This document shows, in pieces, positions 1 to 64,000 of a stretch of 64,000 bases of DNA. Each line of letters opens with the position of its first letter. The stretch's first letter is position 1. Both the position numbers and the translations under genes were made by a program. The notes under the pieces were generated by a model. That model ran no database searches. It saw nothing but the letters and a program-made list of their open reading frames with translations, and was not told the DNA's origin. Origin of the DNA: a virus; the IMG/VR virus record IMGVR_UViG_3300044835_000064, positions 1 to 64,000 of that record; one strand, written 5' to 3'.

Positions 1-20
1 GTCAAGCAATGACAGCGACG

Positions 21-48
21 GGTAGTGGGTCACCATGATTTCCACAGG
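21..48 (-). repeat. 28-bp inverted repeat, left copy (IS-end-like)
   Basis: The reverse complement of this stretch matches 7010-7037 at 26 of 28 positions, differing only at two adjacent bases in the middle. Both begin CCTGTGGAAATCAT and end TGACCCACTACC. Sequences beginning TGTGGAAATCA resemble outer ends of IS21-like elements, which is an inference; no matching transposase is in the window. If TGTGG is the tip, the two copies point outward and bracket the 7-kb accessory block. Confidence 0.6.
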
Positions 49-85
49 TGATGCGCTCTGCCGCGATCCGTGGCATGATTGAACC

Positions 86-325
86 ATGCCGAAGAAGTCC
101 GCACCAAAGCGCGACTTTATGCAGACAGCTCGAGCCGTGGTGGAAGAAGCCATCGGTGAGCACATGAATGGAACCCCTTTGGAGTCCCAAGCTCCCAAGA
201 GCAAGCGTGCGGAAGGTGGGAAAAAAGGCGGCCCGGCTAGGGCTCAATCTCTAACGGCAGCGCAGAGACGCCAGATAGCAATGAAAGCTGCTCGGGCTCG
301 GTGGAAGTCTCGGGCGGGTGACTGA
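86..325 (+). CDS. Small basic RARW-motif protein
   Basis: A 79-aa lysine/arginine-rich protein of unknown function. Its C-terminal half holds GGKKGGPARAQSL, then RRQIAMKAARARW. The same motif, with two glycine-rich turns followed by an R-IA-A-RARW helix, recurs in the products at 1282-1428 and 63330-63581. The pattern suggests a short nucleic-acid-binding segment (inference). The gene converges on the 3' end of the broken AAA ATPase gene and overlaps it by about 90 bases. No strong ribosome site is visible. Confidence 0.6.
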   Translation: MPKKSAPKRDFMQTARAVVEEAIGEHMNGTPLESQAPKSKRAEGGKKGGPARAQSLTAAQRRQIAMKAARARWKSRAGD

Positions 326-1195
326 GTTGAGACTCCACAATCAACTTATCCGTCAATCCTCTGAGGATCACATAGGGACCCATCAGAGGCTTGAGGAATC
401 TATACCTTCTCCCTTCGCGTTCCAAAATAGGCCCACGAGTCCCGGAGAAATCTTTTAGATGTTGAGAGAAGGCAGGTATGTCCAATGGTTTACCAGTTAT
501 CAATTGCAAAGGTTGGACGACATTTCTTGCATAAAAAAACCCTTCTCGTCCTTTTCCGCAAGCGCGCAAGCCAATAAAACTGGTTTGAAGTATTTTCCGC
601 GAGGCGCTGTGACTGCATCGTTGTATGTCGTCAGGTTAGTCTCGCCGTGCGTGGTCACCGCTTCTCGAATTCCAACTTCCAAATCCTCCATGGTGATATT
701 CGTGCGTTTGTTCATAACAGCGGTCAGGCCGGATTCTCGAGCAAGCATGTGCGTATAGAATGGAAGCCCCTGCGCCAAATCGGCCATCCTAGCTCGTGGT
801 GCCGAATCGATTGTTAGTCCTTCAATCTTAGAGAGCCCCTTGTCAACGATTTCCAAAAGCTCAGCCTTTGACATTCGTTGCATGTGAACCTGTTTCAGTG
901 GGCGTTCAATTGAAGGGTGCTCCCCGATCAGTTCATCGACAGCATCAGCCACACCCACCAGAATTAGAGTGGTTTTAATGGCATTGTCGGAAAGCGTCTT
1001 GATTGTGTCAGCCAATAATGTCGTTACGTCGGCGTTTGCAACCCTATCCAACTCATCAATGATAATTATGCTGGGGTCGCTGATAAGCTGGAACGTCATC
1101 CGAATGTCTTCCGGGCCGGGGTTTTCCGGAATTTGTGAACACAATGTCGTTGAACGCGACGCGCCAGATGTCATCAAATGGGTAGTGGCTCAGTT
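237..1195 (-). pseudogene. AAA ATPase, C-terminal part (frameshifted)
   Basis: This is the 3' two-thirds of an AAA/STAND-type ATPase whose Walker A part lies at 5123-5407. A Walker B-like strand, SIIIIDELDRVAN, is followed by a sensor-like ILVGVADAV and a helical lid. Reading needs at least two frame changes. One lies at a T7 tract (533-539), where eight T would restore GFFYARN and the C-terminal 95 residues. The other lies near 1110-1165, where HYPFDDIWRVAFNDIVF is in another frame. Continuity with the N-terminal part is lost near 1190, so the gene is disrupted and probably dead. Related ATPases often sit in defence or mobile regions (family knowledge). Confidence 0.75.
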
Positions 1196-1281
1196 TGAAA
1201 TTTAGCGCTCAATCCCGCCGATTCTCGTTTCACTTGGAGTTTGCTGGGGAAGATAGTAGCCTTTTGTCTAGAGGTTCGCCA

Positions 1282-1428
1282 ATGGTAGATGACTGGGCAG
1301 CTAAGGCAGTAAGGTTAGGGCAAGGTGGCCTCAAGGGTGGGCGCTCGCGTGCCCAATCAATGAGCCCCGAACGCCGTATTGAAATAGCCAAAAAGGCCAG
1401 TAGGGCCAGATGGCGAAAGGAGGGTTGA
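1282..1428 (+). CDS. Small basic RARW-motif protein upstream of Panacea gene
   Basis: A 48-aa protein beginning at the ATG at 1282; an upstream start would add about 29 residues of poor coding character. It contains QGGLKGGRSRAQSM and then RRIEIAKKASRARW, the same motif as in 86-325 and 63330-63581. Its TGA stop overlaps the ATG of the following DUF4065 gene, and its last codons supply the AAGGAGGG ribosome site for that gene. The two are therefore translationally coupled, which suggests a shared role in one toxin-antitoxin-like operon (inference). Confidence 0.7.
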   Translation: MVDDWAAKAVRLGQGGLKGGRSRAQSMSPERRIEIAKKASRARWRKEG

Positions 1429-1859
1429 TGGCAACCGTATACGACGTAGCCGAATACATTCTCTCTTCATTAGGAGAGATGTCGGCAATGAAACTTCAGA
1501 AATTAGTCTATTACAGTCAGGCTTGGTCGTTGGCTTGGACTGATCGTCCCCTCTTCAATGAAGAAATCGAGGCGTGGGCGAAAGGGCCGGTTGTACGTGC
1601 GCTATACGAGAAACATCGTGGAGCTTTTCTGTTGAGCCAGGGATTTTTTGGCGGGAATGCCGACAATCTCTCCCTCGAAGAAAAGGATATTATTGATCGT
1701 GTCCTCGCATTTTACGGTCGGAAAGACCCTCAATGGTTGAGCACGCTCACCCATCTGGAATCCCCCTGGCAGGAAGCGCGGACCGGATTATCCGCTGAGG
1801 AGCGGGGGAATAGCGTCATAACCAAGAGTGCCATGCTCGAATACTACAGTAACCTGTAG
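1428..1859 (+). CDS. Panacea (DUF4065) domain protein, antitoxin-like
   Basis: A 143-aa protein with the hallmark start of the Panacea/SocA/GepA family: DVAEYILSSLG, MKLQKLVYYSQAW, then EEIEAWAKGPVV around residue 60. Panacea domains are known as promiscuous antitoxins paired with many unrelated toxins. The start at 1428 is chosen because AAGGAGGG lies just upstream and the ATG overlaps the previous stop. The next gene begins 3 bases after the stop and is the expected partner, but is cut by the IS1595 element. If the partner is inactive, this antitoxin is an orphan. Confidence 0.85.
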   Translation: MATVYDVAEYILSSLGEMSAMKLQKLVYYSQAWSLAWTDRPLFNEEIEAWAKGPVVRALYEKHRGAFLLSQGFFGGNADNLSLEEKDIIDRVLAFYGRKDPQWLSTLTHLESPWQEARTGLSAEERGNSVITKSAMLEYYSNL

Positions 1860-1862
1860 TGA

Positions 1863-2130
1863 GTGAAACCAAAAGGCAAGCGTACTCCATCGACGCTAAT
1901 TGAACCTCTCCGGCAAGTTAGGGCCGGAGCGGCTCCGCCATCCCAACAAATCCGCACAGGTGCTTCCCCTGAAAGCGTTCAGGAAAGCACCAATTCACAA
2001 ACACCCACTTGGCAATTTCGAAGTTTAGACCATGAACATCCTGACTGGGGATGGAAGAACCTATTGCCGCGTCAATGGCGGGAAGTCCTGCAACATTTGC
2101 ACAATTTCGAAGGGATGACATGGAACGATA
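1863..2130 (+). pseudogene. Panacea partner gene, 5' part, split by IS1595 element
   Basis: Starts (GTG or the ATG at 1864-1866) directly after the DUF4065 stop. The product runs to GMTWNDR and then reads into the IS inverted repeat. Removing the IS and one copy of the 8-bp duplication restores GMTWNDIQATSGGRTRGTNHH, with the remainder at 5086-5147. The reconstructed reading frame is 109 codons. Position suggests the cognate toxin of the Panacea antitoxin. I recognise the WSW-type core and MTW-I-HH segment of a small uncharacterised family, whose usual C-terminal half is absent here. Confidence 0.65.
2123..2130. repeat. 8-bp target site duplication, left copy
   Basis: GAACGATA directly abuts the left inverted repeat and is repeated exactly at 5078-5085. 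Eight-base duplications are the norm for the IS1595 family. Confidence 0.95.
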
Positions 2131-2162
2131 GGCAATAATTGACATGACTCATCCACTGGTTT
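2131..2162 (+). repeat. IS1595 left terminal inverted repeat
   Basis: A 32-bp end beginning GGCAATAATT. It matches the reverse complement of 5046-5077 at 28 of 32 positions. Its third to fifth codons in the interrupted gene supply a premature TAA stop. Confidence 0.95.
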
Positions 2163-2165
2163 AGG

Positions 2166-3041
2166 ATGAGCACGTCAGTCATTGCCGATGAAACTCAAAA
2201 AAGGAGAGTCATCGTGCAATTGCCCTATAAAGTAGAAGAGAGTACACAGGAAGCGCTGTCGCTGGTGAGTTTGCTTCAGGAGACGGCTTTATTTCTGTGG
2301 AAGGAATGGCCGAGAGATATGGAAGCAGTCGCTCTTAATGCGCAAGACAATTTCTCTCTAACAGGCACCTGTCCTCACTGCAGTCATGCTTCGGTGTTCA
2401 TCGTCACTACCGGTAAATATGCGGAGTTCGTACAAAGCACGCCACAAGGACAACTGCAAAGGCTTGTGGCTGGCCTCCAATGTCAGGGCTGCAAAAAATA
2501 TATCCTCGGCCAAGTATTTCACATACAGAGCAAAATGGAATACGTCTATGAAGCACACTATCCGCTCGGAAAGCCTGATGACCGTGTGGCAGAGGAGATA
2601 CCGGAGCATATACAGCCAGATTTCAGGGAAGCGCTGCGTTGTCTTTTCGTGGATGCTTACAATGCCACGGCGGAAATGTGTAGGCGTGCCTTAGAAGCAA
2701 GCTGCATAGATCTTGGGGCTCCCAGTGACAAGGTTCTAGACAAGATGATTGATTGGTTGGCAGATCAGCGCAAGATAACTCCGTTTCTTAAAGATGCAGC
2801 GCACAAAATTCGACTGGGCGGGAACAAAGGAGCACACCCTCCAGAGGGCGGCCCTCTTTCCCTCGCACCCGCAATCGCAGCGGTGGCTGATCCCGATGCT
2901 CCAGAAGCCGTCGGGGTTATTGGAAAGGAACATGCGCTCGCAATCGTTGAATTCACGCGGCAGTTCTTTCACAATGTCTATGTGGGGCCGAAACAACTAG
3001 GTAAATACGACTTCTCGAAACCAAAGGCGGTCAAGCCGTGA
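2166..3041 (+). CDS. DUF4145 domain protein (IS passenger)
   Basis: A 291-aa protein starting 4 bases inside the left inverted repeat of the IS1595 element. Residues 60-120 contain two CxxC pairs (GTCPHCSH and QCQGCKK), a zinc-ribbon-like module. The C-terminal half has the DUF4145 signature: AYNATAEMCRRALE, then IRLGGNKGAHPPE. DUF4145 proteins occur in restriction and defence neighbourhoods; their biochemical role is not established. As a passenger gene it could benefit the element or host, for example against phage, which is speculation. Confidence 0.8.
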   Translation: MSTSVIADETQKRRVIVQLPYKVEESTQEALSLVSLLQETALFLWKEWPRDMEAVALNAQDNFSLTGTCPHCSHASVFIVTTGKYAEFVQSTPQGQLQRLVAGLQCQGCKKYILGQVFHIQSKMEYVYEAHYPLGKPDDRVAEEIPEHIQPDFREALRCLFVDAYNATAEMCRRALEASCIDLGAPSDKVLDKMIDWLADQRKITPFLKDAAHKIRLGGNKGAHPPEGGPLSLAPAIAAVADPDAPEAVGVIGKEHALAIVEFTRQFFHNVYVGPKQLGKYDFSKPKAVKP

Positions 3042-3071
3042 CAAGGCGACGCGAAACCCGAACCCTGTTGT

Positions 3072-3362
3072 CTACTTCAAAGAGAGCGATTTTATAACGG
3101 CGATTAATTCCTTCCGGTTCTTATGGCATCTAACCATTCCAATGAAATTGCTGGCCGTTCCAAAACGAAGCTGGCGCGTCATCAAATGAATGAGCGTGTC
3201 CCCTAGAATATGTTTTGCTCCGAGAGAGACCGATGTTCTCCCCAGCACTGTTTTCCCATCATCGTCGTAAAGGGTGTACCAATAATGGTCACCCTTCTCC
3301 TCGGAGCAGCGCATTTTGGTTTTTAGTTGTGCTCGAACGTCGTCCGAATTAAGGGATGCCAT
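3072..3362 (-). CDS. Small protein, possible HicA-like toxin (IS passenger)
   Basis: A 96-aa protein. The order R-LK-KM, KGDHYWYTLYDDDGK, TSVSLGAKHILGDTLI, then a cysteine near C79 resembles a widespread family of small HicA-like proteins (recognised by pattern only). It begins 3 bases after the stop of the gene at 3366-3665, so the two form an operon with the putative antitoxin first. No catalytic histidine can be assigned with certainty. It could equally be an uncharacterised small protein. Confidence 0.6.
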   Translation of the reverse strand: MASLNSDDVRAQLKTKMRCSEEKGDHYWYTLYDDDGKTVLGRTSVSLGAKHILGDTLIHLMTRQLRFGTASNFIGMVRCHKNRKELIAVIKSLSLK

Positions 3363-3365
3363 TTG

Positions 3366-3665
3366 TTAGCGTGCAGTAATCACATGCCGAAACTGTTCCA
3401 ATTCGGCGGATAGGGCGGGCGACAAGTCGGATTCTTTGGCGTTCAGGAATTCAAACTGATTAACAAAAGCATGGACAAAACTATCAAGTGCAAGAGACCA
3501 CTTCTTGTCATAACTGAATACGCCAGTGATGGGTTCCGAGGCTACAAACGCTCCACTCGCGTCTACTTCCATCAAGACAGTGATCCGATGTCGCAGACGA
3601 TACTTGGTTCCTGGAAGATCACTGAGAATAACCGTCGCCACGTCGAGAGGAATTGCGGCAGCCAT
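3366..3665 (-). CDS. Small protein, possible antitoxin partner (IS passenger)
   Basis: A 99-aa protein. The strand-rich segment ITVLMEVDASGAFVASEPI recalls the degraded-RNase-fold core of HicB-like antitoxins, followed by a helical C-terminus. It lies immediately upstream of the 96-aa gene with a 3-base gap, the usual order for an antitoxin-toxin pair. Assignment is by context and weak resemblance. It is carried inside the IS1595 element. Confidence 0.55.
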   Translation of the reverse strand: MAAAIPLDVATVILSDLPGTKYRLRHRITVLMEVDASGAFVASEPITGVFSYDKKWSLALDSFVHAFVNQFEFLNAKESDLSPALSAELEQFRHVITAR

Positions 3666-3877
3666 GAAAACCCCCTAACTTTCAGATGCTCGGATCGACA
3701 GACTGGTTACTAGTAAATGGGGGAAGTGGAACCGTCAAATTCTTGTCTATTTCTGGGTTATTTGTCAAGATTGAACATTACAGCGGCGGTAGGCTCCTAG
3801 GGAAATGACGAAGGTACTCGAAAACGCACCAAAAGGTCGCTGGCCCGAGGGTCATACATATCGAGGATATACCCTAA
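3666..3877. other. Non-coding stretch inside the IS1595 element
   Basis: About 210 bases between the putative toxin-antitoxin pair (leftward) and the 53-aa gene (rightward). It probably contains the divergent promoters for both. I see no reading frame or strong hairpin in it. Confidence 0.4.
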
Positions 3878-4039
3878 ATGACAAGTGACGCTGAAAAATT
3901 CGACGCTGTGGTTAGAAAGCTTCTTTCTGTCTCGCACGAAGAAATCCAGAAGCGAGACAAGGAATGGCGACGCAAACGAGCGCAGAAAAAGCAGGCTAAG
4001 ACTTCGCCCGCTTCCCGCGCTTCCGGCTCCAAGGCTTAG
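3878..4039 (+). CDS. 53-aa basic small protein (IS passenger)
   Basis: Begins MTSDAEKFDAVVRKLLSVS, then SHEEIQKRDKEW and a lysine/alanine-rich tail. Short proteins of this form (an FDAVVRKLL helix, then an EI-KR-EEW helix) are frequent in accessory DNA and sometimes sit next to toxins (family impression only). Its stop overlaps the stop of the convergent transposase gene by 4 bases. Function unknown. Confidence 0.65.
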   Translation: MTSDAEKFDAVVRKLLSVSHEEIQKRDKEWRRKRAQKKQAKTSPASRASGSKA

Positions 4040-5013
4040 TTAACCGAGGCGGCTCCCACCTTGCCAGTCAATTGAGCGAAGGTTAGGCGCTTGCCGACGA
4101 TCTGAGAGATAGCAATATCAAATCGTTCTGCGTCTGTGATTGGTCGTTCTTTTGTACCGCGATAGTTGAACCGAAACGATTGCTCGTCAAGGTAGCGAAA
4201 TAAATGGAAAGGCTCCACCGCAATGTAAGTTCCCGCAAGGCCGCGCTTCAGCAGCGACCAGAAATTCTCCATGCCGTTAGTGTGTACGCGACCATCTACG
4301 TACTTAACAGCGTGGTCAATGATCTGGTGCTGGTACTCTTCGCTCAGACCCTTGTACCCTCCCATTTCGTCAGTGAACAATGCGGCTCCGGCGTGGACGT
4401 GCTCACGAATGATTGGTTGCAGAGTTTCTTTTTGCCGATCTGCGATCACCTGAGTGTGAACGCGGCCACCGCGCTCCATTACTCCCATCACGATCAGTTT
4501 ATCTTTTGCGGATTGACCCATTCCGGTGATGCGGCGAGCCTTCACGCTCTTGTGCATGTTCCGCGCTTTGCCGCCAATGAAAGTTTCGTCCGCTTCGACT
4601 TCGCCGCCATTGCCGCCAAGCTTCGATCCAAGAGTCTCATCCTGCATGGCAAGCCGAATGCGATGCAGCATGAACCAAGCAGACTTCTGTGTAACCTGAA
4701 CGTCACGGGCCATCTCGTAAGAACTGACGCCGTTCTTGCAATTAGTGACCAACCAAGTTGCTGTCATCCACTTGTCGAGCGGTATTGCGGAATCTTCCAT
4801 GACGGTTCCAACCTTGATGGAGAACTGGCGCTTTGCGTGGTGCGAACTGCATTGCCAGATGCGACGCTCGGCATGGAATTTAACTTTATCCGATCCGCAA
4901 GAGGGGCAGAGAACACGGCCATCGGGCCAGCGCCGTATCGCCAAATAGTCGATGCAGTTGTCAGGATTCGAGAAATATACGATTGCTTCTTGAAGGCTTT
5001 TAGGTTCGTGCAT
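4036..5013 (-). CDS. IS1595-family transposase
   Basis: A 325-aa DDE-type transposase. The start is placed at the ATG at 5013 (MHEPKSLQEAIVYF), because the longer frame would begin outside the element at 5094. An N-terminal zinc ribbon has C36-x2-C39 and a later WQC. The catalytic region shows EADETFIGGK, FTDEMGGYKGL and then VHTNGMENFWSLLKRGL, the D-D-N/E arrangement of the ISXO2/IS1595 type. It appears intact. It cuts and rejoins the 32-bp ends defined at 2131 and 5077 and makes 8-bp duplications. Confidence 0.95.
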   Translation of the reverse strand: MHEPKSLQEAIVYFSNPDNCIDYLAIRRWPDGRVLCPSCGSDKVKFHAERRIWQCSSHHAKRQFSIKVGTVMEDSAIPLDKWMTATWLVTNCKNGVSSYEMARDVQVTQKSAWFMLHRIRLAMQDETLGSKLGGNGGEVEADETFIGGKARNMHKSVKARRITGMGQSAKDKLIVMGVMERGGRVHTQVIADRQKETLQPIIREHVHAGAALFTDEMGGYKGLSEEYQHQIIDHAVKYVDGRVHTNGMENFWSLLKRGLAGTYIAVEPFHLFRYLDEQSFRFNYRGTKERPITDAERFDIAISQIVGKRLTFAQLTGKVGAASVN

Positions 5014-5045
5014 GGCTTTGTTCTCCACGAACCAAACTATAGCTG

Positions 5046-5077
5046 AAACAAGTGGATGAGTCAAGTAAATTATTACC
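5046..5077 (-). repeat. IS1595 right terminal inverted repeat
   Basis: A 32-bp end, read on the minus strand as GGTAATAATT onward, mirroring 2131-2162 with four mismatches. It is followed directly by the duplicated GAACGATA. Confidence 0.95.
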
Positions 5078-5085
5078 GAACGATA
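5078..5085. repeat. 8-bp target site duplication, right copy
   Basis: GAACGATA, identical to 2123-2130. Confidence 0.95.
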
Positions 5086-5147
5086 TACAGGCAACGTCTG
5101 GCGGACGCACGCGTGGCACTAATCACCATTCCTTGCCCATTCCTTGA
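5086..5147 (+). pseudogene. Panacea partner gene, 3' part after IS insertion
   Basis: Continues the frame of 1863-2130 across the excised IS: IQATSGGRTRGTNHHSLPIP, then TGA at 5145-5147. The stop falls at the junction with the AAA ATPase remnant, so the gene's own C-terminal half seems to have been lost when the cluster landed in the ATPase gene, before the IS arrived. Confidence 0.6.
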
Positions 5148-5407
5148 CTGCAATTGACCTTGGCACGCTGGTAATGGAACTTGCCTGTCATGACCAAGAA
5201 ATCGAAGAGTGTATTCGCTAGCGATGTCTTTCCCACTCCGCGTTCGCCGAACAGAATAGCGTGCGACCCTTTTTGGAAGATAGTGCTGATAACTTTCTCC
5301 ACTTGCTTGGTGCGCCCAGCGAAAAGGTCACGGCTATCAATGGGAGAGCCAGGAGTGAAAATAGAATTGATGTCGGCTACATAGCGGTATTTCGTTGGCT
5401 CGTCCAT
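5123..5407 (-). pseudogene. AAA ATPase, N-terminal part
   Basis: The start at 5407 gives MDEPTKYRY, then DLFAGRTKQVEKVISTIFQKG and the Walker A motif GERGVGKTSLANTLF, ending in HYQRAKVNCSQ before running into foreign sequence and a stop. Homologous continuation (HYPFDDIWRVAF onward) is found near 1145-1195 on the same strand, about 4 kb away. The gene was therefore disrupted by the Panacea cluster plus IS1595. A truncated product without Walker B is unlikely to hydrolyse ATP. Confidence 0.8.
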
Positions 5408-5494
5408 CGCCCCTCGCAAGTCTTAGTTTTACAGATTATCTCATAGTTTGTAGACCAGCGCTAGGCATATTCTTACATACGCCTCACTTTTGCC

Positions 5495-5516
5495 TTGACA
5501 AACCTAACATTGTCAA
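5495..5516. promoter_or_regulatory. Inverted repeat upstream of IS1-like transposase
   Basis: TTGACAA, an 8-base spacer, then TTGTCAA form a perfect 7-bp dyad about 15 bases before the transposase ATG at 5531. It may be part of the IS left end or a promoter/operator. Confidence 0.4.
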
Positions 5517-5530
5517 GCATATTAGTCAGT

Positions 5531-6131
5531 ATGAAACGGCTAACCATGGAACAAAAAACACGAGTTGTAGCGGCCCTCGTGGAGGGTGATTCCATTCGGT
5601 CAACGGTGCGCATGACGGGCGTTGCGAAAAATACTGTCATAAAGCTGGTGCTCGATCTGGCGGATGTATGCGCTGCTTACCATGACAGAGCCGTTCGCAA
5701 TCTCAAGGTTCGCCGTTTGCAGTGCGATGAAATTTGGCAATTCGTCGGCTCCAAAGCGAAGAATACACGGCCCGAAAAGAAAGCAATCGGTTGGGGCGAT
5801 GTCTGGACGTGGACGGCATTGGACGCTGACACAAAGCTCTGTGTTAGCTATTTAGTGGGCGGTCGTGATCTTGGATGGGCGAAAGAGTTTATGGAGGATT
5901 GTGCGTCACGGATTCGCAATCGTGTGCAGATCACAACGGACGGCCACAAAGTGATTCCCGCTTCCATCGCTGGCGTAACGCGCAACGTCTGATGAACGCG
6001 GGAGAAGTTGTAGTACATGAACCAGTAATCATGTTTGGACGATTGAAGAGCTGTGTGCTCTGCTCCCGCAGACTCCATCAGCCGTAAAGCAGATCGACAG
6101 AAACTTGCTGCTCAAGGCCTTGGCTGAGTAG
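5531..6131 (+). pseudogene. IS1-family-like transposase, deleted and partly inverted
   Basis: Residues 1-140 match the IS1 (long-form) transposase layout: STVRMTGVAKNTVIKLV helix-turn-helix, LQCDEIWQFVGSK, DVWTWTALDADTKLCVSYLVG and ITTDGHK. The rest is damaged. The segment encoding FMYYNFSRVHQTLRVTPAM is present on the opposite strand (about 5952-6031). The plus frame then resumes as HVWTIEELCALLPQ to the stop at 6129. A large middle part, including the last catalytic acid, is missing. So this is a dead IS with an internal deletion and a roughly 80-bp inversion. Confidence 0.85.
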
Positions 6132-6317
6132 AATCTCACAATGAGAAGCTGACACGTCAAAATAGTGACACATTCTTGCCAAAAATTTGCACAACATTTA
6201 CAAGCTGGCCACGACCCCTACGCGTCTAAAGTACTGAGGGTATTGGCGACCTTTAGTCATTAGCCCTAACTTTAGGAGGGGCAGCATAATTGCCTATTGA
6301 CAGCTGGGGTAAACTTT

Positions 6318-6668
6318 ATGGCTACACGCGCATGGAGAGGCGACATGGGATCTGCTGGTGCATTGGCGGTTAGCCCGGTTACAGCCATTCGGGATGCTCT
6401 GTACGAAGTACAGGAGATCGAACAAGCGTTTGTCTACATCGACGGAGAACACAGCATCGCCATTCTCACGGTGATGGCCGAAAAAGACTACGAAGCCCAG
6501 AAACGTATTTTTGAGGTTGAGAAGCAAATCATCGAAGGTCTCGCAGGCATCAAGGTAACGTTCAAACTTGTGGTGCGTTGTGGGCGTGCTCTCGGAGAAC
6601 TGGTCTCGCCCAAGGGAAACCAACTGTTTTCGAGAGGACTGATTGCCCACAAAGAACGAGCATATTAA
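6318..6668 (+). CDS. Hypothetical protein preceding HEPN-like gene
   Basis: A 116-aa product using the ATG at 6318. The core reads QAFVYIDGEHSIAILTVMAE, then KDYEAQKRIFEVEKQIIE and LVVRCGRALGELVSPKGN. I do not recognise the family with confidence. Its 3' end overlaps the start of the HEPN-like gene by 26 bases, so the two are an operon. Nucleotidyltransferase/HEPN pairs are known toxin-antitoxin systems, but no GSxxxG-type nucleotidyltransferase motif is visible here, so that role is not claimed. Confidence 0.6.
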   Translation: MATRAWRGDMGSAGALAVSPVTAIRDALYEVQEIEQAFVYIDGEHSIAILTVMAEKDYEAQKRIFEVEKQIIEGLAGIKVTFKLVVRCGRALGELVSPKGNQLFSRGLIAHKERAY

Positions 6669-7005
6669 AAAGGCAGAGCGAAATGAGGCCTTCGCTTTTT
6701 TTCTGGCAGAAAAGACCAAGTATCTTGACTGGGCAATTACGATCCTGTTTTATTCCGCCCTCCACTACATCGATGCAGTCCTCGCTGTCTCTCTAGCTGA
6801 TCCGGAAGATCACAAGGAACGGAAAGCTCAAATGAGCGTTAACGACACGACGAAACGTGTCTACCAGGAGTACCGGACTTTAGAAACCGCGAGCTGGAAT
6901 TCCCGATACTTTGCCATGCCAATCGAGAGCGACGACTGGAACAAAGTAAAACCGGAGTTCGACACGCTGCGCGGACATATCCGCAGCCGTCTAGGCCTCA
7001 AATAA
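6643..7005 (+). CDS. HEPN-like protein
   Basis: A 120-aa helical protein starting at TTG 6643. The pattern FFLAEKTKYLDWAITILFYS, SALHYIDAVLA, H-KER and VYQEYRTLETASWNSRYF fits HEPN-superfamily proteins, which bind nucleotides or cleave RNA. The classical Rx4-6H motif is not clearly present. It overlaps the preceding gene and could be the toxin or regulator half of a two-gene unit (inference). Confidence 0.6.
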   Translation: MPTKNEHIKKAERNEAFAFFLAEKTKYLDWAITILFYSALHYIDAVLAVSLADPEDHKERKAQMSVNDTTKRVYQEYRTLETASWNSRYFAMPIESDDWNKVKPEFDTLRGHIRSRLGLK

Positions 7006-7009
7006 AGCC

Positions 7010-7037
7010 CCTGTGGAAATCATACTGACCCACTACC
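7010..7037 (+). repeat. 28-bp inverted repeat, right copy (IS-end-like)
   Basis: CCTGTGGAAATCAT, AC, then TGACCCACTACC. This is the inverted counterpart of 21-48 (26 of 28 matches). It lies 5 bases after the HEPN-like gene. Confidence 0.6.
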
Positions 7038-7080
7038 GAAATTCGGCCCGGCTCGGCTGATTTTAACGTGATATCGAAAA

Positions 7081-7458
7081 ATGAAAGCATCAGCCAAGAC
7101 GGACGCCAAGCACCACCTCACCAATCAATTGCAGTCGGTTTTGTCCTACGTGGAACTGGACGAGATCGACAAGGCCATCAAACACGCCAAAGAACTCTTA
7201 TCCGACCTGCATCGCATCAAAGCCCACCGAAGTGCCAAGGCAACGCTTACGGAATTGGATCGTGCAGCGGCCGCACTCGCATACCCGCACATTATGATGC
7301 CCCAACCCATAGATGGAAACGTTATCGTTGTGCCGCACGGATCGCGAGTGGTTTCCCATGAAGATGTGAATGTGGACGTGGCTTCGGATGAGATACGCGT
7401 GGTAGGACCGCAAGGCGTGCGCTTCGGCCACGGGACGCACAATCCGAAGACGAAGTGA
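7081..7458 (+). CDS. Hypothetical protein
   Basis: A 125-aa protein with a helical N-terminal half (VLSYVELDEIDKAIKHAKEL) and a strand-rich C-terminal half. The latter, NVIVVPHGSRVVSHEDVNVD, could form a small beta domain. No family recognised. It stands alone, with about 75 bases of upstream spacer containing the IS-end-like repeat. Confidence 0.6.
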   Translation: MKASAKTDAKHHLTNQLQSVLSYVELDEIDKAIKHAKELLSDLHRIKAHRSAKATLTELDRAAAALAYPHIMMPQPIDGNVIVVPHGSRVVSHEDVNVDVASDEIRVVGPQGVRFGHGTHNPKTK

Positions 7459-7728
7459 TGCCGTTTTTCAGAAGTAAAGCGTCCACTGTGAGAATGCATT
7501 GCTCGATAAAGCTCTTGCGCCGCACATTTACGCCTCTTCCGAATGCTCATTACTTTCGTACTCTAGTCCGATTGTACCTTCCCGCTGTAAAGTCACGTTG
7601 ACCCTGACCTTCCTATAGCAAGTCTGCTTTTGAGGCGAAAGGCTGCCCTGAAAGTTGGCAGCCGGTGGACGCCCGGCAATCAAAGCACACCCCTAGGCTC
7701 GAATTCCTTCGTCCCCAACCCACATTTT
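7459..7728. other. Non-coding stretch before the late arm
   Basis: About 270 bases without a convincing gene. It may contain the promoter of the genes starting at 7729, but I cannot point to clear -35/-10 elements. Confidence 0.3.
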
Positions 7729-8151
7729 ATGCCCTCAAAATCAGTTGTCGCCGTCTATTACCTCGATCAAGACCGGTCTTGGATGAAACCTTGCCGCGAA
7801 GTATCGCGCTATGCCGCACGAAAATTGAAAGATATCGGCAGTGGAAAGTTCGTCGACAATGGTTGGTCATTTCAGTTGAGTCAAACGACCCCAGTCCCAC
7901 AGTGCGAATATCTGGAAGCTGTAAATCTCCCGCCGGCGCCACTCGGCGTCGCCGAAACCATCACCTTTGCCGAAATTCAGGCAAACGTGGGCATTACATC
8001 CGGAGGCGAACCGGGTCTGCCGGCCAATCGCAACGCTGTGCGCCGGGCCCAAGCGAAAATACGCGCCTATCCCACCATTTTCGATAAGTTGGCAGTGATC
8101 GCGCGCGGCCGCTGGGTGAAAACTCCAATTCAGATCGTGGTGGCCGCTTGA
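7729..8151 (+). CDS. Hypothetical protein
   Basis: A 140-aa product from the ATG at 7729 (MPSKSVVAVYYLDQDRSW); a frame-open extension upstream lacks coding character. It has a mixed strand/helix composition and no family I recognise. Its stop overlaps the TTG start of the next gene, the beginning of a run of six short, closely packed genes (7729-9378). Confidence 0.55.
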   Translation: MPSKSVVAVYYLDQDRSWMKPCREVSRYAARKLKDIGSGKFVDNGWSFQLSQTTPVPQCEYLEAVNLPPAPLGVAETITFAEIQANVGITSGGEPGLPANRNAVRRAQAKIRAYPTIFDKLAVIARGRWVKTPIQIVVAA

Positions 8152-8465
8152 AGGATCCTCTTCTCGATGACGGACCACTGAGCCTCTACCAGCGACTACC
8201 GGTTCGAAAGGACTGGAATCATCCCACCCGGGAAGATATTGCCGACAGTTTACGGAAGGCACACGAGGTCAACCGGAAGCTGATTGTCACAGTCAATGAA
8301 CTAATCGACGCCAGAAAGAAGATGAAAAAGGATATGGACGATCTCGATCGGGAACTGCGCCAGTCGCGATTGCGCGCCACAATTCTAACTTCAGTTCTGA
8401 GTAGCGCGTCTACCGCTACTTTTATCGGGGGGCTCGTCACCCTGTTCCGCGCTTTCGCAAAATGA
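8148..8465 (+). CDS. Small coiled-coil membrane-anchored protein
   Basis: A 105-aa protein from TTG 8148. Residues 30-72 form a charged coiled coil (ELIDARKKMKKDMDDLDREL), and residues 78-100 a membrane segment (SVLSSASTATFIGGLVTLF). The layout resembles phage or plasmid accessory proteins of the YqxA/holin-accessory type, but no function can be assigned. Confidence 0.6.
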   Translation: MKDPLLDDGPLSLYQRLPVRKDWNHPTREDIADSLRKAHEVNRKLIVTVNELIDARKKMKKDMDDLDRELRQSRLRATILTSVLSSASTATFIGGLVTLFRAFAK

Positions 8466-8466
8466 T

Positions 8467-8652
8467 ATGCCTGCCGAATTCCCAGCCGCCTTTGCCGACC
8501 CGCTCGTTGACCTCAATCGCTGCATTGACGGGGGTGCCTTGGCGCCAGAAGAACAGGTCCTCAGCCAACGTTACCGGCTCACAATTGCTTCCATTCTTTC
8601 GTCGAAAGCATTTAGGCTCGTTTGGTGCGGCCTTTTATCGATAGCCCGGTGA
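8467..8652 (+). CDS. Hypothetical small protein
   Basis: A 61-aa product in the run of coupled genes. ATG starts at 8462 and 8467 are possible in different frames; the 8467 frame (MPAEFPAAFADPLVDLNRC) is preferred for composition. Low confidence. Confidence 0.35.
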   Translation: MPAEFPAAFADPLVDLNRCIDGGALAPEEQVLSQRYRLTIASILSSKAFRLVWCGLLSIAR

Positions 8653-8665
8653 GCAAGGCCCGGTC

Positions 8666-8875
8666 ATGCAAAATCGTGAATATCAGAAGCGCGCAACCCG
8701 GCAAGGGATTCGCAGTCGTCTCGGGCAGGAATTCTATCGCCCGGCGAAGCGTCCGGATCCTCGCGCACGGAAACGTTTAGTTACAGCTAAACCTGAGCAA
8801 CTCGAGCTCAACTTCGATTTCGACCCAATCGCCAACCGGCCGCTGAATGACATCTTCCCCGACGCCTACGAATGA
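8666..8875 (+). CDS. Hypothetical small basic protein
   Basis: A 69-aa protein that is arginine-rich at the N-terminus (REYQKRATRQGIRSRLG) and acidic at the C-terminus. Its TGA overlaps the next ATG (ATGA), which supports it being real. Confidence 0.5.
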   Translation: MQNREYQKRATRQGIRSRLGQEFYRPAKRPDPRARKRLVTAKPEQLELNFDFDPIANRPLNDIFPDAYE

Positions 8876-9054
8876 CCGAATATCCTGGACGAAAGCCGGC
8901 GACGGTCAGTGAATTCATTCACCTACTGGCTACATTTGATGGCGGGGCAGAAGTCGAAGCCTACGACCCGGAAAGCCAGCGTTTTACAGTGGCCGATATC
9001 CAACTCTTCCGTCGTGACGGCAAGTCCATCGTTAGAATCTTTGGCAACGACTAA
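8872..9054 (+). CDS. Hypothetical small protein
   Basis: A 60-aa protein (TVSEFIHLLATFDGGAEVEA, then RRDGKSIVRIF). It is coupled to the gene before by ATGA and has an alpha-beta pattern. Function unknown. Confidence 0.55.
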   Translation: MTEYPGRKPATVSEFIHLLATFDGGAEVEAYDPESQRFTVADIQLFRRDGKSIVRIFGND

Positions 9055-9060
9055 ATCTTC

Positions 9061-9378
9061 GTGAGCATTCAATACGGCACAATCGTCAATACTCGGGCGC
9101 TCCTGCTTGATCCCGTCATCTTCGCTGCCCAGTTCACAGAGGAAGACTTTCGCATGGGCGAAACCGTACAGGCAAAAGCGCGATATTTGAAGCGTTTCGG
9201 CGTTCGCCCGCAAGAACAATTGACTCCCGAACGACTCGCCGAGCACATGTGTGCGCTTTGTATCAATGGAAAGCACTGCTCAGACCCTGATTGCCGGTGT
9301 ATCTGCGGCAAGCTTTTGGTGATGTACACGCAATCCGGACGGCAAAGGCGCTTTAAAACTCACTCGAAACTGGCCTAG
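9061..9378 (+). CDS. Cys-rich hypothetical protein
   Basis: A 105-aa product from GTG 9061. The C-terminal part CALCINGKHCSDPDCRCICG has six cysteines within about 25 residues, which suggests a metal-binding knuckle. It is the last gene of the 7729-9378 run. Confidence 0.55.
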   Translation: MSIQYGTIVNTRALLLDPVIFAAQFTEEDFRMGETVQAKARYLKRFGVRPQEQLTPERLAEHMCALCINGKHCSDPDCRCICGKLLVMYTQSGRQRRFKTHSKLA

Positions 9379-9436
9379 AAGCTCCCTCGTTATTTCGGTT
9401 CACCTGAAATGAATAAACTACTACTTAGCCAGATAT

Positions 9437-9455
9437 GTTACTGAGTAGTAAGTAA
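9437..9455. promoter_or_regulatory. Candidate operator/promoter region
   Basis: TTACT, 8 bases, AGTAA forms a dyad within a segment that repeats the theme CTACTACTTAG/GAGTAGTAAG. It lies just upstream of the operon beginning at 9465, in the longest gap (9379-9464) between the small-gene run and the recombinase-terminase genes. Confidence 0.3.
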
Positions 9456-9464
9456 CTTAAGGAC

Positions 9465-9665
9465 ATGAACTTCATTAAGATTGGCGATAGTTGGTATCTT
9501 CTTAGCACAACAAACACCTGCGAGTGGACTGTTGGAGCATCAGACCCAGGCTACACAGATGACGGGATCGAATGGGAATATCAAGCCGCAAATGAATATT
9601 CTGCTGACGACGTCGACGTCTTGGAATTGAACCGCATTTTCTCCCTTCCAGACGAACGTGTGTGA
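9465..9665 (+). CDS. Short protein with a tail-tube-like segment
   Basis: A 66-aa protein. Residues 28-41 (PGYTDDGIEWEYQA) match residues 44-57 of the tail tube protein at 31142 at 12 of 14 positions, and a leucine-rich acidic stretch follows in both. It is too short to be a tube subunit. It may be a truncated paralogue, a capping or regulatory fragment, or debris from recombination. Its stop overlaps the GTG start of the serine recombinase. Confidence 0.6.
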   Translation: MNFIKIGDSWYLLSTTNTCEWTVGASDPGYTDDGIEWEYQAANEYSADDVDVLELNRIFSLPDERV

Positions 9666-10174
9666 ATGTTGCCCTCTACGCCAGAGTCTCCAAAGCCCAC
9701 ACCCACCAAGACCCTGAAGCCCAACTACAGCCTCTCCGAGCAATGGCTGGAGCCAAAGGCTGGATCATCACCCATGAGTACGTTGACACAGGATGGAGCG
9801 GTGCCAAAGAATCTCGGCCAGCCCTTGATGAGCTCATGGCAGCAGCGCAGCGCGGACACAGAGACTTTAATGCCATCGTCGTCTGGAAGTTCGATCGCTT
9901 CGCCCGCTCGACCAAGCATCTTCTGCGTGCCCTTGAGACCTTCCAATCACTCGACATCGCGTTCGTTAGCCTCACGGAGAGCGTTGATACGTCAACGCCT
10001 TATGGCAAACTCGTCTTCACTATTCTTGGTGCGGTGGCCGAGCTCGAAAGAAGTTTAATTGCAGAGCGAATCAAGAACGGCATGAAGAAGCTGGGCGCCA
10101 AGAAGCCAGGTCCCAAGGTTGGAGTGAATGGACCATCGAAGACTACTCTTTGGCGACGAGCGAGGAATGCATAA
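9662..10174 (+). CDS. Serine recombinase (resolvase/invertase type)
   Basis: A 170-aa protein from GTG 9662. The resolvase N-terminal domain is complete: YARVSK with the catalytic serine, GWSGAKESRPALDELM, NAIVVWKFDRFARS and an AELERSLIAERIKNG helix. A short basic C-terminus (KTTLWRRARNA) could form the DNA-binding helix-turn-helix. The size fits small invertases or resolvases and is far below large serine integrases. Next to the packaging genes it could invert a phage segment, resolve multimers or be a passenger. Confidence 0.88.
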   Translation: MNVALYARVSKAHTHQDPEAQLQPLRAMAGAKGWIITHEYVDTGWSGAKESRPALDELMAAAQRGHRDFNAIVVWKFDRFARSTKHLLRALETFQSLDIAFVSLTESVDTSTPYGKLVFTILGAVAELERSLIAERIKNGMKKLGAKKPGPKVGVNGPSKTTLWRRARNA

Positions 10175-10392
10175 TGTTCGACTATAAGCAGCGTCCTTGG
10201 TCTCGCTCACTCTCAGACGAGGAGTACGACCGCGCAGTTGGCAAGACCATATTGTCGCAAGAAGAGCGAACTTATAGTTTGATCAGTCGAATGATTGAAC
10301 GTGGGCAACGATTGCGAGTCCATCACGCTGATCTCAAGTCCTTTCTAAGCCGAGATGACATCATCGATCTCAAGCGCTACACAGAAAGATGA
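10174..10392 (+). CDS. Hypothetical protein coupled to recombinase
   Basis: A 72-aa protein starting MFDYKQRPWSRSLSDEEYDR at the ATG that overlaps the recombinase stop (TAATG). Predicted helical, no family recognised. Confidence 0.55.
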   Translation: MFDYKQRPWSRSLSDEEYDRAVGKTILSQEERTYSLISRMIERGQRLRVHHADLKSFLSRDDIIDLKRYTER

Positions 10393-10571
10393 GCTTTGAT
10401 TGCATGAATGTAGTCACTTGGGTTGGCGATTCCAGAGTTCCGTACTTGACTCCAGAGGAAGTTGATACTTTCATTCGCTTCGCGCTTCAGGTGCACGATC
10501 ACCACGCCACAACGCCAGCTCAACCCATCTTCTGGTATCGAACCGATGCTTCTGGAAGGTTCGCAAACTGA
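10389..10571 (+). CDS. Hypothetical small protein
   Basis: A 60-aa product coupled by ATGA to the preceding gene and ending directly before the HNH gene. The segment YLTPEEVDTFIRFALQVHDH suggests a helical fold. Unknown function. Confidence 0.5.
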   Translation: MSFDCMNVVTWVGDSRVPYLTPEEVDTFIRFALQVHDHHATTPAQPIFWYRTDASGRFAN

Positions 10572-10904
10572 ATGCCTTCGCGTGCCTATCGTCCTTATGC
10601 TTACGTCCCAGCCGTTGCCGAAAAGAAGATCGAAGAGCAACGAGCCAACGATCCAATCCGGAAGCTCTATCAAACTCCAACCTGGCGAGCGACCAGATTA
10701 CTAGTTCTCTCGCGTGATCCAACCTGCAAGTCCTGCAACAAAGCAGCAAGCACAACTGTTCATCACGTCATCCGAGCTCGCAAGTACGTCGCATCTCACG
10801 GCAACGACATGAGTTACTTCTTCGATGACTCCAATCTTGAAGGCGTTTGCAAAGCTTGCCACGATTCCACAACTGCCAAGGAAGTGGGATGGGCTGGCCG
10901 ATAG
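10572..10904 (+). CDS. HNH endonuclease (packaging-associated)
   Basis: A 110-aa protein. Metal-binding CKSC and CKAC pairs flank the core TVHHVIRARKY, and DSNLEGVCKACHD completes the HNH fold. Phage HNH proteins of this size next to terminase genes are known to be needed for cutting at packaging sites in HK97-like phages. That role is likely here, given the small and large terminase genes that follow. Confidence 0.88.
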   Translation: MPSRAYRPYAYVPAVAEKKIEEQRANDPIRKLYQTPTWRATRLLVLSRDPTCKSCNKAASTTVHHVIRARKYVASHGNDMSYFFDDSNLEGVCKACHDSTTAKEVGWAGR

Positions 10905-10925
10905 TTTGGCCCTCATTATTTTGAT

Positions 10926-10946
10926 CCGGGGTTTTCAAAACCCGGG
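10926..10946. promoter_or_regulatory. GC-rich palindrome before terminase genes
   Basis: CCGGGGTTTT, C, AAAACCCGGG: a 10-bp stem with one mismatch in the 178-bp gap between the HNH and small terminase genes. The gap is also G-rich (GGGGGTG runs). It could be a packaging/cos-related site or an attenuator; neither can be decided by eye. Confidence 0.4.
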
Positions 10947-11082
10947 GGTGACCTGTGGGGGCATGGGGGTGGGATGTCAAAGGTCGGCGACCGCAAAACC
11001 GTCTGCCGCATTTCCGCGCGTGTCTCCACTTCAGCTATTTGAAGGTTTGAAGTGGAAAAAAATCTAAAAACCAATCGCCTGA

Positions 11083-11487
11083 ATGCCGCAGCCTAGAACT
11101 CCCACCGCAAAACTCGAAGCTCGCGGTGCTTATCTCAAGCACCCAGAACGCAAACGAGCCCGAGCACAAGAACCGCAACCAACCGCTGATCTTGGTGATC
11201 CACCGAAAGAACTCAATGCCGAAGAAAAGAAAGCATGGCTCTACATCGCAGGTTGTCTCACGCCTGGAGTCGCGAAAGTTTCTGACCGGATTGCGATGGA
11301 AGAAGCTGCTTGCCTGCTCGTGACGTGCCGGTCGAAACGCGCGACCGCCGCCGAAAGAAATCTGCTGAAAGCGTATCTCCGAGACTTCGGAATGACGCCA
11401 GCCGATCGCAGTCGCGTGCAAGCGAGCGCACCGCCAGCAGCAAAAGACAAGTGGGCCGAGTTCGATCTTCCGAAACAAACACAATAA
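11083..11487 (+). CDS. Terminase small subunit, P27 family
   Basis: A 134-aa protein. The P27/Terminase_4 layout is visible: AKLEARGAYLKHPERKRAR at the N-terminus, PKELNAEEKKAWLYIAGCL, VSDRIAMEEAACL and a C-terminal segment ending KDKWAEF. The small subunit recognises the phage packaging site and hands DNA to the large subunit. Its 3' end overlaps the likely start of the large subunit. Confidence 0.88.
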   Translation: MPQPRTPTAKLEARGAYLKHPERKRARAQEPQPTADLGDPPKELNAEEKKAWLYIAGCLTPGVAKVSDRIAMEEAACLLVTCRSKRATAAERNLLKAYLRDFGMTPADRSRVQASAPPAAKDKWAEFDLPKQTQ

Positions 11488-13277
11488 TTTCCCATGTTGC
11501 CCGGTCGAATCGTTTCATCGCAGCCGTTCTCGATGGCAGTCTTCCCGCGTGTAAATGGGTGCGTCTCGCCTGCCAGCGACAACTTGACGATATCGCAAAG
11601 CAGACTGATGAAGATTATTCCTACCGCTTCGACAATGCCGCAGCTGAGCGGGTTTGTAGATTCGTTGAACTCAGCCCGCACATCAAGGGCAAGAAGTTTG
11701 CCGGACAACTCATTCATCTCGAAGACTGGCAGTCGTTCATTCTCACAACCGTCTATGGATGGCTTGATCGATTCACGGGTTTGCGACGGTTTCGGCGCAG
11801 CTACATTGAAGTCGCCAAGGGCAACGGCAAATCCGCGCTCACTTCCGCACTCTCAAATTACATGGCCTTCGCCGAAGGCGAGCCGGGCGCCGAAGTGTAT
11901 TCCGCAGCCACGAATCGAGATCAAGCAAAAATCATCTGGTCCGTCTCTCACGCCATGCTGCGAGCCATGCCGGAATTTTGCGAGCGCGCGGGCGTCGAAC
12001 CTGTGGCGCACTCCATCAATCAGATACAAACGAACTCATTCTTCCGTCCGCTCAGCTCTGAAGCCAACTCCGCCGAAGGCGTGCAGCCCTATTTCACGTG
12101 CGTCGACGAACTACATGCCCACCCGAGCCGCGATCTCTACGACAACCTCGATACGGCAAACGGGAAACGGCAAGGGTCATTGCTCTGGTCGATCACCACG
12201 GCAGGCAGTGATCGCGCCGGCATCTGCTATGAGCAGCATAGTTACGTCACAAAGATTCTGGAGCGCGTCGCCGAAGACGAATCGTATTTCGGAATCATCT
12301 TCACGCTCGACAACGAGGATCTTTGGACCGAGGAAGAAGAACTTAAGAAAGCGAATCCCAACTGGGGCGTGTCGGTCGATCCAGTCGAGATCATGCACAA
12401 GGTTGGCAAGGCGCTTCAGATGGCCAGTGCGCAGCCGACTTTCAAAACCAAGCACGGTAACATCTGGTGCAACGCGGACCATGCATGGATGGATTTGCAA
12501 CGCTTAGCCAAATGCGCGGATCCAACGCTGGACGTGAAACAGTTCGCTGGTGAGCGCTGCGTCATCGGGCTTGATATCGCCTCGAAACTGGATTTGCTGG
12601 CAAAGATCAAACTCTTCTGGCGCGACATTCCCACGGTGATTGAGGAAGAAGAAGTCATCAAGCGGCACTACTACTTTTTCGGCGATTACTGGACACCCAA
12701 AGCCCGCATCGAGCAGAGCAACAACAGCCAATATCAAGGCTGGGCGATCGAGGGAAAACTTCACACCTGCCCGGGTGAGACCAACGATCACAGCATCGTC
12801 GAAGATTCAATCCGAGAGGATTGTAAGAAGTTTGACGTGCTCGAAGTGGCGCACGATCAATGGCACGCGGATCAGATCGTCGGCCATCTTCAGCCGGAAG
12901 GCATCCTGATGGTCGAGGTGCCGCAGATCCCAAAACAGCTATCAGCGCCAATGGTTGAGATTGAAGCGGCAATTTACGATGGACGTTTTCACTTCGATGG
13001 CGATCCCGTATTGATGTGGTCCTTCTCAAATGTCGTCTGCCACATTGATAAAAACGACAACTTCTTTCCCAACAAAGAAGGCTTTGAAAAGAAGATTGAT
13101 CCCGTCACCGCCCTGCTCACCGCACTGCGGAGAGTCATGGACATCGGGGGCGACGTCTCGGGCGGTGGCGGTTGCTCTGTCTTCGCAAAGTGTGCGAAGT
13201 GCATGTCAGTTGTCGAAGGGCAGATCGTTGCGGGAAAGATGATCTTTGATTGTGGGAAGCATGGAGGGAAAGCGTGA
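11451..13277 (+). CDS. Terminase large subunit
   Basis: About 608 aa if started at GTG 11451, a start chosen because frame-open sequence farther upstream overlaps the small subunit and looks non-coding. The ATPase domain has the Walker A-like AKGNGKSALTS near residues 122-131 and Walker B CVDELHAHPSRD near 215-226. The nuclease domain begins with CVIGLDIASKLDL and continues with the HDQWHADQIV segment. This is the motor that translocates and cuts DNA at the portal, of the HK97-like Terminase_1 family. The exact start is uncertain. Confidence 0.93.
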   Translation: MGRVRSSETNTIISHVARSNRFIAAVLDGSLPACKWVRLACQRQLDDIAKQTDEDYSYRFDNAAAERVCRFVELSPHIKGKKFAGQLIHLEDWQSFILTTVYGWLDRFTGLRRFRRSYIEVAKGNGKSALTSALSNYMAFAEGEPGAEVYSAATNRDQAKIIWSVSHAMLRAMPEFCERAGVEPVAHSINQIQTNSFFRPLSSEANSAEGVQPYFTCVDELHAHPSRDLYDNLDTANGKRQGSLLWSITTAGSDRAGICYEQHSYVTKILERVAEDESYFGIIFTLDNEDLWTEEEELKKANPNWGVSVDPVEIMHKVGKALQMASAQPTFKTKHGNIWCNADHAWMDLQRLAKCADPTLDVKQFAGERCVIGLDIASKLDLLAKIKLFWRDIPTVIEEEEVIKRHYYFFGDYWTPKARIEQSNNSQYQGWAIEGKLHTCPGETNDHSIVEDSIREDCKKFDVLEVAHDQWHADQIVGHLQPEGILMVEVPQIPKQLSAPMVEIEAAIYDGRFHFDGDPVLMWSFSNVVCHIDKNDNFFPNKEGFEKKIDPVTALLTALRRVMDIGGDVSGGGGCSVFAKCAKCMSVVEGQIVAGKMIFDCGKHGGKA

Positions 13278-13537
13278 TTAATCGTCGTAGGTTCTTTGGT
13301 GGTTTGTTCGGCGGCGGCGCATCCGCCATCGCGGTTAGTGCCTTGCAGTCGATTGCGCCGATTGCACCAATCGAGCAAGTAACGGAAGTAAAGAAGGATC
13401 GACGCTACATCTTCAAATTGAGCGGTTATGTTTCGCAAGAGAGACGAAAGCACGCTGGAGAGAATCTCGCTGCGATGGGACTCAATGCGATTGTCGTCGA
13501 TGCGGGCGTCGATTCGATCTACGAGCTGCCGAGCTAA
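13274..13537 (+). CDS. Small protein with twin-arginine-like signal
   Basis: An 87-aa product from GTG 13274, overlapping the terminase stop. It begins MINRRRFFGGLFGGGASAIA, a twin-arginine-like leader followed by a hydrophobic core. The mature part (YIFKLSGYVSQERRKHAGEN) has an alpha-beta pattern. Unknown function, but an exported product inside the packaging/head operon is unusual. Confidence 0.6.
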   Translation: MINRRRFFGGLFGGGASAIAVSALQSIAPIAPIEQVTEVKKDRRYIFKLSGYVSQERRKHAGENLAAMGLNAIVVDAGVDSIYELPS

Positions 13538-13684
13538 ATGAACCGCTTCGCCGTCGCCTCTTTGATTCTCGGGGCGCTTCTCCTCGTCGCTGGACTGGGT
13601 TGGATTTACCGACCGCTCGGCCCGATCAGTGCTGGCTTCATCCTGCTTACGGCTGCGTACTCGTCCATGAGGCATAAGGGTTAA
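13538..13684 (+). CDS. Small membrane protein
   Basis: A 48-aa protein with two hydrophobic segments (VASLILGALLLVAGLGWIY and ISAGFILLTAAY). It lies between the twin-arginine-like protein and the portal gene and overlaps the portal ATG at its stop. Unknown role. Confidence 0.6.
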   Translation: MNRFAVASLILGALLLVAGLGWIYRPLGPISAGFILLTAAYSSMRHKG

Positions 13685-15684
13685 TGGGAAAAAGTTTAAG
13701 ACAAGAATTCCGGGATTTCATCGGCAGCATGGTGAGTTTCCCCCAAGATTTCATGGGGGGCTTCTTTGGCTTTGCGCCTTCAGAGAGCGGGGCCGAGGTT
13801 AACGAAATGTCGGCCATGTCGATTGCTCCGTTTGTGGGAGCGATTCGCATGGTCTCGGGAGCTATTTCCACTTTACCTTTTCGCGTGTGGGAAACGCTTC
13901 CCGATGGCAGCGAACGGATCGCGCCTGAGCATTTACTCGATGACGTTCTCAATAACCAACCGAATCCAGAGACCACAGCGGCAGATTTCTGGCAGACGGT
14001 CATGGTGCACATTTTCCTGACCGGCAATGCTTACGCGGAAAAATCCTATAACGGCGCCGGACAGCCCGCCGCGCTTTACCTGCGCAGTCCCTTCCGGACT
14101 TTCCCCTACCGTCGGCAGGACGGAGCCTTAGCCTATAAAACTACCGACACGCCCGGAGGACGCGAGCGCTGGATTCTAGCAGAGGATATGTGCCACTTCC
14201 GCGGCATGGGCCTTGACTCTCTGGTTGGACTCTCCCCGGTGAAATATCTGGCGCGCGAGGTGCTGGGCAACGATCTGGCGGCGCAATCCTACTCGGCAAA
14301 ATTCTTTGCCAACGATTCACGGCCGGGCGGCTACATGAAGGCTGCCAACTTCCTCTCGCCGGAAAAGAAGAAAGCGGCAATCGAATCCTGGATCGGGGCG
14401 CACAGTCGGGGTAATGCTCACGCCATGGCCCTCTTGGACGGCGGGCTTGAATGGCAGAAGGTCGGTGTTAATCCCGACGAAGCTCAATTCATTTTGACGC
14501 GGCGTTTGAACCGCGAGCAAATTTCTGCGATCACCGGCGTGCCAGTTCACTTCCTCGGAGAAACCGTCGAATCGCGCGCCAACATGGAGCAGCGGTCTCT
14601 GGAATTCTTGACCTACACGCTGAAGCCGTGGAACGTGAAGCTCGAGCAGGTTGTCAACATTCGCCTCTTCCCGAAGCTTGGACGCGGGGCAGGACGGTTT
14701 CACGCCCGATTGGATACGACGATGTTCGAGCGCGCGACCTACGCCGATCTGCTCAAGGGCATCCAGATGGGACGGTTCTCCGGACTGATGACCGTCGATG
14801 AGGGCCGTCATCTCTTGGGCGAACAGCCCTATAGCGATGCGCAACTGAAATCCAAGAAGCCGGGCGACAAACTATGGCAACCGGTCAATATGGTTGTCGT
14901 CACAGAAGAATCACTCACCGGCAATCTTCCCACGCAAGTGACTGACGACCTGGACAAGCCAAATGATGGTGGCGGCCAAGGTGGCGATGATCAGAGTGGC
15001 GGCGACGGTGGCGGGAAAACCAAAGGTAAAACAGGACAGGGCGGGAAGCGTTCTGATCAGGAGATTAAGCGGTACTTCCGGCTCTTTTACCCTACCTTCC
15101 GGGATGCTTTAGGACGAATTTCTGCCCGCAAGAAGGTCAATGAAGGGGACTTCCAGAAGGCTCTCGGACCCGTCTTAACTCAGATAGCTTCCGCGTTTAG
15201 CTTCCGAGCCGATGCCGAGGGAGAGAATCCGGCGCTCAGCCTGACGACCACGGAGTTTGTGCGGGAATACATCGGAAGTTTGGCGCGCCGGCTGAAATTA
15301 AACGGCAATGTCGACGTCGTGGCCTCGGAAGAATTGAAACGGTCGTTGCGACTCCTGCGCGACCAGTGTGCGCCAATGTTTGAAGAAATAGCTGATGACG
15401 ATGACCGGGATGATGATCGTAACGATGATTTGGACGAGCGGCAGCGCCCGATCGAGGTTCACGTCAACCCGGAAATCCACATTACGGCACCTGTGCAAGT
15501 GCAGCCGATGGAAGTGCGCATGAATATCGACCTGCCACGGCCTCAGCAGAGAAAAGTTACCGCAGTACGCAATGCGGACGGCTCGATGGAAGCGACGGTC
15601 GCGGAGATCAACACGGTCCAAGTCCAGACGTCGCGCGATAGTGTCAGTTCCATAAGGATCAGCGAGGAAACGAATGGCTCGTAA
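13684..15684 (+). CDS. Portal protein, HK97 type, with long C-terminal extension
   Basis: A 666-aa protein. The first 410 residues follow the Phage_portal family: MSAMSIAPFVGAIRMVSGAI, the LLLDDVLNNQPNPETTA-like segment, MCHFRGMGLDSLVGLSPVKY and VPVHFLGETVESRANMEQ. It then continues through a Gly-rich linker (residues about 430-455) into about 200 extra residues with acidic stretches (DDDDRDDDRNDD). Family members are usually 400-450 aa, so the extension is lineage-specific and might bind scaffold or head proteins. It forms the dodecameric DNA entry vertex. Confidence 0.92.
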   Translation: MGKSLRQEFRDFIGSMVSFPQDFMGGFFGFAPSESGAEVNEMSAMSIAPFVGAIRMVSGAISTLPFRVWETLPDGSERIAPEHLLDDVLNNQPNPETTAADFWQTVMVHIFLTGNAYAEKSYNGAGQPAALYLRSPFRTFPYRRQDGALAYKTTDTPGGRERWILAEDMCHFRGMGLDSLVGLSPVKYLAREVLGNDLAAQSYSAKFFANDSRPGGYMKAANFLSPEKKKAAIESWIGAHSRGNAHAMALLDGGLEWQKVGVNPDEAQFILTRRLNREQISAITGVPVHFLGETVESRANMEQRSLEFLTYTLKPWNVKLEQVVNIRLFPKLGRGAGRFHARLDTTMFERATYADLLKGIQMGRFSGLMTVDEGRHLLGEQPYSDAQLKSKKPGDKLWQPVNMVVVTEESLTGNLPTQVTDDLDKPNDGGGQGGDDQSGGDGGGKTKGKTGQGGKRSDQEIKRYFRLFYPTFRDALGRISARKKVNEGDFQKALGPVLTQIASAFSFRADAEGENPALSLTTTEFVREYIGSLARRLKLNGNVDVVASEELKRSLRLLRDQCAPMFEEIADDDDRDDDRNDDLDERQRPIEVHVNPEIHITAPVQVQPMEVRMNIDLPRPQQRKVTAVRNADGSMEATVAEINTVQVQTSRDSVSSIRISEETNGS

Positions 15685-16078
15685 CACGAAACTTTCCGAC
15701 TCCGCGGCAAACTCGGAAGCGAACGCACTCGCCTCACTACTTGATGGCGGATACCTGCGCATCTATGATGGCACGCAGCCGGCAGACGCGAATACTTCAG
15801 TAACAACGCAGAACAAATTGGCGGAATTGCGCTTTGGTAGTCCAGCTTTTGGCGCAGCGGTCGGCGGATTGCTGACCTCAAATGCGATTACCTCAGATCC
15901 AGACGCAGCGGCGACTGGCGACGCCTCATGGTTTCGCTGTTTTGAGTCTGATGGCACAACCGTTGTGCTTGACGGTTCCGTCGGAGTGGGCGGATGCAAC
16001 CTTAATCTGAACTCAGTTTCCATTCAGCAGCACGGTCTCATCTCGATCAGCGGATTCACGCATCGGGTCACCGAATAA
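15674..16078 (+). CDS. Probable virion surface/decoration protein
   Basis: A 134-aa protein overlapping the portal 3' end by 11 bases. It starts with AANSEANALASLLDGGYLRI and is then beta-rich and Gly/Ser/Thr-rich. The form is common in head modules of environmental phages (pattern recognition only), and a similar construct occurs at 41112. Confidence 0.6.
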   Translation: MARNTKLSDSAANSEANALASLLDGGYLRIYDGTQPADANTSVTTQNKLAELRFGSPAFGAAVGGLLTSNAITSDPDAAATGDASWFRCFESDGTTVVLDGSVGVGGCNLNLNSVSIQQHGLISISGFTHRVTE

Positions 16079-16528
16079 ATGGCTGATTCTTTTATCCAAG
16101 TACCTGCGGACGGGGCAGGGAAGAAAGTCTATGCCCAAGACACTGGTGACGGCTTTCTCAAGCAGGGCGTCATTCTACTTCCCGGCGCGATGCCGCATGG
16201 CTGCGCAATCTATCACGTAGTTTCCGCAGGAACGACCAACGGCGCGAGCGTCAAAGCCTCTCCGGGTCAAGTCTACGGCTGGCGCGTCTACAACAACGCT
16301 GGCTATCCGGTGTATGTGAAATTGCACAACACGGCAGGATCTCCAACGCCAGGTGCGGGAGTAATTCAGACCATCGGCTTTGAGGCAGGCTTACCTGACG
16401 GTGAGTTTATCCCGGTCGGAATCGCCTTCAGCGTTGGCATTGGAATTTCCATTGTGAAAGGCATCGCCGATAGCGATGCCACGGCGGTCGCCCTCAACGA
16501 CTGCGTCGTTGATCTCTTCTATGCGTAA
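16079..16528 (+). CDS. Beta-rich decoration-like protein, family member 1
   Basis: A 149-aa protein starting directly after the previous stop. Residues 60-149 (YGWRVYNNAGYPVYVKLHN, then GIAFSVGIGISIVKGIADSD) match the C-terminal domain of the protein at 16594 and, more weakly, that at 17803. It lacks a signal peptide, unlike those two. Likely a surface protein of the capsid or an adhesin-like domain. Confidence 0.6.
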   Translation: MADSFIQVPADGAGKKVYAQDTGDGFLKQGVILLPGAMPHGCAIYHVVSAGTTNGASVKASPGQVYGWRVYNNAGYPVYVKLHNTAGSPTPGAGVIQTIGFEAGLPDGEFIPVGIAFSVGIGISIVKGIADSDATAVALNDCVVDLFYA

Positions 16529-16593
16529 ACACTTCTCATCTCCTAGGTATCTGTTGGCAGGAAATATCTAAAGGAGAAAACAAGGCCGCTCAC

Positions 16594-17460
16594 ATGAACT
16601 CAAACCGTTTTACCAAAATAGGAATCATGGTGCTGATCGTAGCCGTCATGGCTTACGCGCAGCAGCCTGTCAACGTCAACAATATTCCGCACGTCGTCGT
16701 GGATACCGCGCCGACTACGGCAGTCTCTGAATCAGGGACGTGGAGCGTTCGAGCGCAAGATGGCGGCGGTAACGCGCTAACCTCGAACAGCACTACCTAC
16801 ACCGCAAAGTTTGGCCTTGATACCAACTTGCTTGGAACTCTAGGCACGGCTTTCACGACTGCTGGATTTGTTGACATCAAAGGCGCAGACGGCAATGTTT
16901 TTGTTCGCCAAGCGACCGGAACAAATTTGCACGCAGTCATTGATACCGGATCAACCACGGCCGTCACGCAGGCAACTGGATCCAACCTCCATGCCGTGCT
17001 GGACGCCAACGCCTCCGTCGTAATCGGTAAGGTCGCTATTGACCAAACTACGCCGGGAACGACAAACGCCGTCAGCTTCGCCGCGGGCAATACCATTGCC
17101 CTCGTGCCAGTCGCAACTGGCGGATTGCTGATGTCCCACACCATCACAGCAGGCACCGACAACGCTGCTCTGGTTTCAACTGCGGCCGCTCACCAGCTTT
17201 ACGAAGTGGACGTATTCAACAACGCTGCCTATCCCGTTTACGTTAAACTTTACAATGTTGCCGCTTCTCCAACTGGATGCGGTTCGACGGGCTTAGTAAA
17301 AGTTCTCGGCGTACAGGCTGGTACGGGACGAACGCTGGCGGAACCAATTGGCCTCGCGTTCGGAAGCGGAATCGGAATGTGTGTGACCAAAGGCATCACC
17401 AATGCGGACGACACGGCAACGGTTGCCAGCGATGCGACTGTCGACGTAGCGTGGAAATAA
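16594..17460 (+). CDS. Secreted decoration-like protein, family member 2
   Basis: A 288-aa protein with a Sec signal peptide (hydrophobic residues 10-22, cleavage after AYA-QQP). Inside are tandem repeats of the form TGTNLHAVIDTGSTTAV / TGSNLHAVLDANASVV. The C-terminal domain, VDVFNNAAYPVYVKLYN to GIGMCVTKGITNADD, is homologous to 16079-16528. An N-terminal export signal on a protein in the head module is unexpected, because virions assemble in the cytoplasm. It may instead be released to alter the host surface. Confidence 0.65.
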   Translation: MNSNRFTKIGIMVLIVAVMAYAQQPVNVNNIPHVVVDTAPTTAVSESGTWSVRAQDGGGNALTSNSTTYTAKFGLDTNLLGTLGTAFTTAGFVDIKGADGNVFVRQATGTNLHAVIDTGSTTAVTQATGSNLHAVLDANASVVIGKVAIDQTTPGTTNAVSFAAGNTIALVPVATGGLLMSHTITAGTDNAALVSTAAAHQLYEVDVFNNAAYPVYVKLYNVAASPTGCGSTGLVKVLGVQAGTGRTLAEPIGLAFGSGIGMCVTKGITNADDTATVASDATVDVAWK

Positions 17461-17474
17461 CTTAAACCAAACTA

Positions 17475-17789
17475 ATGAAACTTTTTTTCCAGTTCGTGTG
17501 GCGGCATGGATACGACGCGGTAATTTTGGGCTTGGTGTTAGCTCTAAGCTACGTCACGTACCAAAATCACACGCGCGAGCGGATTGTTATCGAGGCGCGG
17601 GGCGGCAAGATGATTTACGACCGCTCTGCCCTCGAAAAGCTTTTGAAAGATTTATCGGTGCGGGATGAAATCGACATGGAACTGGATCACACCTGGGTCG
17701 AGTTGTCCGCACGGCATGATCCTAAAGTCAACGCCATCCTTCAAGAACACGTTGACAGAATCAAAGAACTGCAAGCCAAGCTTCACTAA
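17475..17789 (+). CDS. Membrane-anchored small protein
   Basis: A 104-aa protein. One membrane segment (AVILGLVLALSYVTY) is followed by a charged helical domain with coiled-coil character at the end (AILQEHVDRIKELQAKLH). It lies between two signal-peptide proteins. Unknown function. Confidence 0.6.
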   Translation: MKLFFQFVWRHGYDAVILGLVLALSYVTYQNHTRERIVIEARGGKMIYDRSALEKLLKDLSVRDEIDMELDHTWVELSARHDPKVNAILQEHVDRIKELQAKLH

Positions 17790-17802
17790 AAACAATCCCT
17801 AC

Positions 17803-18990
17803 ATGCGAAGAATACTTTTAGCTTTTGCGCTGCTCCTTGTGTCGCAGCTTGCCTTGGCGCAGCAACCGGTAAAGGTCACGGACGGCTCTGGTGCGGCTGC
17901 GGTATCCAGCGGCGTCAATGGTCTGCAACCCATTGGCGGCTACAGCACGCAAAACACGTCAGATGCGGCATGGACCTCGGCGACATCGAATAACACGCGC
18001 GTCACGCTCATCAGCAACATCGCAACCTACAACTCAATTCTTGTTACTTTGGTGCAAGGAACAACGATCACGGGTGGCACGATCACCCTGCAACAATCAA
18101 ACGATAACTCCAACTGGATCGGAGTGCAGTGCGTGGCAGTTGGAACCACAACGATTATGGGTCCGACGTACACTCTGGTTGCTTCTACTAACGTCATGTT
18201 TATGTGTCCGGTGAGTGCGCCCTATTTTGGCGTCTTACTCTCACCAGCGATTACAGGATCAGGAACTGTCACGGTTGGACATAACGCTTTAACCTTGCCG
18301 TCAGTTGGACTCTTGGCAGGCACGGAAACCTTGGCAGCAGGTACGAACGCCATTGGCAGCGTCCAGATTACGGACGGCACGAATGCTCAAGGAGCCATGG
18401 CGAACTTCGGAACCGCCCCCGGTGCCGTGAAATCCTTGAACACTAATTCTAATTTGTTCGTAGGCGGGACTGTAGTATCTGGGTCGGCTCCCGTTCCAAT
18501 CTCAGCAACCACGGCAGCGAATACTAAAACAAACGAGATATTTTCCAACATTACGGACCATACAAACTCGCTCTCGGCTGCGATCTCTGCCCTTGGAACG
18601 TCTCCAACCGGAACCGACGTGATGGCGGTTAATGCCGTGCAGTTGGCGAGTACGGCGGCAGGTGCGGCCTTGAGCAGCGCAGCCAAGGCTACCGTCACCA
18701 GTTCGGTCAATGTAAAAGCCTCGGCGGGTAACGTCTATGGCTTATCTATCCTGAATGGTGCGGGCGCAGGTTGCTGGCTTGAACTTATCAACAGTGCGAG
18801 TGCGGGAACACTGGGAACGGCGGTGATTTTTAATATCGCTTTACCTACTTCGGGAACTCTTACGATTCCGCCCGGCGCTCTTGCGCTGGGTAATTTCAGT
18901 AGTGGCATTGCAGTCGGTGCGGCAAGCGCGGTAGGTGGCGCGTCGGCTTGCGGTACGGCGGTGACTGGAGTCACGGTCTTCTACCAATGA
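17803..18990 (+). CDS. Secreted decoration-like protein, family member 3
   Basis: A 395-aa product from the ATG at 17803 (MRRILLAFALLLVSQLALAQ), a clear signal peptide with cleavage after ALA. The mature protein is Ser/Thr/Gly/Ala-rich, beta-strand-like and low in charge, and the middle repeats TDGTNAQGAM-type motifs. The C-terminal 100 residues (VKASAGNVYGLSILNGAGAG) follow the same plan as the family domain in 16079 and 16594. Its stop overlaps the next start (ATGA). Confidence 0.65.
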   Translation: MRRILLAFALLLVSQLALAQQPVKVTDGSGAAAVSSGVNGLQPIGGYSTQNTSDAAWTSATSNNTRVTLISNIATYNSILVTLVQGTTITGGTITLQQSNDNSNWIGVQCVAVGTTTIMGPTYTLVASTNVMFMCPVSAPYFGVLLSPAITGSGTVTVGHNALTLPSVGLLAGTETLAAGTNAIGSVQITDGTNAQGAMANFGTAPGAVKSLNTNSNLFVGGTVVSGSAPVPISATTAANTKTNEIFSNITDHTNSLSAAISALGTSPTGTDVMAVNAVQLASTAAGAALSSAAKATVTSSVNVKASAGNVYGLSILNGAGAGCWLELINSASAGTLGTAVIFNIALPTSGTLTIPPGALALGNFSSGIAVGAASAVGGASACGTAVTGVTVFYQ

Positions 18991-19724
18991 AACGCCTTCT
19001 CTATCTCATCCCGCTTCTTTGTGTCTTATGCGTAGGGCAGGGAATGTGGTTACGATCATCGAGTGCTGCGGCTGTCTTGACCCCGCCGACTCTAGTTTCC
19101 TACACCCAAACCTCTTGGGATACGACGGGATACACAGGCACCAGTAAGAGCACGGCTTCAGTAAGTTGGAATTCTGGCGATATTTTAGTAGTGCTTATGG
19201 GAAGGGAAATCGCATCCGCCGGAGCAGTCGGAACTCCGACCGCTGCAGGTCTTACTTTTTCCTTTGTAGCGGGCAACAATCCCGGCACCGACGCTTTTAC
19301 TTGCGCTTCAGGTGTTTGGACTGCTACTGCCGGTAGTAATGGCTCCGGCGCGATCACGGTTAACCTCGTCAGTAGTTCTCAGAACAGTGGATTCGGCGTT
19401 TGGGTATTTCGTAACTCTCAAGGCGTCGGCAATCATGCCGAGCAGCACACCGCAACGAAAACCGTCAGCCTGACACCTATTGCCGCCGATGGAGCGATCG
19501 TCTGGGGAGTTTTCGATTTTGCTGCAACAGCAATAACCGGAATCTCTGCCACTCCGACTCCTACCGATGAACGACAGAAGGTCTTGGTCGGCGGCGGCGC
19601 TTATACGATTTACGTCGAAGATCTCACCGATCAAACCAGCGCAGGTTCAGTTTCTTACGGTATTACTGGCGGATCAGGAACAGGGCCATTTTCCATTGTT
19701 TCCCTAGAGATCAAGCACCAATAA
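18987..19724 (+). CDS. Secreted beta-sandwich-like protein
   Basis: A 245-aa product with a signal peptide (LLYLIPLLCVLCVGQG) that could be a lipoprotein-type leader. The mature part alternates Ser/Thr-rich strands (SVSWNSGDILVVLMGRE, VNLVSSSQNSGFGVWVF). It is similar in plan to the N-terminal insert of the tail hub at 36971, where TLAGNTIVALVALEGG and NFIWIFEID occupy matching places. Possibly a carbohydrate-binding or surface protein. Confidence 0.6.
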   Translation: MKRLLYLIPLLCVLCVGQGMWLRSSSAAAVLTPPTLVSYTQTSWDTTGYTGTSKSTASVSWNSGDILVVLMGREIASAGAVGTPTAAGLTFSFVAGNNPGTDAFTCASGVWTATAGSNGSGAITVNLVSSSQNSGFGVWVFRNSQGVGNHAEQHTATKTVSLTPIAADGAIVWGVFDFAATAITGISATPTPTDERQKVLVGGGAYTIYVEDLTDQTSAGSVSYGITGGSGTGPFSIVSLEIKHQ

Positions 19725-19727
19725 TTC

Positions 19728-20177
19728 ATGCTAGGTCTCTGGTCCTACTTCTGGGAGTGGTCCGGTGAAATCACCGGCGTAGTTGATTGCGACCAGGCCG
19801 TACAGAATTCCAGCGCAGTCGGAGAAGTTCCAGCAGCCGGCGGCGGATACTGGGCACACTTTGGACAGCCGCACTGGTCCGCTCCGCGGAAGAAACTAGC
19901 ACCATCGGTTCCGATACCGATTCCAGAGTTTTTACCGCTTGTCATTTCCGGTACGGTCGCATCTGCACAATCGGCTGGCGTCTCATCGGCGCAGGCACAG
20001 CAAGCCTTCGGCGGACGCATTGCCAGTCGACAGAAGCGGCAAGTTGTTTCTGCTAAGGGAACACTTGCATTTGTCGGCACGATCAGCGGCGAGCAAATCG
20101 CACCAGTCACAAATGCTGATGCCGAGATGATCGATATCGAGCTTGAGTTATTCGCGGCGCTTGCCATGGTCGCCTAA
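19728..20177 (+). CDS. Hypothetical head-module protein
   Basis: A 149-aa protein. The N-terminal third has a WSYFWEWSGEITGVV segment; the middle is Ala/Gln-rich (SAGVSSAQAQQAFGGRIA). Unknown; probably structural by position. Confidence 0.5.
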   Translation: MLGLWSYFWEWSGEITGVVDCDQAVQNSSAVGEVPAAGGGYWAHFGQPHWSAPRKKLAPSVPIPIPEFLPLVISGTVASAQSAGVSSAQAQQAFGGRIASRQKRQVVSAKGTLAFVGTISGEQIAPVTNADAEMIDIELELFAALAMVA

Positions 20178-20187
20178 AAAGGAATCC

Positions 20188-20439
20188 ATGAAACATACCA
20201 AGAATTATCGCGGACTGGAAAACGGTGCCGGGAAAATTGTCTGCTCCTGTGGCTTTGAAACTCCGGCAGTGGACGAATCAACAGCTTTTACGCTGGGCAT
20301 AAAACAGCGCTCAGTAGAAAGTTATTTCGAGGAGCATCTTGCTATGGTTGGACATCAAGTTGAGACGCAGATGATTGCACCGGGAGGAGAGACTGCTGTG
20401 CATCCCGCGCAGAAACCGCAGATCAAGAAACGGAAATAG
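20188..20439 (+). CDS. Small protein with CxC motif
   Basis: An 83-aa product from the ATG at 20188 (the nearby AAAAGGAA gives a good ribosome site). It contains KIVCSCGFETP and a helical segment, and has a basic tail. Likely binds a metal or another head protein; unknown. Confidence 0.5.
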   Translation: MKHTKNYRGLENGAGKIVCSCGFETPAVDESTAFTLGIKQRSVESYFEEHLAMVGHQVETQMIAPGGETAVHPAQKPQIKKRK

Positions 20440-20445
20440 AAAACT

Positions 20446-20706
20446 TTGGCGATACGCGACATTCTTACCAGAGATTTTATGGCCGAAGCACGGATTGATT
20501 TTTTGCAGACCTTTCTCGAATCAATTTATCTGAGGTCTGAACTAGCCGCAGATGTGCGCAAGCTTTGCGGTTTGCGAACCTTGATTGAACTAGCCGCAAG
20601 AGAGCACGCGATTCCATGCCCATATTTTCCATTTCTGCCCAATAATCCGCGACGTAAAACGAGTCAGCACACCAAACAACCTTCAGGAGAAAAACATCAT
20701 GATTGA
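20446..20706 (+). CDS. Hypothetical small protein
   Basis: An 86-aa product (TTG 20446, or ATG 20479 giving 75 aa) with a helical core, RIDFLQTFLESIYLRSELA. Its 3' end overlaps the prohead protease start. Confidence 0.4.
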   Translation: MAIRDILTRDFMAEARIDFLQTFLESIYLRSELAADVRKLCGLRTLIELAAREHAIPCPYFPFLPNNPRRKTSQHTKQPSGEKHHD

Positions 20707-21508
20707 ACGAAGATTCGTAAAGGGCGCACAGGTACGCGCCATGCAAGGCGATAAGCCAGGAATTGAAGGCTACGGTGCGGTGTTTGGGGAAGAGTACGTT
20801 CTCTGGGATTCTCCCACGATGCGCATTGTTGAGACCATCAAGCCGGGAACCTTCAGTCGGTCCTTGCGAGAAAAGCAGGACGTTCGTTGCCTATTCAATC
20901 ACTCTGCCGACAACGTTCTCGGACGCACGGCGAATGACACGATGCGCATGACGGAGGATTTGAAAGGTCTACGCTACGAAACCGATTTCGACATGCGGAC
21001 CCGCATTGGCAATGATGTGCGTTGCTTCGTAGAACGCGGCGATGTCACCGGTTGCAGTTTTTCGTTCAACGTCACGAAGCAAGAGCGCACGGAAATCGAA
21101 GAGAACGATAAGCTCACCATCCGGCGAGAGATTCAAGATGTTGATATGTACGACGTCGGGCCGGTTACATTCCCAGCCTACGAGGGAACAGGAGTCAAAG
21201 CTCGGTCAGTGGAATTGCGCTCCGTGTTTCCCGATGGCCTTTCGGCTTCGGAGCGGTCGCATGCTCCAGTCGAACTACGCGAACTGATCGATGCTGGACC
21301 GATAGCTGGAACACCATCCGACGATGGCGATGGTGACAATGAACCCGATAACGACGATATGGAAACCTGCTCCTGCCGTTGCGAAGCCTGCTCAGGATGC
21401 ACGGAGCGAAGCAAAACTCCAACTGCGGAACAACGCGAAGAGCCTGGCATTTCACTCGAGCAAGCAAAGGCGCGGACCGAAACGCTCATAGCGCAACAGA
21501 GTCTGTGA
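20699..21508 (+). CDS. Prohead protease, HK97 (U35) family
   Basis: A 269-aa protein. The serine protease fold is recognisable by GIEGYGAVFGE, IKPGTFSRSL, the catalytic histidine in FNHSADNVLGRT (H68) and the catalytic serine in GDVTGCSFSFNV (S120), then VGPVTFPAYEGTGV. It cleaves the capsid delta domain and scaffold during maturation. The C-terminal 80 residues are acidic with an EACSGCTERSKTP Cys segment and may be a scaffold-like tail. The CSCRCEACSGC cluster is unusual. Confidence 0.92.
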   Translation: MIERRFVKGAQVRAMQGDKPGIEGYGAVFGEEYVLWDSPTMRIVETIKPGTFSRSLREKQDVRCLFNHSADNVLGRTANDTMRMTEDLKGLRYETDFDMRTRIGNDVRCFVERGDVTGCSFSFNVTKQERTEIEENDKLTIRREIQDVDMYDVGPVTFPAYEGTGVKARSVELRSVFPDGLSASERSHAPVELRELIDAGPIAGTPSDDGDGDNEPDNDDMETCSCRCEACSGCTERSKTPTAEQREEPGISLEQAKARTETLIAQQSL

Positions 21509-21807
21509 ATCCCGCGATGTTGGTAAAGCCGAGAATATGCATCGACTTCGATGGCACCATTTACACGGGTAACGCCTCAAATCCCATCTTCCCCGGCTGC
21601 ATCGTGGGATTGACGGAGCTTCGCAAAACGTACAGCGTGGCCATTTTCTCCGCACGTCCGACCGACGCAGAGCGTGTGCAGATGGTGAGGATTCTTGACG
21701 AGCAGGGCGTTCCCTATGACGAAATTATGCCCATAAAACCAGATGCCAGTTTCTATCTCGATGACAAGGGGCGAAGGTTTGAAGGCTGGGATAAGGTAGT
21801 GCTGTGA
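21505..21807 (+). CDS. HAD-like phosphatase-type protein
   Basis: About 100 aa. The start is GTG 21505, overlapping the protease stop, or ATG 21517. ICIDFDGTIYTG is the HAD motif I (DxD with nucleophile and acid), AIFSARPTD resembles motif II, and DASFYLDDKGRRFEGWD ends with the acidic motif. It is a minimal HAD fold found in many phages. The substrate is unknown. Next to sugar-transferring enzymes it might act on a sugar phosphate (inference). Confidence 0.75.
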   Translation: MNPAMLVKPRICIDFDGTIYTGNASNPIFPGCIVGLTELRKTYSVAIFSARPTDAERVQMVRILDEQGVPYDEIMPIKPDASFYLDDKGRRFEGWDKVVL

Positions 21808-21809
21808 AA

Positions 21810-21977
21810 TTAGAAGTTGTGAATCAGATCGCGAAGCACCTCAAGCGCTTTTTCGGAATCCTCTACCGACAGATGATCCCACGCTTCATCCTCAACCAAA
21901 TTGGCGATTGTCTCGGCAGCCTTTTCCAGTTGTTCGCTTTGCTCGGGGCTTTCCGGTTCGTAAAGACGACGCATCAT
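21810..21977 (-). CDS. Small acidic helical protein on opposite strand
   Basis: A 55-aa frame on the minus strand, MMRRLYEPESPEQSEQLEKA to LEVLRDLIHNF. Its acidic, helix-favouring composition is more protein-like than the hydrophobic frame on the plus strand at 21804-21998. It fills the gap between the HAD and glycosyltransferase genes. Tentative. Confidence 0.4.
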   Translation of the reverse strand: MMRRLYEPESPEQSEQLEKAAETIANLVEDEAWDHLSVEDSEKALEVLRDLIHNF

Positions 21978-21994
21978 GGTGCGGCAATCCTAGC

Positions 21995-22774
21995 ATGAAA
22001 CTTCTAATCGTACTTCCGGTTAAATCCGGACAAGGCGGTGCGCACTATCCCATACGTTGGGAGATGTGTCAGTCCACATGGCTGAAGGACTCGCCCGTCG
22101 ACTTCCACGGCTTCACGGACGCAGACTTAGGACTCACGGAGATCGACCAGCACCAGAATGCCATTGATCCCATCCGCACGCTTCGAACTCAGTTGATGGT
22201 CCGCTGGGCGCTCGAGCGTGGCTACGACTACCTCTTTCGCACGGATACCGATACCTACGTCTGGGTGAATCGATTGCTGGCTTGTGGATTTGAGAAGCAC
22301 GATTACATGGGATGGTGTGTAGGCTTCCCGCGACACTTGGAGCAGGACTGGGCCATGAATACAGCGCACGGTGGCGTCGGATTCTTCTTGAGCCGAAAAG
22401 CCATGGAGATTGTGGCAAACGCGCCCGTCGAGAAATATGTGGATGGCAAGTACTGGGGCGACCTCTGGGCCGGTCATCAGCTCTGGAAGCAGGGCATCTA
22501 TTGCCATCAAGATACGCGCTTTCTCGATGGTTCGAGCGGCAATCACGCCGAGCACAATGGCAACATCAGCGCCGACGAGTTACCGCTGGATCATCCCTAT
22601 GTTGCGATTCATCCCGTGCCCTTCGCCAACATGCAGGCAATTCACGACAAGTTCAAGAATATCGGCGCAGAGACTTCGGTGCCTGCAAAACAACTGTGGG
22701 GAAAGCAAACCTACTACGCTTACGGAACGAAACGTCCGAATGTTTGTCAGTGCGCTTACTGTCACTCTTCATGA
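21995..22774 (+). CDS. GT31-like glycosyltransferase 1
   Basis: A 259-aa product from ATG 21995 (MKLLIVLPVKSGQGG). It has the Fringe/galactosyltransferase layout: an N-terminal strand, RWEMCQSTWLKD, GYDYLFRTDTDTYVWVNRLL with the DxD-type metal site near residue 84, then the GGVGFFLSRKAMEIV loop. A CQCAYC end motif may bind zinc. Such enzymes transfer a sugar from a nucleotide-sugar donor. The stop overlaps the ATG of the methyltransferase, so both are made together. Homologous domains occur at 23699 (twice) and 29447. Confidence 0.8.
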   Translation: MKLLIVLPVKSGQGGAHYPIRWEMCQSTWLKDSPVDFHGFTDADLGLTEIDQHQNAIDPIRTLRTQLMVRWALERGYDYLFRTDTDTYVWVNRLLACGFEKHDYMGWCVGFPRHLEQDWAMNTAHGGVGFFLSRKAMEIVANAPVEKYVDGKYWGDLWAGHQLWKQGIYCHQDTRFLDGSSGNHAEHNGNISADELPLDHPYVAIHPVPFANMQAIHDKFKNIGAETSVPAKQLWGKQTYYAYGTKRPNVCQCAYCHSS

Positions 22775-23460
22775 GAACCGTTAACATCCACGGCTTCAGC
22801 TTCTCAGTTGAGTCTGAGCCGAAAGACTACTGGGACTGGATCGAGCAAGGTACCTACCACGCTGACTTTGAAACCATCACGCGATTCGCTGGGCCGGAAG
22901 TTACCTGCATCGATGCCGGCGCCTGGATTGGAGCGGACACGCTCTATGCCTCGAAGATGTTCAAGCACGTTCACGCCATCGAGCCTGACCCAGTAGCGTT
23001 CCAAATTCTAAGCAAGAATCTGGCTGCCAACCAACTCAGCAACGTGACGCTCTATGAGCACGCTTTAATGGGACATTCCGGCACGACCACAATGGGCGGA
23101 AGTATTTTAGGCTGCTCCTGCACACGCGAGACCTGCAAAGACAACTCGGTGACGGTACCTTGCCTGACTTTGCGCGAATTCTGCAAAGACATTCCTGATC
23201 CTCTGTTTATCAAGATGGATACGGAAGGCGCCGAAGCGCAGATTCTCAAAGACTGGCAATTCTTCTCCGAGCGCAAACCGGACTTGATGCTGAGCACACA
23301 TCTTCTGTGGTGGAAGGAAGCAGGCTCGGACGGGCGTGCGGAATACGAACCTATCACTAAAGTAGGGAAACTCTATCGCAGCGCAGTCCACAATGGAAGC
23401 AGAACTCCAGTAGATTTCAATACAGAGTATGGAGACGTCGTTTTTACAGACAAGGAGTAA
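22771..23460 (+). CDS. FkbM-family methyltransferase
   Basis: A 229-aa product starting at the ATGA overlap. The FkbM fold is supported by TCIDAGAWIGADTLYASKMF (SAM-binding glycine loop), HVHAIEPDPVAFQILSKNL (acidic ribose-binding residue), and LFIKMDTEGAEAQILKD with LSTHLLWW. FkbM enzymes O-methylate sugars or similar groups. Coupling to a glycosyltransferase gene suggests methylation of the transferred sugar. No membrane segments; cytoplasmic. Confidence 0.85.
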   Translation: MRTVNIHGFSFSVESEPKDYWDWIEQGTYHADFETITRFAGPEVTCIDAGAWIGADTLYASKMFKHVHAIEPDPVAFQILSKNLAANQLSNVTLYEHALMGHSGTTTMGGSILGCSCTRETCKDNSVTVPCLTLREFCKDIPDPLFIKMDTEGAEAQILKDWQFFSERKPDLMLSTHLLWWKEAGSDGRAEYEPITKVGKLYRSAVHNGSRTPVDFNTEYGDVVFTDKE

Positions 23461-23464
23461 TTTT

Positions 23465-23692
23465 ATGCGAATAATCTTTAACGTTCCGAAGGGAATGTCG
23501 CAACAAGCGGCCAGAGCCCTTGCTGTGCTCGACGGTTCTGGGATCATTGAGCAAATCGGTTTCGAACCTTGGGACGAGAGCTCGACCATCCACCAGCTTT
23601 TGAATGCGGGATTTCCTGCGGAGAAAACGGCTGAGATTCGACTCACGAATCGTGACAAGCACCACTTGGAGCCAGTAGGAAAATCGGCCTAA
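23465..23692 (+). CDS. Hypothetical small protein in glycan cassette
   Basis: A 75-aa protein (MRIIFNVPKGMSQQAARALA) that starts 4 bases after the methyltransferase stop and ends 6 bases before the next glycosyltransferase. Alpha-beta composition. Unknown; possibly an accessory or acceptor protein. Confidence 0.5.
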   Translation: MRIIFNVPKGMSQQAARALAVLDGSGIIEQIGFEPWDESSTIHQLLNAGFPAEKTAEIRLTNRDKHHLEPVGKSA

Positions 23693-23698
23693 GTATCC

Positions 23699-25900
23699 AT
23701 GCCTCCCGAAATCACTTTAGCGGTCACGAGTTGTCAAAGGCATGACCTCTTAGAGAGAACCTTGCGCAGCTTTGACCGCTACTGCTCGCACATCAAAGAG
23801 ACCATCATCGTCGAAGATAGCGACCTTCCAGCGCCGGAATGGCTGGCAGAACTCGCGAATATCGGGCCGAAGACTTGGATCTCGAACGGCGTTCGGAAAG
23901 CACAAGTCTATTCCTGCGATCGTCTGATGGCGGAAGTCAAAACGCCTTATGTTTTCTGGTGCGAGGATGACTGGGAATTCTCCCGGCCGGGATTTATCGA
24001 AGAGAGTTTAGAGATTTTAGAGAAGTTTCCCAATGTTCTGCAAGTCTGGTTGCGCGACGATTCCACGCATCCCGTCGTGAACGATGAGCGCTTTCCCTTT
24101 CCAATCATGCAACCGGAGTGGAATGCGGGATGGAGCGGATTTGCCTTCAACCCCGGGCTGCGCAGACTGAGTGACTACCAGAAGATTGGAAGTTACGGAC
24201 GTCACGTCGGCTATGACACGCACTTTGTAGGAGAACTGGCGCTTTCTAAACTCTATTACGGACTCGGATATTTCGCTGCGAAGATTCCGTTAGCCGTGAA
24301 GCACATAGGCGATAACGGTCGGCACGTTCCTTGGGCTACCGCCTCGAAACCTCCGAAAGTCCTGATCGCGATTCCAGCCTGCCACAAATACGACTATACG
24401 AATGATCCGGCAAAACTCACGCGCGACACTTCTGGACGAATTGAAGCCCAGCGCGATACCTGGCTGAAAGATATCAAGGCATTTTCGAGCTACGTCGACT
24501 ATCGAATCTTCTACGGGCGCGGTGCAGGACGGGCGTCCGAATCGGATGAAATCTTTCTCGACGTGGACGATGACTATATGCATCTGCCACAAAAGATGCG
24601 TGGCATCTATCAATGGGCTCTGGAGCATGGCTACGACTACATTTTCAAGTGCGATGACGACACGTTCGTCTATGTCGATCGCTTGATGGCGAGTGGATTT
24701 GAACAGTGGGACTACACCGGATTCTGCTTCCACCGGACAGGAAACTACGTCTCGGGCGGTCCGGGCTACTGGTTGAGCAAGAAGGCCATGCAAATCATCG
24801 TCAACGCTTCCCCGGAACACTGGGCAGAAGACTTATGCACGGGCCGTGAACTCATGCGTAATGGGATCAAGCCTCACCGGGATGCGCGCTATCTTCCTGG
24901 ATTCGCGAAGCACTTTGTCGACCTCGATGCCCTTCCGGCGGATCACAGCTACATCTCATTTCATGCCTGCACGCCAACCATGATGCAGCGACTCTACGAC
25001 GCGAATCCGACCCCAACCTTCCGCTTCGTCGATCAGGCCATGGGCGAACCAGTTCACCCGAAGCATCCGGAAACCATGCCGAAAACGGTTCCGACTTCAC
25101 GCGAAAGCTATCAGCACATCGCCGCGCTTGGATTCTCGAATTCTTATGCCTTCCCGCGCGTTTTGATTGGCATCCTTTCCTGCCATCAGAGAACTCCGGG
25201 ACCGCAGGCGCAGCGCAGAACGTGGTTGAAGGATGCCGTTCGGCTGGCGATTGAGTACCGCTTCTTTCTCGGCGCGCCGCAGCAACCAATACCTTTCGAT
25301 CCGCGGCGGCCGGAATCGGCCAGAATCGAAAGCGAACGGATTATTCGGCCATTACCCGATCAAGTCTTTCTTGACGTTCCCGACACCTACGCGCAACTTC
25401 CGCAGAAAACGCGGGCGATGATCCGCTGGGCCTACGACAAGGGCTATGACTTCCTTTTCAAATGTGATGACGATACCTTCGTGCATGCGGAACGACTACT
25501 GCAATCCGATTTCTCGAAGCATGATTACTCCGGCTTCGCGCGCACGACGAGCGTTTTCGGTGCCGGGAAAGAAGTGACCCATGCGCAAGGTGGCGCCGGT
25601 TACTGGCTGAGCCGGAAAGCCATGGCCTTAATCCTGAAATATGACTTCACCATGGAAGGCGCGGAGGATATCAACGTTGCCAGAGTGCTCTTCACGCTCG
25701 GCATCCCGCCCGTCCATGATCCCCGCTATCAACCATCCATGGCGACCATACCCATGCCGCTAAACAACCAGATCACGGCGCACGATTGCAGCGTCGAAGA
25801 CTTCTACGAGATTCACCAGCGATTTCAGTTTGACCCGTCCGCATCGCGCCCTCACGGGCTGAGCCAGGAGCTAAGCGAGCGTGGAATGGAGCGCGTATAA
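23699..25900 (+). CDS. Three-domain glycosyltransferase (GT2-like plus two GT31-like)
   Basis: A 733-aa protein. Domain 1 (about 1-215) is GT2-like: ITLAVTSCQRHDLLERTLRS and VFWCEDDWEFS with the metal site near 88-91. Domain 2 (about 220-460) is GT31-like with IAIPACHKYDY, AQRDTWLKD, YDYIFKCDDDTFVYVDRLMA near 313-325 and GGPGYWLSKKAMQI. Domain 3 (about 475-725) repeats it with IGILSCHQR, AQRRTWLKD, FKCDDDTFVHAERLL near 586-600 and GGAGYWLSRKAM. All three keep acidic metal motifs, so each may be active. A single chain with three transferases would build a short oligosaccharide. It lies directly upstream of the major capsid gene. Confidence 0.85.
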   Translation: MPPEITLAVTSCQRHDLLERTLRSFDRYCSHIKETIIVEDSDLPAPEWLAELANIGPKTWISNGVRKAQVYSCDRLMAEVKTPYVFWCEDDWEFSRPGFIEESLEILEKFPNVLQVWLRDDSTHPVVNDERFPFPIMQPEWNAGWSGFAFNPGLRRLSDYQKIGSYGRHVGYDTHFVGELALSKLYYGLGYFAAKIPLAVKHIGDNGRHVPWATASKPPKVLIAIPACHKYDYTNDPAKLTRDTSGRIEAQRDTWLKDIKAFSSYVDYRIFYGRGAGRASESDEIFLDVDDDYMHLPQKMRGIYQWALEHGYDYIFKCDDDTFVYVDRLMASGFEQWDYTGFCFHRTGNYVSGGPGYWLSKKAMQIIVNASPEHWAEDLCTGRELMRNGIKPHRDARYLPGFAKHFVDLDALPADHSYISFHACTPTMMQRLYDANPTPTFRFVDQAMGEPVHPKHPETMPKTVPTSRESYQHIAALGFSNSYAFPRVLIGILSCHQRTPGPQAQRRTWLKDAVRLAIEYRFFLGAPQQPIPFDPRRPESARIESERIIRPLPDQVFLDVPDTYAQLPQKTRAMIRWAYDKGYDFLFKCDDDTFVHAERLLQSDFSKHDYSGFARTTSVFGAGKEVTHAQGGAGYWLSRKAMALILKYDFTMEGAEDINVARVLFTLGIPPVHDPRYQPSMATIPMPLNNQITAHDCSVEDFYEIHQRFQFDPSASRPHGLSQELSERGMERV

Positions 25901-25974
25901 GTCCGCAAGCCGCGGATGTCAGGCGCGCGCAGTAACCAACCCAAAAAATCCCACACATTCACAAGGAAAAATAT

Positions 25975-27360
25975 ATGAGTGCAACTACAGTTGTCATTAC
26001 TGACGCTGCGAAGCAGAATGCGCGCGCCAGAGTCGTTCTTGTAGCCCGTGATCTAAAGGTGCAGGAGATGCTTGACCTCACCAAGGATAACGGCTCATGG
26101 AACAGCCAAGTTAACGGCGAGGAAGCCAGCAAGCGCTGGAATACACTGAGCACCGAAGTTGACCAGATGGCGGAACAAGCGAATGCCATCGGAATCAGCG
26201 ACGCGCTCGGCGAAGCGCAGCGCTCGTCAACCGCGCCTCCACAGCCACAGCCCGGCACAGAAACGCTCGGCAACCGTCATACAGCAACCACGCCCGAAGA
26301 CAGGGCAAAGAGCGTTCGCGAGAAGCTGGACAGCCCTGAATATCGCAGTGCATTCGTGGAATTCTGCCGGCGCGGCGAAAGCAAGATGTCCCGCTCCAAT
26401 CAGGACATCCTCGAAGGTATCAACCAGGAAGCCCGCACCTATTCAGGGCTACAGACTCCTACCTCCGGCGACGGCGGCGGATACACGGTTCCCATTGGAT
26501 TTCAGAAAGAACTCGAAATCAAGATGAAATCCTACGGACGGATGCTGGAAAACTGCCGCATCCTGAATACCTCCACCGGCAACACGTTGGATTGGCCGAC
26601 CATGGATGACACCAACAACAGCGGCGAATTCCTTGCGGAAGCCGCTCCGGTGAACCAACTCAACCCAACCTTTGGGCAGATCCAATTCGGCGCAAATCTC
26701 GCATCCTCGAAGCAGGTACTGATCAGCGTACAACTGCTGCAGGATTCGGCGTTTGATCTGGAAGGACAACTCACCGATGCGTTTGGCGTCCGTCTTGGCC
26801 GCATTCTGAACAACAAATACACGCTGGGCAACGGCGCAGGCGTTCCTAAGGGACTCGTCTATGCCATCCAGAACGACGCAGTTCCAAACGTCGTGAATGC
26901 AGTCGGCTCTAACTCGAACGACGGCATCAGCGGCAACACGGAAGCAAACTCCATCGGCTCCGACGATCTGGACAACCTGATCTCGGCAGTCGACCCGGCC
27001 TACAGAACGAACGCCAAATTCATGATGAACTGGAAGACGATCGACTTCCTGCGCAAAGTGAAAGACAAGTACGGTCGTCCGTTGTGGGTTGCATCCTTGG
27101 CAGTCGGCGAACCGGATCGCATTTTCGGCTACGCTTTTGACTGGAACGCAGACATGGACACCGTTGGCGCTGGAAAATACCCAGTACTCTTCGGCGACTT
27201 CTCGAAGTACGTTATTCGCAATGTCGGCGGGGTCACGGTCGTTCGTTATAACGAGCTTTACATGCCAAATCACCAAGTGGGCTTCCAAGCCTTCTTGCGA
27301 ACCGATGGGCAGCGCCTCCAACAAGCGGCGTTTTCACTGCTTTACAACCCCCTGTCCTAA
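25975..27360 (+). CDS. Major capsid protein, HK97 fold
   Basis: A 461-aa protein. Residues 1-115 form a helical, charged delta-like region (ATTPEDRAKSVREKLDS). The mature shell follows with GGGYTVPIGFQKELEIKM, EAAPVNQLNPTFGQIQF, LSAVDPAYRTNAKFMMNW-like segments, FGYAFDWNADM and NELYMPNHQVGFQAFLRTDG. The order matches Phage_capsid proteins. Maturation is by the protease at 20699. Gly/Asn/Ser-rich loops (VGSNSNDGISGNTEANS) could be exposed and are plausible glycan acceptors (inference). Confidence 0.95.
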   Translation: MSATTVVITDAAKQNARARVVLVARDLKVQEMLDLTKDNGSWNSQVNGEEASKRWNTLSTEVDQMAEQANAIGISDALGEAQRSSTAPPQPQPGTETLGNRHTATTPEDRAKSVREKLDSPEYRSAFVEFCRRGESKMSRSNQDILEGINQEARTYSGLQTPTSGDGGGYTVPIGFQKELEIKMKSYGRMLENCRILNTSTGNTLDWPTMDDTNNSGEFLAEAAPVNQLNPTFGQIQFGANLASSKQVLISVQLLQDSAFDLEGQLTDAFGVRLGRILNNKYTLGNGAGVPKGLVYAIQNDAVPNVVNAVGSNSNDGISGNTEANSIGSDDLDNLISAVDPAYRTNAKFMMNWKTIDFLRKVKDKYGRPLWVASLAVGEPDRIFGYAFDWNADMDTVGAGKYPVLFGDFSKYVIRNVGGVTVVRYNELYMPNHQVGFQAFLRTDGQRLQQAAFSLLYNPLS

Positions 27361-27381
27361 TCAACAGAGGTAACACCCGAA

Positions 27382-27411
27382 GGTCGGGAGCAAACTGCTC
27401 CCGGCCTTTTT
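27382..27411 (+). terminator. Rho-independent terminator after capsid gene
   Basis: GGTCGGGAGC, loop AAACT, GCTCCCGGCC, then TTTTT. The stem is 10 bp with one G-U pair. It follows the major capsid stop by 21 bases and would set capsid mRNA apart from the connector genes. Confidence 0.93.
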
Positions 27412-27430
27412 CATTGCCATCAATTTTCTT

Positions 27431-28633
27431 ATGTCATCCATCGTAGAAGTTTCGCAGTCCTTCACGGAACCGGTTGATCTGGCTACCGCCAAGCAATTCC
27501 TTCGCCTACCACTCGTAGACAGTCTAGGGAATGCCATTGTTGGACCAGATGATTCCTTGATCTCAAATATCTTGATTCCTGGCGCGCGGAAGCAACTGGA
27601 AACAGCGCTCGGACTCACATTAGCAAATCGTCAATTTATCCAGTACGAAGACGGCTTTCCATCCTTTCCAAGCGGCCAGAATGCCTACGCTCCATTATGT
27701 GGCGCGGCGTTCCCGTTCTTCTTTGGCTACGGTCCGATTGCGAATTATCCCTTCGTTGGGGGAACGCAAAATTCTTCCGTCAGCCCGTTTGAGAAACGAT
27801 TGCTAAGAAGTCCGGTCACGGCAGTGAGTCGCATGACTTACATCGGCGTTGATGGGGAATCGCATGGTCTCTTGCCGGGAAGAGATTTCGTTGTCGACTT
27901 TGCGGCCTTGCCGGGACGGCTTTCGCCTTTGCCGGGAATGCGCTGGCCGATCACGATGAGCGGGCCGAATACGATCGCGATTTACTTTACAGCAGGCTAC
28001 TTGCCAACTGGATCAGCCAACGAAGACGTCTTGGATGGTGCTATCTGGCAAGCATTGCAGCCGGTCGCGCAAAACAGCTATGTCATCGATCCAAACGAGA
28101 ATATTCAGATTCAACTCGCGACGCAGGCAGTCACGGCGAAAACCGAACCGGTCTGGTCGAACACGATCGGGCAAACGGTTATCGACGGATCTGCACGATG
28201 GAAGAATTTCGGCCCTGTCACTCCATGGGCTGCGAACACAAATTACACCACGCCACAGATCGTGCAGGATCCGAACGGCAACTTGCAGGAGTTGATTGTC
28301 CCTAGCTTGACGAGCGGAGGCACGAATCCGACATGGGCTCTGAATCGGGGATCGACGACCACAGACAACTCGATCGCTGCGTGGGTAAATGTCGGCGCGG
28401 ACGAATCGCAAGCGGCAGTCGACCCGGCAAAACAGATTACGGAGTACGAGGCTAATGTCTCCATCCCGCCGCATTTCTACATGGCACTCCTGCAAATGAT
28501 TACGCACTGGTATCAAAACAGAGCCGTCATCGTCACGGTAGCTGGCGCGGGCGGGACGCACTTACCTTTGCCTTTGCACCTCGAAGAGATTATCGCGAGC
28601 GAACGCATCCTTGATTTCGGGCGAGGCCGATAG
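27431..28633 (+). CDS. Head-tail connector (gp6-like) with inserted repeat domain
   Basis: A 400-aa protein. The N-terminal part (LATAKQFLRLPL, SLISNILIPGARKQLETALG) and the C-terminal part (SIPPHFYMALLQMITHWYQNR) together make the HK97 gp6-like connector, usually about 100-200 aa. Between them, residues about 215-325 hold two copies of a W-x-N-x-G-x-T-DGSxxW motif (PVWSNTIGQTVIDGSARW and PTWALNRGSTTTDNSIAAW) joined by WAANTNYTTPQIVQDPNGN. This is a decoration-type repeat placed in the connector. The ring seals the portal after packaging. Confidence 0.82.
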   Translation: MSSIVEVSQSFTEPVDLATAKQFLRLPLVDSLGNAIVGPDDSLISNILIPGARKQLETALGLTLANRQFIQYEDGFPSFPSGQNAYAPLCGAAFPFFFGYGPIANYPFVGGTQNSSVSPFEKRLLRSPVTAVSRMTYIGVDGESHGLLPGRDFVVDFAALPGRLSPLPGMRWPITMSGPNTIAIYFTAGYLPTGSANEDVLDGAIWQALQPVAQNSYVIDPNENIQIQLATQAVTAKTEPVWSNTIGQTVIDGSARWKNFGPVTPWAANTNYTTPQIVQDPNGNLQELIVPSLTSGGTNPTWALNRGSTTTDNSIAAWVNVGADESQAAVDPAKQITEYEANVSIPPHFYMALLQMITHWYQNRAVIVTVAGAGGTHLPLPLHLEEIIASERILDFGRGR

Positions 28634-28634
28634 C

Positions 28635-29450
28635 TTGTCTTATATCGACCCTGGCTTGATGGATCGGCAAGTGGACATCTGGGATCGTCCACCGAATGCT
28701 CTTCCCGTGCTCTTTGCGGTGGGAGTCTTCGCGCAGATTACCGGAGTCTCGTCGAATACAGCGTCGGCAGTTTCCGCCTCGCTTGGGCAGAACATTGTCT
28801 GGCCGCGGACGCAGGGGAACGACGTTTCACTCGTTACACACAAAGTCATCATCCGCTACATGCCAGGATTAAAAAACCGCATGTATCTTGTCTACAACGA
28901 TCCCGACAATGGTGTTCGGCGATTTGATATTGACCGCATTGTCGATACGAACGAAAAAAAGTTTGAGTTAGAAATCCTGGCGCTTGAACGTTGTGACGGC
29001 GCTGATCCCTTCGATGCACTCCTGACCTCGACTGCGGACATTATGACGCGCGCGACTTCTGCCGGAGATAAACGGGGCATCTCAGACCCAGCCTTTACGA
29101 CGGTTGCGACCGGCATAGCCTGCCGAGTGGCGGCGAACAAGATTGCGGCCAAGGGTAAAGAAGATCGGGCAAAAAGTAAATTGGCTATCGCCTATCGCGA
29201 AGTGTTTCTACGCCCATGGTTTCTTGACCCATCTCCCGATGGTTCCTATGTCCCGTACACCGTGGTTGGAGGGATCACTTACAACACGCAACCCTTGACG
29301 CACAATCACTGGCTGCTGATTCCTTCCTCCACGGCAGTGAACTCAAATGGAGACGCGATTCCGGGCGAGCAGTATGACATCACAGAAATTGATAATCCGG
29401 GACTGATGCACCATCACTTGGAAGTGGCGTGTGAACTGGTGCTGCCATAA
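28635..29450 (+). CDS. Head-tail adaptor / joining protein
   Basis: About 271 aa from TTG 28635. LMDRQVDIWDRP at the start, then VTHKVIIRYMPGLKNRMYLV and RRFDIDRIVDTNEKKFELEIL match phage head-tail joining proteins, a small beta-barrel stopper. The second half (YREVFLRPWF to QYDITEIDNPGL) looks like a second barrel, so the protein may be a tandem fusion. Its stop overlaps a glycosyltransferase (ATAA). Confidence 0.75.
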   Translation: MSYIDPGLMDRQVDIWDRPPNALPVLFAVGVFAQITGVSSNTASAVSASLGQNIVWPRTQGNDVSLVTHKVIIRYMPGLKNRMYLVYNDPDNGVRRFDIDRIVDTNEKKFELEILALERCDGADPFDALLTSTADIMTRATSAGDKRGISDPAFTTVATGIACRVAANKIAAKGKEDRAKSKLAIAYREVFLRPWFLDPSPDGSYVPYTVVGGITYNTQPLTHNHWLLIPSSTAVNSNGDAIPGEQYDITEIDNPGLMHHHLEVACELVLP

Positions 29451-30151
29451 AGATTCTTATTTCTATACTTTCGTGCCACCGCTACAACGAGCGGAGAAAT
29501 GCGCAGCGGGAAACCTGGCTCAGTGAGATTATGAACTTTCCCGTTGACTACCTCTTTTTCCTTGGTCGAGTGCCGGAGCAACTGGAGCACGGTCCGCGGC
29601 CGACCACTGATCAAGTCTTTCTCGACGTGGCCGACGATTACGATTCCTTGCCGATGAAGACTCTTGCCATGCTGGCTTGGGCCTACGCCCGCGGCTACGA
29701 ATACGTTTTTAAATGTGACGATGACACGTATTGCCGGGTAGAACGACTGCTCGCTTCCGGCTTCGAGAATCACGACTACTCAGGCTTTCAGAAGATGTCG
29801 CCGTACTTTGGCAAGCCGGGCGTGGAATTTGCGCAGGGCGGGGCAGGGTACTGGCTCAGTCGCAGGGCGATATCCATCGTGTTGCGGGAAGAAGAAGCCA
29901 AGCGGCCAGCGGTCATCACGTTCCTTCTGAACGGCGGCCCGGAAGATATCAATGTGGCGCGCATCCTGAAAGCAGCGCATGTCCTGCTCTTCGACGACCA
30001 GCGCTATTGCCCCACAGTGGATTTCTGTCCGCGACCGGATAACGACTTCATCACCGCGCACAAATGCTCGGTGGACGAGATGCGAGAGATGCACCGCGCC
30101 TTTTCCGTAGATGATTTGGGTGCTTCACGCCGAGATGCCACAATCTCCTGA
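29447..30151 (+). CDS. GT31-like glycosyltransferase with non-AUG start
   Basis: About 234 aa. Protein homology demands an N-terminus KILISILSCHRYNERRNAQR, which no ATG, GTG or TTG serves. The only candidate overlapping the previous stop is ATA at 29447 (ATAA in place of ATGA). A canonical ATG at 29531 would lose the first strand. Motifs are YEYVFKCDDDTYCRVERLLA (metal site near 89-92) and GGAGYWLSRRAISIV. It is close in sequence to domains 2 and 3 of the protein at 23699. Confidence 0.78.
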   Translation: MKILISILSCHRYNERRNAQRETWLSEIMNFPVDYLFFLGRVPEQLEHGPRPTTDQVFLDVADDYDSLPMKTLAMLAWAYARGYEYVFKCDDDTYCRVERLLASGFENHDYSGFQKMSPYFGKPGVEFAQGGAGYWLSRRAISIVLREEEAKRPAVITFLLNGGPEDINVARILKAAHVLLFDDQRYCPTVDFCPRPDNDFITAHKCSVDEMREMHRAFSVDDLGASRRDATIS

Positions 30152-30264
30152 AGGTTCCGGATTACGAAACTTAGGCATTCAGGTTATGGCCATCGCTTAT
30201 CCGCCGGAAGTTTCATCCCGATAGGGCTTTCGCCCATTTAGAAGCACCGGCACAAGTCTAACTC

Positions 30265-30678
30265 ATGGCAAAACTGAAATCAGCGAATACGGTCTCCGCG
30301 ACCGCAACTCTCAACCTGCGCACCACTGAAGCCTTGTTCTACGTCAAGGAAGCTCTCTTTGAGGCGACGGAAGAGGTGATTGGCTTTGACACGGTAGCCA
30401 CAGCACAAGCGTTATGCCCGATACTAACGAAGGCGACGGCAGAGCGTTTTCCCGGCGAATTAAGGGATTCGATCGACAGCAAAGTCACGAAGGTCAAGGC
30501 GGGCGTGCGAGCCAAACTTACTACCTCGGTAGGGTACGGTGGATTCGTCGAACTCGGGACGAAGAATATGGCGGCAGAACCTTTCCTCTGGCCCGCCTTT
30601 GAGCAGAACATCCAGAAGCTTCCAGCGGCAGTGCAGGCCGCTCTCCTCAATTTCGTGACGCCGACGGGAAAAGTTTAA
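30265..30678 (+). CDS. HK97 gp10-like tail/head completion protein
   Basis: A 137-aa protein. TAQALCPILTKATAERFPGELRD, then TSVGYGGFVELGTKNMAAEPFLWPAFEQ is the gp10-like signature (the family's VEFGT-RM-A-PFLRPA). It helps join heads to tails. It has its own ATG after a 113-bp gap holding a small GGGCTTTCGCCC hairpin. Confidence 0.88.
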   Translation: MAKLKSANTVSATATLNLRTTEALFYVKEALFEATEEVIGFDTVATAQALCPILTKATAERFPGELRDSIDSKVTKVKAGVRAKLTTSVGYGGFVELGTKNMAAEPFLWPAFEQNIQKLPAAVQAALLNFVTPTGKV

Positions 30679-31101
30679 GTGGTCGATGCGGCTGTTCTGG
30701 TACGCCAGTTTCTCTTGAACCAGCCGCTCGTCCTCGCATTCCTTGGGACAAACACGAACCAGTCCATCTACGCTGCTGCCGACTTGCCGGAGCATTTCAA
30801 TCCCAAACTTGGCCCCGGCATTCAGATCTTCCGCTCCGGTGGATCCTCCCACTCCGAGATTCTGGTGCTGGTCAACGCGCGCGTGCAGGTCCGAGTATGG
30901 GCCGATCAGGAGCAATACCAAGTTGCCGCCGACGTATACAGCGCAATCAACGACACGTTGCACGGGGCAACCAACATCGTCCTCCCGGATGGAGTGATGA
31001 TGAGCGCCCTTGAAACCATGGGGCCACAGGAAATGACCGACCCGGATACAGGCTGGGCTGCGGTCAACAGTTTTTACGCCGTGATGGCGCGGCCGAACTA
31101 A
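30679..31101 (+). CDS. Tail completion / terminator protein
   Basis: A 140-aa product from GTG 30679, directly after the gp10-like stop. QVRVWADQEQYQVAADVYSA with ALETMGPQEMTDPDTGWAAV and YAVMARPN follows the DUF3168/gp17-like tail completion pattern. It caps the tail at the head-proximal end. Confidence 0.75.
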   Translation: MVDAAVLVRQFLLNQPLVLAFLGTNTNQSIYAAADLPEHFNPKLGPGIQIFRSGGSSHSEILVLVNARVQVRVWADQEQYQVAADVYSAINDTLHGATNIVLPDGVMMSALETMGPQEMTDPDTGWAAVNSFYAVMARPN

Positions 31102-31141
31102 CACCCTCTAGGCGACTAGAGAGAATAAGGAGAAATACAGT

Positions 31142-31696
31142 ATGCCAATCACACTAACCGGAAACACTGCTGACATTACGATTGGTTCGGCCGCACTTTA
31201 CGTCGCACCCGTCGGAATTGCTATCCCAACTTTAACCGGCAACGAATCAGACTTTGCCGCCTTTACGAAGCCCGGCTACACGAATGACGGCATTGAGTGG
31301 GACTATCAAGCCACGTTCTACGACATCAAGGTTGATGAGGTTTTGGGCATTGTCAAAAAGAAACTGATCAGCCATAAACTCACCATGACCACGAAACTCT
31401 CTCAGGCCAATCTGCAGAACCTGGCACTAGCCTGCGCGGGTGCCACCTTCAATGGAACGGATACGGTTACCTTCGGCTCCGTGGAAGATCCCCCGGAATA
31501 CGTGATCGGCTTTATCGGCGAGGCGCCGAGCGGCAAGACGCGCTTCGGTCTCGTCTATCGCAGCGTGTCCATGGGAGCTTCGAAGATTCACTACCACAAA
31601 AAGACAGAGATCACTTACGGCCTGTCACTGGAAGCGATGGTTGATTCCACGCAGCTTGTGCCCGCCGCCGATCTCGCCACCTACCGAGATTTCTAA
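31142..31696 (+). CDS. Tail tube (major tail) protein
   Basis: A 184-aa protein. It begins with a TGNTADITIGSAALYVAP strand; residues 44-57 read PGYTNDGIEWDYQA, followed by KVDEVLGIVKKKLISHKL. The rest is beta-rich with a SLEAMVDSTQL end. It forms stacked hexamers of the non-contractile tail. A fragment with the same 14-residue segment occurs at 9465-9665. Confidence 0.8.
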   Translation: MPITLTGNTADITIGSAALYVAPVGIAIPTLTGNESDFAAFTKPGYTNDGIEWDYQATFYDIKVDEVLGIVKKKLISHKLTMTTKLSQANLQNLALACAGATFNGTDTVTFGSVEDPPEYVIGFIGEAPSGKTRFGLVYRSVSMGASKIHYHKKTEITYGLSLEAMVDSTQLVPAADLATYRDF

Positions 31697-31765
31697 GCTG
31701 TAATTCCGCACAAACCTTTCCATTTCACAATTCACAACCCCAACAACTCAAAAGGAGAAAACACT

Positions 31766-32224
31766 ATGTTTCGCATACTTGCGATGTACCTCAAGCTCGT
31801 TGCTTCGATGACGATCTTCAATACCTTGGTCACACACACCTGGAAGAATACGGTTACGGTTCCGGGACTCACCGCTCTGCCGGCCGACGCGCCGGTGCTC
31901 GTTACTGGCGATTATGCGGTTGAAGTTGAACAAGCCGTTGCAGCCGGAGCCACGAACGTTGAAATCGATGTGGGCACTATCGATAGAACCAAGATTGTCT
32001 CAATCGTCATCAACGCCGATTTAGTGGCGATGGATGTCTACACGAACGATGCGGGCGGAAGCTCCGGGCAGCACTTTGCTCTGGCAGCCAACAAGTCCGT
32101 GGCGTGGAATAACCAGATTCCAAACCAGACGAACCCGATCACGACCAGCATTACGAAGTTCTTCGCCAACAACGCGGCCGTCAAGGCAGGCGTCTTGCGC
32201 GTCGGCATCCTGCTCAATTCCTAA
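31766..32224 (+). CDS. Tail-associated beta-rich protein
   Basis: A 152-aa protein. MYLKLVASMTIFNTLVTHTW is followed by VTGDYAVEVEQAVAAGATNVEID and IVSIVINADLVAMDVYTND. Similar small proteins follow tail tube genes in related phages (impression). It has a good AAAGGAGA site upstream and a terminator downstream, so it may be highly expressed, perhaps as a tail decoration. Confidence 0.5.
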   Translation: MFRILAMYLKLVASMTIFNTLVTHTWKNTVTVPGLTALPADAPVLVTGDYAVEVEQAVAAGATNVEIDVGTIDRTKIVSIVINADLVAMDVYTNDAGGSSGQHFALAANKSVAWNNQIPNQTNPITTSITKFFANNAAVKAGVLRVGILLNS

Positions 32225-32271
32225 CTTTTTCTCGACTCCGGTTTTCTCCTGGAGTTTGGGGATCAACGAAA

Positions 32272-32303
32272 AGGGGCGGGCATTGTCTCGCCCTTTTTCC
32301 TTT
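32272..32303 (+). terminator. Rho-independent terminator after tail gene
   Basis: AAAAGGGGCGGGCATTGTCT, then CGCCC and TTTTT. A GGGCG/CGCCC stem, extended by G-rich flank, ends in a T run before the chaperone gene. Confidence 0.75.
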
Positions 32304-32326
32304 CACTTTCAAAGAGGTTTATTACC

Positions 32327-32752
32327 ATGGAAAAACGTACTGAGTCCGATATCCTCGCCAAAGCTCCCATCAAAGTTAAGCTTGGCGATAAAGACTACAA
32401 GATTCCTGTGCTTACTGTGCTGCCCTCGCGGGAGTGGCGCATTTCGCTCAACACCGAACTCTCGGGACTAACGGGAAGTTTCAAAGTAGTCGAAGCGGCC
32501 GATTCGAATGCAGTCGCAAGCGGCATGACCTTCGCCTTGATTCAGTTCCCGGAAAAGGTAGCCGATCTCGTGTTTCTCTACGCGGGTGAGGTTCTGCCGA
32601 AAGATGAAGTTCTTGCCAACGCGACCGAAGAGCAGATCGCCGCAGCCTTCTCGGCAGTCATGCAGGTTGCTTACCCTTTCTTGCCCCAGCTTGCGATGGC
32701 GACACAAGTGATGAGGGCGAACCCGCTAGCGTCGCCGAAATTTACGAACTAG
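32327..32752 (+). CDS. Tail assembly chaperone, short form (gpG-like)
   Basis: A 141-aa product read in the normal frame. The segment KAPIKVKLGDKDYKIPVLTV and the ending helical part fit the short tail chaperones located between tube and tape-measure genes. A slippery heptamer at 32674-32680 lets some ribosomes move into the -1 frame to make the longer form ending at 32961. These chaperones bind the tape measure during tail assembly. Confidence 0.8.
   Translation: MEKRTESDILAKAPIKVKLGDKDYKIPVLTVLPSREWRISLNTELSGLTGSFKVVEAADSNAVASGMTFALIQFPEKVADLVFLYAGEVLPKDEVLANATEEQIAAAFSAVMQVAYPFLPQLAMATQVMRANPLASPKFTN
32674..32680 (+). promoter_or_regulatory. Programmed -1 frameshift site CCCTTTC
   Basis: The heptamer reads C CCT TTC in the zero frame, a canonical X XXY YYZ signal. 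After slipping, translation continues as FLAPACDGDTSDEGEP and opens the 93-codon extension. The position 24 codons before the zero-frame stop matches lambda-type gpG/gpGT arrangement. Confidence 0.85.
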
Positions 32753-32961
32753 CACTGACAGAGTGGCACGTCACCCCGGAATACATCAACCTGCACTGGA
32801 CAGAAGAGTTGATGGCGCTTGTCTTCCGCAAACGCAATCAGAGGATTCGGCGATCGCTGGACGCTTCACGGCAAGCCGAGTCTGGTTCCGGCGGAAAAGT
32901 TAGCGATCTGGAGCTATTCAGGACAATGGGACTGCCAGTACAGGAAGAGGGGATAGCTTAG
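32680..32961 (+). CDS. Tail assembly chaperone extension (gpGT-like)
   Basis: A 93-residue -1 frame extension with no independent start. It reads EGEPASVAEIYELALTEWHV, then PEYINLHWTEELMALVFRKR, and ends in the TAG at 32959-32961. The WT-EEL-LVFRKR motif is typical of GT-type extensions that contact the tail tube. The fused product (from 32327) is about 211 aa. Its last 44 bases overlap the HIRAN gene on the other strand. Confidence 0.85.
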   Translation, partial: LAPACDGDTSDEGEPASVAEIYELALTEWHVTPEYINLHWTEELMALVFRKRNQRIRRSLDASRQAESGSGGKVSDLELFRTMGLPVQEEGIA

Positions 32962-33370
32962 TGAGGACGATCACCGCACCTAGATATTTATCTGGGCTTC
33001 CGATGTGGACGATAAAGCCGCTCCAATGCTCACCCTTTTGAATGCATTTGAAGATAGTTTTACCGAGTTCGGCTTCTAGGTAACCGAGTTGATGGCCGTT
33101 TTCTAGATTTACGGAAATCGCGGTTCGCGAGACAGGATTTTCTACTTCCCATTTCAGGATCAGCGGATCGAGCGGTTTGCAAGTGGCTAGGGAGTCTTGC
33201 CGCGAACTGCCGTCTAAGTTTGCAAAGCTCACTCCTGCGATGCGCGCGAAGATGTGGCTCTTGACCTCTTTATGGTTTCTCAGCCACAACTCGGCTACCT
33301 CATCTGTTTCCGCGTAGGCGTGGTGACTCTCGATTTTTTTGAAGTGAATGATCTCGGCACATTCGGACAT
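32918..33370 (-). CDS. HIRAN-domain protein (moron on minus strand)
   Basis: A 150-aa protein. FARIAGVSFANLDGSSRQDS, then LKWEVENPVSRTAISVNLE and HQLGYLEAELGKTIFKC is the HIRAN pattern, a small beta-barrel that in HLTF-type helicases and stand-alone phage proteins binds DNA 3' ends. It is transcribed opposite to the late genes, together with the membrane protein at 33375. This is the classic arrangement of a moron expressed from the prophage. Role is unknown; DNA-end recognition or superinfection control is possible. Confidence 0.75.
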   Translation of the reverse strand: MSECAEIIHFKKIESHHAYAETDEVAELWLRNHKEVKSHIFARIAGVSFANLDGSSRQDSLATCKPLDPLILKWEVENPVSRTAISVNLENGHQLGYLEAELGKTIFKCIQKGEHWSGFIVHIGSPDKYLGAVIVLTKLSPLPVLAVPLS

Positions 33371-33374
33371 TGGT

Positions 33375-33566
33375 TTAATTCCTTGCCAGTGCCACGATAA
33401 TGAAGAGGGCTAGCGGTAGCAGTACAGCAATTATCCACATGTGCTTAACGATATGACTTGCATCTTCTCGTGCACATTGCGCGATGTGGTGCGCGTCGGC
33501 AGAAATTCTATCTCCCGTTCGCCTAACTTCTTGAGTCAGTGCTATCGGAACCGCATTCGTTGTCAT
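33375..33566 (-). CDS. Small membrane protein upstream of HIRAN gene
   Basis: A 63-aa protein. A soluble N-terminal half (ADAHHIAQCAREDASHIV) is followed by one membrane span, MWIIAVLLPLALFIIVALA. It ends 4 bases before the HIRAN start, so the two form an operon with a promoter presumably in 33570-33640. Possibly involved in host exclusion. Confidence 0.55.
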   Translation of the reverse strand: MTTNAVPIALTQEVRRTGDRISADAHHIAQCAREDASHIVKHMWIIAVLLPLALFIIVALARN

Positions 33567-33645
33567 GGTCCGGCATGCTATCTCACCTTTATAACTCTTT
33601 CAATCACTTAGTTATGTGCAATAGAACCCTACAGATAGGATCGCT

Positions 33646-36396
33646 ATGAGTCTGTCAATAGGAGACGCGACTCTTACCTTTCTCGGCGACATAACCCAGC
33701 TCGATCAAGTGTTCGCCGAAATTCCGGCTAAGACGGAAGCCTCCATGGCCGCTGCTACCGGCAGCGTCGGGCAGTTAGGCACAGCGGTGCAAGGCATCAA
33801 CTTTGAACTGGATGCCACGGCTTCAAACGCTCCTTATGCCGGTGGACAAATCAAAGAGGCCATGGACGTTGCCGGAGAATCTACGGCACAGGCTCGCGGC
33901 GAAATAGTCTTAATAGGTGATTTGATCGGCGTTAAATTACCCCGTCACATTGTTAGTTTCCTAGCCGAACTTCCTGGTGTCGGCTCATTGCTCAGCGCCG
34001 CATTCGCGGCAACGGCGGTGGTGTTTCTGGTGGACATGGTAGCGAAAGCCATCGACAAACATGAGCAGATGGCAAAAGCCCTAGAGAAAAGTGCGCTTGC
34101 TACCGAAAACGTGACCATTAAAGAGCGCGACCATACCGCAAGCTTGGAACTCTCCAATCTTAAACTCGATGACCAGATTGCAAAACTAGAAGGTCGTCCT
34201 GATAAAAACAGACTACAAGAGGCACTGCTCGAAACTGGCAAGGCAGCAGACGAGTTAGCCACAGCATTCGGCAAGGATTTCGAGCAAGTGGACGAGGCAA
34301 TCATTAAAACCACCTCGTTCTTTGGGAGATTTTCGCAGGACCTGCATTCGCTCTGGACTCTTCTCAATGCGAACCCAGAGGCCTTCGCTGGAGCTTGGCA
34401 TCAGGTTATTAGCGGCACGAAAGATGTAGAAACCGCACTCACTGGAGTTCAGAAGCAGGTCATCGCAATCAATAAACTCAGAGCTGAACCTGTCGGCAAA
34501 AACGAGGAAGATCAAGTCGCTCAGGCGCAGGCGCTTGCGAAAGCTTACGAAACTCTGTCGACGAAGACCAAAGACGCGATGAAGGTTGTAGAAACTCAAG
34601 CTCCGCACAATACAGAGTTAATAGAAAAACTCTCTGGTGCTGTTGTGTCAGCTACCGCAGCTCAAACTGACTTCGGTCTTCAGGCAGAAAACGTCCACAA
34701 GAGAGTCCAATTAGCTGCGGATGAAACGGCCGAAGCCGAGCGCAGAGCTTGGGAGAAAGCAGCTGCCGAAGCAGATAAAGCATTCGAGCATCAGGCCAAG
34801 GAGGCAGAGAAGGAGGCCGCGTGGGAAGAGAAAATAAGGACGGAAGCACGCAATCAAGCCATCGCCACGCTGGAGCAGACGGAAAAAGAAAAACTGGCCG
34901 CAACCCGCGCTGGATCGGATGCTCGTCTCGCGGTTATCAATGCTGCGATGAAGGAAGAAGAGTCGAAGGGACTTCAGGACACATCGTTCTATAAATCTCT
35001 CCAAACTGAGCGCGTTAAGTTTGTGCAGGATCGCGAAGATGCAGAGTTTAAGGTCATCAACACTGCTGCCGCCGCAAAGTTAAAATTGGAGGAAAAGAGC
35101 GCAACAACTGAGCTAGCCGTCATCAGCGAAACCTACAGCCAACAGGAAAAAGCCGTAACTGAACTGGCCAGTTTCAAATATATTTCGGCTGCGCAAGCGT
35201 CCAAACGCCTTGAACTTCTATACACGGAGGAAAATGCAAAACAGCTGTCAGTTCTAAAAACCCTCCTGAAGCACGAGGAAGACGCCATCAAGGAAGCGCA
35301 AAACAAACTATCGGCTGCGCAAAATAATCCGTTCATGTCGCCGCAGCAAATCGCGGAACTCCAGAAATTATTGGATCAAGCGGTTCAGGCTGAAGAGACT
35401 ACAAAAACGAAGCTTGCGAACACGAACAAGGCATTTCGAGACAAAGAACTGACTCTTGACAAGGGCTATTACGGACAAGCCCTGGCGCTAGCAGTAGCTG
35501 GCGGCAACCAACTTCTCGCAGAGCAACTGCGAAACAATCACGGCGCTCTGTTGGCTGCCGAAATCAAACTGAAAGAAGCAAAAGCGCGCGGCCTAAATAC
35601 CACAGCCATCGACAAGGAAATTCAGGAACTCAAAAAACTCGACAAGCAACTGGAGGATGACGCACACAGAGTTGGAGCGGTAAGCATGGCTCTTACCACC
35701 TTCAAGGACACGATGAAGGCTGCGTATACGGAAGAAGTAGGAGCCTTCGCCACGGCAACCGCAGCCATGATCACTGGCCAAGAATCTTTCGGCAAAGCCA
35801 TGGAAGCGGCCACGTTCTCGATGATCGGGAAGATGGCGCAGAAGTGGGCTGAGTATTGCATGGCTCAAGCCGCGTTCGCCTATGCCGGGCAAGATTATGT
35901 GCAAGCTGGGGAATACACCGCTGCCGCTGTTCTGTTCGAGGTGCTCAGTGGTGTGATGTCGGGATTATCCAGCAACGCGAGCAAATCGGGGGGCGCTGCC
36001 AAATCCGGCCCTACCACCATCAACACCACTGGCACAACGGCGACAAACACGCCAGCGGCCGCTCCAGCGCAGGGAATGAACATTCCTCACCTTGAAGGCG
36101 GCGGATTGATCACAGCCCCAACCCTTGCAATGCTGGGAGAAGGGAATCGAAGAGAAGCCGTCCTGCCACTGAATGATTCAAATGCCATGCGGATGATCGG
36201 CGAAGCCATCGCCCAACACCTAAACAATAACAACTCCGGCAGCGGCGGTGGAGGTGGGGACACCATCTTCAACATCAAGGGCATGGTATCCAGCGATACA
36301 GTCGGAAAACTAATGCGAAAAATTACCCATCAAGTGAATACCGGACGCGGACGAATGACCGGCACCAACACGCACAAGATCACCCGCAGAGCCTAA
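33646..36396 (+). CDS. Tail tape measure protein
   Basis: A 916-aa protein. There is a hydrophobic stretch at about 100-140 (GSLLSAAFAATAVVFLVDMV), long charged coiled coils at about 360-620 (Ala/Glu/Lys-rich), and a second hydrophobic region at about 740-775. The C-terminal signature GGGLITAPTLAMLGEGNRRE and EAVLPL is typical of tape measures. The length sets tail length. It is the largest gene in the window and carries the usual Gly-rich tail (NNNNSGSGGGGG). Confidence 0.92.
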   Translation: MSLSIGDATLTFLGDITQLDQVFAEIPAKTEASMAAATGSVGQLGTAVQGINFELDATASNAPYAGGQIKEAMDVAGESTAQARGEIVLIGDLIGVKLPRHIVSFLAELPGVGSLLSAAFAATAVVFLVDMVAKAIDKHEQMAKALEKSALATENVTIKERDHTASLELSNLKLDDQIAKLEGRPDKNRLQEALLETGKAADELATAFGKDFEQVDEAIIKTTSFFGRFSQDLHSLWTLLNANPEAFAGAWHQVISGTKDVETALTGVQKQVIAINKLRAEPVGKNEEDQVAQAQALAKAYETLSTKTKDAMKVVETQAPHNTELIEKLSGAVVSATAAQTDFGLQAENVHKRVQLAADETAEAERRAWEKAAAEADKAFEHQAKEAEKEAAWEEKIRTEARNQAIATLEQTEKEKLAATRAGSDARLAVINAAMKEEESKGLQDTSFYKSLQTERVKFVQDREDAEFKVINTAAAAKLKLEEKSATTELAVISETYSQQEKAVTELASFKYISAAQASKRLELLYTEENAKQLSVLKTLLKHEEDAIKEAQNKLSAAQNNPFMSPQQIAELQKLLDQAVQAEETTKTKLANTNKAFRDKELTLDKGYYGQALALAVAGGNQLLAEQLRNNHGALLAAEIKLKEAKARGLNTTAIDKEIQELKKLDKQLEDDAHRVGAVSMALTTFKDTMKAAYTEEVGAFATATAAMITGQESFGKAMEAATFSMIGKMAQKWAEYCMAQAAFAYAGQDYVQAGEYTAAAVLFEVLSGVMSGLSSNASKSGGAAKSGPTTINTTGTTATNTPAAAPAQGMNIPHLEGGGLITAPTLAMLGEGNRREAVLPLNDSNAMRMIGEAIAQHLNNNNSGSGGGGGDTIFNIKGMVSSDTVGKLMRKITHQVNTGRGRMTGTNTHKITRRA

Positions 36397-36801
36397 ATGC
36401 TACTTCCACAGATCCTCTATGACCCCACGGGAACGGGTGTCCCTATCACCTTGTCCTTCACTTATCCGCCGGTCAATAAACCCTTGCTCGATGACCGCGA
36501 AGCCACGCGGCACGACTCGTTCACCTCGTCAGGTCTTCGCCAATCAGCACTCGAGCGCGTTGACATCATCAAGAATCTGCAAATGGAGAATGTGCCGTGG
36601 TCCGATCTACCAGCCTGGGCGACTTTCATTGACTACGCGATTCAAGGCGGAGAATTTTCTTACTATCTCGATGCTACGCAGACGGCGTTTCAGACGTTCC
36701 AGTTAGTAGATTCAAACTTTAAGCCCAGCTTCAGCGTGCGCGGCCTCTCGAAATTCACGCTTGTACTTCGTCTCGTTCCACTGGGAGCGTTCTCTTTATG
36801 A
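36397..36801 (+). CDS. Distal tail protein-like
   Basis: A 134-aa protein directly after the tape measure. KPLLDDREATRHDSFTSSGL, then WATFIDYAIQGGEFSYYLDA and FTLVLRLVPLGAFSL. Position and beta-rich pattern suggest the distal tail ring protein that links tube and tip. Confidence 0.65.
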   Translation: MLLPQILYDPTGTGVPITLSFTYPPVNKPLLDDREATRHDSFTSSGLRQSALERVDIIKNLQMENVPWSDLPAWATFIDYAIQGGEFSYYLDATQTAFQTFQLVDSNFKPSFSVRGLSKFTLVLRLVPLGAFSL

Positions 36802-36974
36802 TCGTAGCCTCTGAAGCCTTCAACGCAGCCAACACCAAACTCGTGAAGAAACCTATCTACATCATTGAAATCGATGGCTATCAATACGCGTTCAGCAATG
36901 GCGTGGAAGATGAAACCGGCGTGATGCACTTCATTCAAAACCTTCGAAATGCCAACAGCGTAGGACAAGAATGA
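36798..36974 (+). CDS. Detached N-terminus of tail hub
   Basis: A 58-aa product. ANTKLVKKPIYIIEIDGYQY and AFSNGVEDETG correspond to the usual first 40 residues of DUF2163/hub-type tail proteins (PIYLVEI-GY-F-TG). In relatives this is followed directly by a PW-IEDHLLTINDLDG segment, which here lies 930 bases farther on at residue 316 of the next gene. Its stop overlaps the next ATG, so both pieces are made together. Confidence 0.6.
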   Translation: MIVASEAFNAANTKLVKKPIYIIEIDGYQYAFSNGVEDETGVMHFIQNLRNANSVGQE

Positions 36975-39187
36975 GTTTCCGCCAGAAAGCACACGGGACG
37001 AGTAGCGCGACGTTTGCCGTTCCTACGCTCGCGGGAAACACGATTGTTGCGCTCGTCGCATTGGAAGGAGGAGGTACTCCCACTGTCACAGACGACAAAG
37101 GGAATGACTATCTCAGCTTGGGAAGTACGTATGGATTCTCAAGCGCACGATCCACGGATATCCTCTTTACTGATTCTCCGATTCCGGCTACGGGTGGAGT
37201 CACCGTTGTCACTAATGCGTCTTATGGTGCGGGGAATTTCATCTGGATTTTTGAAATTGATTGCAGTGTCGTCACAGCATCTCCAAATTTCTTAACTCCT
37301 AATGACGTTTGGGGTAAAGTCCACGATCAAGGTCCGTCCTCATCTCTCGTCGGCCCCAGTCTCGTCGATATCGGAACCGACTTTAATCCTCCGACAACAA
37401 CGAATGATTTCTGTCTTGCCATCGCTGGGGCGGATTCCGAGACAATCTCCGCAGTTGACTCACCGTGGACGCTTGACACGGTGCAGGGAAATTATGCCGT
37501 CGCTTACCGTGATGCTGCGATCGGACCGAGCCCTGTTCCGACGTTCACCGCTTCCGGGAGCACGACCTATTGCGTATCCTCGCTCTATGTAGCATCTGGT
37601 GTTTCCGCTCCTCCCGGACCCGGAAATATCATCGTCCACAAGGCTACATCTCCTTCTGGCTCGCCCGGAACCTTCGTTTTCAGGCCAAGCTGGGGACCGC
37701 CTTTTACTCTCATTGACGGCGGATCGCATGACAGCGGCCCGCTTGTCGCCGGAAGCTACCATGTCACAGAGACTCCCTTTACCGGATGGGATATCACTAC
37801 CAGCCAAGATCCGACTGCAATCGTCGTTACTGACGGAACAACCGTCAACATCACATTCACTAATACCGTATCCGCAGTTACGGGCGGCGGCGGCGGCGGA
37901 TTCACTGGTGGAGAAACTGTTCAGCCTTGGCTCGTCTCCATCGAAGATCATTTGCTGACCATTAATGATCTGGACGGCGATGCCGATCTCGCCGACATGA
38001 TCTTCAATGTTCAGGATCGCCTCCCGCCCGGAGGAACAACCGGGCTCATTACGGCGGACTTTCCAACCTTTGTATTTGAAGGGAAGCGGATGCGAGTATT
38101 GGCTGGCTTCGACGGCATGGATCGGACGGACTTCGTGACTCTCTTCACCGGCACCGTTGACGCTATCGAATCGGCTAACGGCAACATGGAGTACGTCTTT
38201 ACCTGTCCCGATGTGAGGCAGGAGTTAACTCGTACCATCTACACCGTTGGCGACGACGGATTTCCTACTGATTCAAACCATCCGCGCACGCTCAACGGTC
38301 ATCCTCTCGATATCCTACTCAACGCGTTGACGAATGAAGTTGGAATCGCAGCCGTCGACATCGCCAAAATCGAGCAATACCGCGACACCGTTTACAACGG
38401 GGTGCAGTTTGAGTTTAAGATCACTTCGCCTCCGGTGGCCAAAGACTTCATCGCTAACGAACTAATGAAACCTCTCGGAGCCTACATCTGGCCGAACAAT
38501 CTCGGCGAGATCACGGTCAACTTCTATTACCCGCTCTCCATTATCCCAGTCACTGATTTCAACCGCGACAACTTGATCGAGATTCCCGAATCCGGTCCCG
38601 CTGACCTGATCAATGAAGTCAGCATCCGTCTTGACTATGACTCCTCGGACAGTCCGCTCACGGAGATCGTGCGCGAGGATGCGGCGAGCGTGGCCAAGTT
38701 CGGACTCTACGGCAACCACATCATCGAGTCAAAAGGTCTGCGCTCGGGATTGCAGGGCATCTTCCTCGGCGCTTTGACGGCATGGCTGATCTTCCTGCGC
38801 TACGGCTTCAAGCAACTTATGTTCGGTTCCAGCAACAGCGGCAATGGCAATGCCAATCCGATCAACGCTCTCTGGAGTCAGTGTCTGGTGGAACCGGGCG
38901 ACATCGCTACCATGACCCATCCCCAGGTTCCCGATAGAAATGCGGGCGTGATGGGCGTGGTCGGGAAAACTTTCACGGTCATGGATCGGCAGTGGCAATT
39001 CTTTCCCTGCCTCGTGCAGCTGAAACTCCTCGAAACCGACCTCTCTCCATTTAAGCAGTACCTGATCGCACCGAATGGGGAACCCGTGTATACCTCTGCT
39101 CCAGTTACGGATCAGGACACGTTAATGTTTCTCGCCGGTGATGACGATCAGTACTTGAACGGCAATCCCGGAAACACGCTCTCCTAG
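36971..39187 (+). CDS. Tail hub/tip protein with inserted Ig/adhesin-like domains
   Basis: A 738-aa protein. Residues 1-315 are beta-sandwich-like: TLAGNTIVALVALEGGG, GNFIWIFEIDCSV, then a SpaA/prealbumin-like ATSPSGSPGTFVF-YHVTETPFTGW-VNITFTNTV module and a poly-Gly linker. Residues 316-720 are the hub: QPWLVSIEDHLLTINDLDGD, GKRMRVLAGFDGMDRTDFV, MEYVFTCPDVRQELTRTIY, FIANELMKPLGAYIWPNNLG and MTHPQVPDRNAGVMG. The first part probably binds host sugars or protein and is inserted in the hub after its N-terminus. Confidence 0.8.
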   Translation: MSFRQKAHGTSSATFAVPTLAGNTIVALVALEGGGTPTVTDDKGNDYLSLGSTYGFSSARSTDILFTDSPIPATGGVTVVTNASYGAGNFIWIFEIDCSVVTASPNFLTPNDVWGKVHDQGPSSSLVGPSLVDIGTDFNPPTTTNDFCLAIAGADSETISAVDSPWTLDTVQGNYAVAYRDAAIGPSPVPTFTASGSTTYCVSSLYVASGVSAPPGPGNIIVHKATSPSGSPGTFVFRPSWGPPFTLIDGGSHDSGPLVAGSYHVTETPFTGWDITTSQDPTAIVVTDGTTVNITFTNTVSAVTGGGGGGFTGGETVQPWLVSIEDHLLTINDLDGDADLADMIFNVQDRLPPGGTTGLITADFPTFVFEGKRMRVLAGFDGMDRTDFVTLFTGTVDAIESANGNMEYVFTCPDVRQELTRTIYTVGDDGFPTDSNHPRTLNGHPLDILLNALTNEVGIAAVDIAKIEQYRDTVYNGVQFEFKITSPPVAKDFIANELMKPLGAYIWPNNLGEITVNFYYPLSIIPVTDFNRDNLIEIPESGPADLINEVSIRLDYDSSDSPLTEIVREDAASVAKFGLYGNHIIESKGLRSGLQGIFLGALTAWLIFLRYGFKQLMFGSSNSGNGNANPINALWSQCLVEPGDIATMTHPQVPDRNAGVMGVVGKTFTVMDRQWQFFPCLVQLKLLETDLSPFKQYLIAPNGEPVYTSAPVTDQDTLMFLAGDDDQYLNGNPGNTLS

Positions 39188-39218
39188 TTGCTCCTAGACT
39201 TTTCTAGTCGTACCCCGC

Positions 39219-41102
39219 ATGCCCCTCCACCTAAATATCATCCCCGGATTCAGTGATGTTTCTGATTCCGTCTTTGTCGCTGGGCAAGTTGCGTTCGGAT
39301 TGCATCTCGAGCAGATCAACGCCAATGCCGCTTGCGGGATGGATAACCTAGAAATCTTCCAGGCGATCTATGTGAATGGCGATACCGTAGCGCTTCCGGT
39401 TTCGCCAACCGATGGATATATTTACGACCGCTCCGAACTTATTTACATCTGGACGGTACGCAACAGCGTTGACCCAAAAAGCAACTTCATCACCGGCCCG
39501 GATTCCCTTTGGTTCGCCAACTGGGATGTTAATCAGTCAACAGGGGAAGTCTTCTCGGAAGAGTGGTACGAGCGTTCAAGCGCGGCGGACTCGCGTAATC
39601 CGGCGCAATCGAATGATGGATCGATTCAGGTTTTTACCATCGGCCAGCGACAGCGCGCGAATATCTTCATGGCCGTGCCTGCCAGTTTCACCGCGATCAG
39701 CGAAGCCGACATCGCAACCGACAAGCCGCTGACGCAAGCGCTGGCGCAGGCTTTGAACGATGATGCGAAATTCTGCTGCGTCAATACGGAAGTCTTCTAC
39801 CTCGGGGAGTACGTTACAACCCAAATCGTTACTCTCCCGACCAGTCCCGTCGACGGCTACGCTTATTCAGCGGCGGAATGTAAGTTCATGTTTTCGTGGC
39901 GCTGGACGACTCTGGGAACGGCTTATGTCCAGCCTCCCGGATCAGATGAGCAGGCTGGACCATTTGATGCGAGCGTTTCGAGCTCTGGAGTCTGCACCGT
40001 CTCTGCAACTTTCTCGACAGACGGCGGGAACAGCGTTATCAGCGAACCTCTTTTTGGACGCATCGCCGTCTTCGCTTTCTGCACCCGGAGTGCAACGCCA
40101 ACCAGTTTCTCGCCGACCGCGAATAGCTTTACCGAAATTGACCCTGATCTCTTCTTTCCGGGCAATGATCTTCGCGCCTCGGAAGTTCTCGACATCAAGC
40201 ACAATATCGACGAAGCGCTTCTCAGTCCTGAGTTCTTTGGACCGACCGATTACGCAGACGGTTCAACCGTTCCAACTCCTACCAGTCCAGTCGACGGCTA
40301 CGTTTATTCAAGGGCTGAGTGCGTCTATGTCTGGACGTGGAAGGACGTCATCAACAATTCTGGCGGAACGCATGTTCGCTTGCCTCTTTTCTATGGAACC
40401 GTCGATCAAACAACGGGTGCAGTCTCGCTGAATTGCTGGAGACTCCCGCCGGGCGGACCCTACGTTGATGACTCGAACGCCAACGCAAGAGTCAGCGTGA
40501 TCGTTGTGGCAAGCCGTCAAGCCTCGCATCCTCCGTTGGTTGATACCACGACCACCAATGCGCCAACAGGTTCAATGACGACGTTCACAGCCGACGTATC
40601 GATCATCGAGGTCAACGGATTTCAGACCGCGCAGATCACAAATTTTAACGATACGACTCCCGCAGCTCCGGGCGGAAAGACAAACATCCTATGGCAGAAG
40701 GGAACCAGCACCAGCCCTTGCCCGGTTAGCGCATACGTCGATCTAACCTTGCCTTTATTCGTGGGCGGCGAAACTCCAGCCGGAGTGATCGACGGTTCAA
40801 ATCTAGAGTTCGATTTGCAATATGCTCCAGCTGTCTACACGCCGATTGCTGGAGAAACAACGGATAACGGCTGGCTGATTCTACAAATGGATGACAAGCT
40901 CTTGGCTCCTGAAGGCACGGGGATCACAGGCGGCGCGGGAGTCGGATTCCAGCTTCGCGGCGCACATATCACTCTGACAGCTGGCTACGCGCCCACGAAA
41001 AGCATTGTCGCATGGTACATCCGCAAGCCGATTGGAACTGCCGCACCCGCTGGCGTATCCGCACTTTTCACCGAGAACGCGCCAACCGCAGTTGTTACCT
41101 AA
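39219..41102 (+). CDS. Tail fibre/tip protein with repeats
   Basis: A 627-aa protein. Three copies of a segment occur near residues 55, 205 and 350 (SPTDGYIYDRSELIYIWT, SPVDGYAYSAAECKFMFSW, SPVDGYVYSRAECVYVWTW). Each opens a repeat of about 145 residues. The C-terminus has a GVIDGSNLEFDLQYAPAV module, common in fibre/tip proteins. It probably makes contact with the host surface. Confidence 0.72.
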   Translation: MPLHLNIIPGFSDVSDSVFVAGQVAFGLHLEQINANAACGMDNLEIFQAIYVNGDTVALPVSPTDGYIYDRSELIYIWTVRNSVDPKSNFITGPDSLWFANWDVNQSTGEVFSEEWYERSSAADSRNPAQSNDGSIQVFTIGQRQRANIFMAVPASFTAISEADIATDKPLTQALAQALNDDAKFCCVNTEVFYLGEYVTTQIVTLPTSPVDGYAYSAAECKFMFSWRWTTLGTAYVQPPGSDEQAGPFDASVSSSGVCTVSATFSTDGGNSVISEPLFGRIAVFAFCTRSATPTSFSPTANSFTEIDPDLFFPGNDLRASEVLDIKHNIDEALLSPEFFGPTDYADGSTVPTPTSPVDGYVYSRAECVYVWTWKDVINNSGGTHVRLPLFYGTVDQTTGAVSLNCWRLPPGGPYVDDSNANARVSVIVVASRQASHPPLVDTTTTNAPTGSMTTFTADVSIIEVNGFQTAQITNFNDTTPAAPGGKTNILWQKGTSTSPCPVSAYVDLTLPLFVGGETPAGVIDGSNLEFDLQYAPAVYTPIAGETTDNGWLILQMDDKLLAPEGTGITGGAGVGFQLRGAHITLTAGYAPTKSIVAWYIRKPIGTAAPAGVSALFTENAPTAVVT

Positions 41103-41111
41103 AGGAAATCT

Positions 41112-41525
41112 ATGGCCGTCACAGCCTGCGTCACCGATCAATTCAAACTGGATGTCTTAAGCGGCGTTCATCAATCCGGCGATACCTACAAGGTCGCTCT
41201 TTACACAGCACTCGCGGCAACACTCAATCAGGGAACAGCAACCTATACGAGTGTCGGGGAACTGGCGACGGCCTTAGGCTACACGCAAAATTCCAAAACA
41301 TTGAGCGGACGCGCGGTCGCGCTGGATGTGCATTCGGCCTGCCTTGACTTCGATGATCCGGTCTGGACGGGTGCTTCCTTCACCGCAGACACAGCGCTGA
41401 TTTACAACTCCAGCAAATCAAACGCGGCCATTGCCGTTCTCAGTTTCACGACGGAAACCGCGACCTCGACTTTCACGGTGCAGCTTCCAGCCCCCGGAGC
41501 GCACGGCGCCATTGTTCTGACCTGA
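41112..41525 (+). CDS. Small tail/virion protein
   Basis: A 137-aa protein. FKLDVLSGVHQSGDTYKVAL and YTALAATLNQGTATYTSVGE, then LDFDDPVWTGASFTADTALI. Proteins of this plan are common at the end of siphovirus tail modules and have a fold like the protein at 15674 (impression). Ribosome site AAAGGAAAT. Confidence 0.6.
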   Translation: MAVTACVTDQFKLDVLSGVHQSGDTYKVALYTALAATLNQGTATYTSVGELATALGYTQNSKTLSGRAVALDVHSACLDFDDPVWTGASFTADTALIYNSSKSNAAIAVLSFTTETATSTFTVQLPAPGAHGAIVLT

Positions 41526-41539
41526 TCGTTCTCCCCCGG

Positions 41540-41791
41540 ATGACCTACTCCCAACGCTTTCCCAAGCTTCCAAAGCGCATCCCTGCCCATGATCTGCGCC
41601 TGACACCAAAGGAAAAGGAAGTCGCAAAATTAGTCGCCGCAGGCTTTAGAAACAAGGCCATCGCACTGACCATCGGCACCACAGAGCAAGTCATTAAGAA
41701 CACCCTTCGTTTCATCTTCGACAAGCTTGGCTTCGATAACCGCACAGAACTGGCGCTCTGGTATGTGAAGCGCGAGAAAGGCAATTCATGA
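41540..41791 (+). CDS. LuxR/GerE-type HTH protein without sensor domain
   Basis: An 83-aa protein. LTPKEKEVAKLVAAGFRNKA, IALTIGTTEQVIKNTLRFIF and DKLGFDNRTELALW match the GerE helix-turn-helix exactly in order. No receiver or ligand domain is present. A stand-alone DNA-binding domain at the junction of tail and lysis genes could control lysis timing or host genes. It is coupled by ATGA to the next gene. Confidence 0.88.
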   Translation: MTYSQRFPKLPKRIPAHDLRLTPKEKEVAKLVAAGFRNKAIALTIGTTEQVIKNTLRFIFDKLGFDNRTELALWYVKREKGNS

Positions 41792-42198
41792 ATATGCTAG
41801 TGCGCCGCCGCTGGTCCGATCCGAAGTCGGTTATGGGCGAAATATTTCTTGACGGAAAATTTGAGTGCTACACACTTGAACCGCCTTTCAAAACTGACGG
41901 CTCTAAACCTCGCGCCATTCCTGCGGGCACTTACCAACTCACGGTGCGCTTCTCTCCGAAATTTCAGCGACTCATGCCGCATGTCGAGAATGTTCCCGAC
42001 TTTAATGGAGTGCTGATCCACTGGGGCAACTTCCCGAAAGACACAGAGGGCTGCACGCTGGTCGGATTTATGCACGGGCAGGATTTTGTCGGTCATAGTC
42101 GCGATGAATTCGACAAACTGTTCGATCAACTCTGTTCTGCCTGCGAAGCCGGGCCGCAAACCATTACTTATTTCGACGCCTTCGACAAACCGGCTTAA
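41788..42198 (+). CDS. DUF5675 family protein, lysis module
   Basis: A 136-aa protein. VMGEIFLDGKFECYTLEPP, IPAGTYQLTVRFSPKF, LIHWGNFPKDTEGCTLVG. The H-x-G and GC motif order recalls the L,D-transpeptidase-like fold and fits DUF5675, which is often next to holins. A cell-wall role is therefore likely but not shown. Confidence 0.78.
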   Translation: MNMLVRRRWSDPKSVMGEIFLDGKFECYTLEPPFKTDGSKPRAIPAGTYQLTVRFSPKFQRLMPHVENVPDFNGVLIHWGNFPKDTEGCTLVGFMHGQDFVGHSRDEFDKLFDQLCSACEAGPQTITYFDAFDKPA

Positions 42199-42260
42199 AG
42201 GTTTTTAGCTATCGCAGCCGACTGGGCCGAAAACCATCACTTAAAAGGAGAACTCAACCC

Positions 42261-42524
42261 ATGAACTCATTCTTGAATTACGCGCGCGCAAACTGGAAAA
42301 CAAACTTGGCCTCGCTCTGCGCCTTCGCCTACTCTGTGCCTGAGTTTGTCGCGGCTATCAAGTCCTATGAAGCGCATCAACACACGGACTGGCGAAGCGC
42401 GATCTTTGGCCTGATCTTGGCTGCGGGCTTGGCGATGGCGAAGGACGGAACGAATCATTCTACGGTGGCGCAGGTGGAGTCAGCAACGATCAAAGCGGAT
42501 GCGGCACAGCTACCGAAAAGCTAA
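42261..42524 (+). CDS. Holin-like small membrane protein
   Basis: An 87-aa protein. NLASLCAFAYSVPEFVAAIK and AIFGLILAAGLAMAKDGTNH give one or two membrane-associated helices. This arrangement, with the AKDGTNHST tail, is frequent in holin-like phage proteins. Good AAAAGGAG site. It overlaps the next gene (TAATG). Confidence 0.6.
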   Translation: MNSFLNYARANWKTNLASLCAFAYSVPEFVAAIKSYEAHQHTDWRSAIFGLILAAGLAMAKDGTNHSTVAQVESATIKADAAQLPKS

Positions 42525-42661
42525 TGATCACCTTTGCTTCTGTCGGCCTTGTCTTCATTGTCATCGTGTGGACATTGGTTCACGTTTACTGTAAACACAA
42601 AAACAAGAACATCTCCCTGCAAGAGTTCAATAAGCGCATGCGAGCGATCGACAAAAAGTGA
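42524..42661 (+). CDS. Small membrane protein of lysis module
   Basis: A 45-aa protein. One span (FASVGLVFIVIVWTLVHVY) and a basic tail (KHKNKNISLQEFNKRMR). It overlaps its neighbours on both sides by 1 and 4 bases. Possibly holin partner or spanin-like. Confidence 0.6.
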   Translation: MITFASVGLVFIVIVWTLVHVYCKHKNKNISLQEFNKRMRAIDKK

Positions 42662-43308
42662 AAGCCGCTATTTCTCTAGCGCTCGTTTCCTTCCTGCTCA
42701 TCCTCTCAGGTGGAACCATCATTCTCGTTCGCGACCTGCACCGGGACTTAGCCGCTATCTATCCAGTGCTCCGAAGCGCGGATGATTCGGTGAAAAAAGT
42801 GGACGGGCTGATGACGAAAGTAACCCTCACCGCTGACACGCTAAATTCCGCAGCCAACGAAGAGCGCAAGAACTGGCAAGCGACCTCAAGCGAAGCTGCC
42901 TATACGGGAAGAGCCTTACGACTTCTCATCTCCCGCGTCGACCGATCCTTTGTGGATGGCACCCTGCAGCACGTCAACCGTGAAACCTTACCGGCGATCG
43001 ACTCCCAAATTGCGAAGAATGGAAACCAACTCTCAAGCACGCTTGCAAAACTCGGAAACTCCGCCGACGGATTGACCACCGCCACTGGCACCTTAAACGC
43101 TAGGCTGGATGATCCGCAAATTCAGGAACTACTAACACACTTCAATACCGTCTCCGCGAATCTCGAAGTGATCTCAGCCAACTCTTCCGCCATGTCAGGA
43201 GACATGAAACTAGCTGTACATCGGCTGGCGCAACCGCCAACAAAGTTTCACGAGTTTCTTAATGTGAGTTGGACGGCGGCACGCTTCGGGTCACTATTTA
43301 TTCCTTAA
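42658..43308 (+). CDS. Membrane-anchored coiled-coil protein
   Basis: A 216-aa product from GTG 42658. An N-terminal anchor (SLALVSFLLILSGGTIILV) is followed by a helical domain with heptad patterns (DSVKKVDGLMTKVTLTADTL) similar to MCP-like or DUF948-type stalks. It ends with a 15-base overlap with a minus-strand gene. It may be part of lysis or a membrane stalk. Confidence 0.55.
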   Translation: MKAAISLALVSFLLILSGGTIILVRDLHRDLAAIYPVLRSADDSVKKVDGLMTKVTLTADTLNSAANEERKNWQATSSEAAYTGRALRLLISRVDRSFVDGTLQHVNRETLPAIDSQIAKNGNQLSSTLAKLGNSADGLTTATGTLNARLDDPQIQELLTHFNTVSANLEVISANSSAMSGDMKLAVHRLAQPPTKFHEFLNVSWTAARFGSLFIP

Positions 43309-43518
43309 AGTGATGCGCGGTATAGCGGCACCAATATGTGTACGAAAACGCATGCGATCAAGGACGACGCCGTCTTCGCTCACTTCTTTACGTCTAGGGC
43401 GATGGGCAAAGGGACCATTGTCTAATTCATTGTCAGCGGCTCGACCCGACAGAATGCTCTCGTAACGCTCCACGAGCAACATCAATTCTTTCTTACTCAA
43501 CTCTTCAAGTTTTCGCAT
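43294..43518 (-). CDS. Small basic protein on minus strand
   Basis: A 74-aa protein. LEELSKKELMLLVERYESIL is a clear amphipathic helix, followed by basic RPRRKEVSEDGVV. It lies opposite to the lysis genes, possibly a moron. Confidence 0.5.
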   Translation of the reverse strand: MRKLEELSKKELMLLVERYESILSGRAADNELDNGPFAHRPRRKEVSEDGVVLDRMRFRTHIGAAIPRITLRNK

Positions 43519-43557
43519 GACCCTTCAACCTTTCCACAACCTCAAAGGAGAATACCA

Positions 43558-43923
43558 ATGTCCAACAAATTCCTCAGCTTCCTCGAACACGCCGGCCAGA
43601 ACTTCGCCAAGGGCCTGCACTTTGTCCTTCCAATCGCTGCCGGCGCCGGTGAAGTAGCCGTTGCCGCCTTCGCTCCAGCCCTAGGTCCCATGTTTAACTC
43701 AACCGTTGCCGCCGTCGTCCTGGCCGAGCAGAAATACACGGCTTTAGGCCAGCAAACCGGATCCGGCCCGAAGAAGCTAGCCGACGTCCTCCAGCTGGTC
43801 GAACCCGTCGTTGCAGCAGGCCTAGCGGATGCAGGAAAGGACCACAGCACAGCTGCGGTGACTGGCTATATCAATTCCGTGGTCAACGTCTTAAATGCAG
43901 CCCCGGCGCCCGTAACAGCGTAA
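43558..43923 (+). CDS. Ala-rich hydrophobic protein, holin-like
   Basis: A 121-aa protein. LPIAAGAGEVAVAAFAPALG and MFNSTVAAVVLAEQKYTAL, then KLADVLQLVEPVVAAGLADA. Small Ala-rich proteins of this plan recur at the end of lysis modules of acidobacterial-type phages (impression). A holin or virion role is possible. AAAGGAGAATACC ribosome site. Confidence 0.5.
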   Translation: MSNKFLSFLEHAGQNFAKGLHFVLPIAAGAGEVAVAAFAPALGPMFNSTVAAVVLAEQKYTALGQQTGSGPKKLADVLQLVEPVVAAGLADAGKDHSTAAVTGYINSVVNVLNAAPAPVTA

Positions 43924-43977
43924 TTTCCGCTCTCCCAGCCCTGATTCGAGACTAAGATAGGGGCTGGGGAGTTCATT

Positions 43978-44457
43978 ATGGCCATGGCCGCTCTCGCCAA
44001 ACTCGAAGCTCCAACCGCCGCCCAAGTCGATACACTCGCCCTCGAGTACACCACCTTGAAAGATGCTCTCCTGCAGGCGACTCTCGCCCGCGTAGCCGCC
44101 CAGGAGAAACTTGAACCAGTAGAAGCAAAACTTGTTGATCTCGTGAGTCAGTGCGGCTCAGCCCACGCGCAAAAAAGCAAGATCCTTCACGGTTTGCGAT
44201 GGGAAATCATGGGCACTTTCGGCAAGTCCACCTCAATCGATGCCGCCGCAGTGGAGCGTCTACGTTTGCATCTTTTGAATACAGGCAAGACCCGCTTACT
44301 CAAGCGCTTGTTTGAATCAACTGTCCGCTGGGATCTAAAATCCACGGCGCGCGCGGAAATTCTCAAACCCGATATCACTGATGACGTTCGAGCAAACTTT
44401 GTGGCCTGCGAAGTCACGAAGGATCGGTCTCCGTCTTTGACAGTGCGAGAGAAGTAG
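43978..44457 (+). CDS. Hypothetical helical protein ending the late arm
   Basis: A 159-aa protein. A coiled coil (TLALEYTTLKDALLQATLAR) is followed by KILHGLRWEIMGTFGKSTSI and VERLRLHLLNTGKTRLLKRL. Comparable host-nuclease-inhibitor-like (Gam-like) helical proteins exist, but the match is only in form. Last gene of the plus-strand arm. Confidence 0.5.
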   Translation: MAMAALAKLEAPTAAQVDTLALEYTTLKDALLQATLARVAAQEKLEPVEAKLVDLVSQCGSAHAQKSKILHGLRWEIMGTFGKSTSIDAAAVERLRLHLLNTGKTRLLKRLFESTVRWDLKSTARAEILKPDITDDVRANFVACEVTKDRSPSLTVREK

Positions 44458-44500
44458 AAAGTTGAACGCTGCGCCTGCGCCAACAGCCTAGCCTATTACA

Positions 44501-44533
44501 CTGGCCCGATTTCCTTGGATGGAATAGGGCCAG
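44501..44533. terminator. Hairpin between convergent late and early arms
   Basis: CTGGCCC and GGGCCAG form a perfect 7-bp stem around a 19-base loop. It lies between the end of the plus arm (44457) and of the minus arm (44541), where a bidirectional terminator is expected, although no strong T run follows. Confidence 0.5.
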
Positions 44534-44540
44534 ACTAGTA

Positions 44541-44921
44541 TCAAGATCCGCTGTGTTTTCTTTTCGGCGCTTCGTTGCAAACCTTACTCTCTCCCTGCGC
44601 GTATTGTTGTGGATTGTTAATGTAAGTAGGTGCTTCGGCGGCCGTCACATTTATTTGCTTCAGTAGCTTACATGACTCTCGACAGACTGGGCCGGAATTG
44701 ACTGGGCGATAGGCCAAAGAATACATTTCGGTTATGCACTGATAAGTTCGCGTGGTGTAGGTAAGTTCCAATTCAGTCATCCGCTTAATCCACTCTATTT
44801 GCAACGACGTGTTGTCATGCTGTTCTTCGACAACGTGCCACGTCCCACTCTGCGTTACTGAATGATCCTTTGAGCACCCGACGAACGCCAAGCATACAAA
44901 GATAAACCAAACTGCTTTCAT
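44541..44921 (-). CDS. Lipoprotein
   Basis: A 126-aa protein. AVWFIFVCLAFVGC-SKDHS is a lipobox with cysteine near residue 16. The mature part has four further cysteines (CITEMYSL, PVCRESC, VCNEAP), suggesting disulfides in the periplasm. Temperate phage lipoproteins often block superinfection. It is the last gene of the leftward operon, a typical spot for a lysogenic conversion gene. Confidence 0.7.
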   Translation of the reverse strand: MKAVWFIFVCLAFVGCSKDHSVTQSGTWHVVEEQHDNTSLQIEWIKRMTELELTYTTRTYQCITEMYSLAYRPVNSGPVCRESCKLLKQINVTAAEAPTYINNPQQYAQGESKVCNEAPKRKHSGS

Positions 44922-44936
44922 TTCTACTCCGTACCA

Positions 44937-45083
44937 TCACCATTTCTTAAAGTCGTTGTTCCACCAATCGCGGGCATCATAGGCCAGATATCCGTGAAAT
45001 GTATCGCATACGTGCGGATGATTGCACGGTGCTTGATCTGGGTGCTCGCGGTCAATCGTCCAAATCTGTGTGCTCTGTAGCAA
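44937..45083 (-). CDS. Small Cys/His protein
   Basis: A 48-aa frame from TTG 45083, ending FHGYLAYDARDWWNNDFKKW. It contains CNHPHVCDTFH, likely a metal site. Chosen over two longer overlapping frames because of its composition; the start is uncertain. Confidence 0.45.
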   Translation of the reverse strand: MLQSTQIWTIDREHPDQAPCNHPHVCDTFHGYLAYDARDWWNNDFKKW

Positions 45084-45213
45084 GACAGGCGACTAAGACA
45101 CCGGTCAAGAGTGCGCTTCCCAAAATGCTGATAAAAGCACACCATGCCGCGAACGATCCATGCTTTTCCTCGACTCGCTGAACCATACTAGCGATACCCT
45201 CACCGAACGACAT
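45052..45213 (-). CDS. Small membrane protein
   Basis: A 53-aa protein, MSFGEGIASMVQRVEEKHGS, then a membrane span AFISILGSALLTGVLVACLA. It overlaps the next small gene by 32 bases. Unknown. Confidence 0.55.
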   Translation of the reverse strand: MSFGEGIASMVQRVEEKHGSFAAWCAFISILGSALLTGVLVACLATEHTDLDD

Positions 45214-45247
45214 TTTTAGCCTTCCTTATAGGGCCAGTCCGCAAAGC

Positions 45248-45307
45248 CTAGCCTTCTTTATCAAGAGCCTTCCGAGCAATCCATAATTTAATTTCTCCGT
45301 GGATCAC
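45248..45307 (-). CDS. Possible micro-gene with duplicated C-terminus
   Basis: GTG 45307 opens a 19-codon frame ending LWIARKALDKEG. The segment IARKAL repeats the end of the 265-aa gene (EIARKALQNE) through a 19-bp direct repeat (45263-45281 and 45550-45568). It may be a recombination remnant, not a gene. Confidence 0.25.
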   Translation of the reverse strand: MIHGEIKLWIARKALDKEG

Positions 45308-45545
45308 GCCTTCGAGGAATAGTAATATTCGGGGATTCGATTTCTCCCGTTTCCAATTTTCGAGCTATTCCTTGACAGTGCTTCACCTCCGCATCGGTCA
45401 GCGGCGGTTGTGGCCATTGAATATACTTAACTCCCTGCGGAACAATCTCATGCGGGTCGGGATTGATTCCCATTTGCCGCACGTAAGCGTGCAAATCTTG
45501 CTGCGACCACTCCAAATCTAGACTCGGCCAATCATCCCTATTCAT
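45288..45545 (-). CDS. Hypothetical early protein
   Basis: An 85-aa product from ATG 45545 (MNRDDWPSLDLEWSQQDLHA). It is helical, with DAEVKHCQGIARKLE. It overlaps the stop of the preceding 265-aa gene. Unknown. Confidence 0.55.
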   Translation of the reverse strand: MNRDDWPSLDLEWSQQDLHAYVRQMGINPDPHEIVPQGVKYIQWPQPPLTDAEVKHCQGIARKLETGEIESPNITIPRRRDPRRN

Positions 45546-46335
45546 TCTGAAGAGCCTTCCGAGCAATCTCCATGATTTCAAATAGAGCAATTTCCCAGTG
45601 CTTTTCCCCTTCTTCGATGCCCTCGCGCGAACCGAATTGAGCTTTCAGAAATACCTCGTTAAGTTGTTTCTCTAAGCTCTCTACTCGGGATTCAGTCGTG
45701 GCCATCAACTCTTCTGCCTGTTCTGCGCGATCTTTCCAGTAATCTCTATCCGCTAATTCCCGTAGTAGGTCGTTTTTTCTGTCGATGTAAAGAGCGTTGA
45801 CATTCTTGAGTTTGTCTCTTTCTTTAGTAAGAGAGGAAATTTCTGCTATTAAGTCGCAGTGGTAGCAGACGAGTTTCATGTTTGCCCCGCCGCCTGCCGA
45901 GATGAAACACTTACTGTCACATTCCGGGCAAGACTCTGGCTTCTCTTTCCAGTCGTAAAGTTTAGGACGCTGTTTAGTAAGAGAGGCCACCAAGGATTCA
46001 GCTTTCTCGCAGTCATTAACGGCGAACGCTACGGCTTCCGGCAAAGTGGCGAATGTTCGCGGCCCCGGCTCGGCTGGAACTTCATAAGGATGCCCAGCAT
46101 GACCAAATCGCGAAATATGGAGAGCGTTCATAATCTCGTTTCTTTCCTTGATAAGACGATGCGCCTCATCTCGCCAGTTAGTTTGCTGTTGCGCGGCTGT
46201 TACGTGAGAGGCGTAGGCTTCGGCAAATCTTATACATAGCATTTCGTCGGTTCCTATGCTTCTCCCGAGGGTGTGTCTCGCCAACGAATGCGAAATTTGC
46301 TCGTACCAAATCTGCCAAAACTCTTCGGCTGTCAT
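45538..46335 (-). CDS. Zinc-ribbon/coiled-coil early protein
   Basis: A 265-aa protein. The N-terminal half is helical (TAEEFWQIWYEQISHSLARH); a zinc ribbon CPECDSKCF with CYHCD lies near residues 135-160; then a long coiled coil (DYWKDRAEQAEELMATTESR). This combination is common in phage early operons; function unknown. Confidence 0.7.
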   Translation of the reverse strand: MTAEEFWQIWYEQISHSLARHTLGRSIGTDEMLCIRFAEAYASHVTAAQQQTNWRDEAHRLIKERNEIMNALHISRFGHAGHPYEVPAEPGPRTFATLPEAVAFAVNDCEKAESLVASLTKQRPKLYDWKEKPESCPECDSKCFISAGGGANMKLVCYHCDLIAEISSLTKERDKLKNVNALYIDRKNDLLRELADRDYWKDRAEQAEELMATTESRVESLEKQLNEVFLKAQFGSREGIEEGEKHWEIALFEIMEIARKALQNE

Positions 46336-46571
46336 AGCTTCTCCGCAAAGTTTGCTTCAAAATAAGCCTTTGCTACCAGCCATTTGTCATCATGATTCGC
46401 TGGATTTCGCGCAATTTTATCTCCTAGTTTCGGTGACCCGTTGGCAGTGTCCGCGTTGCTGATTGATACGTTACGCATGTCAAATCCCGGCTCCCAATCG
46501 GCCATCTCCGCAATCTGCGTCCTAAGATATTGCCTATATGCTGTCATAGCTTCTCCGCTCGGCTCAGTCAT
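46332..46571 (-). CDS. Hypothetical early protein
   Basis: A 79-aa product from ATG 46571 (MTEPSGEAMTAYRQYLRTQI), whose start overlaps the stop of the HicB-like gene. DDKWLVAKAYFEANFAEKL is helical. Its stop overlaps the ATG of the next gene (ATGA). Confidence 0.6.
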   Translation of the reverse strand: MTEPSGEAMTAYRQYLRTQIAEMADWEPGFDMRNVSISNADTANGSPKLGDKIARNPANHDDKWLVAKAYFEANFAEKL

Positions 46572-46842
46572 CTGCATCTTCCTTGATTTTCTCGACAAGT
46601 TCTCGCGTGTAAGTTTGGCCCTCTCGCTTAATCTCCCATGCCTTACCAACGGCCTCTATTTCTGTTCGGCTCTCCGGCACATCGTCCCTGATTTCCAGTG
46701 CTTTCCAAATTGCTTCCCACTCAGTTTTTGCATACGCCATGGCTCCCGGTACGCTCGGAATATCAGCTAACCAACGGCCATCTTTCTCTTGCAAGACTTC
46801 GATGGTGAAACGCTTTACGGCTGGTTCCTTACTCGCGCTCAT
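46564..46842 (-). CDS. HicB-like protein without visible HicA
   Basis: A 92-aa protein. FTIEVLQEKDGRWLADIPSV, PGAMAYAKTEWEAIWKALE is the HicB partial RNase-fold core, followed by a charged helical tail. No HicA gene (dsRBD-like with a GSH motif) is adjacent. It may act as a solitary antitoxin or anti-toxin decoy. Confidence 0.78.
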   Translation of the reverse strand: MSASKEPAVKRFTIEVLQEKDGRWLADIPSVPGAMAYAKTEWEAIWKALEIRDDVPESRTEIEAVGKAWEIKREGQTYTRELVEKIKEDADD

Positions 46843-46978
46843 TCGCAATCTCCTTCGCCTTGATTCGGTCGATTCTTAGTTTCTCGGCGGCATACCAACG
46901 TCGATATGGGGCGAATCTCGGCCCATCCATCAACGTTTCGTTGGTTTCGATGTACTCGTAATCTTCGGGCTTATTCAT
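46829..46978 (-). CDS. Small early protein
   Basis: A 49-aa product from ATG 46978 (MNKPEDYEYIETNETLMDGP). Its end IKAKEIANERE overlaps the HicB-like start, and its start overlaps the DUF551 stop by ATGA. Unknown. Confidence 0.6.
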   Translation of the reverse strand: MNKPEDYEYIETNETLMDGPRFAPYRRWYAAEKLRIDRIKAKEIANERE

Positions 46979-47259
46979 AAACACGGTCCGTTTGGCATGG
47001 GCAACCAGTGCGTTACGCTGTGAAGTTCTCGCTCCTCTGATTCTTGACCGAAACAGCGAACAGTCTTCCAAATCCCGTCGCAGAAATCAGCGGCAGACGC
47101 TTCGGTATCTCCCACCTCTACGACTAAATACTCGCCGTTCTCTTTCGGGAGCTGATCTTCAACTGACATCCACGCGGTCGCTGTTGCGGATTGTTGCATT
47201 ACCATTTCTTCCTCCTTGGAGGCTGGTTTGGCTTCTACTTTCCCATTTTCACTTATCAT
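46975..47259 (-). CDS. DUF551 domain protein
   Basis: A 94-aa protein. W-MSVEDQLPKENGEYLVVE, then ADFCDGIWKTV and SVTHWLPMP is the DUF551 signature found in many phage early regions. The first 15 residues (VEAKPASKEEE) repeat a segment in the gene at 47295. Confidence 0.85.
   Translation of the reverse strand: MISENGKVEAKPASKEEEMVMQQSATATAWMSVEDQLPKENGEYLVVEVGDTEASAADFCDGIWKTVRCFGQESEERELHSVTHWLPMPNGPCL
47219..47239. repeat. 21-bp direct repeat, copy 1
   Basis: GAGGCTGGTTTGGCTTCTACT, identical to 47443-47463. On the minus strand both encode VEAKPAS in two neighbouring genes. Confidence 0.85.
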
Positions 47260-47294
47260 CTTCGTGGCGTCACGAAAGTGATCGGGCTTGGCTA

Positions 47295-47816
47295 CTAGGA
47301 GAGACGAATTGATTGAGGGCCGTTCAAGTTTCTGAGCGGACGAGTTATAAGCCCTTCACCCGAAGATGAAGTCCCCGACTGACCTCGCTCCGAGTCAGTC
47401 AGCACGCCACGACCCTCAAACTTTTGATCTTCATTCTCCTCTGAGGCTGGTTTGGCTTCTACTCCCGCCTCATCACATAACACACACTCTTCGCCCTTTA
47501 AATGAGACTTCAGTAAAGCGTGGCTGATTCTTTCTACTGGGAGAGAGTCAACTTTATGCCAAGGGTCAGGACAAGGCTCGGAATATGAGCACCCTCCGGG
47601 ATGAGCCTTACATCCCACACTCTTCCGACAGTGACGATTCGTGCTTTCGCAGGTTGGGCAGACTTTCGCGTGAAATTCGTCCGCACATTCTGCGATCGGA
47701 ACTCCGGCAAAGTGACTCGTATAGGGCTTGTCCCTATCTGGCGATGTGCAGGTTTGGCAGACTTCCGTGAAATGATACTGTTCAGGCCACGATCCGCCGG
47801 GAGAGGCTTTGTTCAT
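47295..47816 (-). CDS. Cys-rich zinc-binding early protein
   Basis: A 173-aa product if started at ATG 47816 (ATGA overlap with the previous gene). A TTG at 47939 in the same frame would add 41 plausible residues (SERYWAIQRFLAENEL). It contains CQTCTS, KVCPTCES, HCRKSVGCKAHPGGC, EPCPDPWH and CVLCDEAG, so probably several zinc knuckles. CPDPWH is shared with the next gene upstream (CHDPWH). Confidence 0.6.
   Translation of the reverse strand: MNKASPGGSWPEQYHFTEVCQTCTSPDRDKPYTSHFAGVPIAECADEFHAKVCPTCESTNRHCRKSVGCKAHPGGCSYSEPCPDPWHKVDSLPVERISHALLKSHLKGEECVLCDEAGVEAKPASEENEDQKFEGRGVLTDSERGQSGTSSSGEGLITRPLRNLNGPQSIRLS
47443..47463. repeat. 21-bp direct repeat, copy 2
   Basis: See 47219-47239. Encodes VEAKPAS near the C-terminus of the Cys-rich protein. 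Confidence 0.85.
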
Positions 47817-48145
47817 AAAAGTTCCTTTATCGCCAACTTCAGCCATTGCCATCGTGTCAGTTGCAAACGAAGTCTTAAGTTCATTTTCGGCGAGGAAGCG
47901 TTGAATCGCCCAATATCTTTCGGATTCATGGACGAGCAAGTATCATCTTCGCGGGCCGGGGAATCCTTAGTGACGTGCCAAGGGTCATGACACGAGACTC
48001 TTGCTTCCGGTGAATGCCAACAATGTATGCAAGACGGACAGTCATCATCGTGCTCAACGTGTTGCCCATCGTCACTCTTTAGCGGACACAGCCTCAACTT
48101 CTTTTGCGAACTTTGACAGAGTGGGCAGACTTCTTTATAAGCCAT
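47813..48145 (-). CDS. Cys-rich zinc-binding early protein, paralogue
   Basis: A 110-aa protein. VCPLCQSSQKKL and DDDCPSCIHCWHSPEARVSC, then HDPWHVTKDSP. The second half after residue 70 has a less protein-like composition, while the overlapping frame looks more natural. A frameshift near 47940 is therefore possible, which would join it to the next gene. Confidence 0.6.
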   Translation of the reverse strand: MAYKEVCPLCQSSQKKLRLCPLKSDDGQHVEHDDDCPSCIHCWHSPEARVSCHDPWHVTKDSPAREDDTCSSMNPKDIGRFNASSPKMNLRLRLQLTRWQWLKLAIKELL

Positions 48146-48326
48146 TCAATTTCCTTTTTTTAGTTGGCAGGTCGAGTTGAAAATGCTTCCGACAGAGATT
48201 CACAATCACTTTTTCTGGACCATTTAGAATGGTACCCTGTTGAATCGTTAGGGCGCAGGATGTCAACTTCGTCGTCGCCATGCATTGCTTACCATCCCAC
48301 GCTCCGCATCGTTTTGGGCTACGCAT
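48135..48326 (-). CDS. Small Cys-containing early protein
   Basis: A 63-aa protein. MRSPKRCGAWDGKQCMATTK with further cysteines and a LCRKHFQLDL end, reminiscent of a minimal zinc ribbon. The start lies in the last codons of the DUF4326 gene. Confidence 0.55.
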   Translation of the reverse strand: MRSPKRCGAWDGKQCMATTKLTSCALTIQQGTILNGPEKVIVNLCRKHFQLDLPTKKRKLNGL

Positions 48327-48741
48327 TTGCTATCTCCAACAAGACATCTGCATGACACGGAACCTTATTTCCATCTTTGTCGACGAGTGGGCACCAGCAG
48401 GCTAAGTCTTTGCCGCCCAGTGCGAATTTCACCTTTCGCCGCCATGATTCCGCGGAATTTGTTTGCTCGTTCGCCGCAAGTCGGAAGAGAGCGACTACAC
48501 CCTCGGCAGCTTCACGCTTACTCTTAAAGTGCCCAGTAAAACTGCCTGCGTCTGTTTGCACGACCCACTCATCAACAGCGGGGTGAGTCGGTGTCGTTGC
48601 TACAGAAACGAAATGTACGACCTTGAACTGGTTTCCGAATATGCTCGGACGACCAACCGGAACAGTATTCAGTGGCATCTTCCAGCTCTTAACTCTTCGA
48701 CGCTGAATCCGTTTTGGGATTTCTTTCTGAGTATCAGACAT
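48319..48741 (-). CDS. DUF4326 domain protein
   Basis: A 140-aa protein. RRRVKSWKMPLNTVPVGRPS, then GGKDLACWCPLVDKDGNKV and PCHADVLLEIAN is the DUF4326 signature, whose CWCPL and CHAD suggest a metal or nucleotide site. The family occurs in phages and plasmids; reaction unknown. Confidence 0.88.
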   Translation of the reverse strand: MSDTQKEIPKRIQRRRVKSWKMPLNTVPVGRPSIFGNQFKVVHFVSVATTPTHPAVDEWVVQTDAGSFTGHFKSKREAAEGVVALFRLAANEQTNSAESWRRKVKFALGGKDLACWCPLVDKDGNKVPCHADVLLEIANA

Positions 48742-48925
48742 CAACTTCCTCCGGCGCTTTTTCGATTTCCTTCACGATCTCTCGGCAGATCCGTTTGTCG
48801 CCTTCCGAAAGTTTGTCCCAGAAATCCATCGACCCGCCGTTTTGTGCCCCGTATTCTTTATTCCAAAGGACCATTGCTACCCTAGCGGCCTTGTGCGGAT
48901 TAAGATTTCGTTTTGGATCAGACAT
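48734..48925 (-). CDS. Small early protein
   Basis: A 63-aa protein, KAARVAMVLWNKEYGAQNGG then MDFWDKLSEGDKRICREIV. The Shine-Dalgarno stretch GAGGGGTAAAAG precedes it, one of four copies in this region. Unknown. Confidence 0.65.
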   Translation of the reverse strand: MSDPKRNLNPHKAARVAMVLWNKEYGAQNGGSMDFWDKLSEGDKRICREIVKEIEKAPEEVDV

Positions 48926-48930
48926 TGCTT

Positions 48931-49005
48931 TTACCCCTCTTTTGGGTCTACGCTTTCAGTGCCCGCTAGCCTTGGCTTGTTGCGGGTTCCCAGCCCAACT
49001 GCTCG
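48931..49005. repeat. 75-bp direct repeat, copy 1
   Basis: Nearly identical to 49659-49732. It covers the end of the gene at 48966 (EQLGWEPATSQG) and the ribosome site GAGGGGTAA of the next. Confidence 0.9.
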
Positions 49006-49466
49006 TCCGTGCTTACGACTACCTGACCCTTCAGCAATTCGACCGTGTTTGTGAAGGCTTTTTGCAGCACAAGTGGGTCAATATTCAGGTCGTAGACCGA
49101 ACCGGAGCGAGCCATTCCCGCCATGACGCAATCGGCAATCATGTCCAGAACGTCGATGAGGTTAACGTCCACTGGAACTCCGTCCGCTTGTAGCAGGTGA
49201 TGACGGTTTACTTTGCGGTGATTGTCCCACCACTCGGTTCGCGCGAATCCCGTTACGAAATCGCGGTGGAAGCCGTCAATGTCGCTAATCTTGTCGTGGT
49301 CGTGCGCCTCCTCCGCCTCAAATATCTTGTCGCGAAAGAAGTCGAGCCCGCGCCTGACATCTGTTATGTGCTGGAAGCTACTGGCATAAAGCGTGTCCTT
49401 GCTGACCTTCGTGAAATCGCACGTCCTCGTATCAGCAGTCTCGCTCTTTTTAATCGTGATTGTCAT
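48966..49466 (-). CDS. DUF5662-like phage protein
   Basis: A 166-aa protein. HDHDKISDIDGFHRDFVTGF, RTEWWDNHRKVNRHHLLQAD and NLIDVLDMIADCVMAGMARS are strongly conserved in a phage family, with a His/Asp-rich pattern resembling HD-type phosphohydrolases. Possible nucleotide hydrolase (inference). The start sits directly after TAA in GAGGGGTAAATG. Confidence 0.75.
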   Translation of the reverse strand: MTITIKKSETADTRTCDFTKVSKDTLYASSFQHITDVRRGLDFFRDKIFEAEEAHDHDKISDIDGFHRDFVTGFARTEWWDNHRKVNRHHLLQADGVPVDVNLIDVLDMIADCVMAGMARSGSVYDLNIDPLVLQKAFTNTVELLKGQVVVSTDEQLGWEPATSQG

Positions 49467-49658
49467 TTACCCCTCCGCTGGCTTCGCGTTAAAAACTACT
49501 GACCGCCCTCCACCTTGAGCGGCATACATTGCGGCATTCACCGCTTTGCGAATCACATCTTTATGGATTTTCACATAGCCTTCCGAATCCTCGACCCAAC
49601 CATCAATCGTCGATTCGGCCACATGCAGCGCCAAAACGATTTCTTCAATCTGTGTCAT
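49467..49658 (-). CDS. Small early protein
   Basis: A 63-aa protein. EIVLALHVAESTIDGWVEDS could be a short helical DNA-binding region; it ends KPAEG in the codons GAG GGG TAA that serve as the ribosome site for the next gene. Confidence 0.65.
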   Translation of the reverse strand: MTQIEEIVLALHVAESTIDGWVEDSEGYVKIHKDVIRKAVNAAMYAAQGGGRSVVFNAKPAEG

Positions 49659-49732
49659 TTACCCCTCTTTTTGGTCTACGCTTTCATTGCCCGCTAGCCT
49701 TGGCTTGTTGCGGGTCCCTGCCCAACTGCTCG
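49659..49732. repeat. 75-bp direct repeat, copy 2
   Basis: Second copy of 48931-49005. It covers the end of the gene at 49684 (EQLGRDPQQAKASGQ). The two genes otherwise differ, so the repeat arose by local duplication or recombination. Confidence 0.9.
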
Positions 49733-49977
49733 CCGATGCTTACGGCCCTGTGTCCGCGACAACCTTTCTTTGGGTCAAAGTCGTCGCAATCCCCAAACGG
49801 AATAAACTCGTTACCGTTCGCCAATTCTTCCAGAAATCCAGCTTTTACCTCAGCCGGGGACAAGGTTTTACCGTCCTTATCGGTGACGCAATTTCGCCAC
49901 TCTGAGTCGCGCCAATTCGTAAGTGCGCCGCGAACATTGATGCAAGAGTGAATCGTTCGTGATCCAGTTCCGCTCAT
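49684..49977 (-). CDS. Early protein with Cys motif
   Basis: A 97-aa protein. IHSCINVRGALTNWRDSEWR, then KTLSPAEVKAGFLEELANGN and GDCDDFDPKKGCRGHRAV. Possibly one metal site. Preceded by GAGGGGTAAATG. Confidence 0.6.
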   Translation of the reverse strand: MSGTGSRTIHSCINVRGALTNWRDSEWRNCVTDKDGKTLSPAEVKAGFLEELANGNEFIPFGDCDDFDPKKGCRGHRAVSIGEQLGRDPQQAKASGQ

Positions 49978-50060
49978 TTACCCCTCCGCTTCCTTCCCAA
50001 CCTTTTTGTACCTTTCATCTGCGCTTCTGTGGCTTCGAGAAACAGCTTTGGGATAGGGAC

Positions 50061-50474
50061 CTACCTACCGACTGTCTGCTCGTCTCGGATTGCGATAGAT
50101 TCAACGGCCTCAACTTGCGACCGTGGCGTTGGGTCAACCGATTCAATCCAGTCTGCGAGGCGTTCTAATGTCCATGTCTTGTCACCCATGACGTGAATGT
50201 TGAATATCTGGGCGATTACCGAGACCGCTTGCGCTCGTGGGCCGCATGGGTGATAGCGGCCACAATTACACGGATAATCGACCATAACTTCTGCTATCCA
50301 CGGATAGAGAACCTCGGCGCGGCCATCTTTCCCAGACCACAAGATTCCGTCGCGAACCTTTACATCTTCCTCGACCAAGCCTAAAGCGCACCGTTGGCCT
50401 AGGTGGTTATGGCGAATTCCTTCCGCTAGTTGATAAAACGATGAATTGAGCAACATTTTTTCCGCTAATCGCAT
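50061..50474 (-). CDS. Early protein, paralogue of 58734
   Basis: A 137-aa product from ATG 50474 (MRLAEKMLLNSS), chosen by homology with MRLSEAILLGSS in the paralogue and the AAGGGG site; ATG 50498 is an alternative. QRCALGLVEEDV, a CNCGRYHPCG knuckle, IFNIHVMGDKTWTLERLADW, IESVDP. Proteins with this WTLE-DWV-SVEP ending are frequent phage hypotheticals. Confidence 0.7.
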   Translation of the reverse strand: MRLAEKMLLNSSFYQLAEGIRHNHLGQRCALGLVEEDVKVRDGILWSGKDGRAEVLYPWIAEVMVDYPCNCGRYHPCGPRAQAVSVIAQIFNIHVMGDKTWTLERLADWIESVDPTPRSQVEAVESIAIRDEQTVGR

Positions 50475-50545
50475 GGTGTTTCCCCTTTCAAAACTCATTG
50501 TCCGTGTCCTCTCTAAAACGCGGTTCCTGCTGTGCTAAAAAGTGT

Positions 50546-50914
50546 TCACAAATACATATACTCAGCATCCGCAGTCGATAGTGGCGTTTTTGATATGTGA
50601 CACCCCTTGGCGCTCGTCACTGGAACTCTGCGAGGCTGCTTCAAATGTGTGAACCTCATTCGCACCCAGGTTTCCCCGGCAATTATCTTTGGCTCCTTGC
50701 CAACGATCACGCATGGATCGTTTTGCGGGTAGGCCCAATAGTTGTAAAACACTGCGGTCCCTCGCGAAAATTCTGCCGCACTGAATTTCTTCGGCGTGGG
50801 CACATCCCCGGCCATCCGCTTCAGCATTCTTTTGGCGACTTCGCCTTCCGCTTTCGTTCCCGGACGCTCCGCCAACCTCCTGAGCGACTCTACCGTTTTG
50901 CGGCGATCTCTCAT
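50546..50914 (-). CDS. DUF2786-like early protein
   Basis: A 122-aa protein. RKTVESLRRLAERPGTKAEG and EVAKRMLKRMAGD match the start of DUF2786 proteins; the C-terminal half is a beta-rich module (VIVGKEPKIIAGETWVRMRF). Unknown activity. Confidence 0.6.
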   Translation of the reverse strand: MRDRRKTVESLRRLAERPGTKAEGEVAKRMLKRMAGDVPTPKKFSAAEFSRGTAVFYNYWAYPQNDPCVIVGKEPKIIAGETWVRMRFTHLKQPRRVPVTSAKGCHISKTPLSTADAEYMYL

Positions 50915-50936
50915 TTCTCCTCTAATCCACTAAGGT

Positions 50937-51200
50937 TCAATCCGTCACTGCACGATAGAACGCTTCTCCGTTTGTGTAATTCACTTCAGCGCCAACCAGC
51001 TTGCACTGAGCAATCCAATCTTCCGCATTTGTTTCCGCGACGATCTGGAATGGCTGGCCGAGGTCTACGGCACAAACGTCTCGCACGATCTCCCCGATTT
51101 TGTAGCGAGTATCGAACCCCGGCTTGATCCCAATCACAACGTACCCGCGCTCAACTAGAGCCTTCTGAACCGCAGCAAGCGTCTTTTCCCTGGAGTTCAT
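50937..51200 (-). CDS. Hypothetical early protein
   Basis: An 87-aa protein, KTLAAVQKALVERGYVVIG and IGEIVRDVCAVDLGQPFQIV, giving an alpha-beta fold. Good AGGAGAAATGAA-type start. Unknown. Confidence 0.6.
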   Translation of the reverse strand: MNSREKTLAAVQKALVERGYVVIGIKPGFDTRYKIGEIVRDVCAVDLGQPFQIVAETNAEDWIAQCKLVGAEVNYTNGEAFYRAVTD

Positions 51201-51263
51201 TTCTCCTCTATCTCACCCCTGTATCCCGAAACGTTCAATTTGCCTCCTGCTCACTGATCTCAA

Positions 51264-51899
51264 CTAGAAATCCTTGGTTTTCAGCTTCGTAATTAGTCGA
51301 TGACCTTTTTTGTCGAACAAGCATTCCACCGGTCGCCCTACCAGTCCTTCCGCGTCCTTGCCGAGATTTATGGCACACTTCGATTTGAAGCCTTTGCGAA
51401 CGAACTCAGTAGCATTCTCCAGCGTCATCTCGCCAAACGATGGGACGACTTCAAGGCCCAGCTTTGCTGCCACGTCGCCCACATTCTCGTAACTTAGCCA
51501 CCACTTGCCGCCGACCAGCACATCGAAAACGATGAGCTTCTTGATTGGGGAGTAGTCGCCTCCGCCCTTCTGGATACCTGCGCCGTAGCCCTCGCCATAG
51601 ATCACAACGTCATTCCCTTCGCCTTCCTCTGCGGGAAACATCTCTTGCAGTTTCGCGGCTGAGATGTTCTCGTACAGCCACTTGATGAGGTCAGCGTGAA
51701 TCTGTGCGTTGTCAGTCTTTCCGCCAAAAGTAAGTTTCCCGCCCGACCAGACGCAACGAATATTGGTTCCATCAACCTTCTCGGTCCAGTGCCACGTCTT
51801 GAGCAGGCTATAGGTGCGGTTCTTTAATTCGCCGACGCGAACCTTAAACGTCTTCTCGTCGCGCTCGTAAAGCGTTTCAATCTTGCCGTACTCGCTCAT
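51264..51899 (-). CDS. RNA ligase (Rnl2-like)
   Basis: A 211-aa protein. Nucleotidyltransferase motifs appear in order: I TEKVDGTN (lysine nucleophile K41), III VVIYGEGYGAG, IIIa KKLIVFDVLV, IV DAEGLVGRP and V LITKLKTKDF. This is an ATP-dependent ligase core of the Rnl2/T4-type family, likely repairing broken RNA, for example tRNAs cut by host defence nucleases. Complete and intact in length. Confidence 0.88.
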   Translation of the reverse strand: MSEYGKIETLYERDEKTFKVRVGELKNRTYSLLKTWHWTEKVDGTNIRCVWSGGKLTFGGKTDNAQIHADLIKWLYENISAAKLQEMFPAEEGEGNDVVIYGEGYGAGIQKGGGDYSPIKKLIVFDVLVGGKWWLSYENVGDVAAKLGLEVVPSFGEMTLENATEFVRKGFKSKCAINLGKDAEGLVGRPVECLFDKKGHRLITKLKTKDF

Positions 51900-51962
51900 T
51901 TATCCCACCTCCGACTCATTCGTTTGTAGATTCCAAGCTCTTAGAAGTACTTCAGGAACGTT

Positions 51963-52127
51963 TCATGGCCACCCGATCGTCTGCTTTGACTCCTCGGCTA
52001 TAACTTCTGGAGGCTTGTCCGACTCATCAGCCAGGAGTGGAGCTACGATCTTCAGGCAGGCTATTTTCTGCTGGCAGTCAAGCAACTCGCGACGTTTTTG
52101 GGCTAGAACTTGGTTGATGTCTTTCAT
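51963..52127 (-). CDS. Small helical early protein
   Basis: A 54-aa protein, MKDINQVLAQKRRELLDCQQ then KIACLKIVAPLLADE. Short proteins of this plan are widespread in acidobacteria-type accessory DNA (impression), often read as helical hairpins. Confidence 0.65.
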   Translation of the reverse strand: MKDINQVLAQKRRELLDCQQKIACLKIVAPLLADESDKPPEVIAEESKQTIGWP

Positions 52128-52321
52128 TGATTCCTCGCCATAACTCGATCTACTTTCTCCATAACGCTTTCAAACTTCCTGCTTGGCTCATCTTGACAGC
52201 GGAAAATCTCTGCCATCAGTTCAACTCCCCTGCGGCACAATCCGAATCCTGAAGGCGTAGCGCATCTCGTGCAGCTCTTCCGGTGATTCAGGAATGCGGT
52301 ATTGATCTCGCCGAGGGTCAT
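52124..52321 (-). CDS. Small Cys-containing protein (EIN-family)
   Basis: A 65-aa product from ATG 52321 (MTLGEINTAFLNHRKSCTRC), with a C-terminal helix. The CTRC and C-RRGVEL pair may bind a metal. A paralogue with a frameshift lies at 57313-57496 (MSLTEINQSFMQHRAHC). It couples by ATGA to the previous gene. Confidence 0.65.
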   Translation of the reverse strand: MTLGEINTAFLNHRKSCTRCATPSGFGLCRRGVELMAEIFRCQDEPSRKFESVMEKVDRVMARNQ

Positions 52322-52326
52322 GTTTT

Positions 52327-52494
52327 TCACCCGAGCAAAATGTCCACGATCTCGATCAGCAAGTCGATCTCTTCCAAGCTGGGTAGCATTCCCGCCTGCC
52401 GGGTACGGCGGATGCGTGCCATGAATAAGGCTTGCTCGTCCGTCAGTTTCGATGGTTGGAAGGTCGAGAGTTCGTTTCTGGGATCAAGAGTCAT
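52327..52494 (-). CDS. Small acidic helical protein
   Basis: A 55-aa protein: MTLDPRNELSTFQPSKLTDE, then RRTRQAGMLPSLEEIDLLIE. Its TGA overlaps a GTG of the next gene. Unknown. Confidence 0.6.
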   Translation of the reverse strand: MTLDPRNELSTFQPSKLTDEQALFMARIRRTRQAGMLPSLEEIDLLIEIVDILLG

Positions 52495-52503
52495 TGGTTT
52501 ATC

Positions 52504-52887
52504 TCACGCAATTCTTTTCGATCCATTCTCCCGATTGCACACTTTGCACCCCAGTGCCAGGTTCGCCATGGCATCGTCTCTTCTTGCTCCATTCATCCCT
52601 TTAGGTTCGATGTGGCAGAGTTCGATCTGGGAGTAATCCAGCTTTCTCAGGTCCGCGTCACAGTAAAGGCAGTTCAGCTCTCCCTTGGACATCAGGACGT
52701 GCTTTCTTCTTCGCAGTTCGGCAGGAGTACAAATCTCCCTATAGCCTCGAGGGTGGAATTCATCTTCGACTCTTTCGACTGGTCCGGTACGAAAGGCAGC
52801 TCGTTTGATCTTTGGGCTGGGGCGACCGCAACAGAAGAAGCTTCCATGTAACGGGCATTTTTCGTGTTGGCGAAGACGGGAATTCAT
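52504..52887 (-). CDS. HNH-type endonuclease
   Basis: A 127-aa protein. A KHVLMSKGELNCLYCDADL zinc pair, then IELCHIEPKGMNGARRDDAM and LALGCKVCNRENGS. These match the HNH motif with the GMNGARRDD loop found in phage nucleases. An extra CPLHGSFFCCGRPS segment lies at the N-terminus. Its start overlaps the preceding stop. Confidence 0.85.
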   Translation of the reverse strand: MNSRLRQHEKCPLHGSFFCCGRPSPKIKRAAFRTGPVERVEDEFHPRGYREICTPAELRRRKHVLMSKGELNCLYCDADLRKLDYSQIELCHIEPKGMNGARRDDAMANLALGCKVCNRENGSKRIA

Positions 52888-53297
52888 ACGTGCTTTTCCT
52901 CGACAATCGGCACGCCATGCTCTTTGACAAAATCAGGGTGCTTGCCTTGCATGTGGCGACTTAATTGGGAGAAGGTTCGTTTGCAGCATGGGCAGGTTCC
53001 AGCAGCGGTTCGCTTCTTCAGGCGCTTCAGATTCTTCTGTGTCTCCTCGTGCAGTCGTTGTTCTCGGAAGAAGTTTTCTCGCTGGCGATTAGCTTCTTCC
53101 GTTTTCGCTGCGACTTCGCGGCGCAGACGTTTCAATTCGGTATCCGTGTAACTCAGCGAATGCCCGTTCACGCAATAAAAACTGTCTCCATTTTCTTCTT
53201 TCTTATCCCGCAACCGTGAAGGCATTGCGTAAACCACGCCGCACACGGGGCAAAGCATCTCGATCAACACCACACTTTCCGTAAATGTGTGAGTCAT
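52884..53297 (-). CDS. Zinc-binding early protein (C2H2-like)
   Basis: A 137-aa product from ATG 53297 (MTHTFTESVVLIE). MLCPVCGVVYAMPSRLRDKK and FYCVNGHSLSY, a charged coiled coil (EANRQRENFFREQRLHEETQ), then CPCCKRTFSQLSRHMQGKHP with classical C2H2 spacing. Found in phage early operons. Likely DNA or RNA binding. Confidence 0.8.
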   Translation of the reverse strand: MTHTFTESVVLIEMLCPVCGVVYAMPSRLRDKKEENGDSFYCVNGHSLSYTDTELKRLRREVAAKTEEANRQRENFFREQRLHEETQKNLKRLKKRTAAGTCPCCKRTFSQLSRHMQGKHPDFVKEHGVPIVEEKHV

Positions 53298-53299
53298 TT

Positions 53300-53557
53300 T
53301 CAGTTCATCCCTTTCCAAATCTCAACTGCTACCACTCCCATACCAAATCCCACCAAAGCTAACCAGAGAGCCCAGCGCCATCTCCATCCCCGTACTTGAA
53401 TGGAGTAAGTCCTGCCTTGAAGTTTCGTCTCGTGCGGCAGAAGGTGCTCAGAGAGAGTAGGGCAGCCTGAAGCTTTGTGACCGTACAGGAAGCATAGAAG
53501 GCACTTGGTTGCAGCGGCTTCTGCTTCGAACAGGAGTTTCTCTTCGGCGAAGGTCAT
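53300..53557 (-). CDS. Small membrane-associated protein with CxxC
   Basis: An 85-aa protein. KCLLCFLYGHKASGCPTLSE, then a span WALWLALVGFGMGVVAVEIW. Its stop lies just before the start of the zinc-finger gene. Unknown. Confidence 0.6.
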   Translation of the reverse strand: MTFAEEKLLFEAEAAATKCLLCFLYGHKASGCPTLSEHLLPHETKLQGRTYSIQVRGWRWRWALWLALVGFGMGVVAVEIWKGMN

Positions 53558-54486
53558 GCTGTTTCCTCCGAGAAATCGAATACTTCTTGACTAAGCCGTT
53601 TAGCGGCTATCTCTCCCTTGGCGTGAATGATGGCAGGGCGCGCCCATGATCTCTGAAACTTCTTCCACTCTGGTGCCGGTCGGTGTTTTTCAGCGCTGGG
53701 TGTTTCCGGTTGCCAGAGCATGGCGTATGGCGTGAATCCGATGCTTAACATTTCCCGCAGTCGCGCATCCGCTTTCTCGAAGGTGTCTTGCGGAAAGCCA
53801 ATGAAGACAAATGTTCGCAGGCGATGCGACGCGGCTGTGAATCCAGCAGCCAGCATCTTTTTTGCGGCTTCCCTCATAGCCTCAGGCGGACTTTTCTTAC
53901 ATTTGTCGGGATCGTCATAAGCAAAGAAAAATACCGGGCGCGGCTTCAGTCGCGTGAATCCGTCGATGTGCCAATCTTTGAGCCTCGACGCTTGCAATCC
54001 TCCCGTAAATTCCACACATCGCTTCTGCCGGAGAAGCATTTCAATGACGGCTCGAAAATGATCTTCTGGGCAGGCGAGTAAGTTGTCGTCGAGAATATTC
54101 CATCCATCCTGAATTGGGAGTAGGCGGATATTCGGGTCGCGCTTCCACACTGAGCAGTACCAGCAGCGCTCCGGGCATCCGCGCGAAGTGAACGTATAAC
54201 CGTGCTTGATGTACTTGCCGGGAACAAACTCATCGCCGCGATCGCCATAAGCTACTCCGCCGATTTTTACCGGAGCAATCCGCTTCCACTCTTCCGCTAA
54301 CTGCTCGGCTCTCAACTTGTCTGCCGTAAAAGTGACATCCACGTGAACCTCGTCACAGTCGATAGAGAACGGCGGCGGCCCAAAGAATGCAAGATCGTCA
54401 TCAGGCGTTGCTCTCGTTCGACGCGGAAATACCCGAGCGACCGTTATTCTGTGTTCGTAATAAGGCTTCACTATGCTGCCCTCCAA
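53554..54486 (-). CDS. Radical SAM enzyme
   Basis: A 310-aa protein. SRGCPERCWYCSV contains the CxxxCxxC iron-sulfur motif at residues 104, 108 and 111. GFTRLKPRPVFFFAYDD and HRLRTFVFIGFP follow as core strands, with ALVPE-like LWQPETPS at the end. The N-terminal 100 residues (VDVTFTADKLRAEQLAEEW) resemble cobalamin-binding-like flavodoxin folds in pattern. Substrate is unknown; phage members are suspected in nucleotide or tRNA modification. Confidence 0.85.
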   Translation of the reverse strand: MEGSIVKPYYEHRITVARVFPRRTRATPDDDLAFFGPPPFSIDCDEVHVDVTFTADKLRAEQLAEEWKRIAPVKIGGVAYGDRGDEFVPGKYIKHGYTFTSRGCPERCWYCSVWKRDPNIRLLPIQDGWNILDDNLLACPEDHFRAVIEMLLRQKRCVEFTGGLQASRLKDWHIDGFTRLKPRPVFFFAYDDPDKCKKSPPEAMREAAKKMLAAGFTAASHRLRTFVFIGFPQDTFEKADARLREMLSIGFTPYAMLWQPETPSAEKHRPAPEWKKFQRSWARPAIIHAKGEIAAKRLSQEVFDFSEETA

Positions 54487-54713
54487 TGCCTGTGCCTCTC
54501 CTCAAACCCCTCGTGTACCAACTCTTGCCATTCCCACTCCCGAATACTTCTCACTAAACTATTTCTGTGTATCCCCAACTCTTTTGCGGCTCTTGACTGG
54601 TTGAAGTCGTTTCTCTCGAGAGTCCACCAGACTAGCCATTTTTTAAACTCGGTCACCGAATACGCGAGGCCCATGCCCCGAGTTATGGTCAGATTGTGGA
54701 GAGAGTTTGGCAT
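54471..54713 (-). CDS. Fis-like helix-turn-helix protein
   Basis: An 80-aa product (or 67 aa from ATG 54674). TLERNDFNQSRAAKELGIHR and NSLVRSIREW match the HTH_8/Fis domain (NQSRAA-LGI-RNTL-R). It overlaps the radical SAM gene start by 16 bases. A probable phage regulator. Confidence 0.85.
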   Translation of the reverse strand: MPNSLHNLTITRGMGLAYSVTEFKKWLVWWTLERNDFNQSRAAKELGIHRNSLVRSIREWEWQELVHEGFEERHRHWRAA

Positions 54714-54726
54714 CGGGACGTTTTTC

Positions 54727-55617
54727 TCAGTTACGCCAATCTCCCGCCAATTCTTCTGGCTCTTCGTCGAGCAGTTGGGCGACGGGTTGCGGTCCAGCTT
54801 TCGCCACTTCTAAACTCGCTTCCAGCGTCTCTTTTATGTCTTCCCGGTTCGAGGCCCAGACAATGGCTCGGTCGTAGTGAAGTTTCGTTTCCAGTTCTGC
54901 AATGGTTTTCACGCCGAAGTTTTGCAGGAGATATTCGCGGCGCTGCTTGACGGTTTTCCCGTGACGATGACAGAGGGTGTTCCAGGATCGGATGGCACGC
55001 TCGCCAATGTAATGACGGTTCTTTTCGTTCAGCGCTTTGGCTTGCTCGACAGTGAGCGATGGCTTACTGACTTCCTCGGCGAGTTCGGCTTGCGCGCGAT
55101 CGGCGGCGATCTCGGGATCATCCTCGACGTCCGGAATTAAGAACAGACCACGCAGGAAGTATTTCAGGGAGCCGGTTTCGGCTTTATAAAGCGCCTTGTC
55201 GCGGAAGTCCTGCCCCACTCCGAGGCCGTAGCCGTGGATGGATTCGCGGCCATCCGTTACGGTATAGCCGCGCTTGATCTTGAGCTCTACCAATGGCGCA
55301 TCAAGTACGCCATTCTTTACCGTCCGCGTCTCGAATCGTTGCTCGGAGAGGATCTCGGCTTCTTGCGGGATGAGCACCAAATCGCGCTTCGCCATTTCTC
55401 CGCGCACAGCTGAGGAAATATCGGCCCACTTCTGATAGCGGTAGCCATCCTCGGAGTTCCTGCCATTCTTCCCCACGCCTCCAACCGCATCGCAGACTTC
55501 GGCCAATTTCGCGGCCAGTGATTTCTCTGGTTTTCGGTTAAGGATGCGATTCCACAAACTCCGTGGATTTTCTTTTGCTTGCGGAAAGTCATGTCTCGGT
55601 AATAAAGTGGCATTCAT
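54727..55617 (-). CDS. ERF-family single-strand annealing protein
   Basis: A 296-aa protein. KLAEVCDAVGGVGKNGRNSE, GYRYQKWADISSAVRGEMAK and VTDGRESIHGYGLGVGQDFR then KALYKAETGSLKYFLRGLF match ERF-family recombinases in the order expected. The C-terminal third is helical. It pairs DNA ends for recombination or replication. No exonuclease gene is evident next to it. Confidence 0.88.
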   Translation of the reverse strand: MNATLLPRHDFPQAKENPRSLWNRILNRKPEKSLAAKLAEVCDAVGGVGKNGRNSEDGYRYQKWADISSAVRGEMAKRDLVLIPQEAEILSEQRFETRTVKNGVLDAPLVELKIKRGYTVTDGRESIHGYGLGVGQDFRDKALYKAETGSLKYFLRGLFLIPDVEDDPEIAADRAQAELAEEVSKPSLTVEQAKALNEKNRHYIGERAIRSWNTLCHRHGKTVKQRREYLLQNFGVKTIAELETKLHYDRAIVWASNREDIKETLEASLEVAKAGPQPVAQLLDEEPEELAGDWRN

Positions 55618-55641
55618 AGAGTTGCTTTACCTTTCGGATTG

Positions 55642-55680
55642 ACCCGTGCGTTTTCGGCTTCGCGGCTTAGGCGCACGGGT
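55642..55680. promoter_or_regulatory. Hairpin upstream of the ERF gene
   Basis: ACCCGTGCG and CGCACGGGT form a perfect 9-bp stem over a 21-base loop, in the gap between the ERF gene and the membrane protein gene. A T run (TTTTTT) lies beside it on the plus strand. It may limit read-through or affect ERF translation. Confidence 0.5.
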
Positions 55681-55703
55681 TGATTTTTTATCCCTTGAAA
55701 CGT

Positions 55704-56387
55704 TTACATTCTGGTTTCGTATTCCTTTTCGTCCCAGACTTCGATGTAGTAGCTTTCGTCTTTGAGTGTGGCGCGAAGAAATGGATCAGGCAGTGGGCGC
55801 ACAAATGTTTGCTTTTCTTCCGCGAGAAATTCCACAGAGAATTGCACGCCGGGAAGCGCCGTTTTTAATGTGACCGCCTTGGCTAAGACGAACTCAGGCA
55901 CATTGCCGCGATAGTCATTTAATTTGGCGTCGTACCACGCGCGAACGGTGCGATTCCCCTGCCCTTGGTGCGCCCATCCGGCAATCGTGCAGACAATCGA
56001 GGCAATGCCGCATACGCCAAACAGGATATTGATCCCGTAGTGCCACTGGGACCAAACTTCCTTTCCGTCTGGACCACCATTTTCAAGCAGGGCGGTAAAA
56101 AATGCGGTGATGAAGAAAATCAGGCAAGCCGTCGCTAGAATTGCGAACTTCGTCCCTGAGTACATCCCCTCTCGTTGCTTACTCAACTTGTAGGCTTTAA
56201 CTTTCTCCGTAACCAGCGGCTGAATCTCTAGTTCCCGCAGCTTGTAAAGCAGAGCATCGGGCAAGGCAATCGCTTGCGCAAGTTTGCTATAGCCAAGTTT
56301 TGTTTGCGCATCCTTCGCCAATTGGGAGCGTGCATCAGTTAAGGTCAATGTCTCAAAGCTGAGGCGTGGAATTGTGGTTGCATTCAT
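55704..56387 (-). CDS. Membrane protein
   Basis: A 227-aa protein. Two membrane spans (FAILATACLIFFITAFFTAL and YGINILFGVCGIASIVCTIA) with a soluble N-terminus containing TKLGYSKLAQAIAL. The C-terminal beta part (VEFLAEEKQTFVRPLPDPFL) is cytoplasmic. Similar proteins occur in early operons; role unknown. Confidence 0.7.
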   Translation of the reverse strand: MNATTIPRLSFETLTLTDARSQLAKDAQTKLGYSKLAQAIALPDALLYKLRELEIQPLVTEKVKAYKLSKQREGMYSGTKFAILATACLIFFITAFFTALLENGGPDGKEVWSQWHYGINILFGVCGIASIVCTIAGWAHQGQGNRTVRAWYDAKLNDYRGNVPEFVLAKAVTLKTALPGVQFSVEFLAEEKQTFVRPLPDPFLRATLKDESYYIEVWDEKEYETRM

Positions 56388-56406
56388 TTTTTAGTCCCTT
56401 GAAAAT

Positions 56407-56652
56407 CTACGGTTGAAGATCCTTAGCCTTAGCCAACACCTTTTCCAATCTCGGGCATACTTCCAAACCGTGCTGTTTAATTGCGTGCTGGAATTCTTCT
56501 TGGAGTTCCCGGTGGCTATCTAATAGGGCTGGGAGATTAGTTTCGCGGTCGATAATCGTCGCCGTTGCGATCGGGCCGGGGCCGTGCGCCATTGCAACGA
56601 ACGGAAGCAATACACGAGCAGCTTTCATGGCTTCTTGTGTTGGTACTGTCAT
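56407..56652 (-). CDS. Hypothetical early protein
   Basis: An 81-aa product from ATG 56652 (MTVPTQEAMKAARVLLPFVA), overlapping the stop of the next gene upstream by ATGA. Helical ELQEEFQHAIKQHGLEVCPR. Unknown. Confidence 0.65.
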   Translation of the reverse strand: MTVPTQEAMKAARVLLPFVAMAHGPGPIATATIIDRETNLPALLDSHRELQEEFQHAIKQHGLEVCPRLEKVLAKAKDLQP

Positions 56653-56948
56653 GCTGCAACCTCTTCCCAAAACCTCGCAGGATTATTCGGGTACAAAACT
56701 TTCCCATCTTTCGCGTGATACACAAGCAGGTCTCCGCTATCTGTGATTCGTACTTCTCTTTTGTGATCCAAAGCCATTTCAACTAAGAGCAGGGCATCGC
56801 CGGTTGTGATCTCGAACTTGTCACTTGGATTGTTCTGGAACCAGACGGCACCACGACGAAATGGTGAGTCGGGTTCGTAGACGTAGAGTTTGAACGGGCC
56901 GCGCCGCTCTTGGCTGTACTGAAGTTCGGTTAGGGTTTCGATTGGCAT
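56649..56948 (-). CDS. Hypothetical early protein
   Basis: A 99-aa product from ATG 56948. QERRGPFKLYVYEPDSPFRR and KFEITTGDALLLVEMALDHK, strand-rich. Good AAAGGAAATTTG site. Unknown. Confidence 0.6.
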   Translation of the reverse strand: MPIETLTELQYSQERRGPFKLYVYEPDSPFRRGAVWFQNNPSDKFEITTGDALLLVEMALDHKREVRITDSGDLLVYHAKDGKVLYPNNPARFWEEVAA

Positions 56949-56959
56949 CAAATTTCCTT

Positions 56960-57289
56960 TCAAGCCACTTCGTCTTGATACGCTGGCTTCAGCGCCTTCT
57001 TCGCCTCGCGCACCATCTCCTGCACATCCCAGCGCGTCACCGGCTCTCCGGATACTGACCTTGCCACCAAGCGCGCCGTTTCTTCCGTGACAGGAGTAAT
57101 CGAGTAGATCGCCGACGGGTTGTACATCTTCGTTAGCTTCCAGCCTTTTTTCTTGCCGTCTTCGGGAACATCCACGCGAACAAAACTCGCGCCGCCCAAT
57201 TGAACCTCTGTGACCATCCCCGCCAAACGCTGATGGCCGAATAATTCGAGGACCGCCCACTCTTCAAACTTGGTTGCTGACTCTGACAT
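56960..57289 (-). CDS. Hypothetical early protein (conserved phage type)
   Basis: A 109-aa product from ATG 57289 with AAAGGAGAGCCA upstream. EWAVLELFGHQRLAGMVTEV, FVRVDVPEDGKKKGW and YSITPVTEETARLVARSV. Proteins of this plan are common in temperate phages of soil bacteria (impression). Unknown biochemistry. Confidence 0.75.
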   Translation of the reverse strand: MSESATKFEEWAVLELFGHQRLAGMVTEVQLGGASFVRVDVPEDGKKKGWKLTKMYNPSAIYSITPVTEETARLVARSVSGEPVTRWDVQEMVREAKKALKPAYQDEVA

Positions 57290-57312
57290 TGGCTCTCCTT
57301 TCGCCGCTAGTT

Positions 57313-57496
57313 TCATGCCACCCTCACCTTTTCCATCTTGTCCAACTCCTGCATGGCCGCTGCCACAAGGGCCTGATGGAACATCTCTAAAATCTGGAGC
57401 CCTACTTTGCATACACCTGGGCCTGATGAGCCGCAGACCTTGCTTGCAGTGCGCTCGGTGCTGCATGAAGGACTGGTTGATTTCTGTGAGGCTCAT
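57313..57496 (-). pseudogene. EIN-family small gene with 1-base frameshift
   Basis: ATG 57496 opens MSLTEINQSFMQHRAHC, matching the protein at 52124. One extra base near 57446-57450 moves the rest into another frame, where VCGSSGPGVCKVGLQILEMF, then HQALVAAAMQELDKMEKV follows and matches the paralogue's C-terminal part. Total length is 184 bases, 61 codons plus one. Either a real disruption or a sequencing error. Confidence 0.7.
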
Positions 57497-57648
57497 GCGT
57501 TTCTCCGAAATTGACTGAGAAATCCGCCAAGGAAACAAATGGGCAGCGAGATGTACCAGAGAAAGTTGTAGTGTGTTTGATAACTTAGTCCGGCAAGTAA
57601 TCCCCCAAAGTAGGCAAACAGCACACCAATGATTGATATGAACCTCAT
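57493..57648 (-). CDS. Small membrane protein
   Basis: A 51-aa protein. RFISIIGVLFAYFGGLLAGL and WYISLPICFLGGFLSQF give two spans. It overlaps the frameshifted gene start (ATGA). Confidence 0.6.
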   Translation of the reverse strand: MRFISIIGVLFAYFGGLLAGLSYQTHYNFLWYISLPICFLGGFLSQFRRNA

Positions 57649-57678
57649 GCGGCGTCTGCTTTCTCTCCTGAATTTTCT

Positions 57679-58137
57679 TCAGGCTTCGGAATCGCGTGCC
57701 CGCCATCGTGCTCGGCGTACAATCACTCGCTTATCTCCCACCATGGCTTTCGCCTCTTCGATAGGATCAATCCGCGTGTGCATCTCGGCTCCCATTTCGT
57801 AAACTGGCAGAGTTTCCGGAAGATGTGCGGCTAACCGCACTGACTCCACCCACTGACTACAAGCAAGATCAACCGAGGGTTTGTTCCCGGCAGCCTTTGC
57901 AATCTCGGCGTCCAGTTCTGGCAGCAACCTGACTATGATCTGGCTGTCTTCCATGATGTCGGGGAATTGCGTTCGCATCCACGGTGCGCACTCGCGAAAG
58001 GCGCGCGGGAGTTGATGTGTGTAAAGATTGTCGCCGGTCAAAAAATTGAGAATGTCGTAAATGCCTTCCATGTGCCGGGATGAAACCAATCGTCCGGTTG
58101 TAACGCTCAAAACGTCACTGATATGGAACATTTTCAT
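57679..58137 (-). CDS. Conserved phage early protein (DUF7736-like)
   Basis: A 152-aa protein. MKMFHISDVLSVTTGRLVSS, RHMEGIYDILNFLTGDNLYT and HQLPRAFRECAPWMRTQFPD are a conserved phage block. Overlaps neighbours by ATGA. Function unknown; sequence conservation suggests a real enzyme or regulator. Confidence 0.75.
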   Translation of the reverse strand: MKMFHISDVLSVTTGRLVSSRHMEGIYDILNFLTGDNLYTHQLPRAFRECAPWMRTQFPDIMEDSQIIVRLLPELDAEIAKAAGNKPSVDLACSQWVESVRLAAHLPETLPVYEMGAEMHTRIDPIEEAKAMVGDKRVIVRRARWRARDSEA

Positions 58138-58349
58138 CTCTGCCTCCCCACATGAACTCTATGCATGTGCTCATTGACTGTTTCGATACTTGGGAACCCT
58201 TCTACTGGTTCGCACAGATGGCACCAGGCTCTTGCTGGCTGGCCTTCCAGTGTTGTGCGCGTCAGGAGTCGGCGTTCGTAGGTTCTGCCAAGTTGCTTGA
58301 TTGGTGGCCACGATAGGAGTGGAGTGAATTGAGCGCGAAGGATAGTCAT
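58134..58349 (-). CDS. C2H2-like small protein
   Basis: A 71-aa product from ATG 58349 (MTILRAQFTPLLSW). WCHLCEPVEGFPSIETVNEH and MHRVH give a C-x2-C-x16-H-x4-H finger near the C-terminus. Likely nucleic acid binding. Confidence 0.65.
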   Translation of the reverse strand: MTILRAQFTPLLSWPPIKQLGRTYERRLLTRTTLEGQPARAWCHLCEPVEGFPSIETVNEHMHRVHVGRQR

Positions 58350-58741
58350 GCCGGATGCCTCCATGCGTAACTAACCGTGCTCGGCCCAACTTCCCCTTCT
58401 TTCCTTGGATACTTCCCATGCGCCAACTGGTGGCAGGTTCCACAGAGCGGCACCAGATTCTCCTTCGCGTTGTTCGTCGGGTTGTCGTCTTTATGGTGAC
58501 GCTCTTCGGCGTCGGCGCCGCAGCACACGCAGACATCTAGAAACTGGAGAACTCTTCTGGCTTTTGCTCGCCCTGCATTTTTTCTCTGGTTCGAAAAGTC
58601 CCTGTACCCTGTGAACGTTTCGGACGAAGCGCCCGACTGCCGTATTCGCAGCGCCATCTCGAGCGATTTCACGACGTGGGAAAGCGGCGTCATATCCTGT
58701 GATTTTTTTGGTGCAAAACTAATCACCCGAGTACTAGACAT
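58346..58741 (-). CDS. HNH endonuclease
   Basis: A 131-aa protein. CVCCGADAEERHHKDDNPTN and NAKENLVPLCGTCHQLAHGK carry both zinc pairs and the HHKD core of HNH nucleases. The N-terminal 60 residues are helical and could bind DNA. The second HNH gene in the early arm; it may be a homing or accessory nuclease. Confidence 0.88.
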   Translation of the reverse strand: MSSTRVISFAPKKSQDMTPLSHVVKSLEMALRIRQSGASSETFTGYRDFSNQRKNAGRAKARRVLQFLDVCVCCGADAEERHHKDDNPTNNAKENLVPLCGTCHQLAHGKYPRKEGEVGPSTVSYAWRHPA

Positions 58742-59156
58742 GGACCGAAATCTCCCTTCCGTCTAATGCCGTCTGGCCTTCTTCTTCTGCTGGCTCTACG
58801 GAGCGAACCCAATCAACTAATTGCTCAAGGGTCCAAACGGGTTGAATTCGAGGGGTATCCCTGAACTGGTCATCGAAGACGTGCCAGTCGAACATATGAG
58901 CGATGAGCTGCGCCGCGTTGTGAAAGGGTATAATGTCGCGACACAGGCAGCGGTTCGCGTGCCAAGAATGGAGCGTCCACGGCCAGTGCGCGTAGATCGG
59001 TGTGAGGTCAGTTGGGTGCAGGACGGCAATGTTTTCCGCTTTACACGCCATACCTAGGGCGCAACCTTGATTCTCTCCACGCCATTCGGTTAAGAGATAT
59101 CCCGGTTCTGGTTTCACTACCGAACTGCCAAGTAGAATCGCTTCACTTAGTCGCAT
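58734..59156 (-). CDS. Early protein, paralogue of 50061
   Basis: A 140-aa protein. MRLSEAILLGSSVVKPEPG, QGCALGMACKAENI, a WHANRCLCRDIIPF knuckle, MFDWHVFDDQFRD and PVWTLEQLVDWVRSVEPAEE. Same layout as the protein at 50061: a conserved N-terminus, a CxC knuckle and a WTLE/WV-SVEP end. Duplicated within one operon. Confidence 0.75.
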   Translation of the reverse strand: MRLSEAILLGSSVVKPEPGYLLTEWRGENQGCALGMACKAENIAVLHPTDLTPIYAHWPWTLHSWHANRCLCRDIIPFHNAAQLIAHMFDWHVFDDQFRDTPRIQPVWTLEQLVDWVRSVEPAEEEGQTALDGREISVHV

Positions 59157-59184
59157 GTAGCCTCCTTTTGAATTTCAAAACTCT

Positions 59185-59358
59185 TCAGCCGAAACACTCC
59201 TCAGCACACATCTGGCAGTAGTAATCTCCGGCTACGATTCCAAGATTTTCCGTGGTCTGGCAGATCGTGCAGCGCGGCACGAGTTTTACTTCTGGACGCT
59301 TCGAAAGAGTCGAGAGCGCGTTAGACATGGAAGTTATAACGTCGTCAGTTAAGCTCAC
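59185..59358 (-). CDS. Small zinc-ribbon protein
   Basis: A 57-aa product from GTG 59358 (AAGGAGATTTAATC upstream). RCTICQTTENLGIVAGDYYC and QMCAEECFG form a CxxC...CxxC ribbon. Unknown. Confidence 0.65.
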   Translation of the reverse strand: MSLTDDVITSMSNALSTLSKRPEVKLVPRCTICQTTENLGIVAGDYYCQMCAEECFG

Positions 59359-59370
59359 GATTAAATCTCC

Positions 59371-59814
59371 TTAGCCACCAATGCCAATTACGCCCGAGCG
59401 TTTTCCGAGCGTCACGTTCTTACGGTGCTTCATGTTTGGGAAGATGGCTGCTTTTGTGCCCGGCTTCTCTGGCATCTCGCCGTCTGGCGTGGGCAGGAAC
59501 CACTCAGTTCCGAAGCAAGAGGCCCACACTTTCCCTTCATCGAAGGCATAGGCGAAGTCGGTTGTCTGGCTGTCATCCCACGGCCAAGGCCAGCCCAAGT
59601 CGGGCAAAGTTACGTCGTCGCGATTCTCAAAGAACTGCGAAACTCGTTCGCGGAATTCCCGTTCGTTTGTCGCGTCGAATAAATGCTTACCTTGTGGGAA
59701 ATTGGAGTGCGGCGACGTTAGAGATATGCCGCCCGGATAGCCGTCCCATGCGATGCTGCCGATCCACTCTGCTTCCTTGCCACGCCCGACGTAAAAATCT
59801 GCTCGCGTCGTCAT
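59371..59814 (-). CDS. Conserved phage early protein
   Basis: A 147-aa protein. ADFYVGRGKEAEWIGSIAWD and GYPGGISL, then FRERVSQFFENRDDVTLPDL and TTDFAYAFDEGKVWASCFG. Recognisable as a recurrent phage hypothetical (impression). Unknown biochemistry. Confidence 0.7.
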   Translation of the reverse strand: MTTRADFYVGRGKEAEWIGSIAWDGYPGGISLTSPHSNFPQGKHLFDATNEREFRERVSQFFENRDDVTLPDLGWPWPWDDSQTTDFAYAFDEGKVWASCFGTEWFLPTPDGEMPEKPGTKAAIFPNMKHRKNVTLGKRSGVIGIGG

Positions 59815-59835
59815 TTCATTTCTCCAATCTGGTTC

Positions 59836-60057
59836 TCACAAAACTCCATCCACAGGTTTGTGGCACACAACGAAGTTGTCCAGGTAGCGATGCAACTCAT
59901 ACTTTGCAATCAGATCCATTGCAGTCGGGCGCACCAGTTCAAAGTTCGATGGATCGGCGTGCATGACGGCTTGCGCGAAGCTCATCACAAAGCCGCCGTG
60001 CCTTCCCCGGCCTGTAGCGACTTCGACAAAGATGTGATGGATTTCATCGTTGCTCAT
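59836..60057 (-). CDS. Hypothetical early protein
   Basis: A 73-aa product from ATG 60057 (MSNDEIHHIFVEVATGRGRH). GGFVMSFAQAVMHADPSNFE then LRPTAMDLIAKYEL-like helix. It overlaps the membrane protein stop by ATGA. Unknown. Confidence 0.65.
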   Translation of the reverse strand: MSNDEIHHIFVEVATGRGRHGGFVMSFAQAVMHADPSNFELVRPTAMDLIAKYELHRYLDNFVVCHKPVDGVL

Positions 60058-60188
60058 AGTCCCTTCCGGAACGTGGAATACACTCCCATGAAAAGCACGA
60101 AGCCAGTCATCAGCACGTAGAAGCCGACGATGAATAGAGACTCGGTTAACTGAAAGACTTCTTGCAGGCACACGAGTGGATTGGTCAT
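60054..60188 (-). CDS. Small membrane protein
   Basis: A 44-aa protein, SLFIVGFYVLMTGFVLFMGV span with a short soluble N-terminus. ATGA overlaps on its downstream side and probably upstream, where a frame ending FQLRSL stops at 60185. Confidence 0.55.
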   Translation of the reverse strand: MTNPLVCLQEVFQLTESLFIVGFYVLMTGFVLFMGVYSTFRKGL

Positions 60189-60345
60189 AGCGACCTCAAT
60201 TGGAAGGCGAGTGCGGCAGCCCGTTCGCTCAGTCGCTGCTGCCGCTCGCCTTCTTCGGTCCGCAGGAATTCAACCTTGGGGGAAGGCGCGGATCGAAAAA
60301 GAGAGATGTTGTGGTTTGCAACGAGAAGGGATTGAAAAGAAAGAT

Positions 60346-60420
60346 TGGTAGGCCCGGCAGGAATCGAACCTGCAACCCTCGGATTAGAAAGTCGGCGTCC
60401 GTAGTCGATCATCCGTTGCT
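60346..60420 (-). tRNA. tRNA-Arg(TCT)-like remnant, candidate attachment site
   Basis: On the minus strand the 3' half reads as a tRNA: anticodon loop CTTTCTAAT (TCT), a T arm GCAGG-TTCGATT-CCTGC, acceptor strand CGGGCCT, A and CCA (ending 60346). The 5' acceptor and D arm are missing, and AGCAACGGA, normal just before the anticodon stem, is separated by an 18-base insertion. A tRNA 3' end beside a tyrosine integrase is a typical phage attachment site. Not a functional tRNA as it stands. Confidence 0.6.
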
Positions 60421-60438
60421 TTAAAAGGCCGTGGGAAA

Positions 60439-60621
60439 TCACGCACTTACCCCTTCTTTGGTTGCCAAGGCCCTTAGACCCTGACGAACGATATCGGACA
60501 TGGATTGAACGCCTAAGTGCTGCTTGAGTGCGGCGAGCAATAGGCGATCTTCAGGAGTAAAGCGGAAGCCGATCGTTTCCGGCAGTTTTTCTGGTTTCGC
60601 TAACTTCTTTTGTGTTGCCAT
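60439..60621 (-). CDS. Ribbon-helix-helix-like protein
   Basis: A 60-aa protein. ETIGFRFTPEDRLLLAALKQ and HLGVQSMSDIVRQGLRALAT fit the short strand plus two helices of ribbon-helix-helix or CopG-like DNA-binding proteins. It lies between the integrase and attachment-like site and may control integrase expression. Confidence 0.6.
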   Translation of the reverse strand: MATQKKLAKPEKLPETIGFRFTPEDRLLLAALKQHLGVQSMSDIVRQGLRALATKEGVSA

Positions 60622-60663
60622 GCGCTACACTCTAGTGCAGCCATGCGCTACGTGTCAAGGATT

Positions 60664-61635
60664 TTATTTGGCGTGTTTTGAAGGAGATGGGAACCGTTCT
60701 AGATTTGCACTGTCTTTCACAGATTTTGGTCCGATTCTTTCAAGCGCATCCACGGCGGCGCGCTTCACTTCGATACGCGTATGTGAATATCTGCGCTTCA
60801 TCCGGTGCGAGATATGCCCGGCGATGGCCTCTGCTGTCTCTTCGCTCACGTCTGGATTCTCCAATAGCTTCGTGATGGCGTGATGCCGGAAGCTGTAGCC
60901 GGAGATGTGTAGTCCCGCAGTGGTGAGCATTTCATTTAAGGCGTAGCGCCAGCCCTTTGCCGGCCGCTCGGGATCGTAGAGTCCCTTTCTCACTCGGAAC
61001 GGAATCAGGTAGTGCAGCGGCTCGGTCGCGCCCAGTTTCGCCGCGCGCGCGAACAGATATTCGACGGCGCGCCAGGCACTCGCGTTCAATGGGATCACGC
61101 GGATTCGGTGTTCGTTCTTTGCGCCCTCGGGCTGGACGCGCATGGTGTGCTTCTCAAAGTCAATATCCATGCATCGCAGATGCCTGATCTCGCCTGGCCC
61201 GCATGTGGTATTGATGGATAGCACGTAAGCGCAGTAAGCCACGTCCCAGTTCGGATTGGTTGTCCCGATGCGATAGAGTCTGTCTTCCTCGGCTGGCGTC
61301 AGGGCGCGGTGAGGGGATTCCTTTGGCAGCGGCAGCGGTTGGTAGTTCGGCTCGATATCCTGCCAGCGTCCGATGCGCTTCAACATCTGCTGCAGAACGG
61401 AGCATTCCTTGTTGATGCAGGAGGCGCCGGCGCGGGTCATCCGCATGCGCTGGTAGGCTCGGATCTCGTCCGCGGTAATCTCGGTGAGTTTCATCTCCCC
61501 GAAGAAGGCGGTCAGGATCCGGATGTAACTCTCGTAGTCGTGGAAGGTGCGCGGCGAAATATAGGGCTTACGGGATTCCAGCCAGACGGTTGCGGCTTGC
61601 TTACACGGCGACTGCACCAGTGTGAGCGTGCGCAT
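60664..61635 (-). CDS. Tyrosine integrase
   Basis: A 323-aa product from ATG 61635 with GGGGAGAAGTT upstream; a TTG at 61779 would add 48 poor residues. The core-binding domain has SPRTFHDYESYIRILTAF and a QRMRMTRAGASCINKE helix. The catalytic residues are R151 (GPGEIRHLR), R250 (YSFRHHAIT), H274 (GHISHRM) and Y283 (RRYSH). The usual His of HxxR is Tyr, which is common in this subfamily. It inserts the phage by site-specific recombination; the tRNA-like sequence 250 bases downstream is a natural partner. Confidence 0.92.
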   Translation of the reverse strand: MRTLTLVQSPCKQAATVWLESRKPYISPRTFHDYESYIRILTAFFGEMKLTEITADEIRAYQRMRMTRAGASCINKECSVLQQMLKRIGRWQDIEPNYQPLPLPKESPHRALTPAEEDRLYRIGTTNPNWDVAYCAYVLSINTTCGPGEIRHLRCMDIDFEKHTMRVQPEGAKNEHRIRVIPLNASAWRAVEYLFARAAKLGATEPLHYLIPFRVRKGLYDPERPAKGWRYALNEMLTTAGLHISGYSFRHHAITKLLENPDVSEETAEAIAGHISHRMKRRYSHTRIEVKRAAVDALERIGPKSVKDSANLERFPSPSKHAK

Positions 61636-61883
61636 AACTTCTCCCCAAGGCTCGGCCCGTTGTTCTGATTCCGTAACTAAAACTTCAAAGTTCGTTACGA
61701 ATTCAGAACAAGAGAAAGACTTTAGCACTTCGGCCCAGTAAGTCAATACCTTTGCGGCGAGTTCTTTCGATTTGCCCAAAGTTTTGACTTACCGGAGGCG
61801 CGGGGAAAGGCGGACGGGAGTATGCAACCGAGTGCTGGAAAAGGCAATCTTTTTGTTAGTTAGTGCATAGAATTGACAACGTT

Positions 61884-61933
61884 AAAAAAGAAAGCGCCCC
61901 AGTCACTTCCCGAGAAGTAACACAGGGGGCGCT
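61884..61933 (-). terminator. Bipartite hairpin terminator, minus strand
   Basis: AGCGCCCC and GGGGCGCT pair perfectly around a loop that itself contains an ACTTC-CCGA-GAAGT hairpin. On the minus strand it is followed by TTTCTTTTTT. It lies after the minus-strand gene at 62064 and before the integrase, so integrase probably has its own promoter. Confidence 0.75.
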
Positions 61934-62063
61934 CGTTCTCCCAGAACCAAGGCAGGGTTTCCTCCCCCGAGTCCTTCTGCCTGATCTGGGAAAAAGCAGA
62001 CTAACATTTACTAGGTTGTGGAAGGCAATGGCACGATGGTGTGAGTTGAGTAGCGCACAAAGT

Positions 62064-62570
62064 TTATTTGCACACCATCATCTGCTTCGAGGAATCGCCC
62101 CAGTCGTTTACCATTTGAGTCAATGATGCGAGAGCATATTCAGCCTCTTTCAGGCCGTCAGCACATGGCGTATTCCTGAAGACGTTGTTGAGGTGAATCT
62201 CTACGCACCAGTGGTAGCCAGTGTTCCCGTATATTCTCGACACAACCGAATCTGGCAACAGAATCTCTTTTTGCCACATGCTGAAATACGGGAAGCGCGA
62301 CACGAGCTCGCCTGTAGCTTGATCCGGCTTGCACCACTCCGGCAATTCGTGGAGGCGATTCTCTTCGCGCAACACAAATCTTGCAAGGCTCTCGATCCGC
62401 TCGTCGGTGCTGTGCTCGAACCAGACGTGCGGCCACATGTAGCCGTGACCGCAGCATGATGACGTGGTAATGATGCCCGCCGCATTCAGCGCGTCACAGA
62501 GTGGGATGATCTCGGGGTCTAGTTTTTCTTCGTAAGTCGGATCAAAACGAACTGTCTTCCAGTCGGCCAT
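62064..62570 (-). CDS. Conserved phage protein
   Basis: A 168-aa protein. LCDALNAAGIITTSSCCGHG, YMWPHVWFEHSTDERIESLA then EIHLNNVF. The GITTSSCCGHG segment is typical of phage proteins related to tRNA-wybutosine-like TYW3 folds (impression). The last residues, SSKQMMVCK, are shared with the next gene upstream through a 25-bp repeat. Confidence 0.7.
   Translation of the reverse strand: MADWKTVRFDPTYEEKLDPEIIPLCDALNAAGIITTSSCCGHGYMWPHVWFEHSTDERIESLARFVLREENRLHELPEWCKPDQATGELVSRFPYFSMWQKEILLPDSVVSRIYGNTGYHWCVEIHLNNVFRNTPCADGLKEAEYALASLTQMVNDWGDSSKQMMVCK
62066..62090. repeat. 25-bp direct repeat, copy 1
   Basis: Identical to 62589-62613. Encodes SKQMMVCK at the C-terminus on the minus strand. 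Confidence 0.9.
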
Positions 62571-62586
62571 CGTCTGCCTCCAGATT

Positions 62587-62859
62587 TCATTTGCACACCA
62601 TCATCTGCTTCGACGGATCGTTCGCATCGATGTGGGTTGTCGCGTTCCGGCAGATGCAGTCAGCTTTGTTCCCGGATTCGCCGGTGACGGTGCAGTTCCT
62701 GATTACCATGTCGCGGGATCGGGCTGGGTGCTGCTTGGGATACTTCTCAGTTGTCTCAACTGTTGGCGGCGGCGCGTCGGGGACATCGATGACTGTTGCT
62801 TTCGGGTGGTAACAGGCCGACATGATGCACATTGCGGCGATGAGATACGTGAGACGCAT
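62587..62859 (-). CDS. Lipoprotein
   Basis: A 90-aa protein. RLTYLIAAMCIMSAC lipobox with cysteine 16, a proline-rich linker (DVPDAPPPTVETTE) and a Cys-containing mature part (NCTVTGESGNKADCICR) ending SKQMMVCK. Exported; perhaps superinfection control or host surface. Confidence 0.65.
   Translation of the reverse strand: MRLTYLIAAMCIMSACYHPKATVIDVPDAPPPTVETTEKYPKQHPARSRDMVIRNCTVTGESGNKADCICRNATTHIDANDPSKQMMVCK
62589..62613. repeat. 25-bp direct repeat, copy 2
   Basis: See 62066-62090; lies at the 3' end of the lipoprotein gene. Confidence 0.9.
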
Positions 62860-63230
62860 TAGCTTTCTATTTCCAATGGAAACTCGTTAACATGAGCCAT
62901 CTGCCAGCCTTCGCACTCCGGTTCCCCGCAATCGCACGGCGCGACCTCTCTGCCGTGGAGCTTTAACCATTCCACGGTTACTCCGCTGCGTTTCGCATAA
63001 GCCGCGGCGAATTCAATGTCGGGTCTCGCACCGGCGCACCATTTTCCACCTTCGTGCTCTGCTAGGCTGGTCCGCAGAAAGTCAAACGGCTCAGAGACAC
63101 CACAGCGTTCTAAGCACATCCACGCCCTCTTGACGTGGACACATTCACAGCAAAGCATCGCGCCGCTTCCCCCGTGGAGAAGTCCGAACTGCCTTAGACA
63201 GTGGCCGCACGTCATCAAAACCTTTGCCAT
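62859..63230 (-). CDS. Cys-rich zinc-binding early protein
   Basis: A 123-aa protein. MTCGHCLRQFG, MLCCECVHVKRAWMCLERCG and VAPCDCGEPECEGW. Three cysteine clusters suggest zinc ribbons. It is the first gene of the leftward arm and probably follows the early promoter. RBS: the plus strand shows ATTCGTCTCGCC, not strong. Confidence 0.65.
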   Translation of the reverse strand: MAKVLMTCGHCLRQFGLLHGGSGAMLCCECVHVKRAWMCLERCGVSEPFDFLRTSLAEHEGGKWCAGARPDIEFAAAYAKRSGVTVEWLKLHGREVAPCDCGEPECEGWQMAHVNEFPLEIES

Positions 63231-63329
63231 TCGTCTCGCCCTCCCCTCGACACATCCATCCTAATCCTGACGCGCCTGTTATACACTTCCTTTCAGATAC
63301 TCAAACTCATCACTCAAGGGAGACCCTAT
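63231..63329. promoter_or_regulatory. Divergent promoter region
   Basis: A 99-bp gap between the leftward arm (63230) and rightward genes (63330). TGTTATAC at 63277-63284 could be an extended -10 for the rightward gene; AAGGGAGA is its ribosome site. It is a natural place for a lysogeny switch. Confidence 0.4.
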
Positions 63330-63581
63330 ATGAATCTCACTCAAGAATTTTCACATCTACGCGAGCAGTTCAACAAACTCAACGAAACCATCAGCACACT
63401 GGAAACGATTGTTGGCACGAAACACTCTTCACCTGGACGATCAACTGGAAACGTTCTCGACATGCCAAATACAAGCCCGCGGAAGCCGCACAGAATCTCA
63501 AGGGCTGGACGGGCGAGAATTGCGGCGGCGGCGAAGGCACGCTGGGCGAAGGTGAACGGTGGGCAGAAGAGAGTAGCCTAG
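63330..63581 (+). CDS. Small basic RARW-motif protein
   Basis: An 83-aa product from ATG 63330. An N-terminal coiled coil (FSHLREQFNKLNETISTLET) and a basic tail with RISRAGRARIAAAAKARWAK, the same motif as 86-325 and 1282-1428. First rightward gene at the divergent region, where a regulator would be expected. DNA-binding role inferred. Confidence 0.65.
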   Translation: MNLTQEFSHLREQFNKLNETISTLETIVGTKHSSPGRSTGNVLDMPNTSPRKPHRISRAGRARIAAAAKARWAKVNGGQKRVA

Positions 63582-63736
63582 TCAATTTCCGTAATGCGAT
63601 GTTTGAGGCGAACGGGTGGCTTCTGGCCATCTCTGCCGCGCGAGTGCGACGTAACTGCTAGTACCGACCGTGGGGAAGAATGTTCGCACAGACGGTGACA
63701 GCCCGGAGAGACGGGCCAACCACAGGGAAGAGGTGA

Positions 63737-64000
63737 ATGCTCTTGATTGCGAAGCCGCCACACGCGAACTCACTCCAAGCCGAGTTTCGGAAGATTTCAG
63801 AGGCGTGGGAGAAGCGAATACTCGCACACAGGCAATGCGAGAAAGACCTTTTACTGATCGAGGCGCTTTGGCTGGCCTCTGGATGGTTTGACCTCATGGG
63901 ATTTAAACACCTCGAACAGACTGGACGTTGTAGCTGCAAATGCTGCCGCAGGGCGCTCAAGATTCTTAGAGCTGCCGAGGTCAAAGTGATCGGCAAGAAC
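63737..64000 (+). CDS. Hypothetical protein, running off the window
   Basis: At least 88 codons from ATG 63737 with no stop before the edge. LQAEFRKISEAWEKRILAHR, then LIEALWLASGWFDLMGFKHL and CSCKCCRRALKILRAAEVKV. Likely real, because the composition is protein-like and GGGAAGAGGTG precedes the ATG. Incomplete. Confidence 0.55.
   Translation, partial: MLLIAKPPHANSLQAEFRKISEAWEKRILAHRQCEKDLLLIEALWLASGWFDLMGFKHLEQTGRCSCKCCRRALKILRAAEVKVIGKN

Follow-up and report, generated by a model that had tools for sequence, protein, structure and literature searches.

Virion glycosylation has so far been shown in a few mycobacteriophages. Papers citing Freeman 2023 (PMC12619734, PMC11600133, PMC11256854) state that the C-termini of mycobacteriophage capsid and tail-tube proteins carry glycans. 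In Corndog (cluster O), the genes of an O-methyltransferase (gp35), two glycosyltransferases (gp36 and gp37), and a GlcNAc-transferase (gp38) lie between the portal and protease genes. The Corndog authors suggested that the capsid, whose peptides were under-detected, is modified with glycans and methyl groups (PMC4351075). A later paper says that mycobacteriophage enzymes of this type modify the capsid and the tail tube (PMC11600133). Capsid glycans were also reported for Che8 (cluster F1), according to PMC11256854, which cites Freeman 2023. In the algal virus PBCV-1, the A064R protein joins a fringe-class (GT-A) transferase to a predicted methyltransferase, and it builds the major capsid protein's glycan and probably methylates it as well (PMC5408694). 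A literature search joining GT31 glycosyltransferases with phage capsids found no paper.

The window analysed here is a stretch of 64,000 bases, positions 1-64,000 of the IMG/VR record IMGVR_UViG_3300044835_000064 (65,153 bases in whole), of an uncultivated phage. On its plus strand, the late genes run from terminase (11310) and portal (13684) through several virion-type genes, the protease gene, a cassette of sugar-related genes, and the capsid gene to the connector, the head closure gene, a lone glycosyltransferase gene, neck and tail-terminator genes, and the major tail protein gene. The left neighbour of the cassette is a prohead serine protease (20699..21508; PF04586, 4e-39), and the right neighbour is an HK97-type major capsid protein (25975..27360; PF05065, 2.8e-48). 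The cassette begins with a HAD-like phosphatase-type protein of 96 residues (21517..21807; phrog_1238, 3.5e-14), which the first-pass annotation had recognised but had started at 21505. It is followed by a GT31-like glycosyltransferase (GT31a, 21995..22774), an FkbM-family SAM methyltransferase (22771..23460), and a three-domain glycosyltransferase of 733 residues (23699..25900), all named beforehand. A 75-residue ORF inside the operon (23465..23692), for which family searches gave no match, had been missed. Beyond the connector, the stop codon of the head closure or head-tail adaptor gene (28611..29450; PF05521, 1.6e-5; phrog_25, 8.9e-7) overlaps a further GT31-like gene (GT31d, 29447..30151). 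All these genes are on the plus strand. The overlaps of GT31a with the methyltransferase gene (ATGA) and of the head closure gene with GT31d are each of four bases (-4); both overlaps had been noticed beforehand. The HAD-to-GT31a gap is 187 bases, and the intergenic gaps after GT31a are -4, 1, and 6 bases. Since promoter- or terminator-like sites show no excess in the cassette region, I infer that the region is part of one late operon.

Several other features of the window were noted. The connector (27431-28633, 400 residues) has a long internal insert, and its residues 194-260 match the head-decoration family phrog_20658 (2.3e-8). Between the portal and protease genes, three proteins (16594-17460, about 17803-18990, and 18987-19724) have signal-peptide-like N-termini, as judged by eye and by hydropathy. 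A C-terminal region of the first two is also present in the 16079-16528 product, which has no signal peptide, and genes resembling this set were found in another record, L011 (3820-4476 and 4473-6713). It would be odd for a head operon to contain exported paralogues of a virion-type protein. Near the left end, two insertion-sequence-like transposase ORFs (4036-5094 and 5495-5992) were recognised by eye only. The early region encodes an RNA ligase (51264-51899; PF09414), a radical SAM protein (53554-54486; PF04055, below cut-off), an ERF recombinase (54727-55617; PF04404), and a DUF4326 protein (48319-48744).

Like the mycobacteriophage type of virion-glycosylation system, the window has sugar transferases and a methyltransferase within or beside structural genes. 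There is a likeness in arrangement to Corndog, as known from its published description: a methyltransferase and several sugar transferases are inside the head genes in both, although the slot is portal-protease in Corndog and protease-capsid in the window. The first-pass description of the system as unusual is weakened by this precedent (PMC4351075) and by the capsid and tail-tube modification reported in PMC11600133 and PMC12619734. Che8 resembles the window in having three tandem glycosyltransferases (gp108-110). However, these match PF00535 with Methyltransf_24/TylF, PF00535, and PF01755, families other than those of the window, and their genes lie at the genome end rather than in a head operon. 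The hhalign probability was below 1% in all four comparisons made between Che8 and window glycosyltransferase profiles, so the cassette enzymes appear, by sequence, to be unrelated to the virion glycosyltransferases of Che8. PBCV-1 A064R is likened by published description, as another virus-encoded GT-A transferase with a methyltransferase; it differs in being a single polypeptide of an alga virus, and the capsid it serves is that of a chlorovirus instead of the HK97 type found in phages. Flagellin glycosylation was considered as a bacterial counterpart and dropped, as a motif search of 80 bacterial loci found no flagellin.

The enzyme families were assigned as follows. The methyltransferase is securely placed by sequence in the FkbM family (TIGR01444, 2.9e-25, 89.4 bits against a curated cut-off of 37.7; PF05050, 1.4e-12). 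PF01762 (Galactosyl_T, GT31) matches two stretches of the 733-residue protein (6.1e-16, 59.2 bits) and one of GT31d (8.5e-12, 45.7 bits) against a Pfam cut-off of 23, which makes the predicted GT31 assignment of domains b and c of the large protein and of GT31d secure. GT31a has no Pfam match of its own. Since it is homologous to these PF01762-positive siblings, sharing 43% identity with the second domain of the 733-residue protein (9.8e-29) and having its DTDTY motif aligned to the sibling DxD, it can be assigned to GT31 through them. GT31d is 49% identical to domain c. The large protein does contain three glycosyltransferase domains, as claimed, but the first (about residues 1-215) is GT2-like (TIGR04440, 1.4e-5; PF00535, 0.0015; both below curated cut-offs), not GT31-like; GT31 domains b and c occupy about residues 216-460 and 480-733. 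The acidic motifs listed beforehand (DTDTY, CEDDW, and three CDDDT) are all in place. An alignment of relatives shows invariant E-D-W and H residues in the GT2-like domain, and across 19 aligned relatives DxD (D319, D321), D378, H422, T254, and W255 do not vary. Solved human beta-1,3-galactosyltransferases were matched (4.8e-10) by a profile built from the four GT31 domains. An AlphaFold2 model of the 733-residue protein has three GT-A-type domains, which are predicted well (mean pLDDT 81, linkers poorly predicted), and Foldseek matched it to the human GT31 enzyme B3GNT2 (E about 1e-11) and to two-domain chondroitin and heparosan synthases. Unlike these bifunctional synthases, the window enzymes are soluble and come from a phage, and their GT2-like domain belongs to another family. 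The HAD-like protein has DFDGT and LDDK motifs and weak NCBIfam matches to HAD/EcbF-BcbF families. No membrane or hydrophobic segment was found in any cassette enzyme, and therefore the enzymes would act in the cytosol.

The start of GT31d deserves a comment. Its frame opens at 29435, and no ATG, GTG, or TTG codon lies at the conserved N-terminus; the putative ATA start at 29447 overlaps the TAA stop codon, and the first ATG is at 29531. The GT31d homologue in L006 and L012 starts with GTG overlapping a TGA stop codon (GTGA). The first glycosyltransferase gene of L011 likewise has no standard start codon.

The simplest reading is a methylated virion glycan, because the enzymes are soluble, belong to a late operon, have virion proteins as neighbours, and combine sugar transfer with O-methylation. 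I consider it fairly probable that a putative acceptor among the virion proteins receives an O-methylated glycan from these soluble late enzymes. The GT2-like and GT31 domains would transfer sugars from host nucleotide-sugars sequentially onto the virion protein, and the FkbM enzyme would O-methylate one sugar of the glycan. The HAD-like enzyme may support sugar-phosphate or nucleotide-sugar chemistry. The module would move between phages as a block, staying beside head genes for co-production with its acceptor. Points against a virion role are that many bacterial relatives of the GT2 domain are single genes, that two GT31 records have the gene far from the capsid gene, and that GT31d has no standard start codon.

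Is this cassette found in other phages? The 733-residue protein alone as a query had zero matches in viral contigs or isolate phages, and an alignment of paralogues was needed. Viral contigs were scanned with GT31, FkbM, and GT2-domain alignments, and three host-phage lineages resulted. The first lineage, with a PF05065-type capsid, includes the window, L020, L212, L221, L011/L010, and L006/L008/L012. The module lies just upstream of the terminase genes in L020 and L212 and 2 kb before the capsid gene in L221. L011/L010 share the backbone of the window and carry GT31 genes directly after the capsid gene; L011 has three of them, and FkbM was not found in its record. In L006/L008/L012, GT31 is 2.4-2.7 kb downstream of the capsid gene. 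The second lineage is L023/L024 (identical sequence in two records; capsid phrog_2522, 2.7e-42). L023 sits in an 83.8-kb IMG/VR record (G020) with the order protease, 690-residue ORF, HAD-GT31a fusion, FkbM, GT31-GT2 protein, 175-residue protein, and capsid. Its FkbM is 70% identical to that of the window, GT31a of the window is 53% identical to L023 8167-9297, and the HAD-like protein of the window shares 52% identity with the fusion in its N-terminal part. L023 lacks the third GT31 domain and GT31d. When all ORFs of the window and G020 were compared, only the cassette matched, besides one marginal match at 3e-4. The slot between the head-maturation protease and the capsid is alike, while the capsid families differ (phrog_10/PF05065 and phrog_2522).

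The third lineage has a phrog_1357 capsid (L085, L086, L088, L089, L090, L105, L042, L040, L043, L059, L216, and L092). In the first seven of these, FkbM and a GT2-GT31 protein are encoded upstream of small terminase, terminase, portal, scaffold, and capsid genes, the L042 contig ending in the portal gene. L040, L043, L059, and L216 have GT2-GT31 without a close FkbM, and L092 has the module about 2-3 kb downstream of the capsid gene. Members of this lineage carry an additional, second methyltransferase-like gene. In L086, a methyltransferase-like gene and a LicD-family gene (PF04991, 1.8e-9) directly follow FkbM (10666-11717), which suggests further decoration of the glycan, perhaps of phosphocholine type. 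For one phage of this lineage, a 99.9% identical contig had been binned with an Acidobacteriaceae genome (L131), binning being weak host evidence. An acidobacterial phage isolate, Tunturi 5, was reported with two galactosyl transferases (PMC11924767). Among 50,697 isolate-phage records, no relative of FkbM, the large glycosyltransferase, the lineage-3 bimodular glycosyltransferase, or the lone GT31 was found; a capsid query in the same collection had 433 matches. Other arrays were also seen. L017 (7909-12657) has a larger sugar set with a GT2-type gene, a bimodular glycosyltransferase, a GT31, and an apparent NDP-sugar epimerase/dehydratase about 4 kb from a terminase-like gene, while L007, L030, L037, and L049 each have three to five GT31-like genes in one phage record.

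The window and the third lineage have zero structural genes in common. Since the cassette is shared without shared structural genes, the module has evidently been exchanged between phages of unrelated structural genes. The first-pass annotation had named lack of recurrence beside head genes as the refutation of its proposal; the module recurs there in three lineages with three capsid families. The link from placement to a virion target is thereby strengthened, while the acceptor itself is still inferred. It is conceivable, though I hold it only tentatively, that a mobile virion-glycosylation cassette of eukaryote-type GT31 genes plus FkbM crosses lineages and settles next to head genes irrespective of capsid family, in some phages with its own small decoration or acceptor protein.

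How close is the association with head genes? The searches were seeded on the enzymes, not on head genes. The bimodular GT2+GT31 protein was found on 21 viral contigs, which represent 19 distinct sequences, and every one of them has a head gene (terminase, portal, scaffold, or capsid) no more than 4.0 kb away; the median distance to the closest head gene is 1.3 kb (n=21). The head-gene HMMs derive from the same lineages, and GT2-only and FkbM-only controls are not fairly scorable with them. A recognised head gene is near 9 of the 16 GT31-only loci where one was found, and in two GT31 records the gene is 17-24 kb away from the capsid gene. Six arrangements taken as independent random placements would give about 9e-5, a crude figure, the lineage-3 phages being mutually related.

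In another explanation, the enzymes act on the host envelope (LPS or another glycan), either at a late stage of infection or during lysogeny, and thereby mask receptors, exclude superinfecting phages, or bring about lysogenic conversion, and the head-operon site would only give late expression. Many relatives of the GT2 domain in bacterial genomes are single genes; by eye, the one inspected at L142 lies in an apparent LPS-core locus, and L278 looks like a prophage locus for the host surface. The window phage may be temperate, as it encodes a tyrosine integrase (60664-61779), but the cassette is about 30 kb from it. Known Gtr clusters of lysogenic conversion encode GtrA/GtrB membrane proteins near attP and the integrase; in contrast, the cassette has no membrane partner or GtrA/GtrB-like hydrophobic protein. 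Moreover, among the loci recovered, the bimodular GT2+GT31 protein with FkbM occurs only beside head genes, and an unrelated phage has the cassette in the same protease-capsid slot. Thus, host-envelope modification is unlikely.

If a virion protein is modified, which one is it? The capsid, a head decoration, or the tail-tube protein may be the acceptor. The major tail (tube) protein of the window (31142..31696, plus strand; phrog_885, 1.2e-4; phrog_117, 0.0026; Ig-domain phrog_2175, 2.3e-17) is one candidate. Another candidate, as acceptor or decoration, is a small beta-sandwich protein encoded just past it (31766..32224, plus strand). In L006, L008, L011, and L012, a small-protein gene directly follows the GT31 gene and is itself followed, in L006 and L012, by the tail-tube gene. 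The small window protein is a borderline distant relative of these GT31-following proteins (BLASTP 2e-6 for one pair; hhalign E 2.4e-4, probability 44). Its model has a pLDDT of 71, and the fold search gave only jelly-roll/cupin-like matches of a generic kind, all with E above 0.001. Another small-protein family adjoins the module in L092, L089, L105, and L059. The 115-residue family of lineage 3 (A5) has no detectable relation to the GT31-linked family (A6). No acceptor common by sequence was found between the window and G020 or between the window and lineage 3, because the former pair shares only the cassette and the latter no structural gene. The small proteins beside the glycosyltransferases are leads only.

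Such neighbours also speak to the suggestion that gaps in head operons tolerate insertions and that the cassette is a moron whose benefit lies elsewhere, such as in a glycan that is secreted or stays inside the cell. The variable glycosyltransferase set would suit a moron: L023 does without the third GT31 domain and GT31d, and L011 has three GT31 genes with no FkbM found. However, the enzyme set is conserved across lineages while the backbones differ, and small virion-type proteins adjoin the glycosyltransferases in several lineages. I regard this suggestion as improbable. The GT31 and FkbM families belong to the glycan chemistry of proteins, lipids, or small molecules, which counts against glycosylation of phage DNA. 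Glycosylation of a hydroxymethylated base in that DNA is most improbable: DNA hypermodification by glycosyltransferases of viruses is known (Pyle 2024, as cited in PMC12619734) and a radical SAM gene is present at 53554-54486, but the cassette is placed with head genes rather than nucleotide metabolism, and a thymidylate-synthase/hydroxymethylase-like gene (PF00303) is absent in 16 module records, with a positive control (a TET/JBP search, PF12851, had no match, its control also being silent).

Thus, glycosylation and O-methylation of a virion protein is the favoured reading. Virion glycosylation is already known in mycobacteriophages, and the cassette differs by enzymes apparently unrelated to those of Che8. 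Its recurrence beside the head genes of otherwise unrelated phages suggests a transferable kit for a methylated-sugar virion coat. A phage surface glycan is relevant to how phages bind their hosts, how stable they are in the environment, and how immune systems recognise them. If the virion reading is true, GT31 chemistry would gain a role in phages, with the capsid, the tail tube, and small beta proteins as concrete acceptor candidates, and virion glycosylation would be portable and spread over phage lineages unrepresented by any isolate in the collection searched. If the cassette is mobile regardless of capsid family, unrelated phages could acquire a ready-made O-methylated glycan coat.
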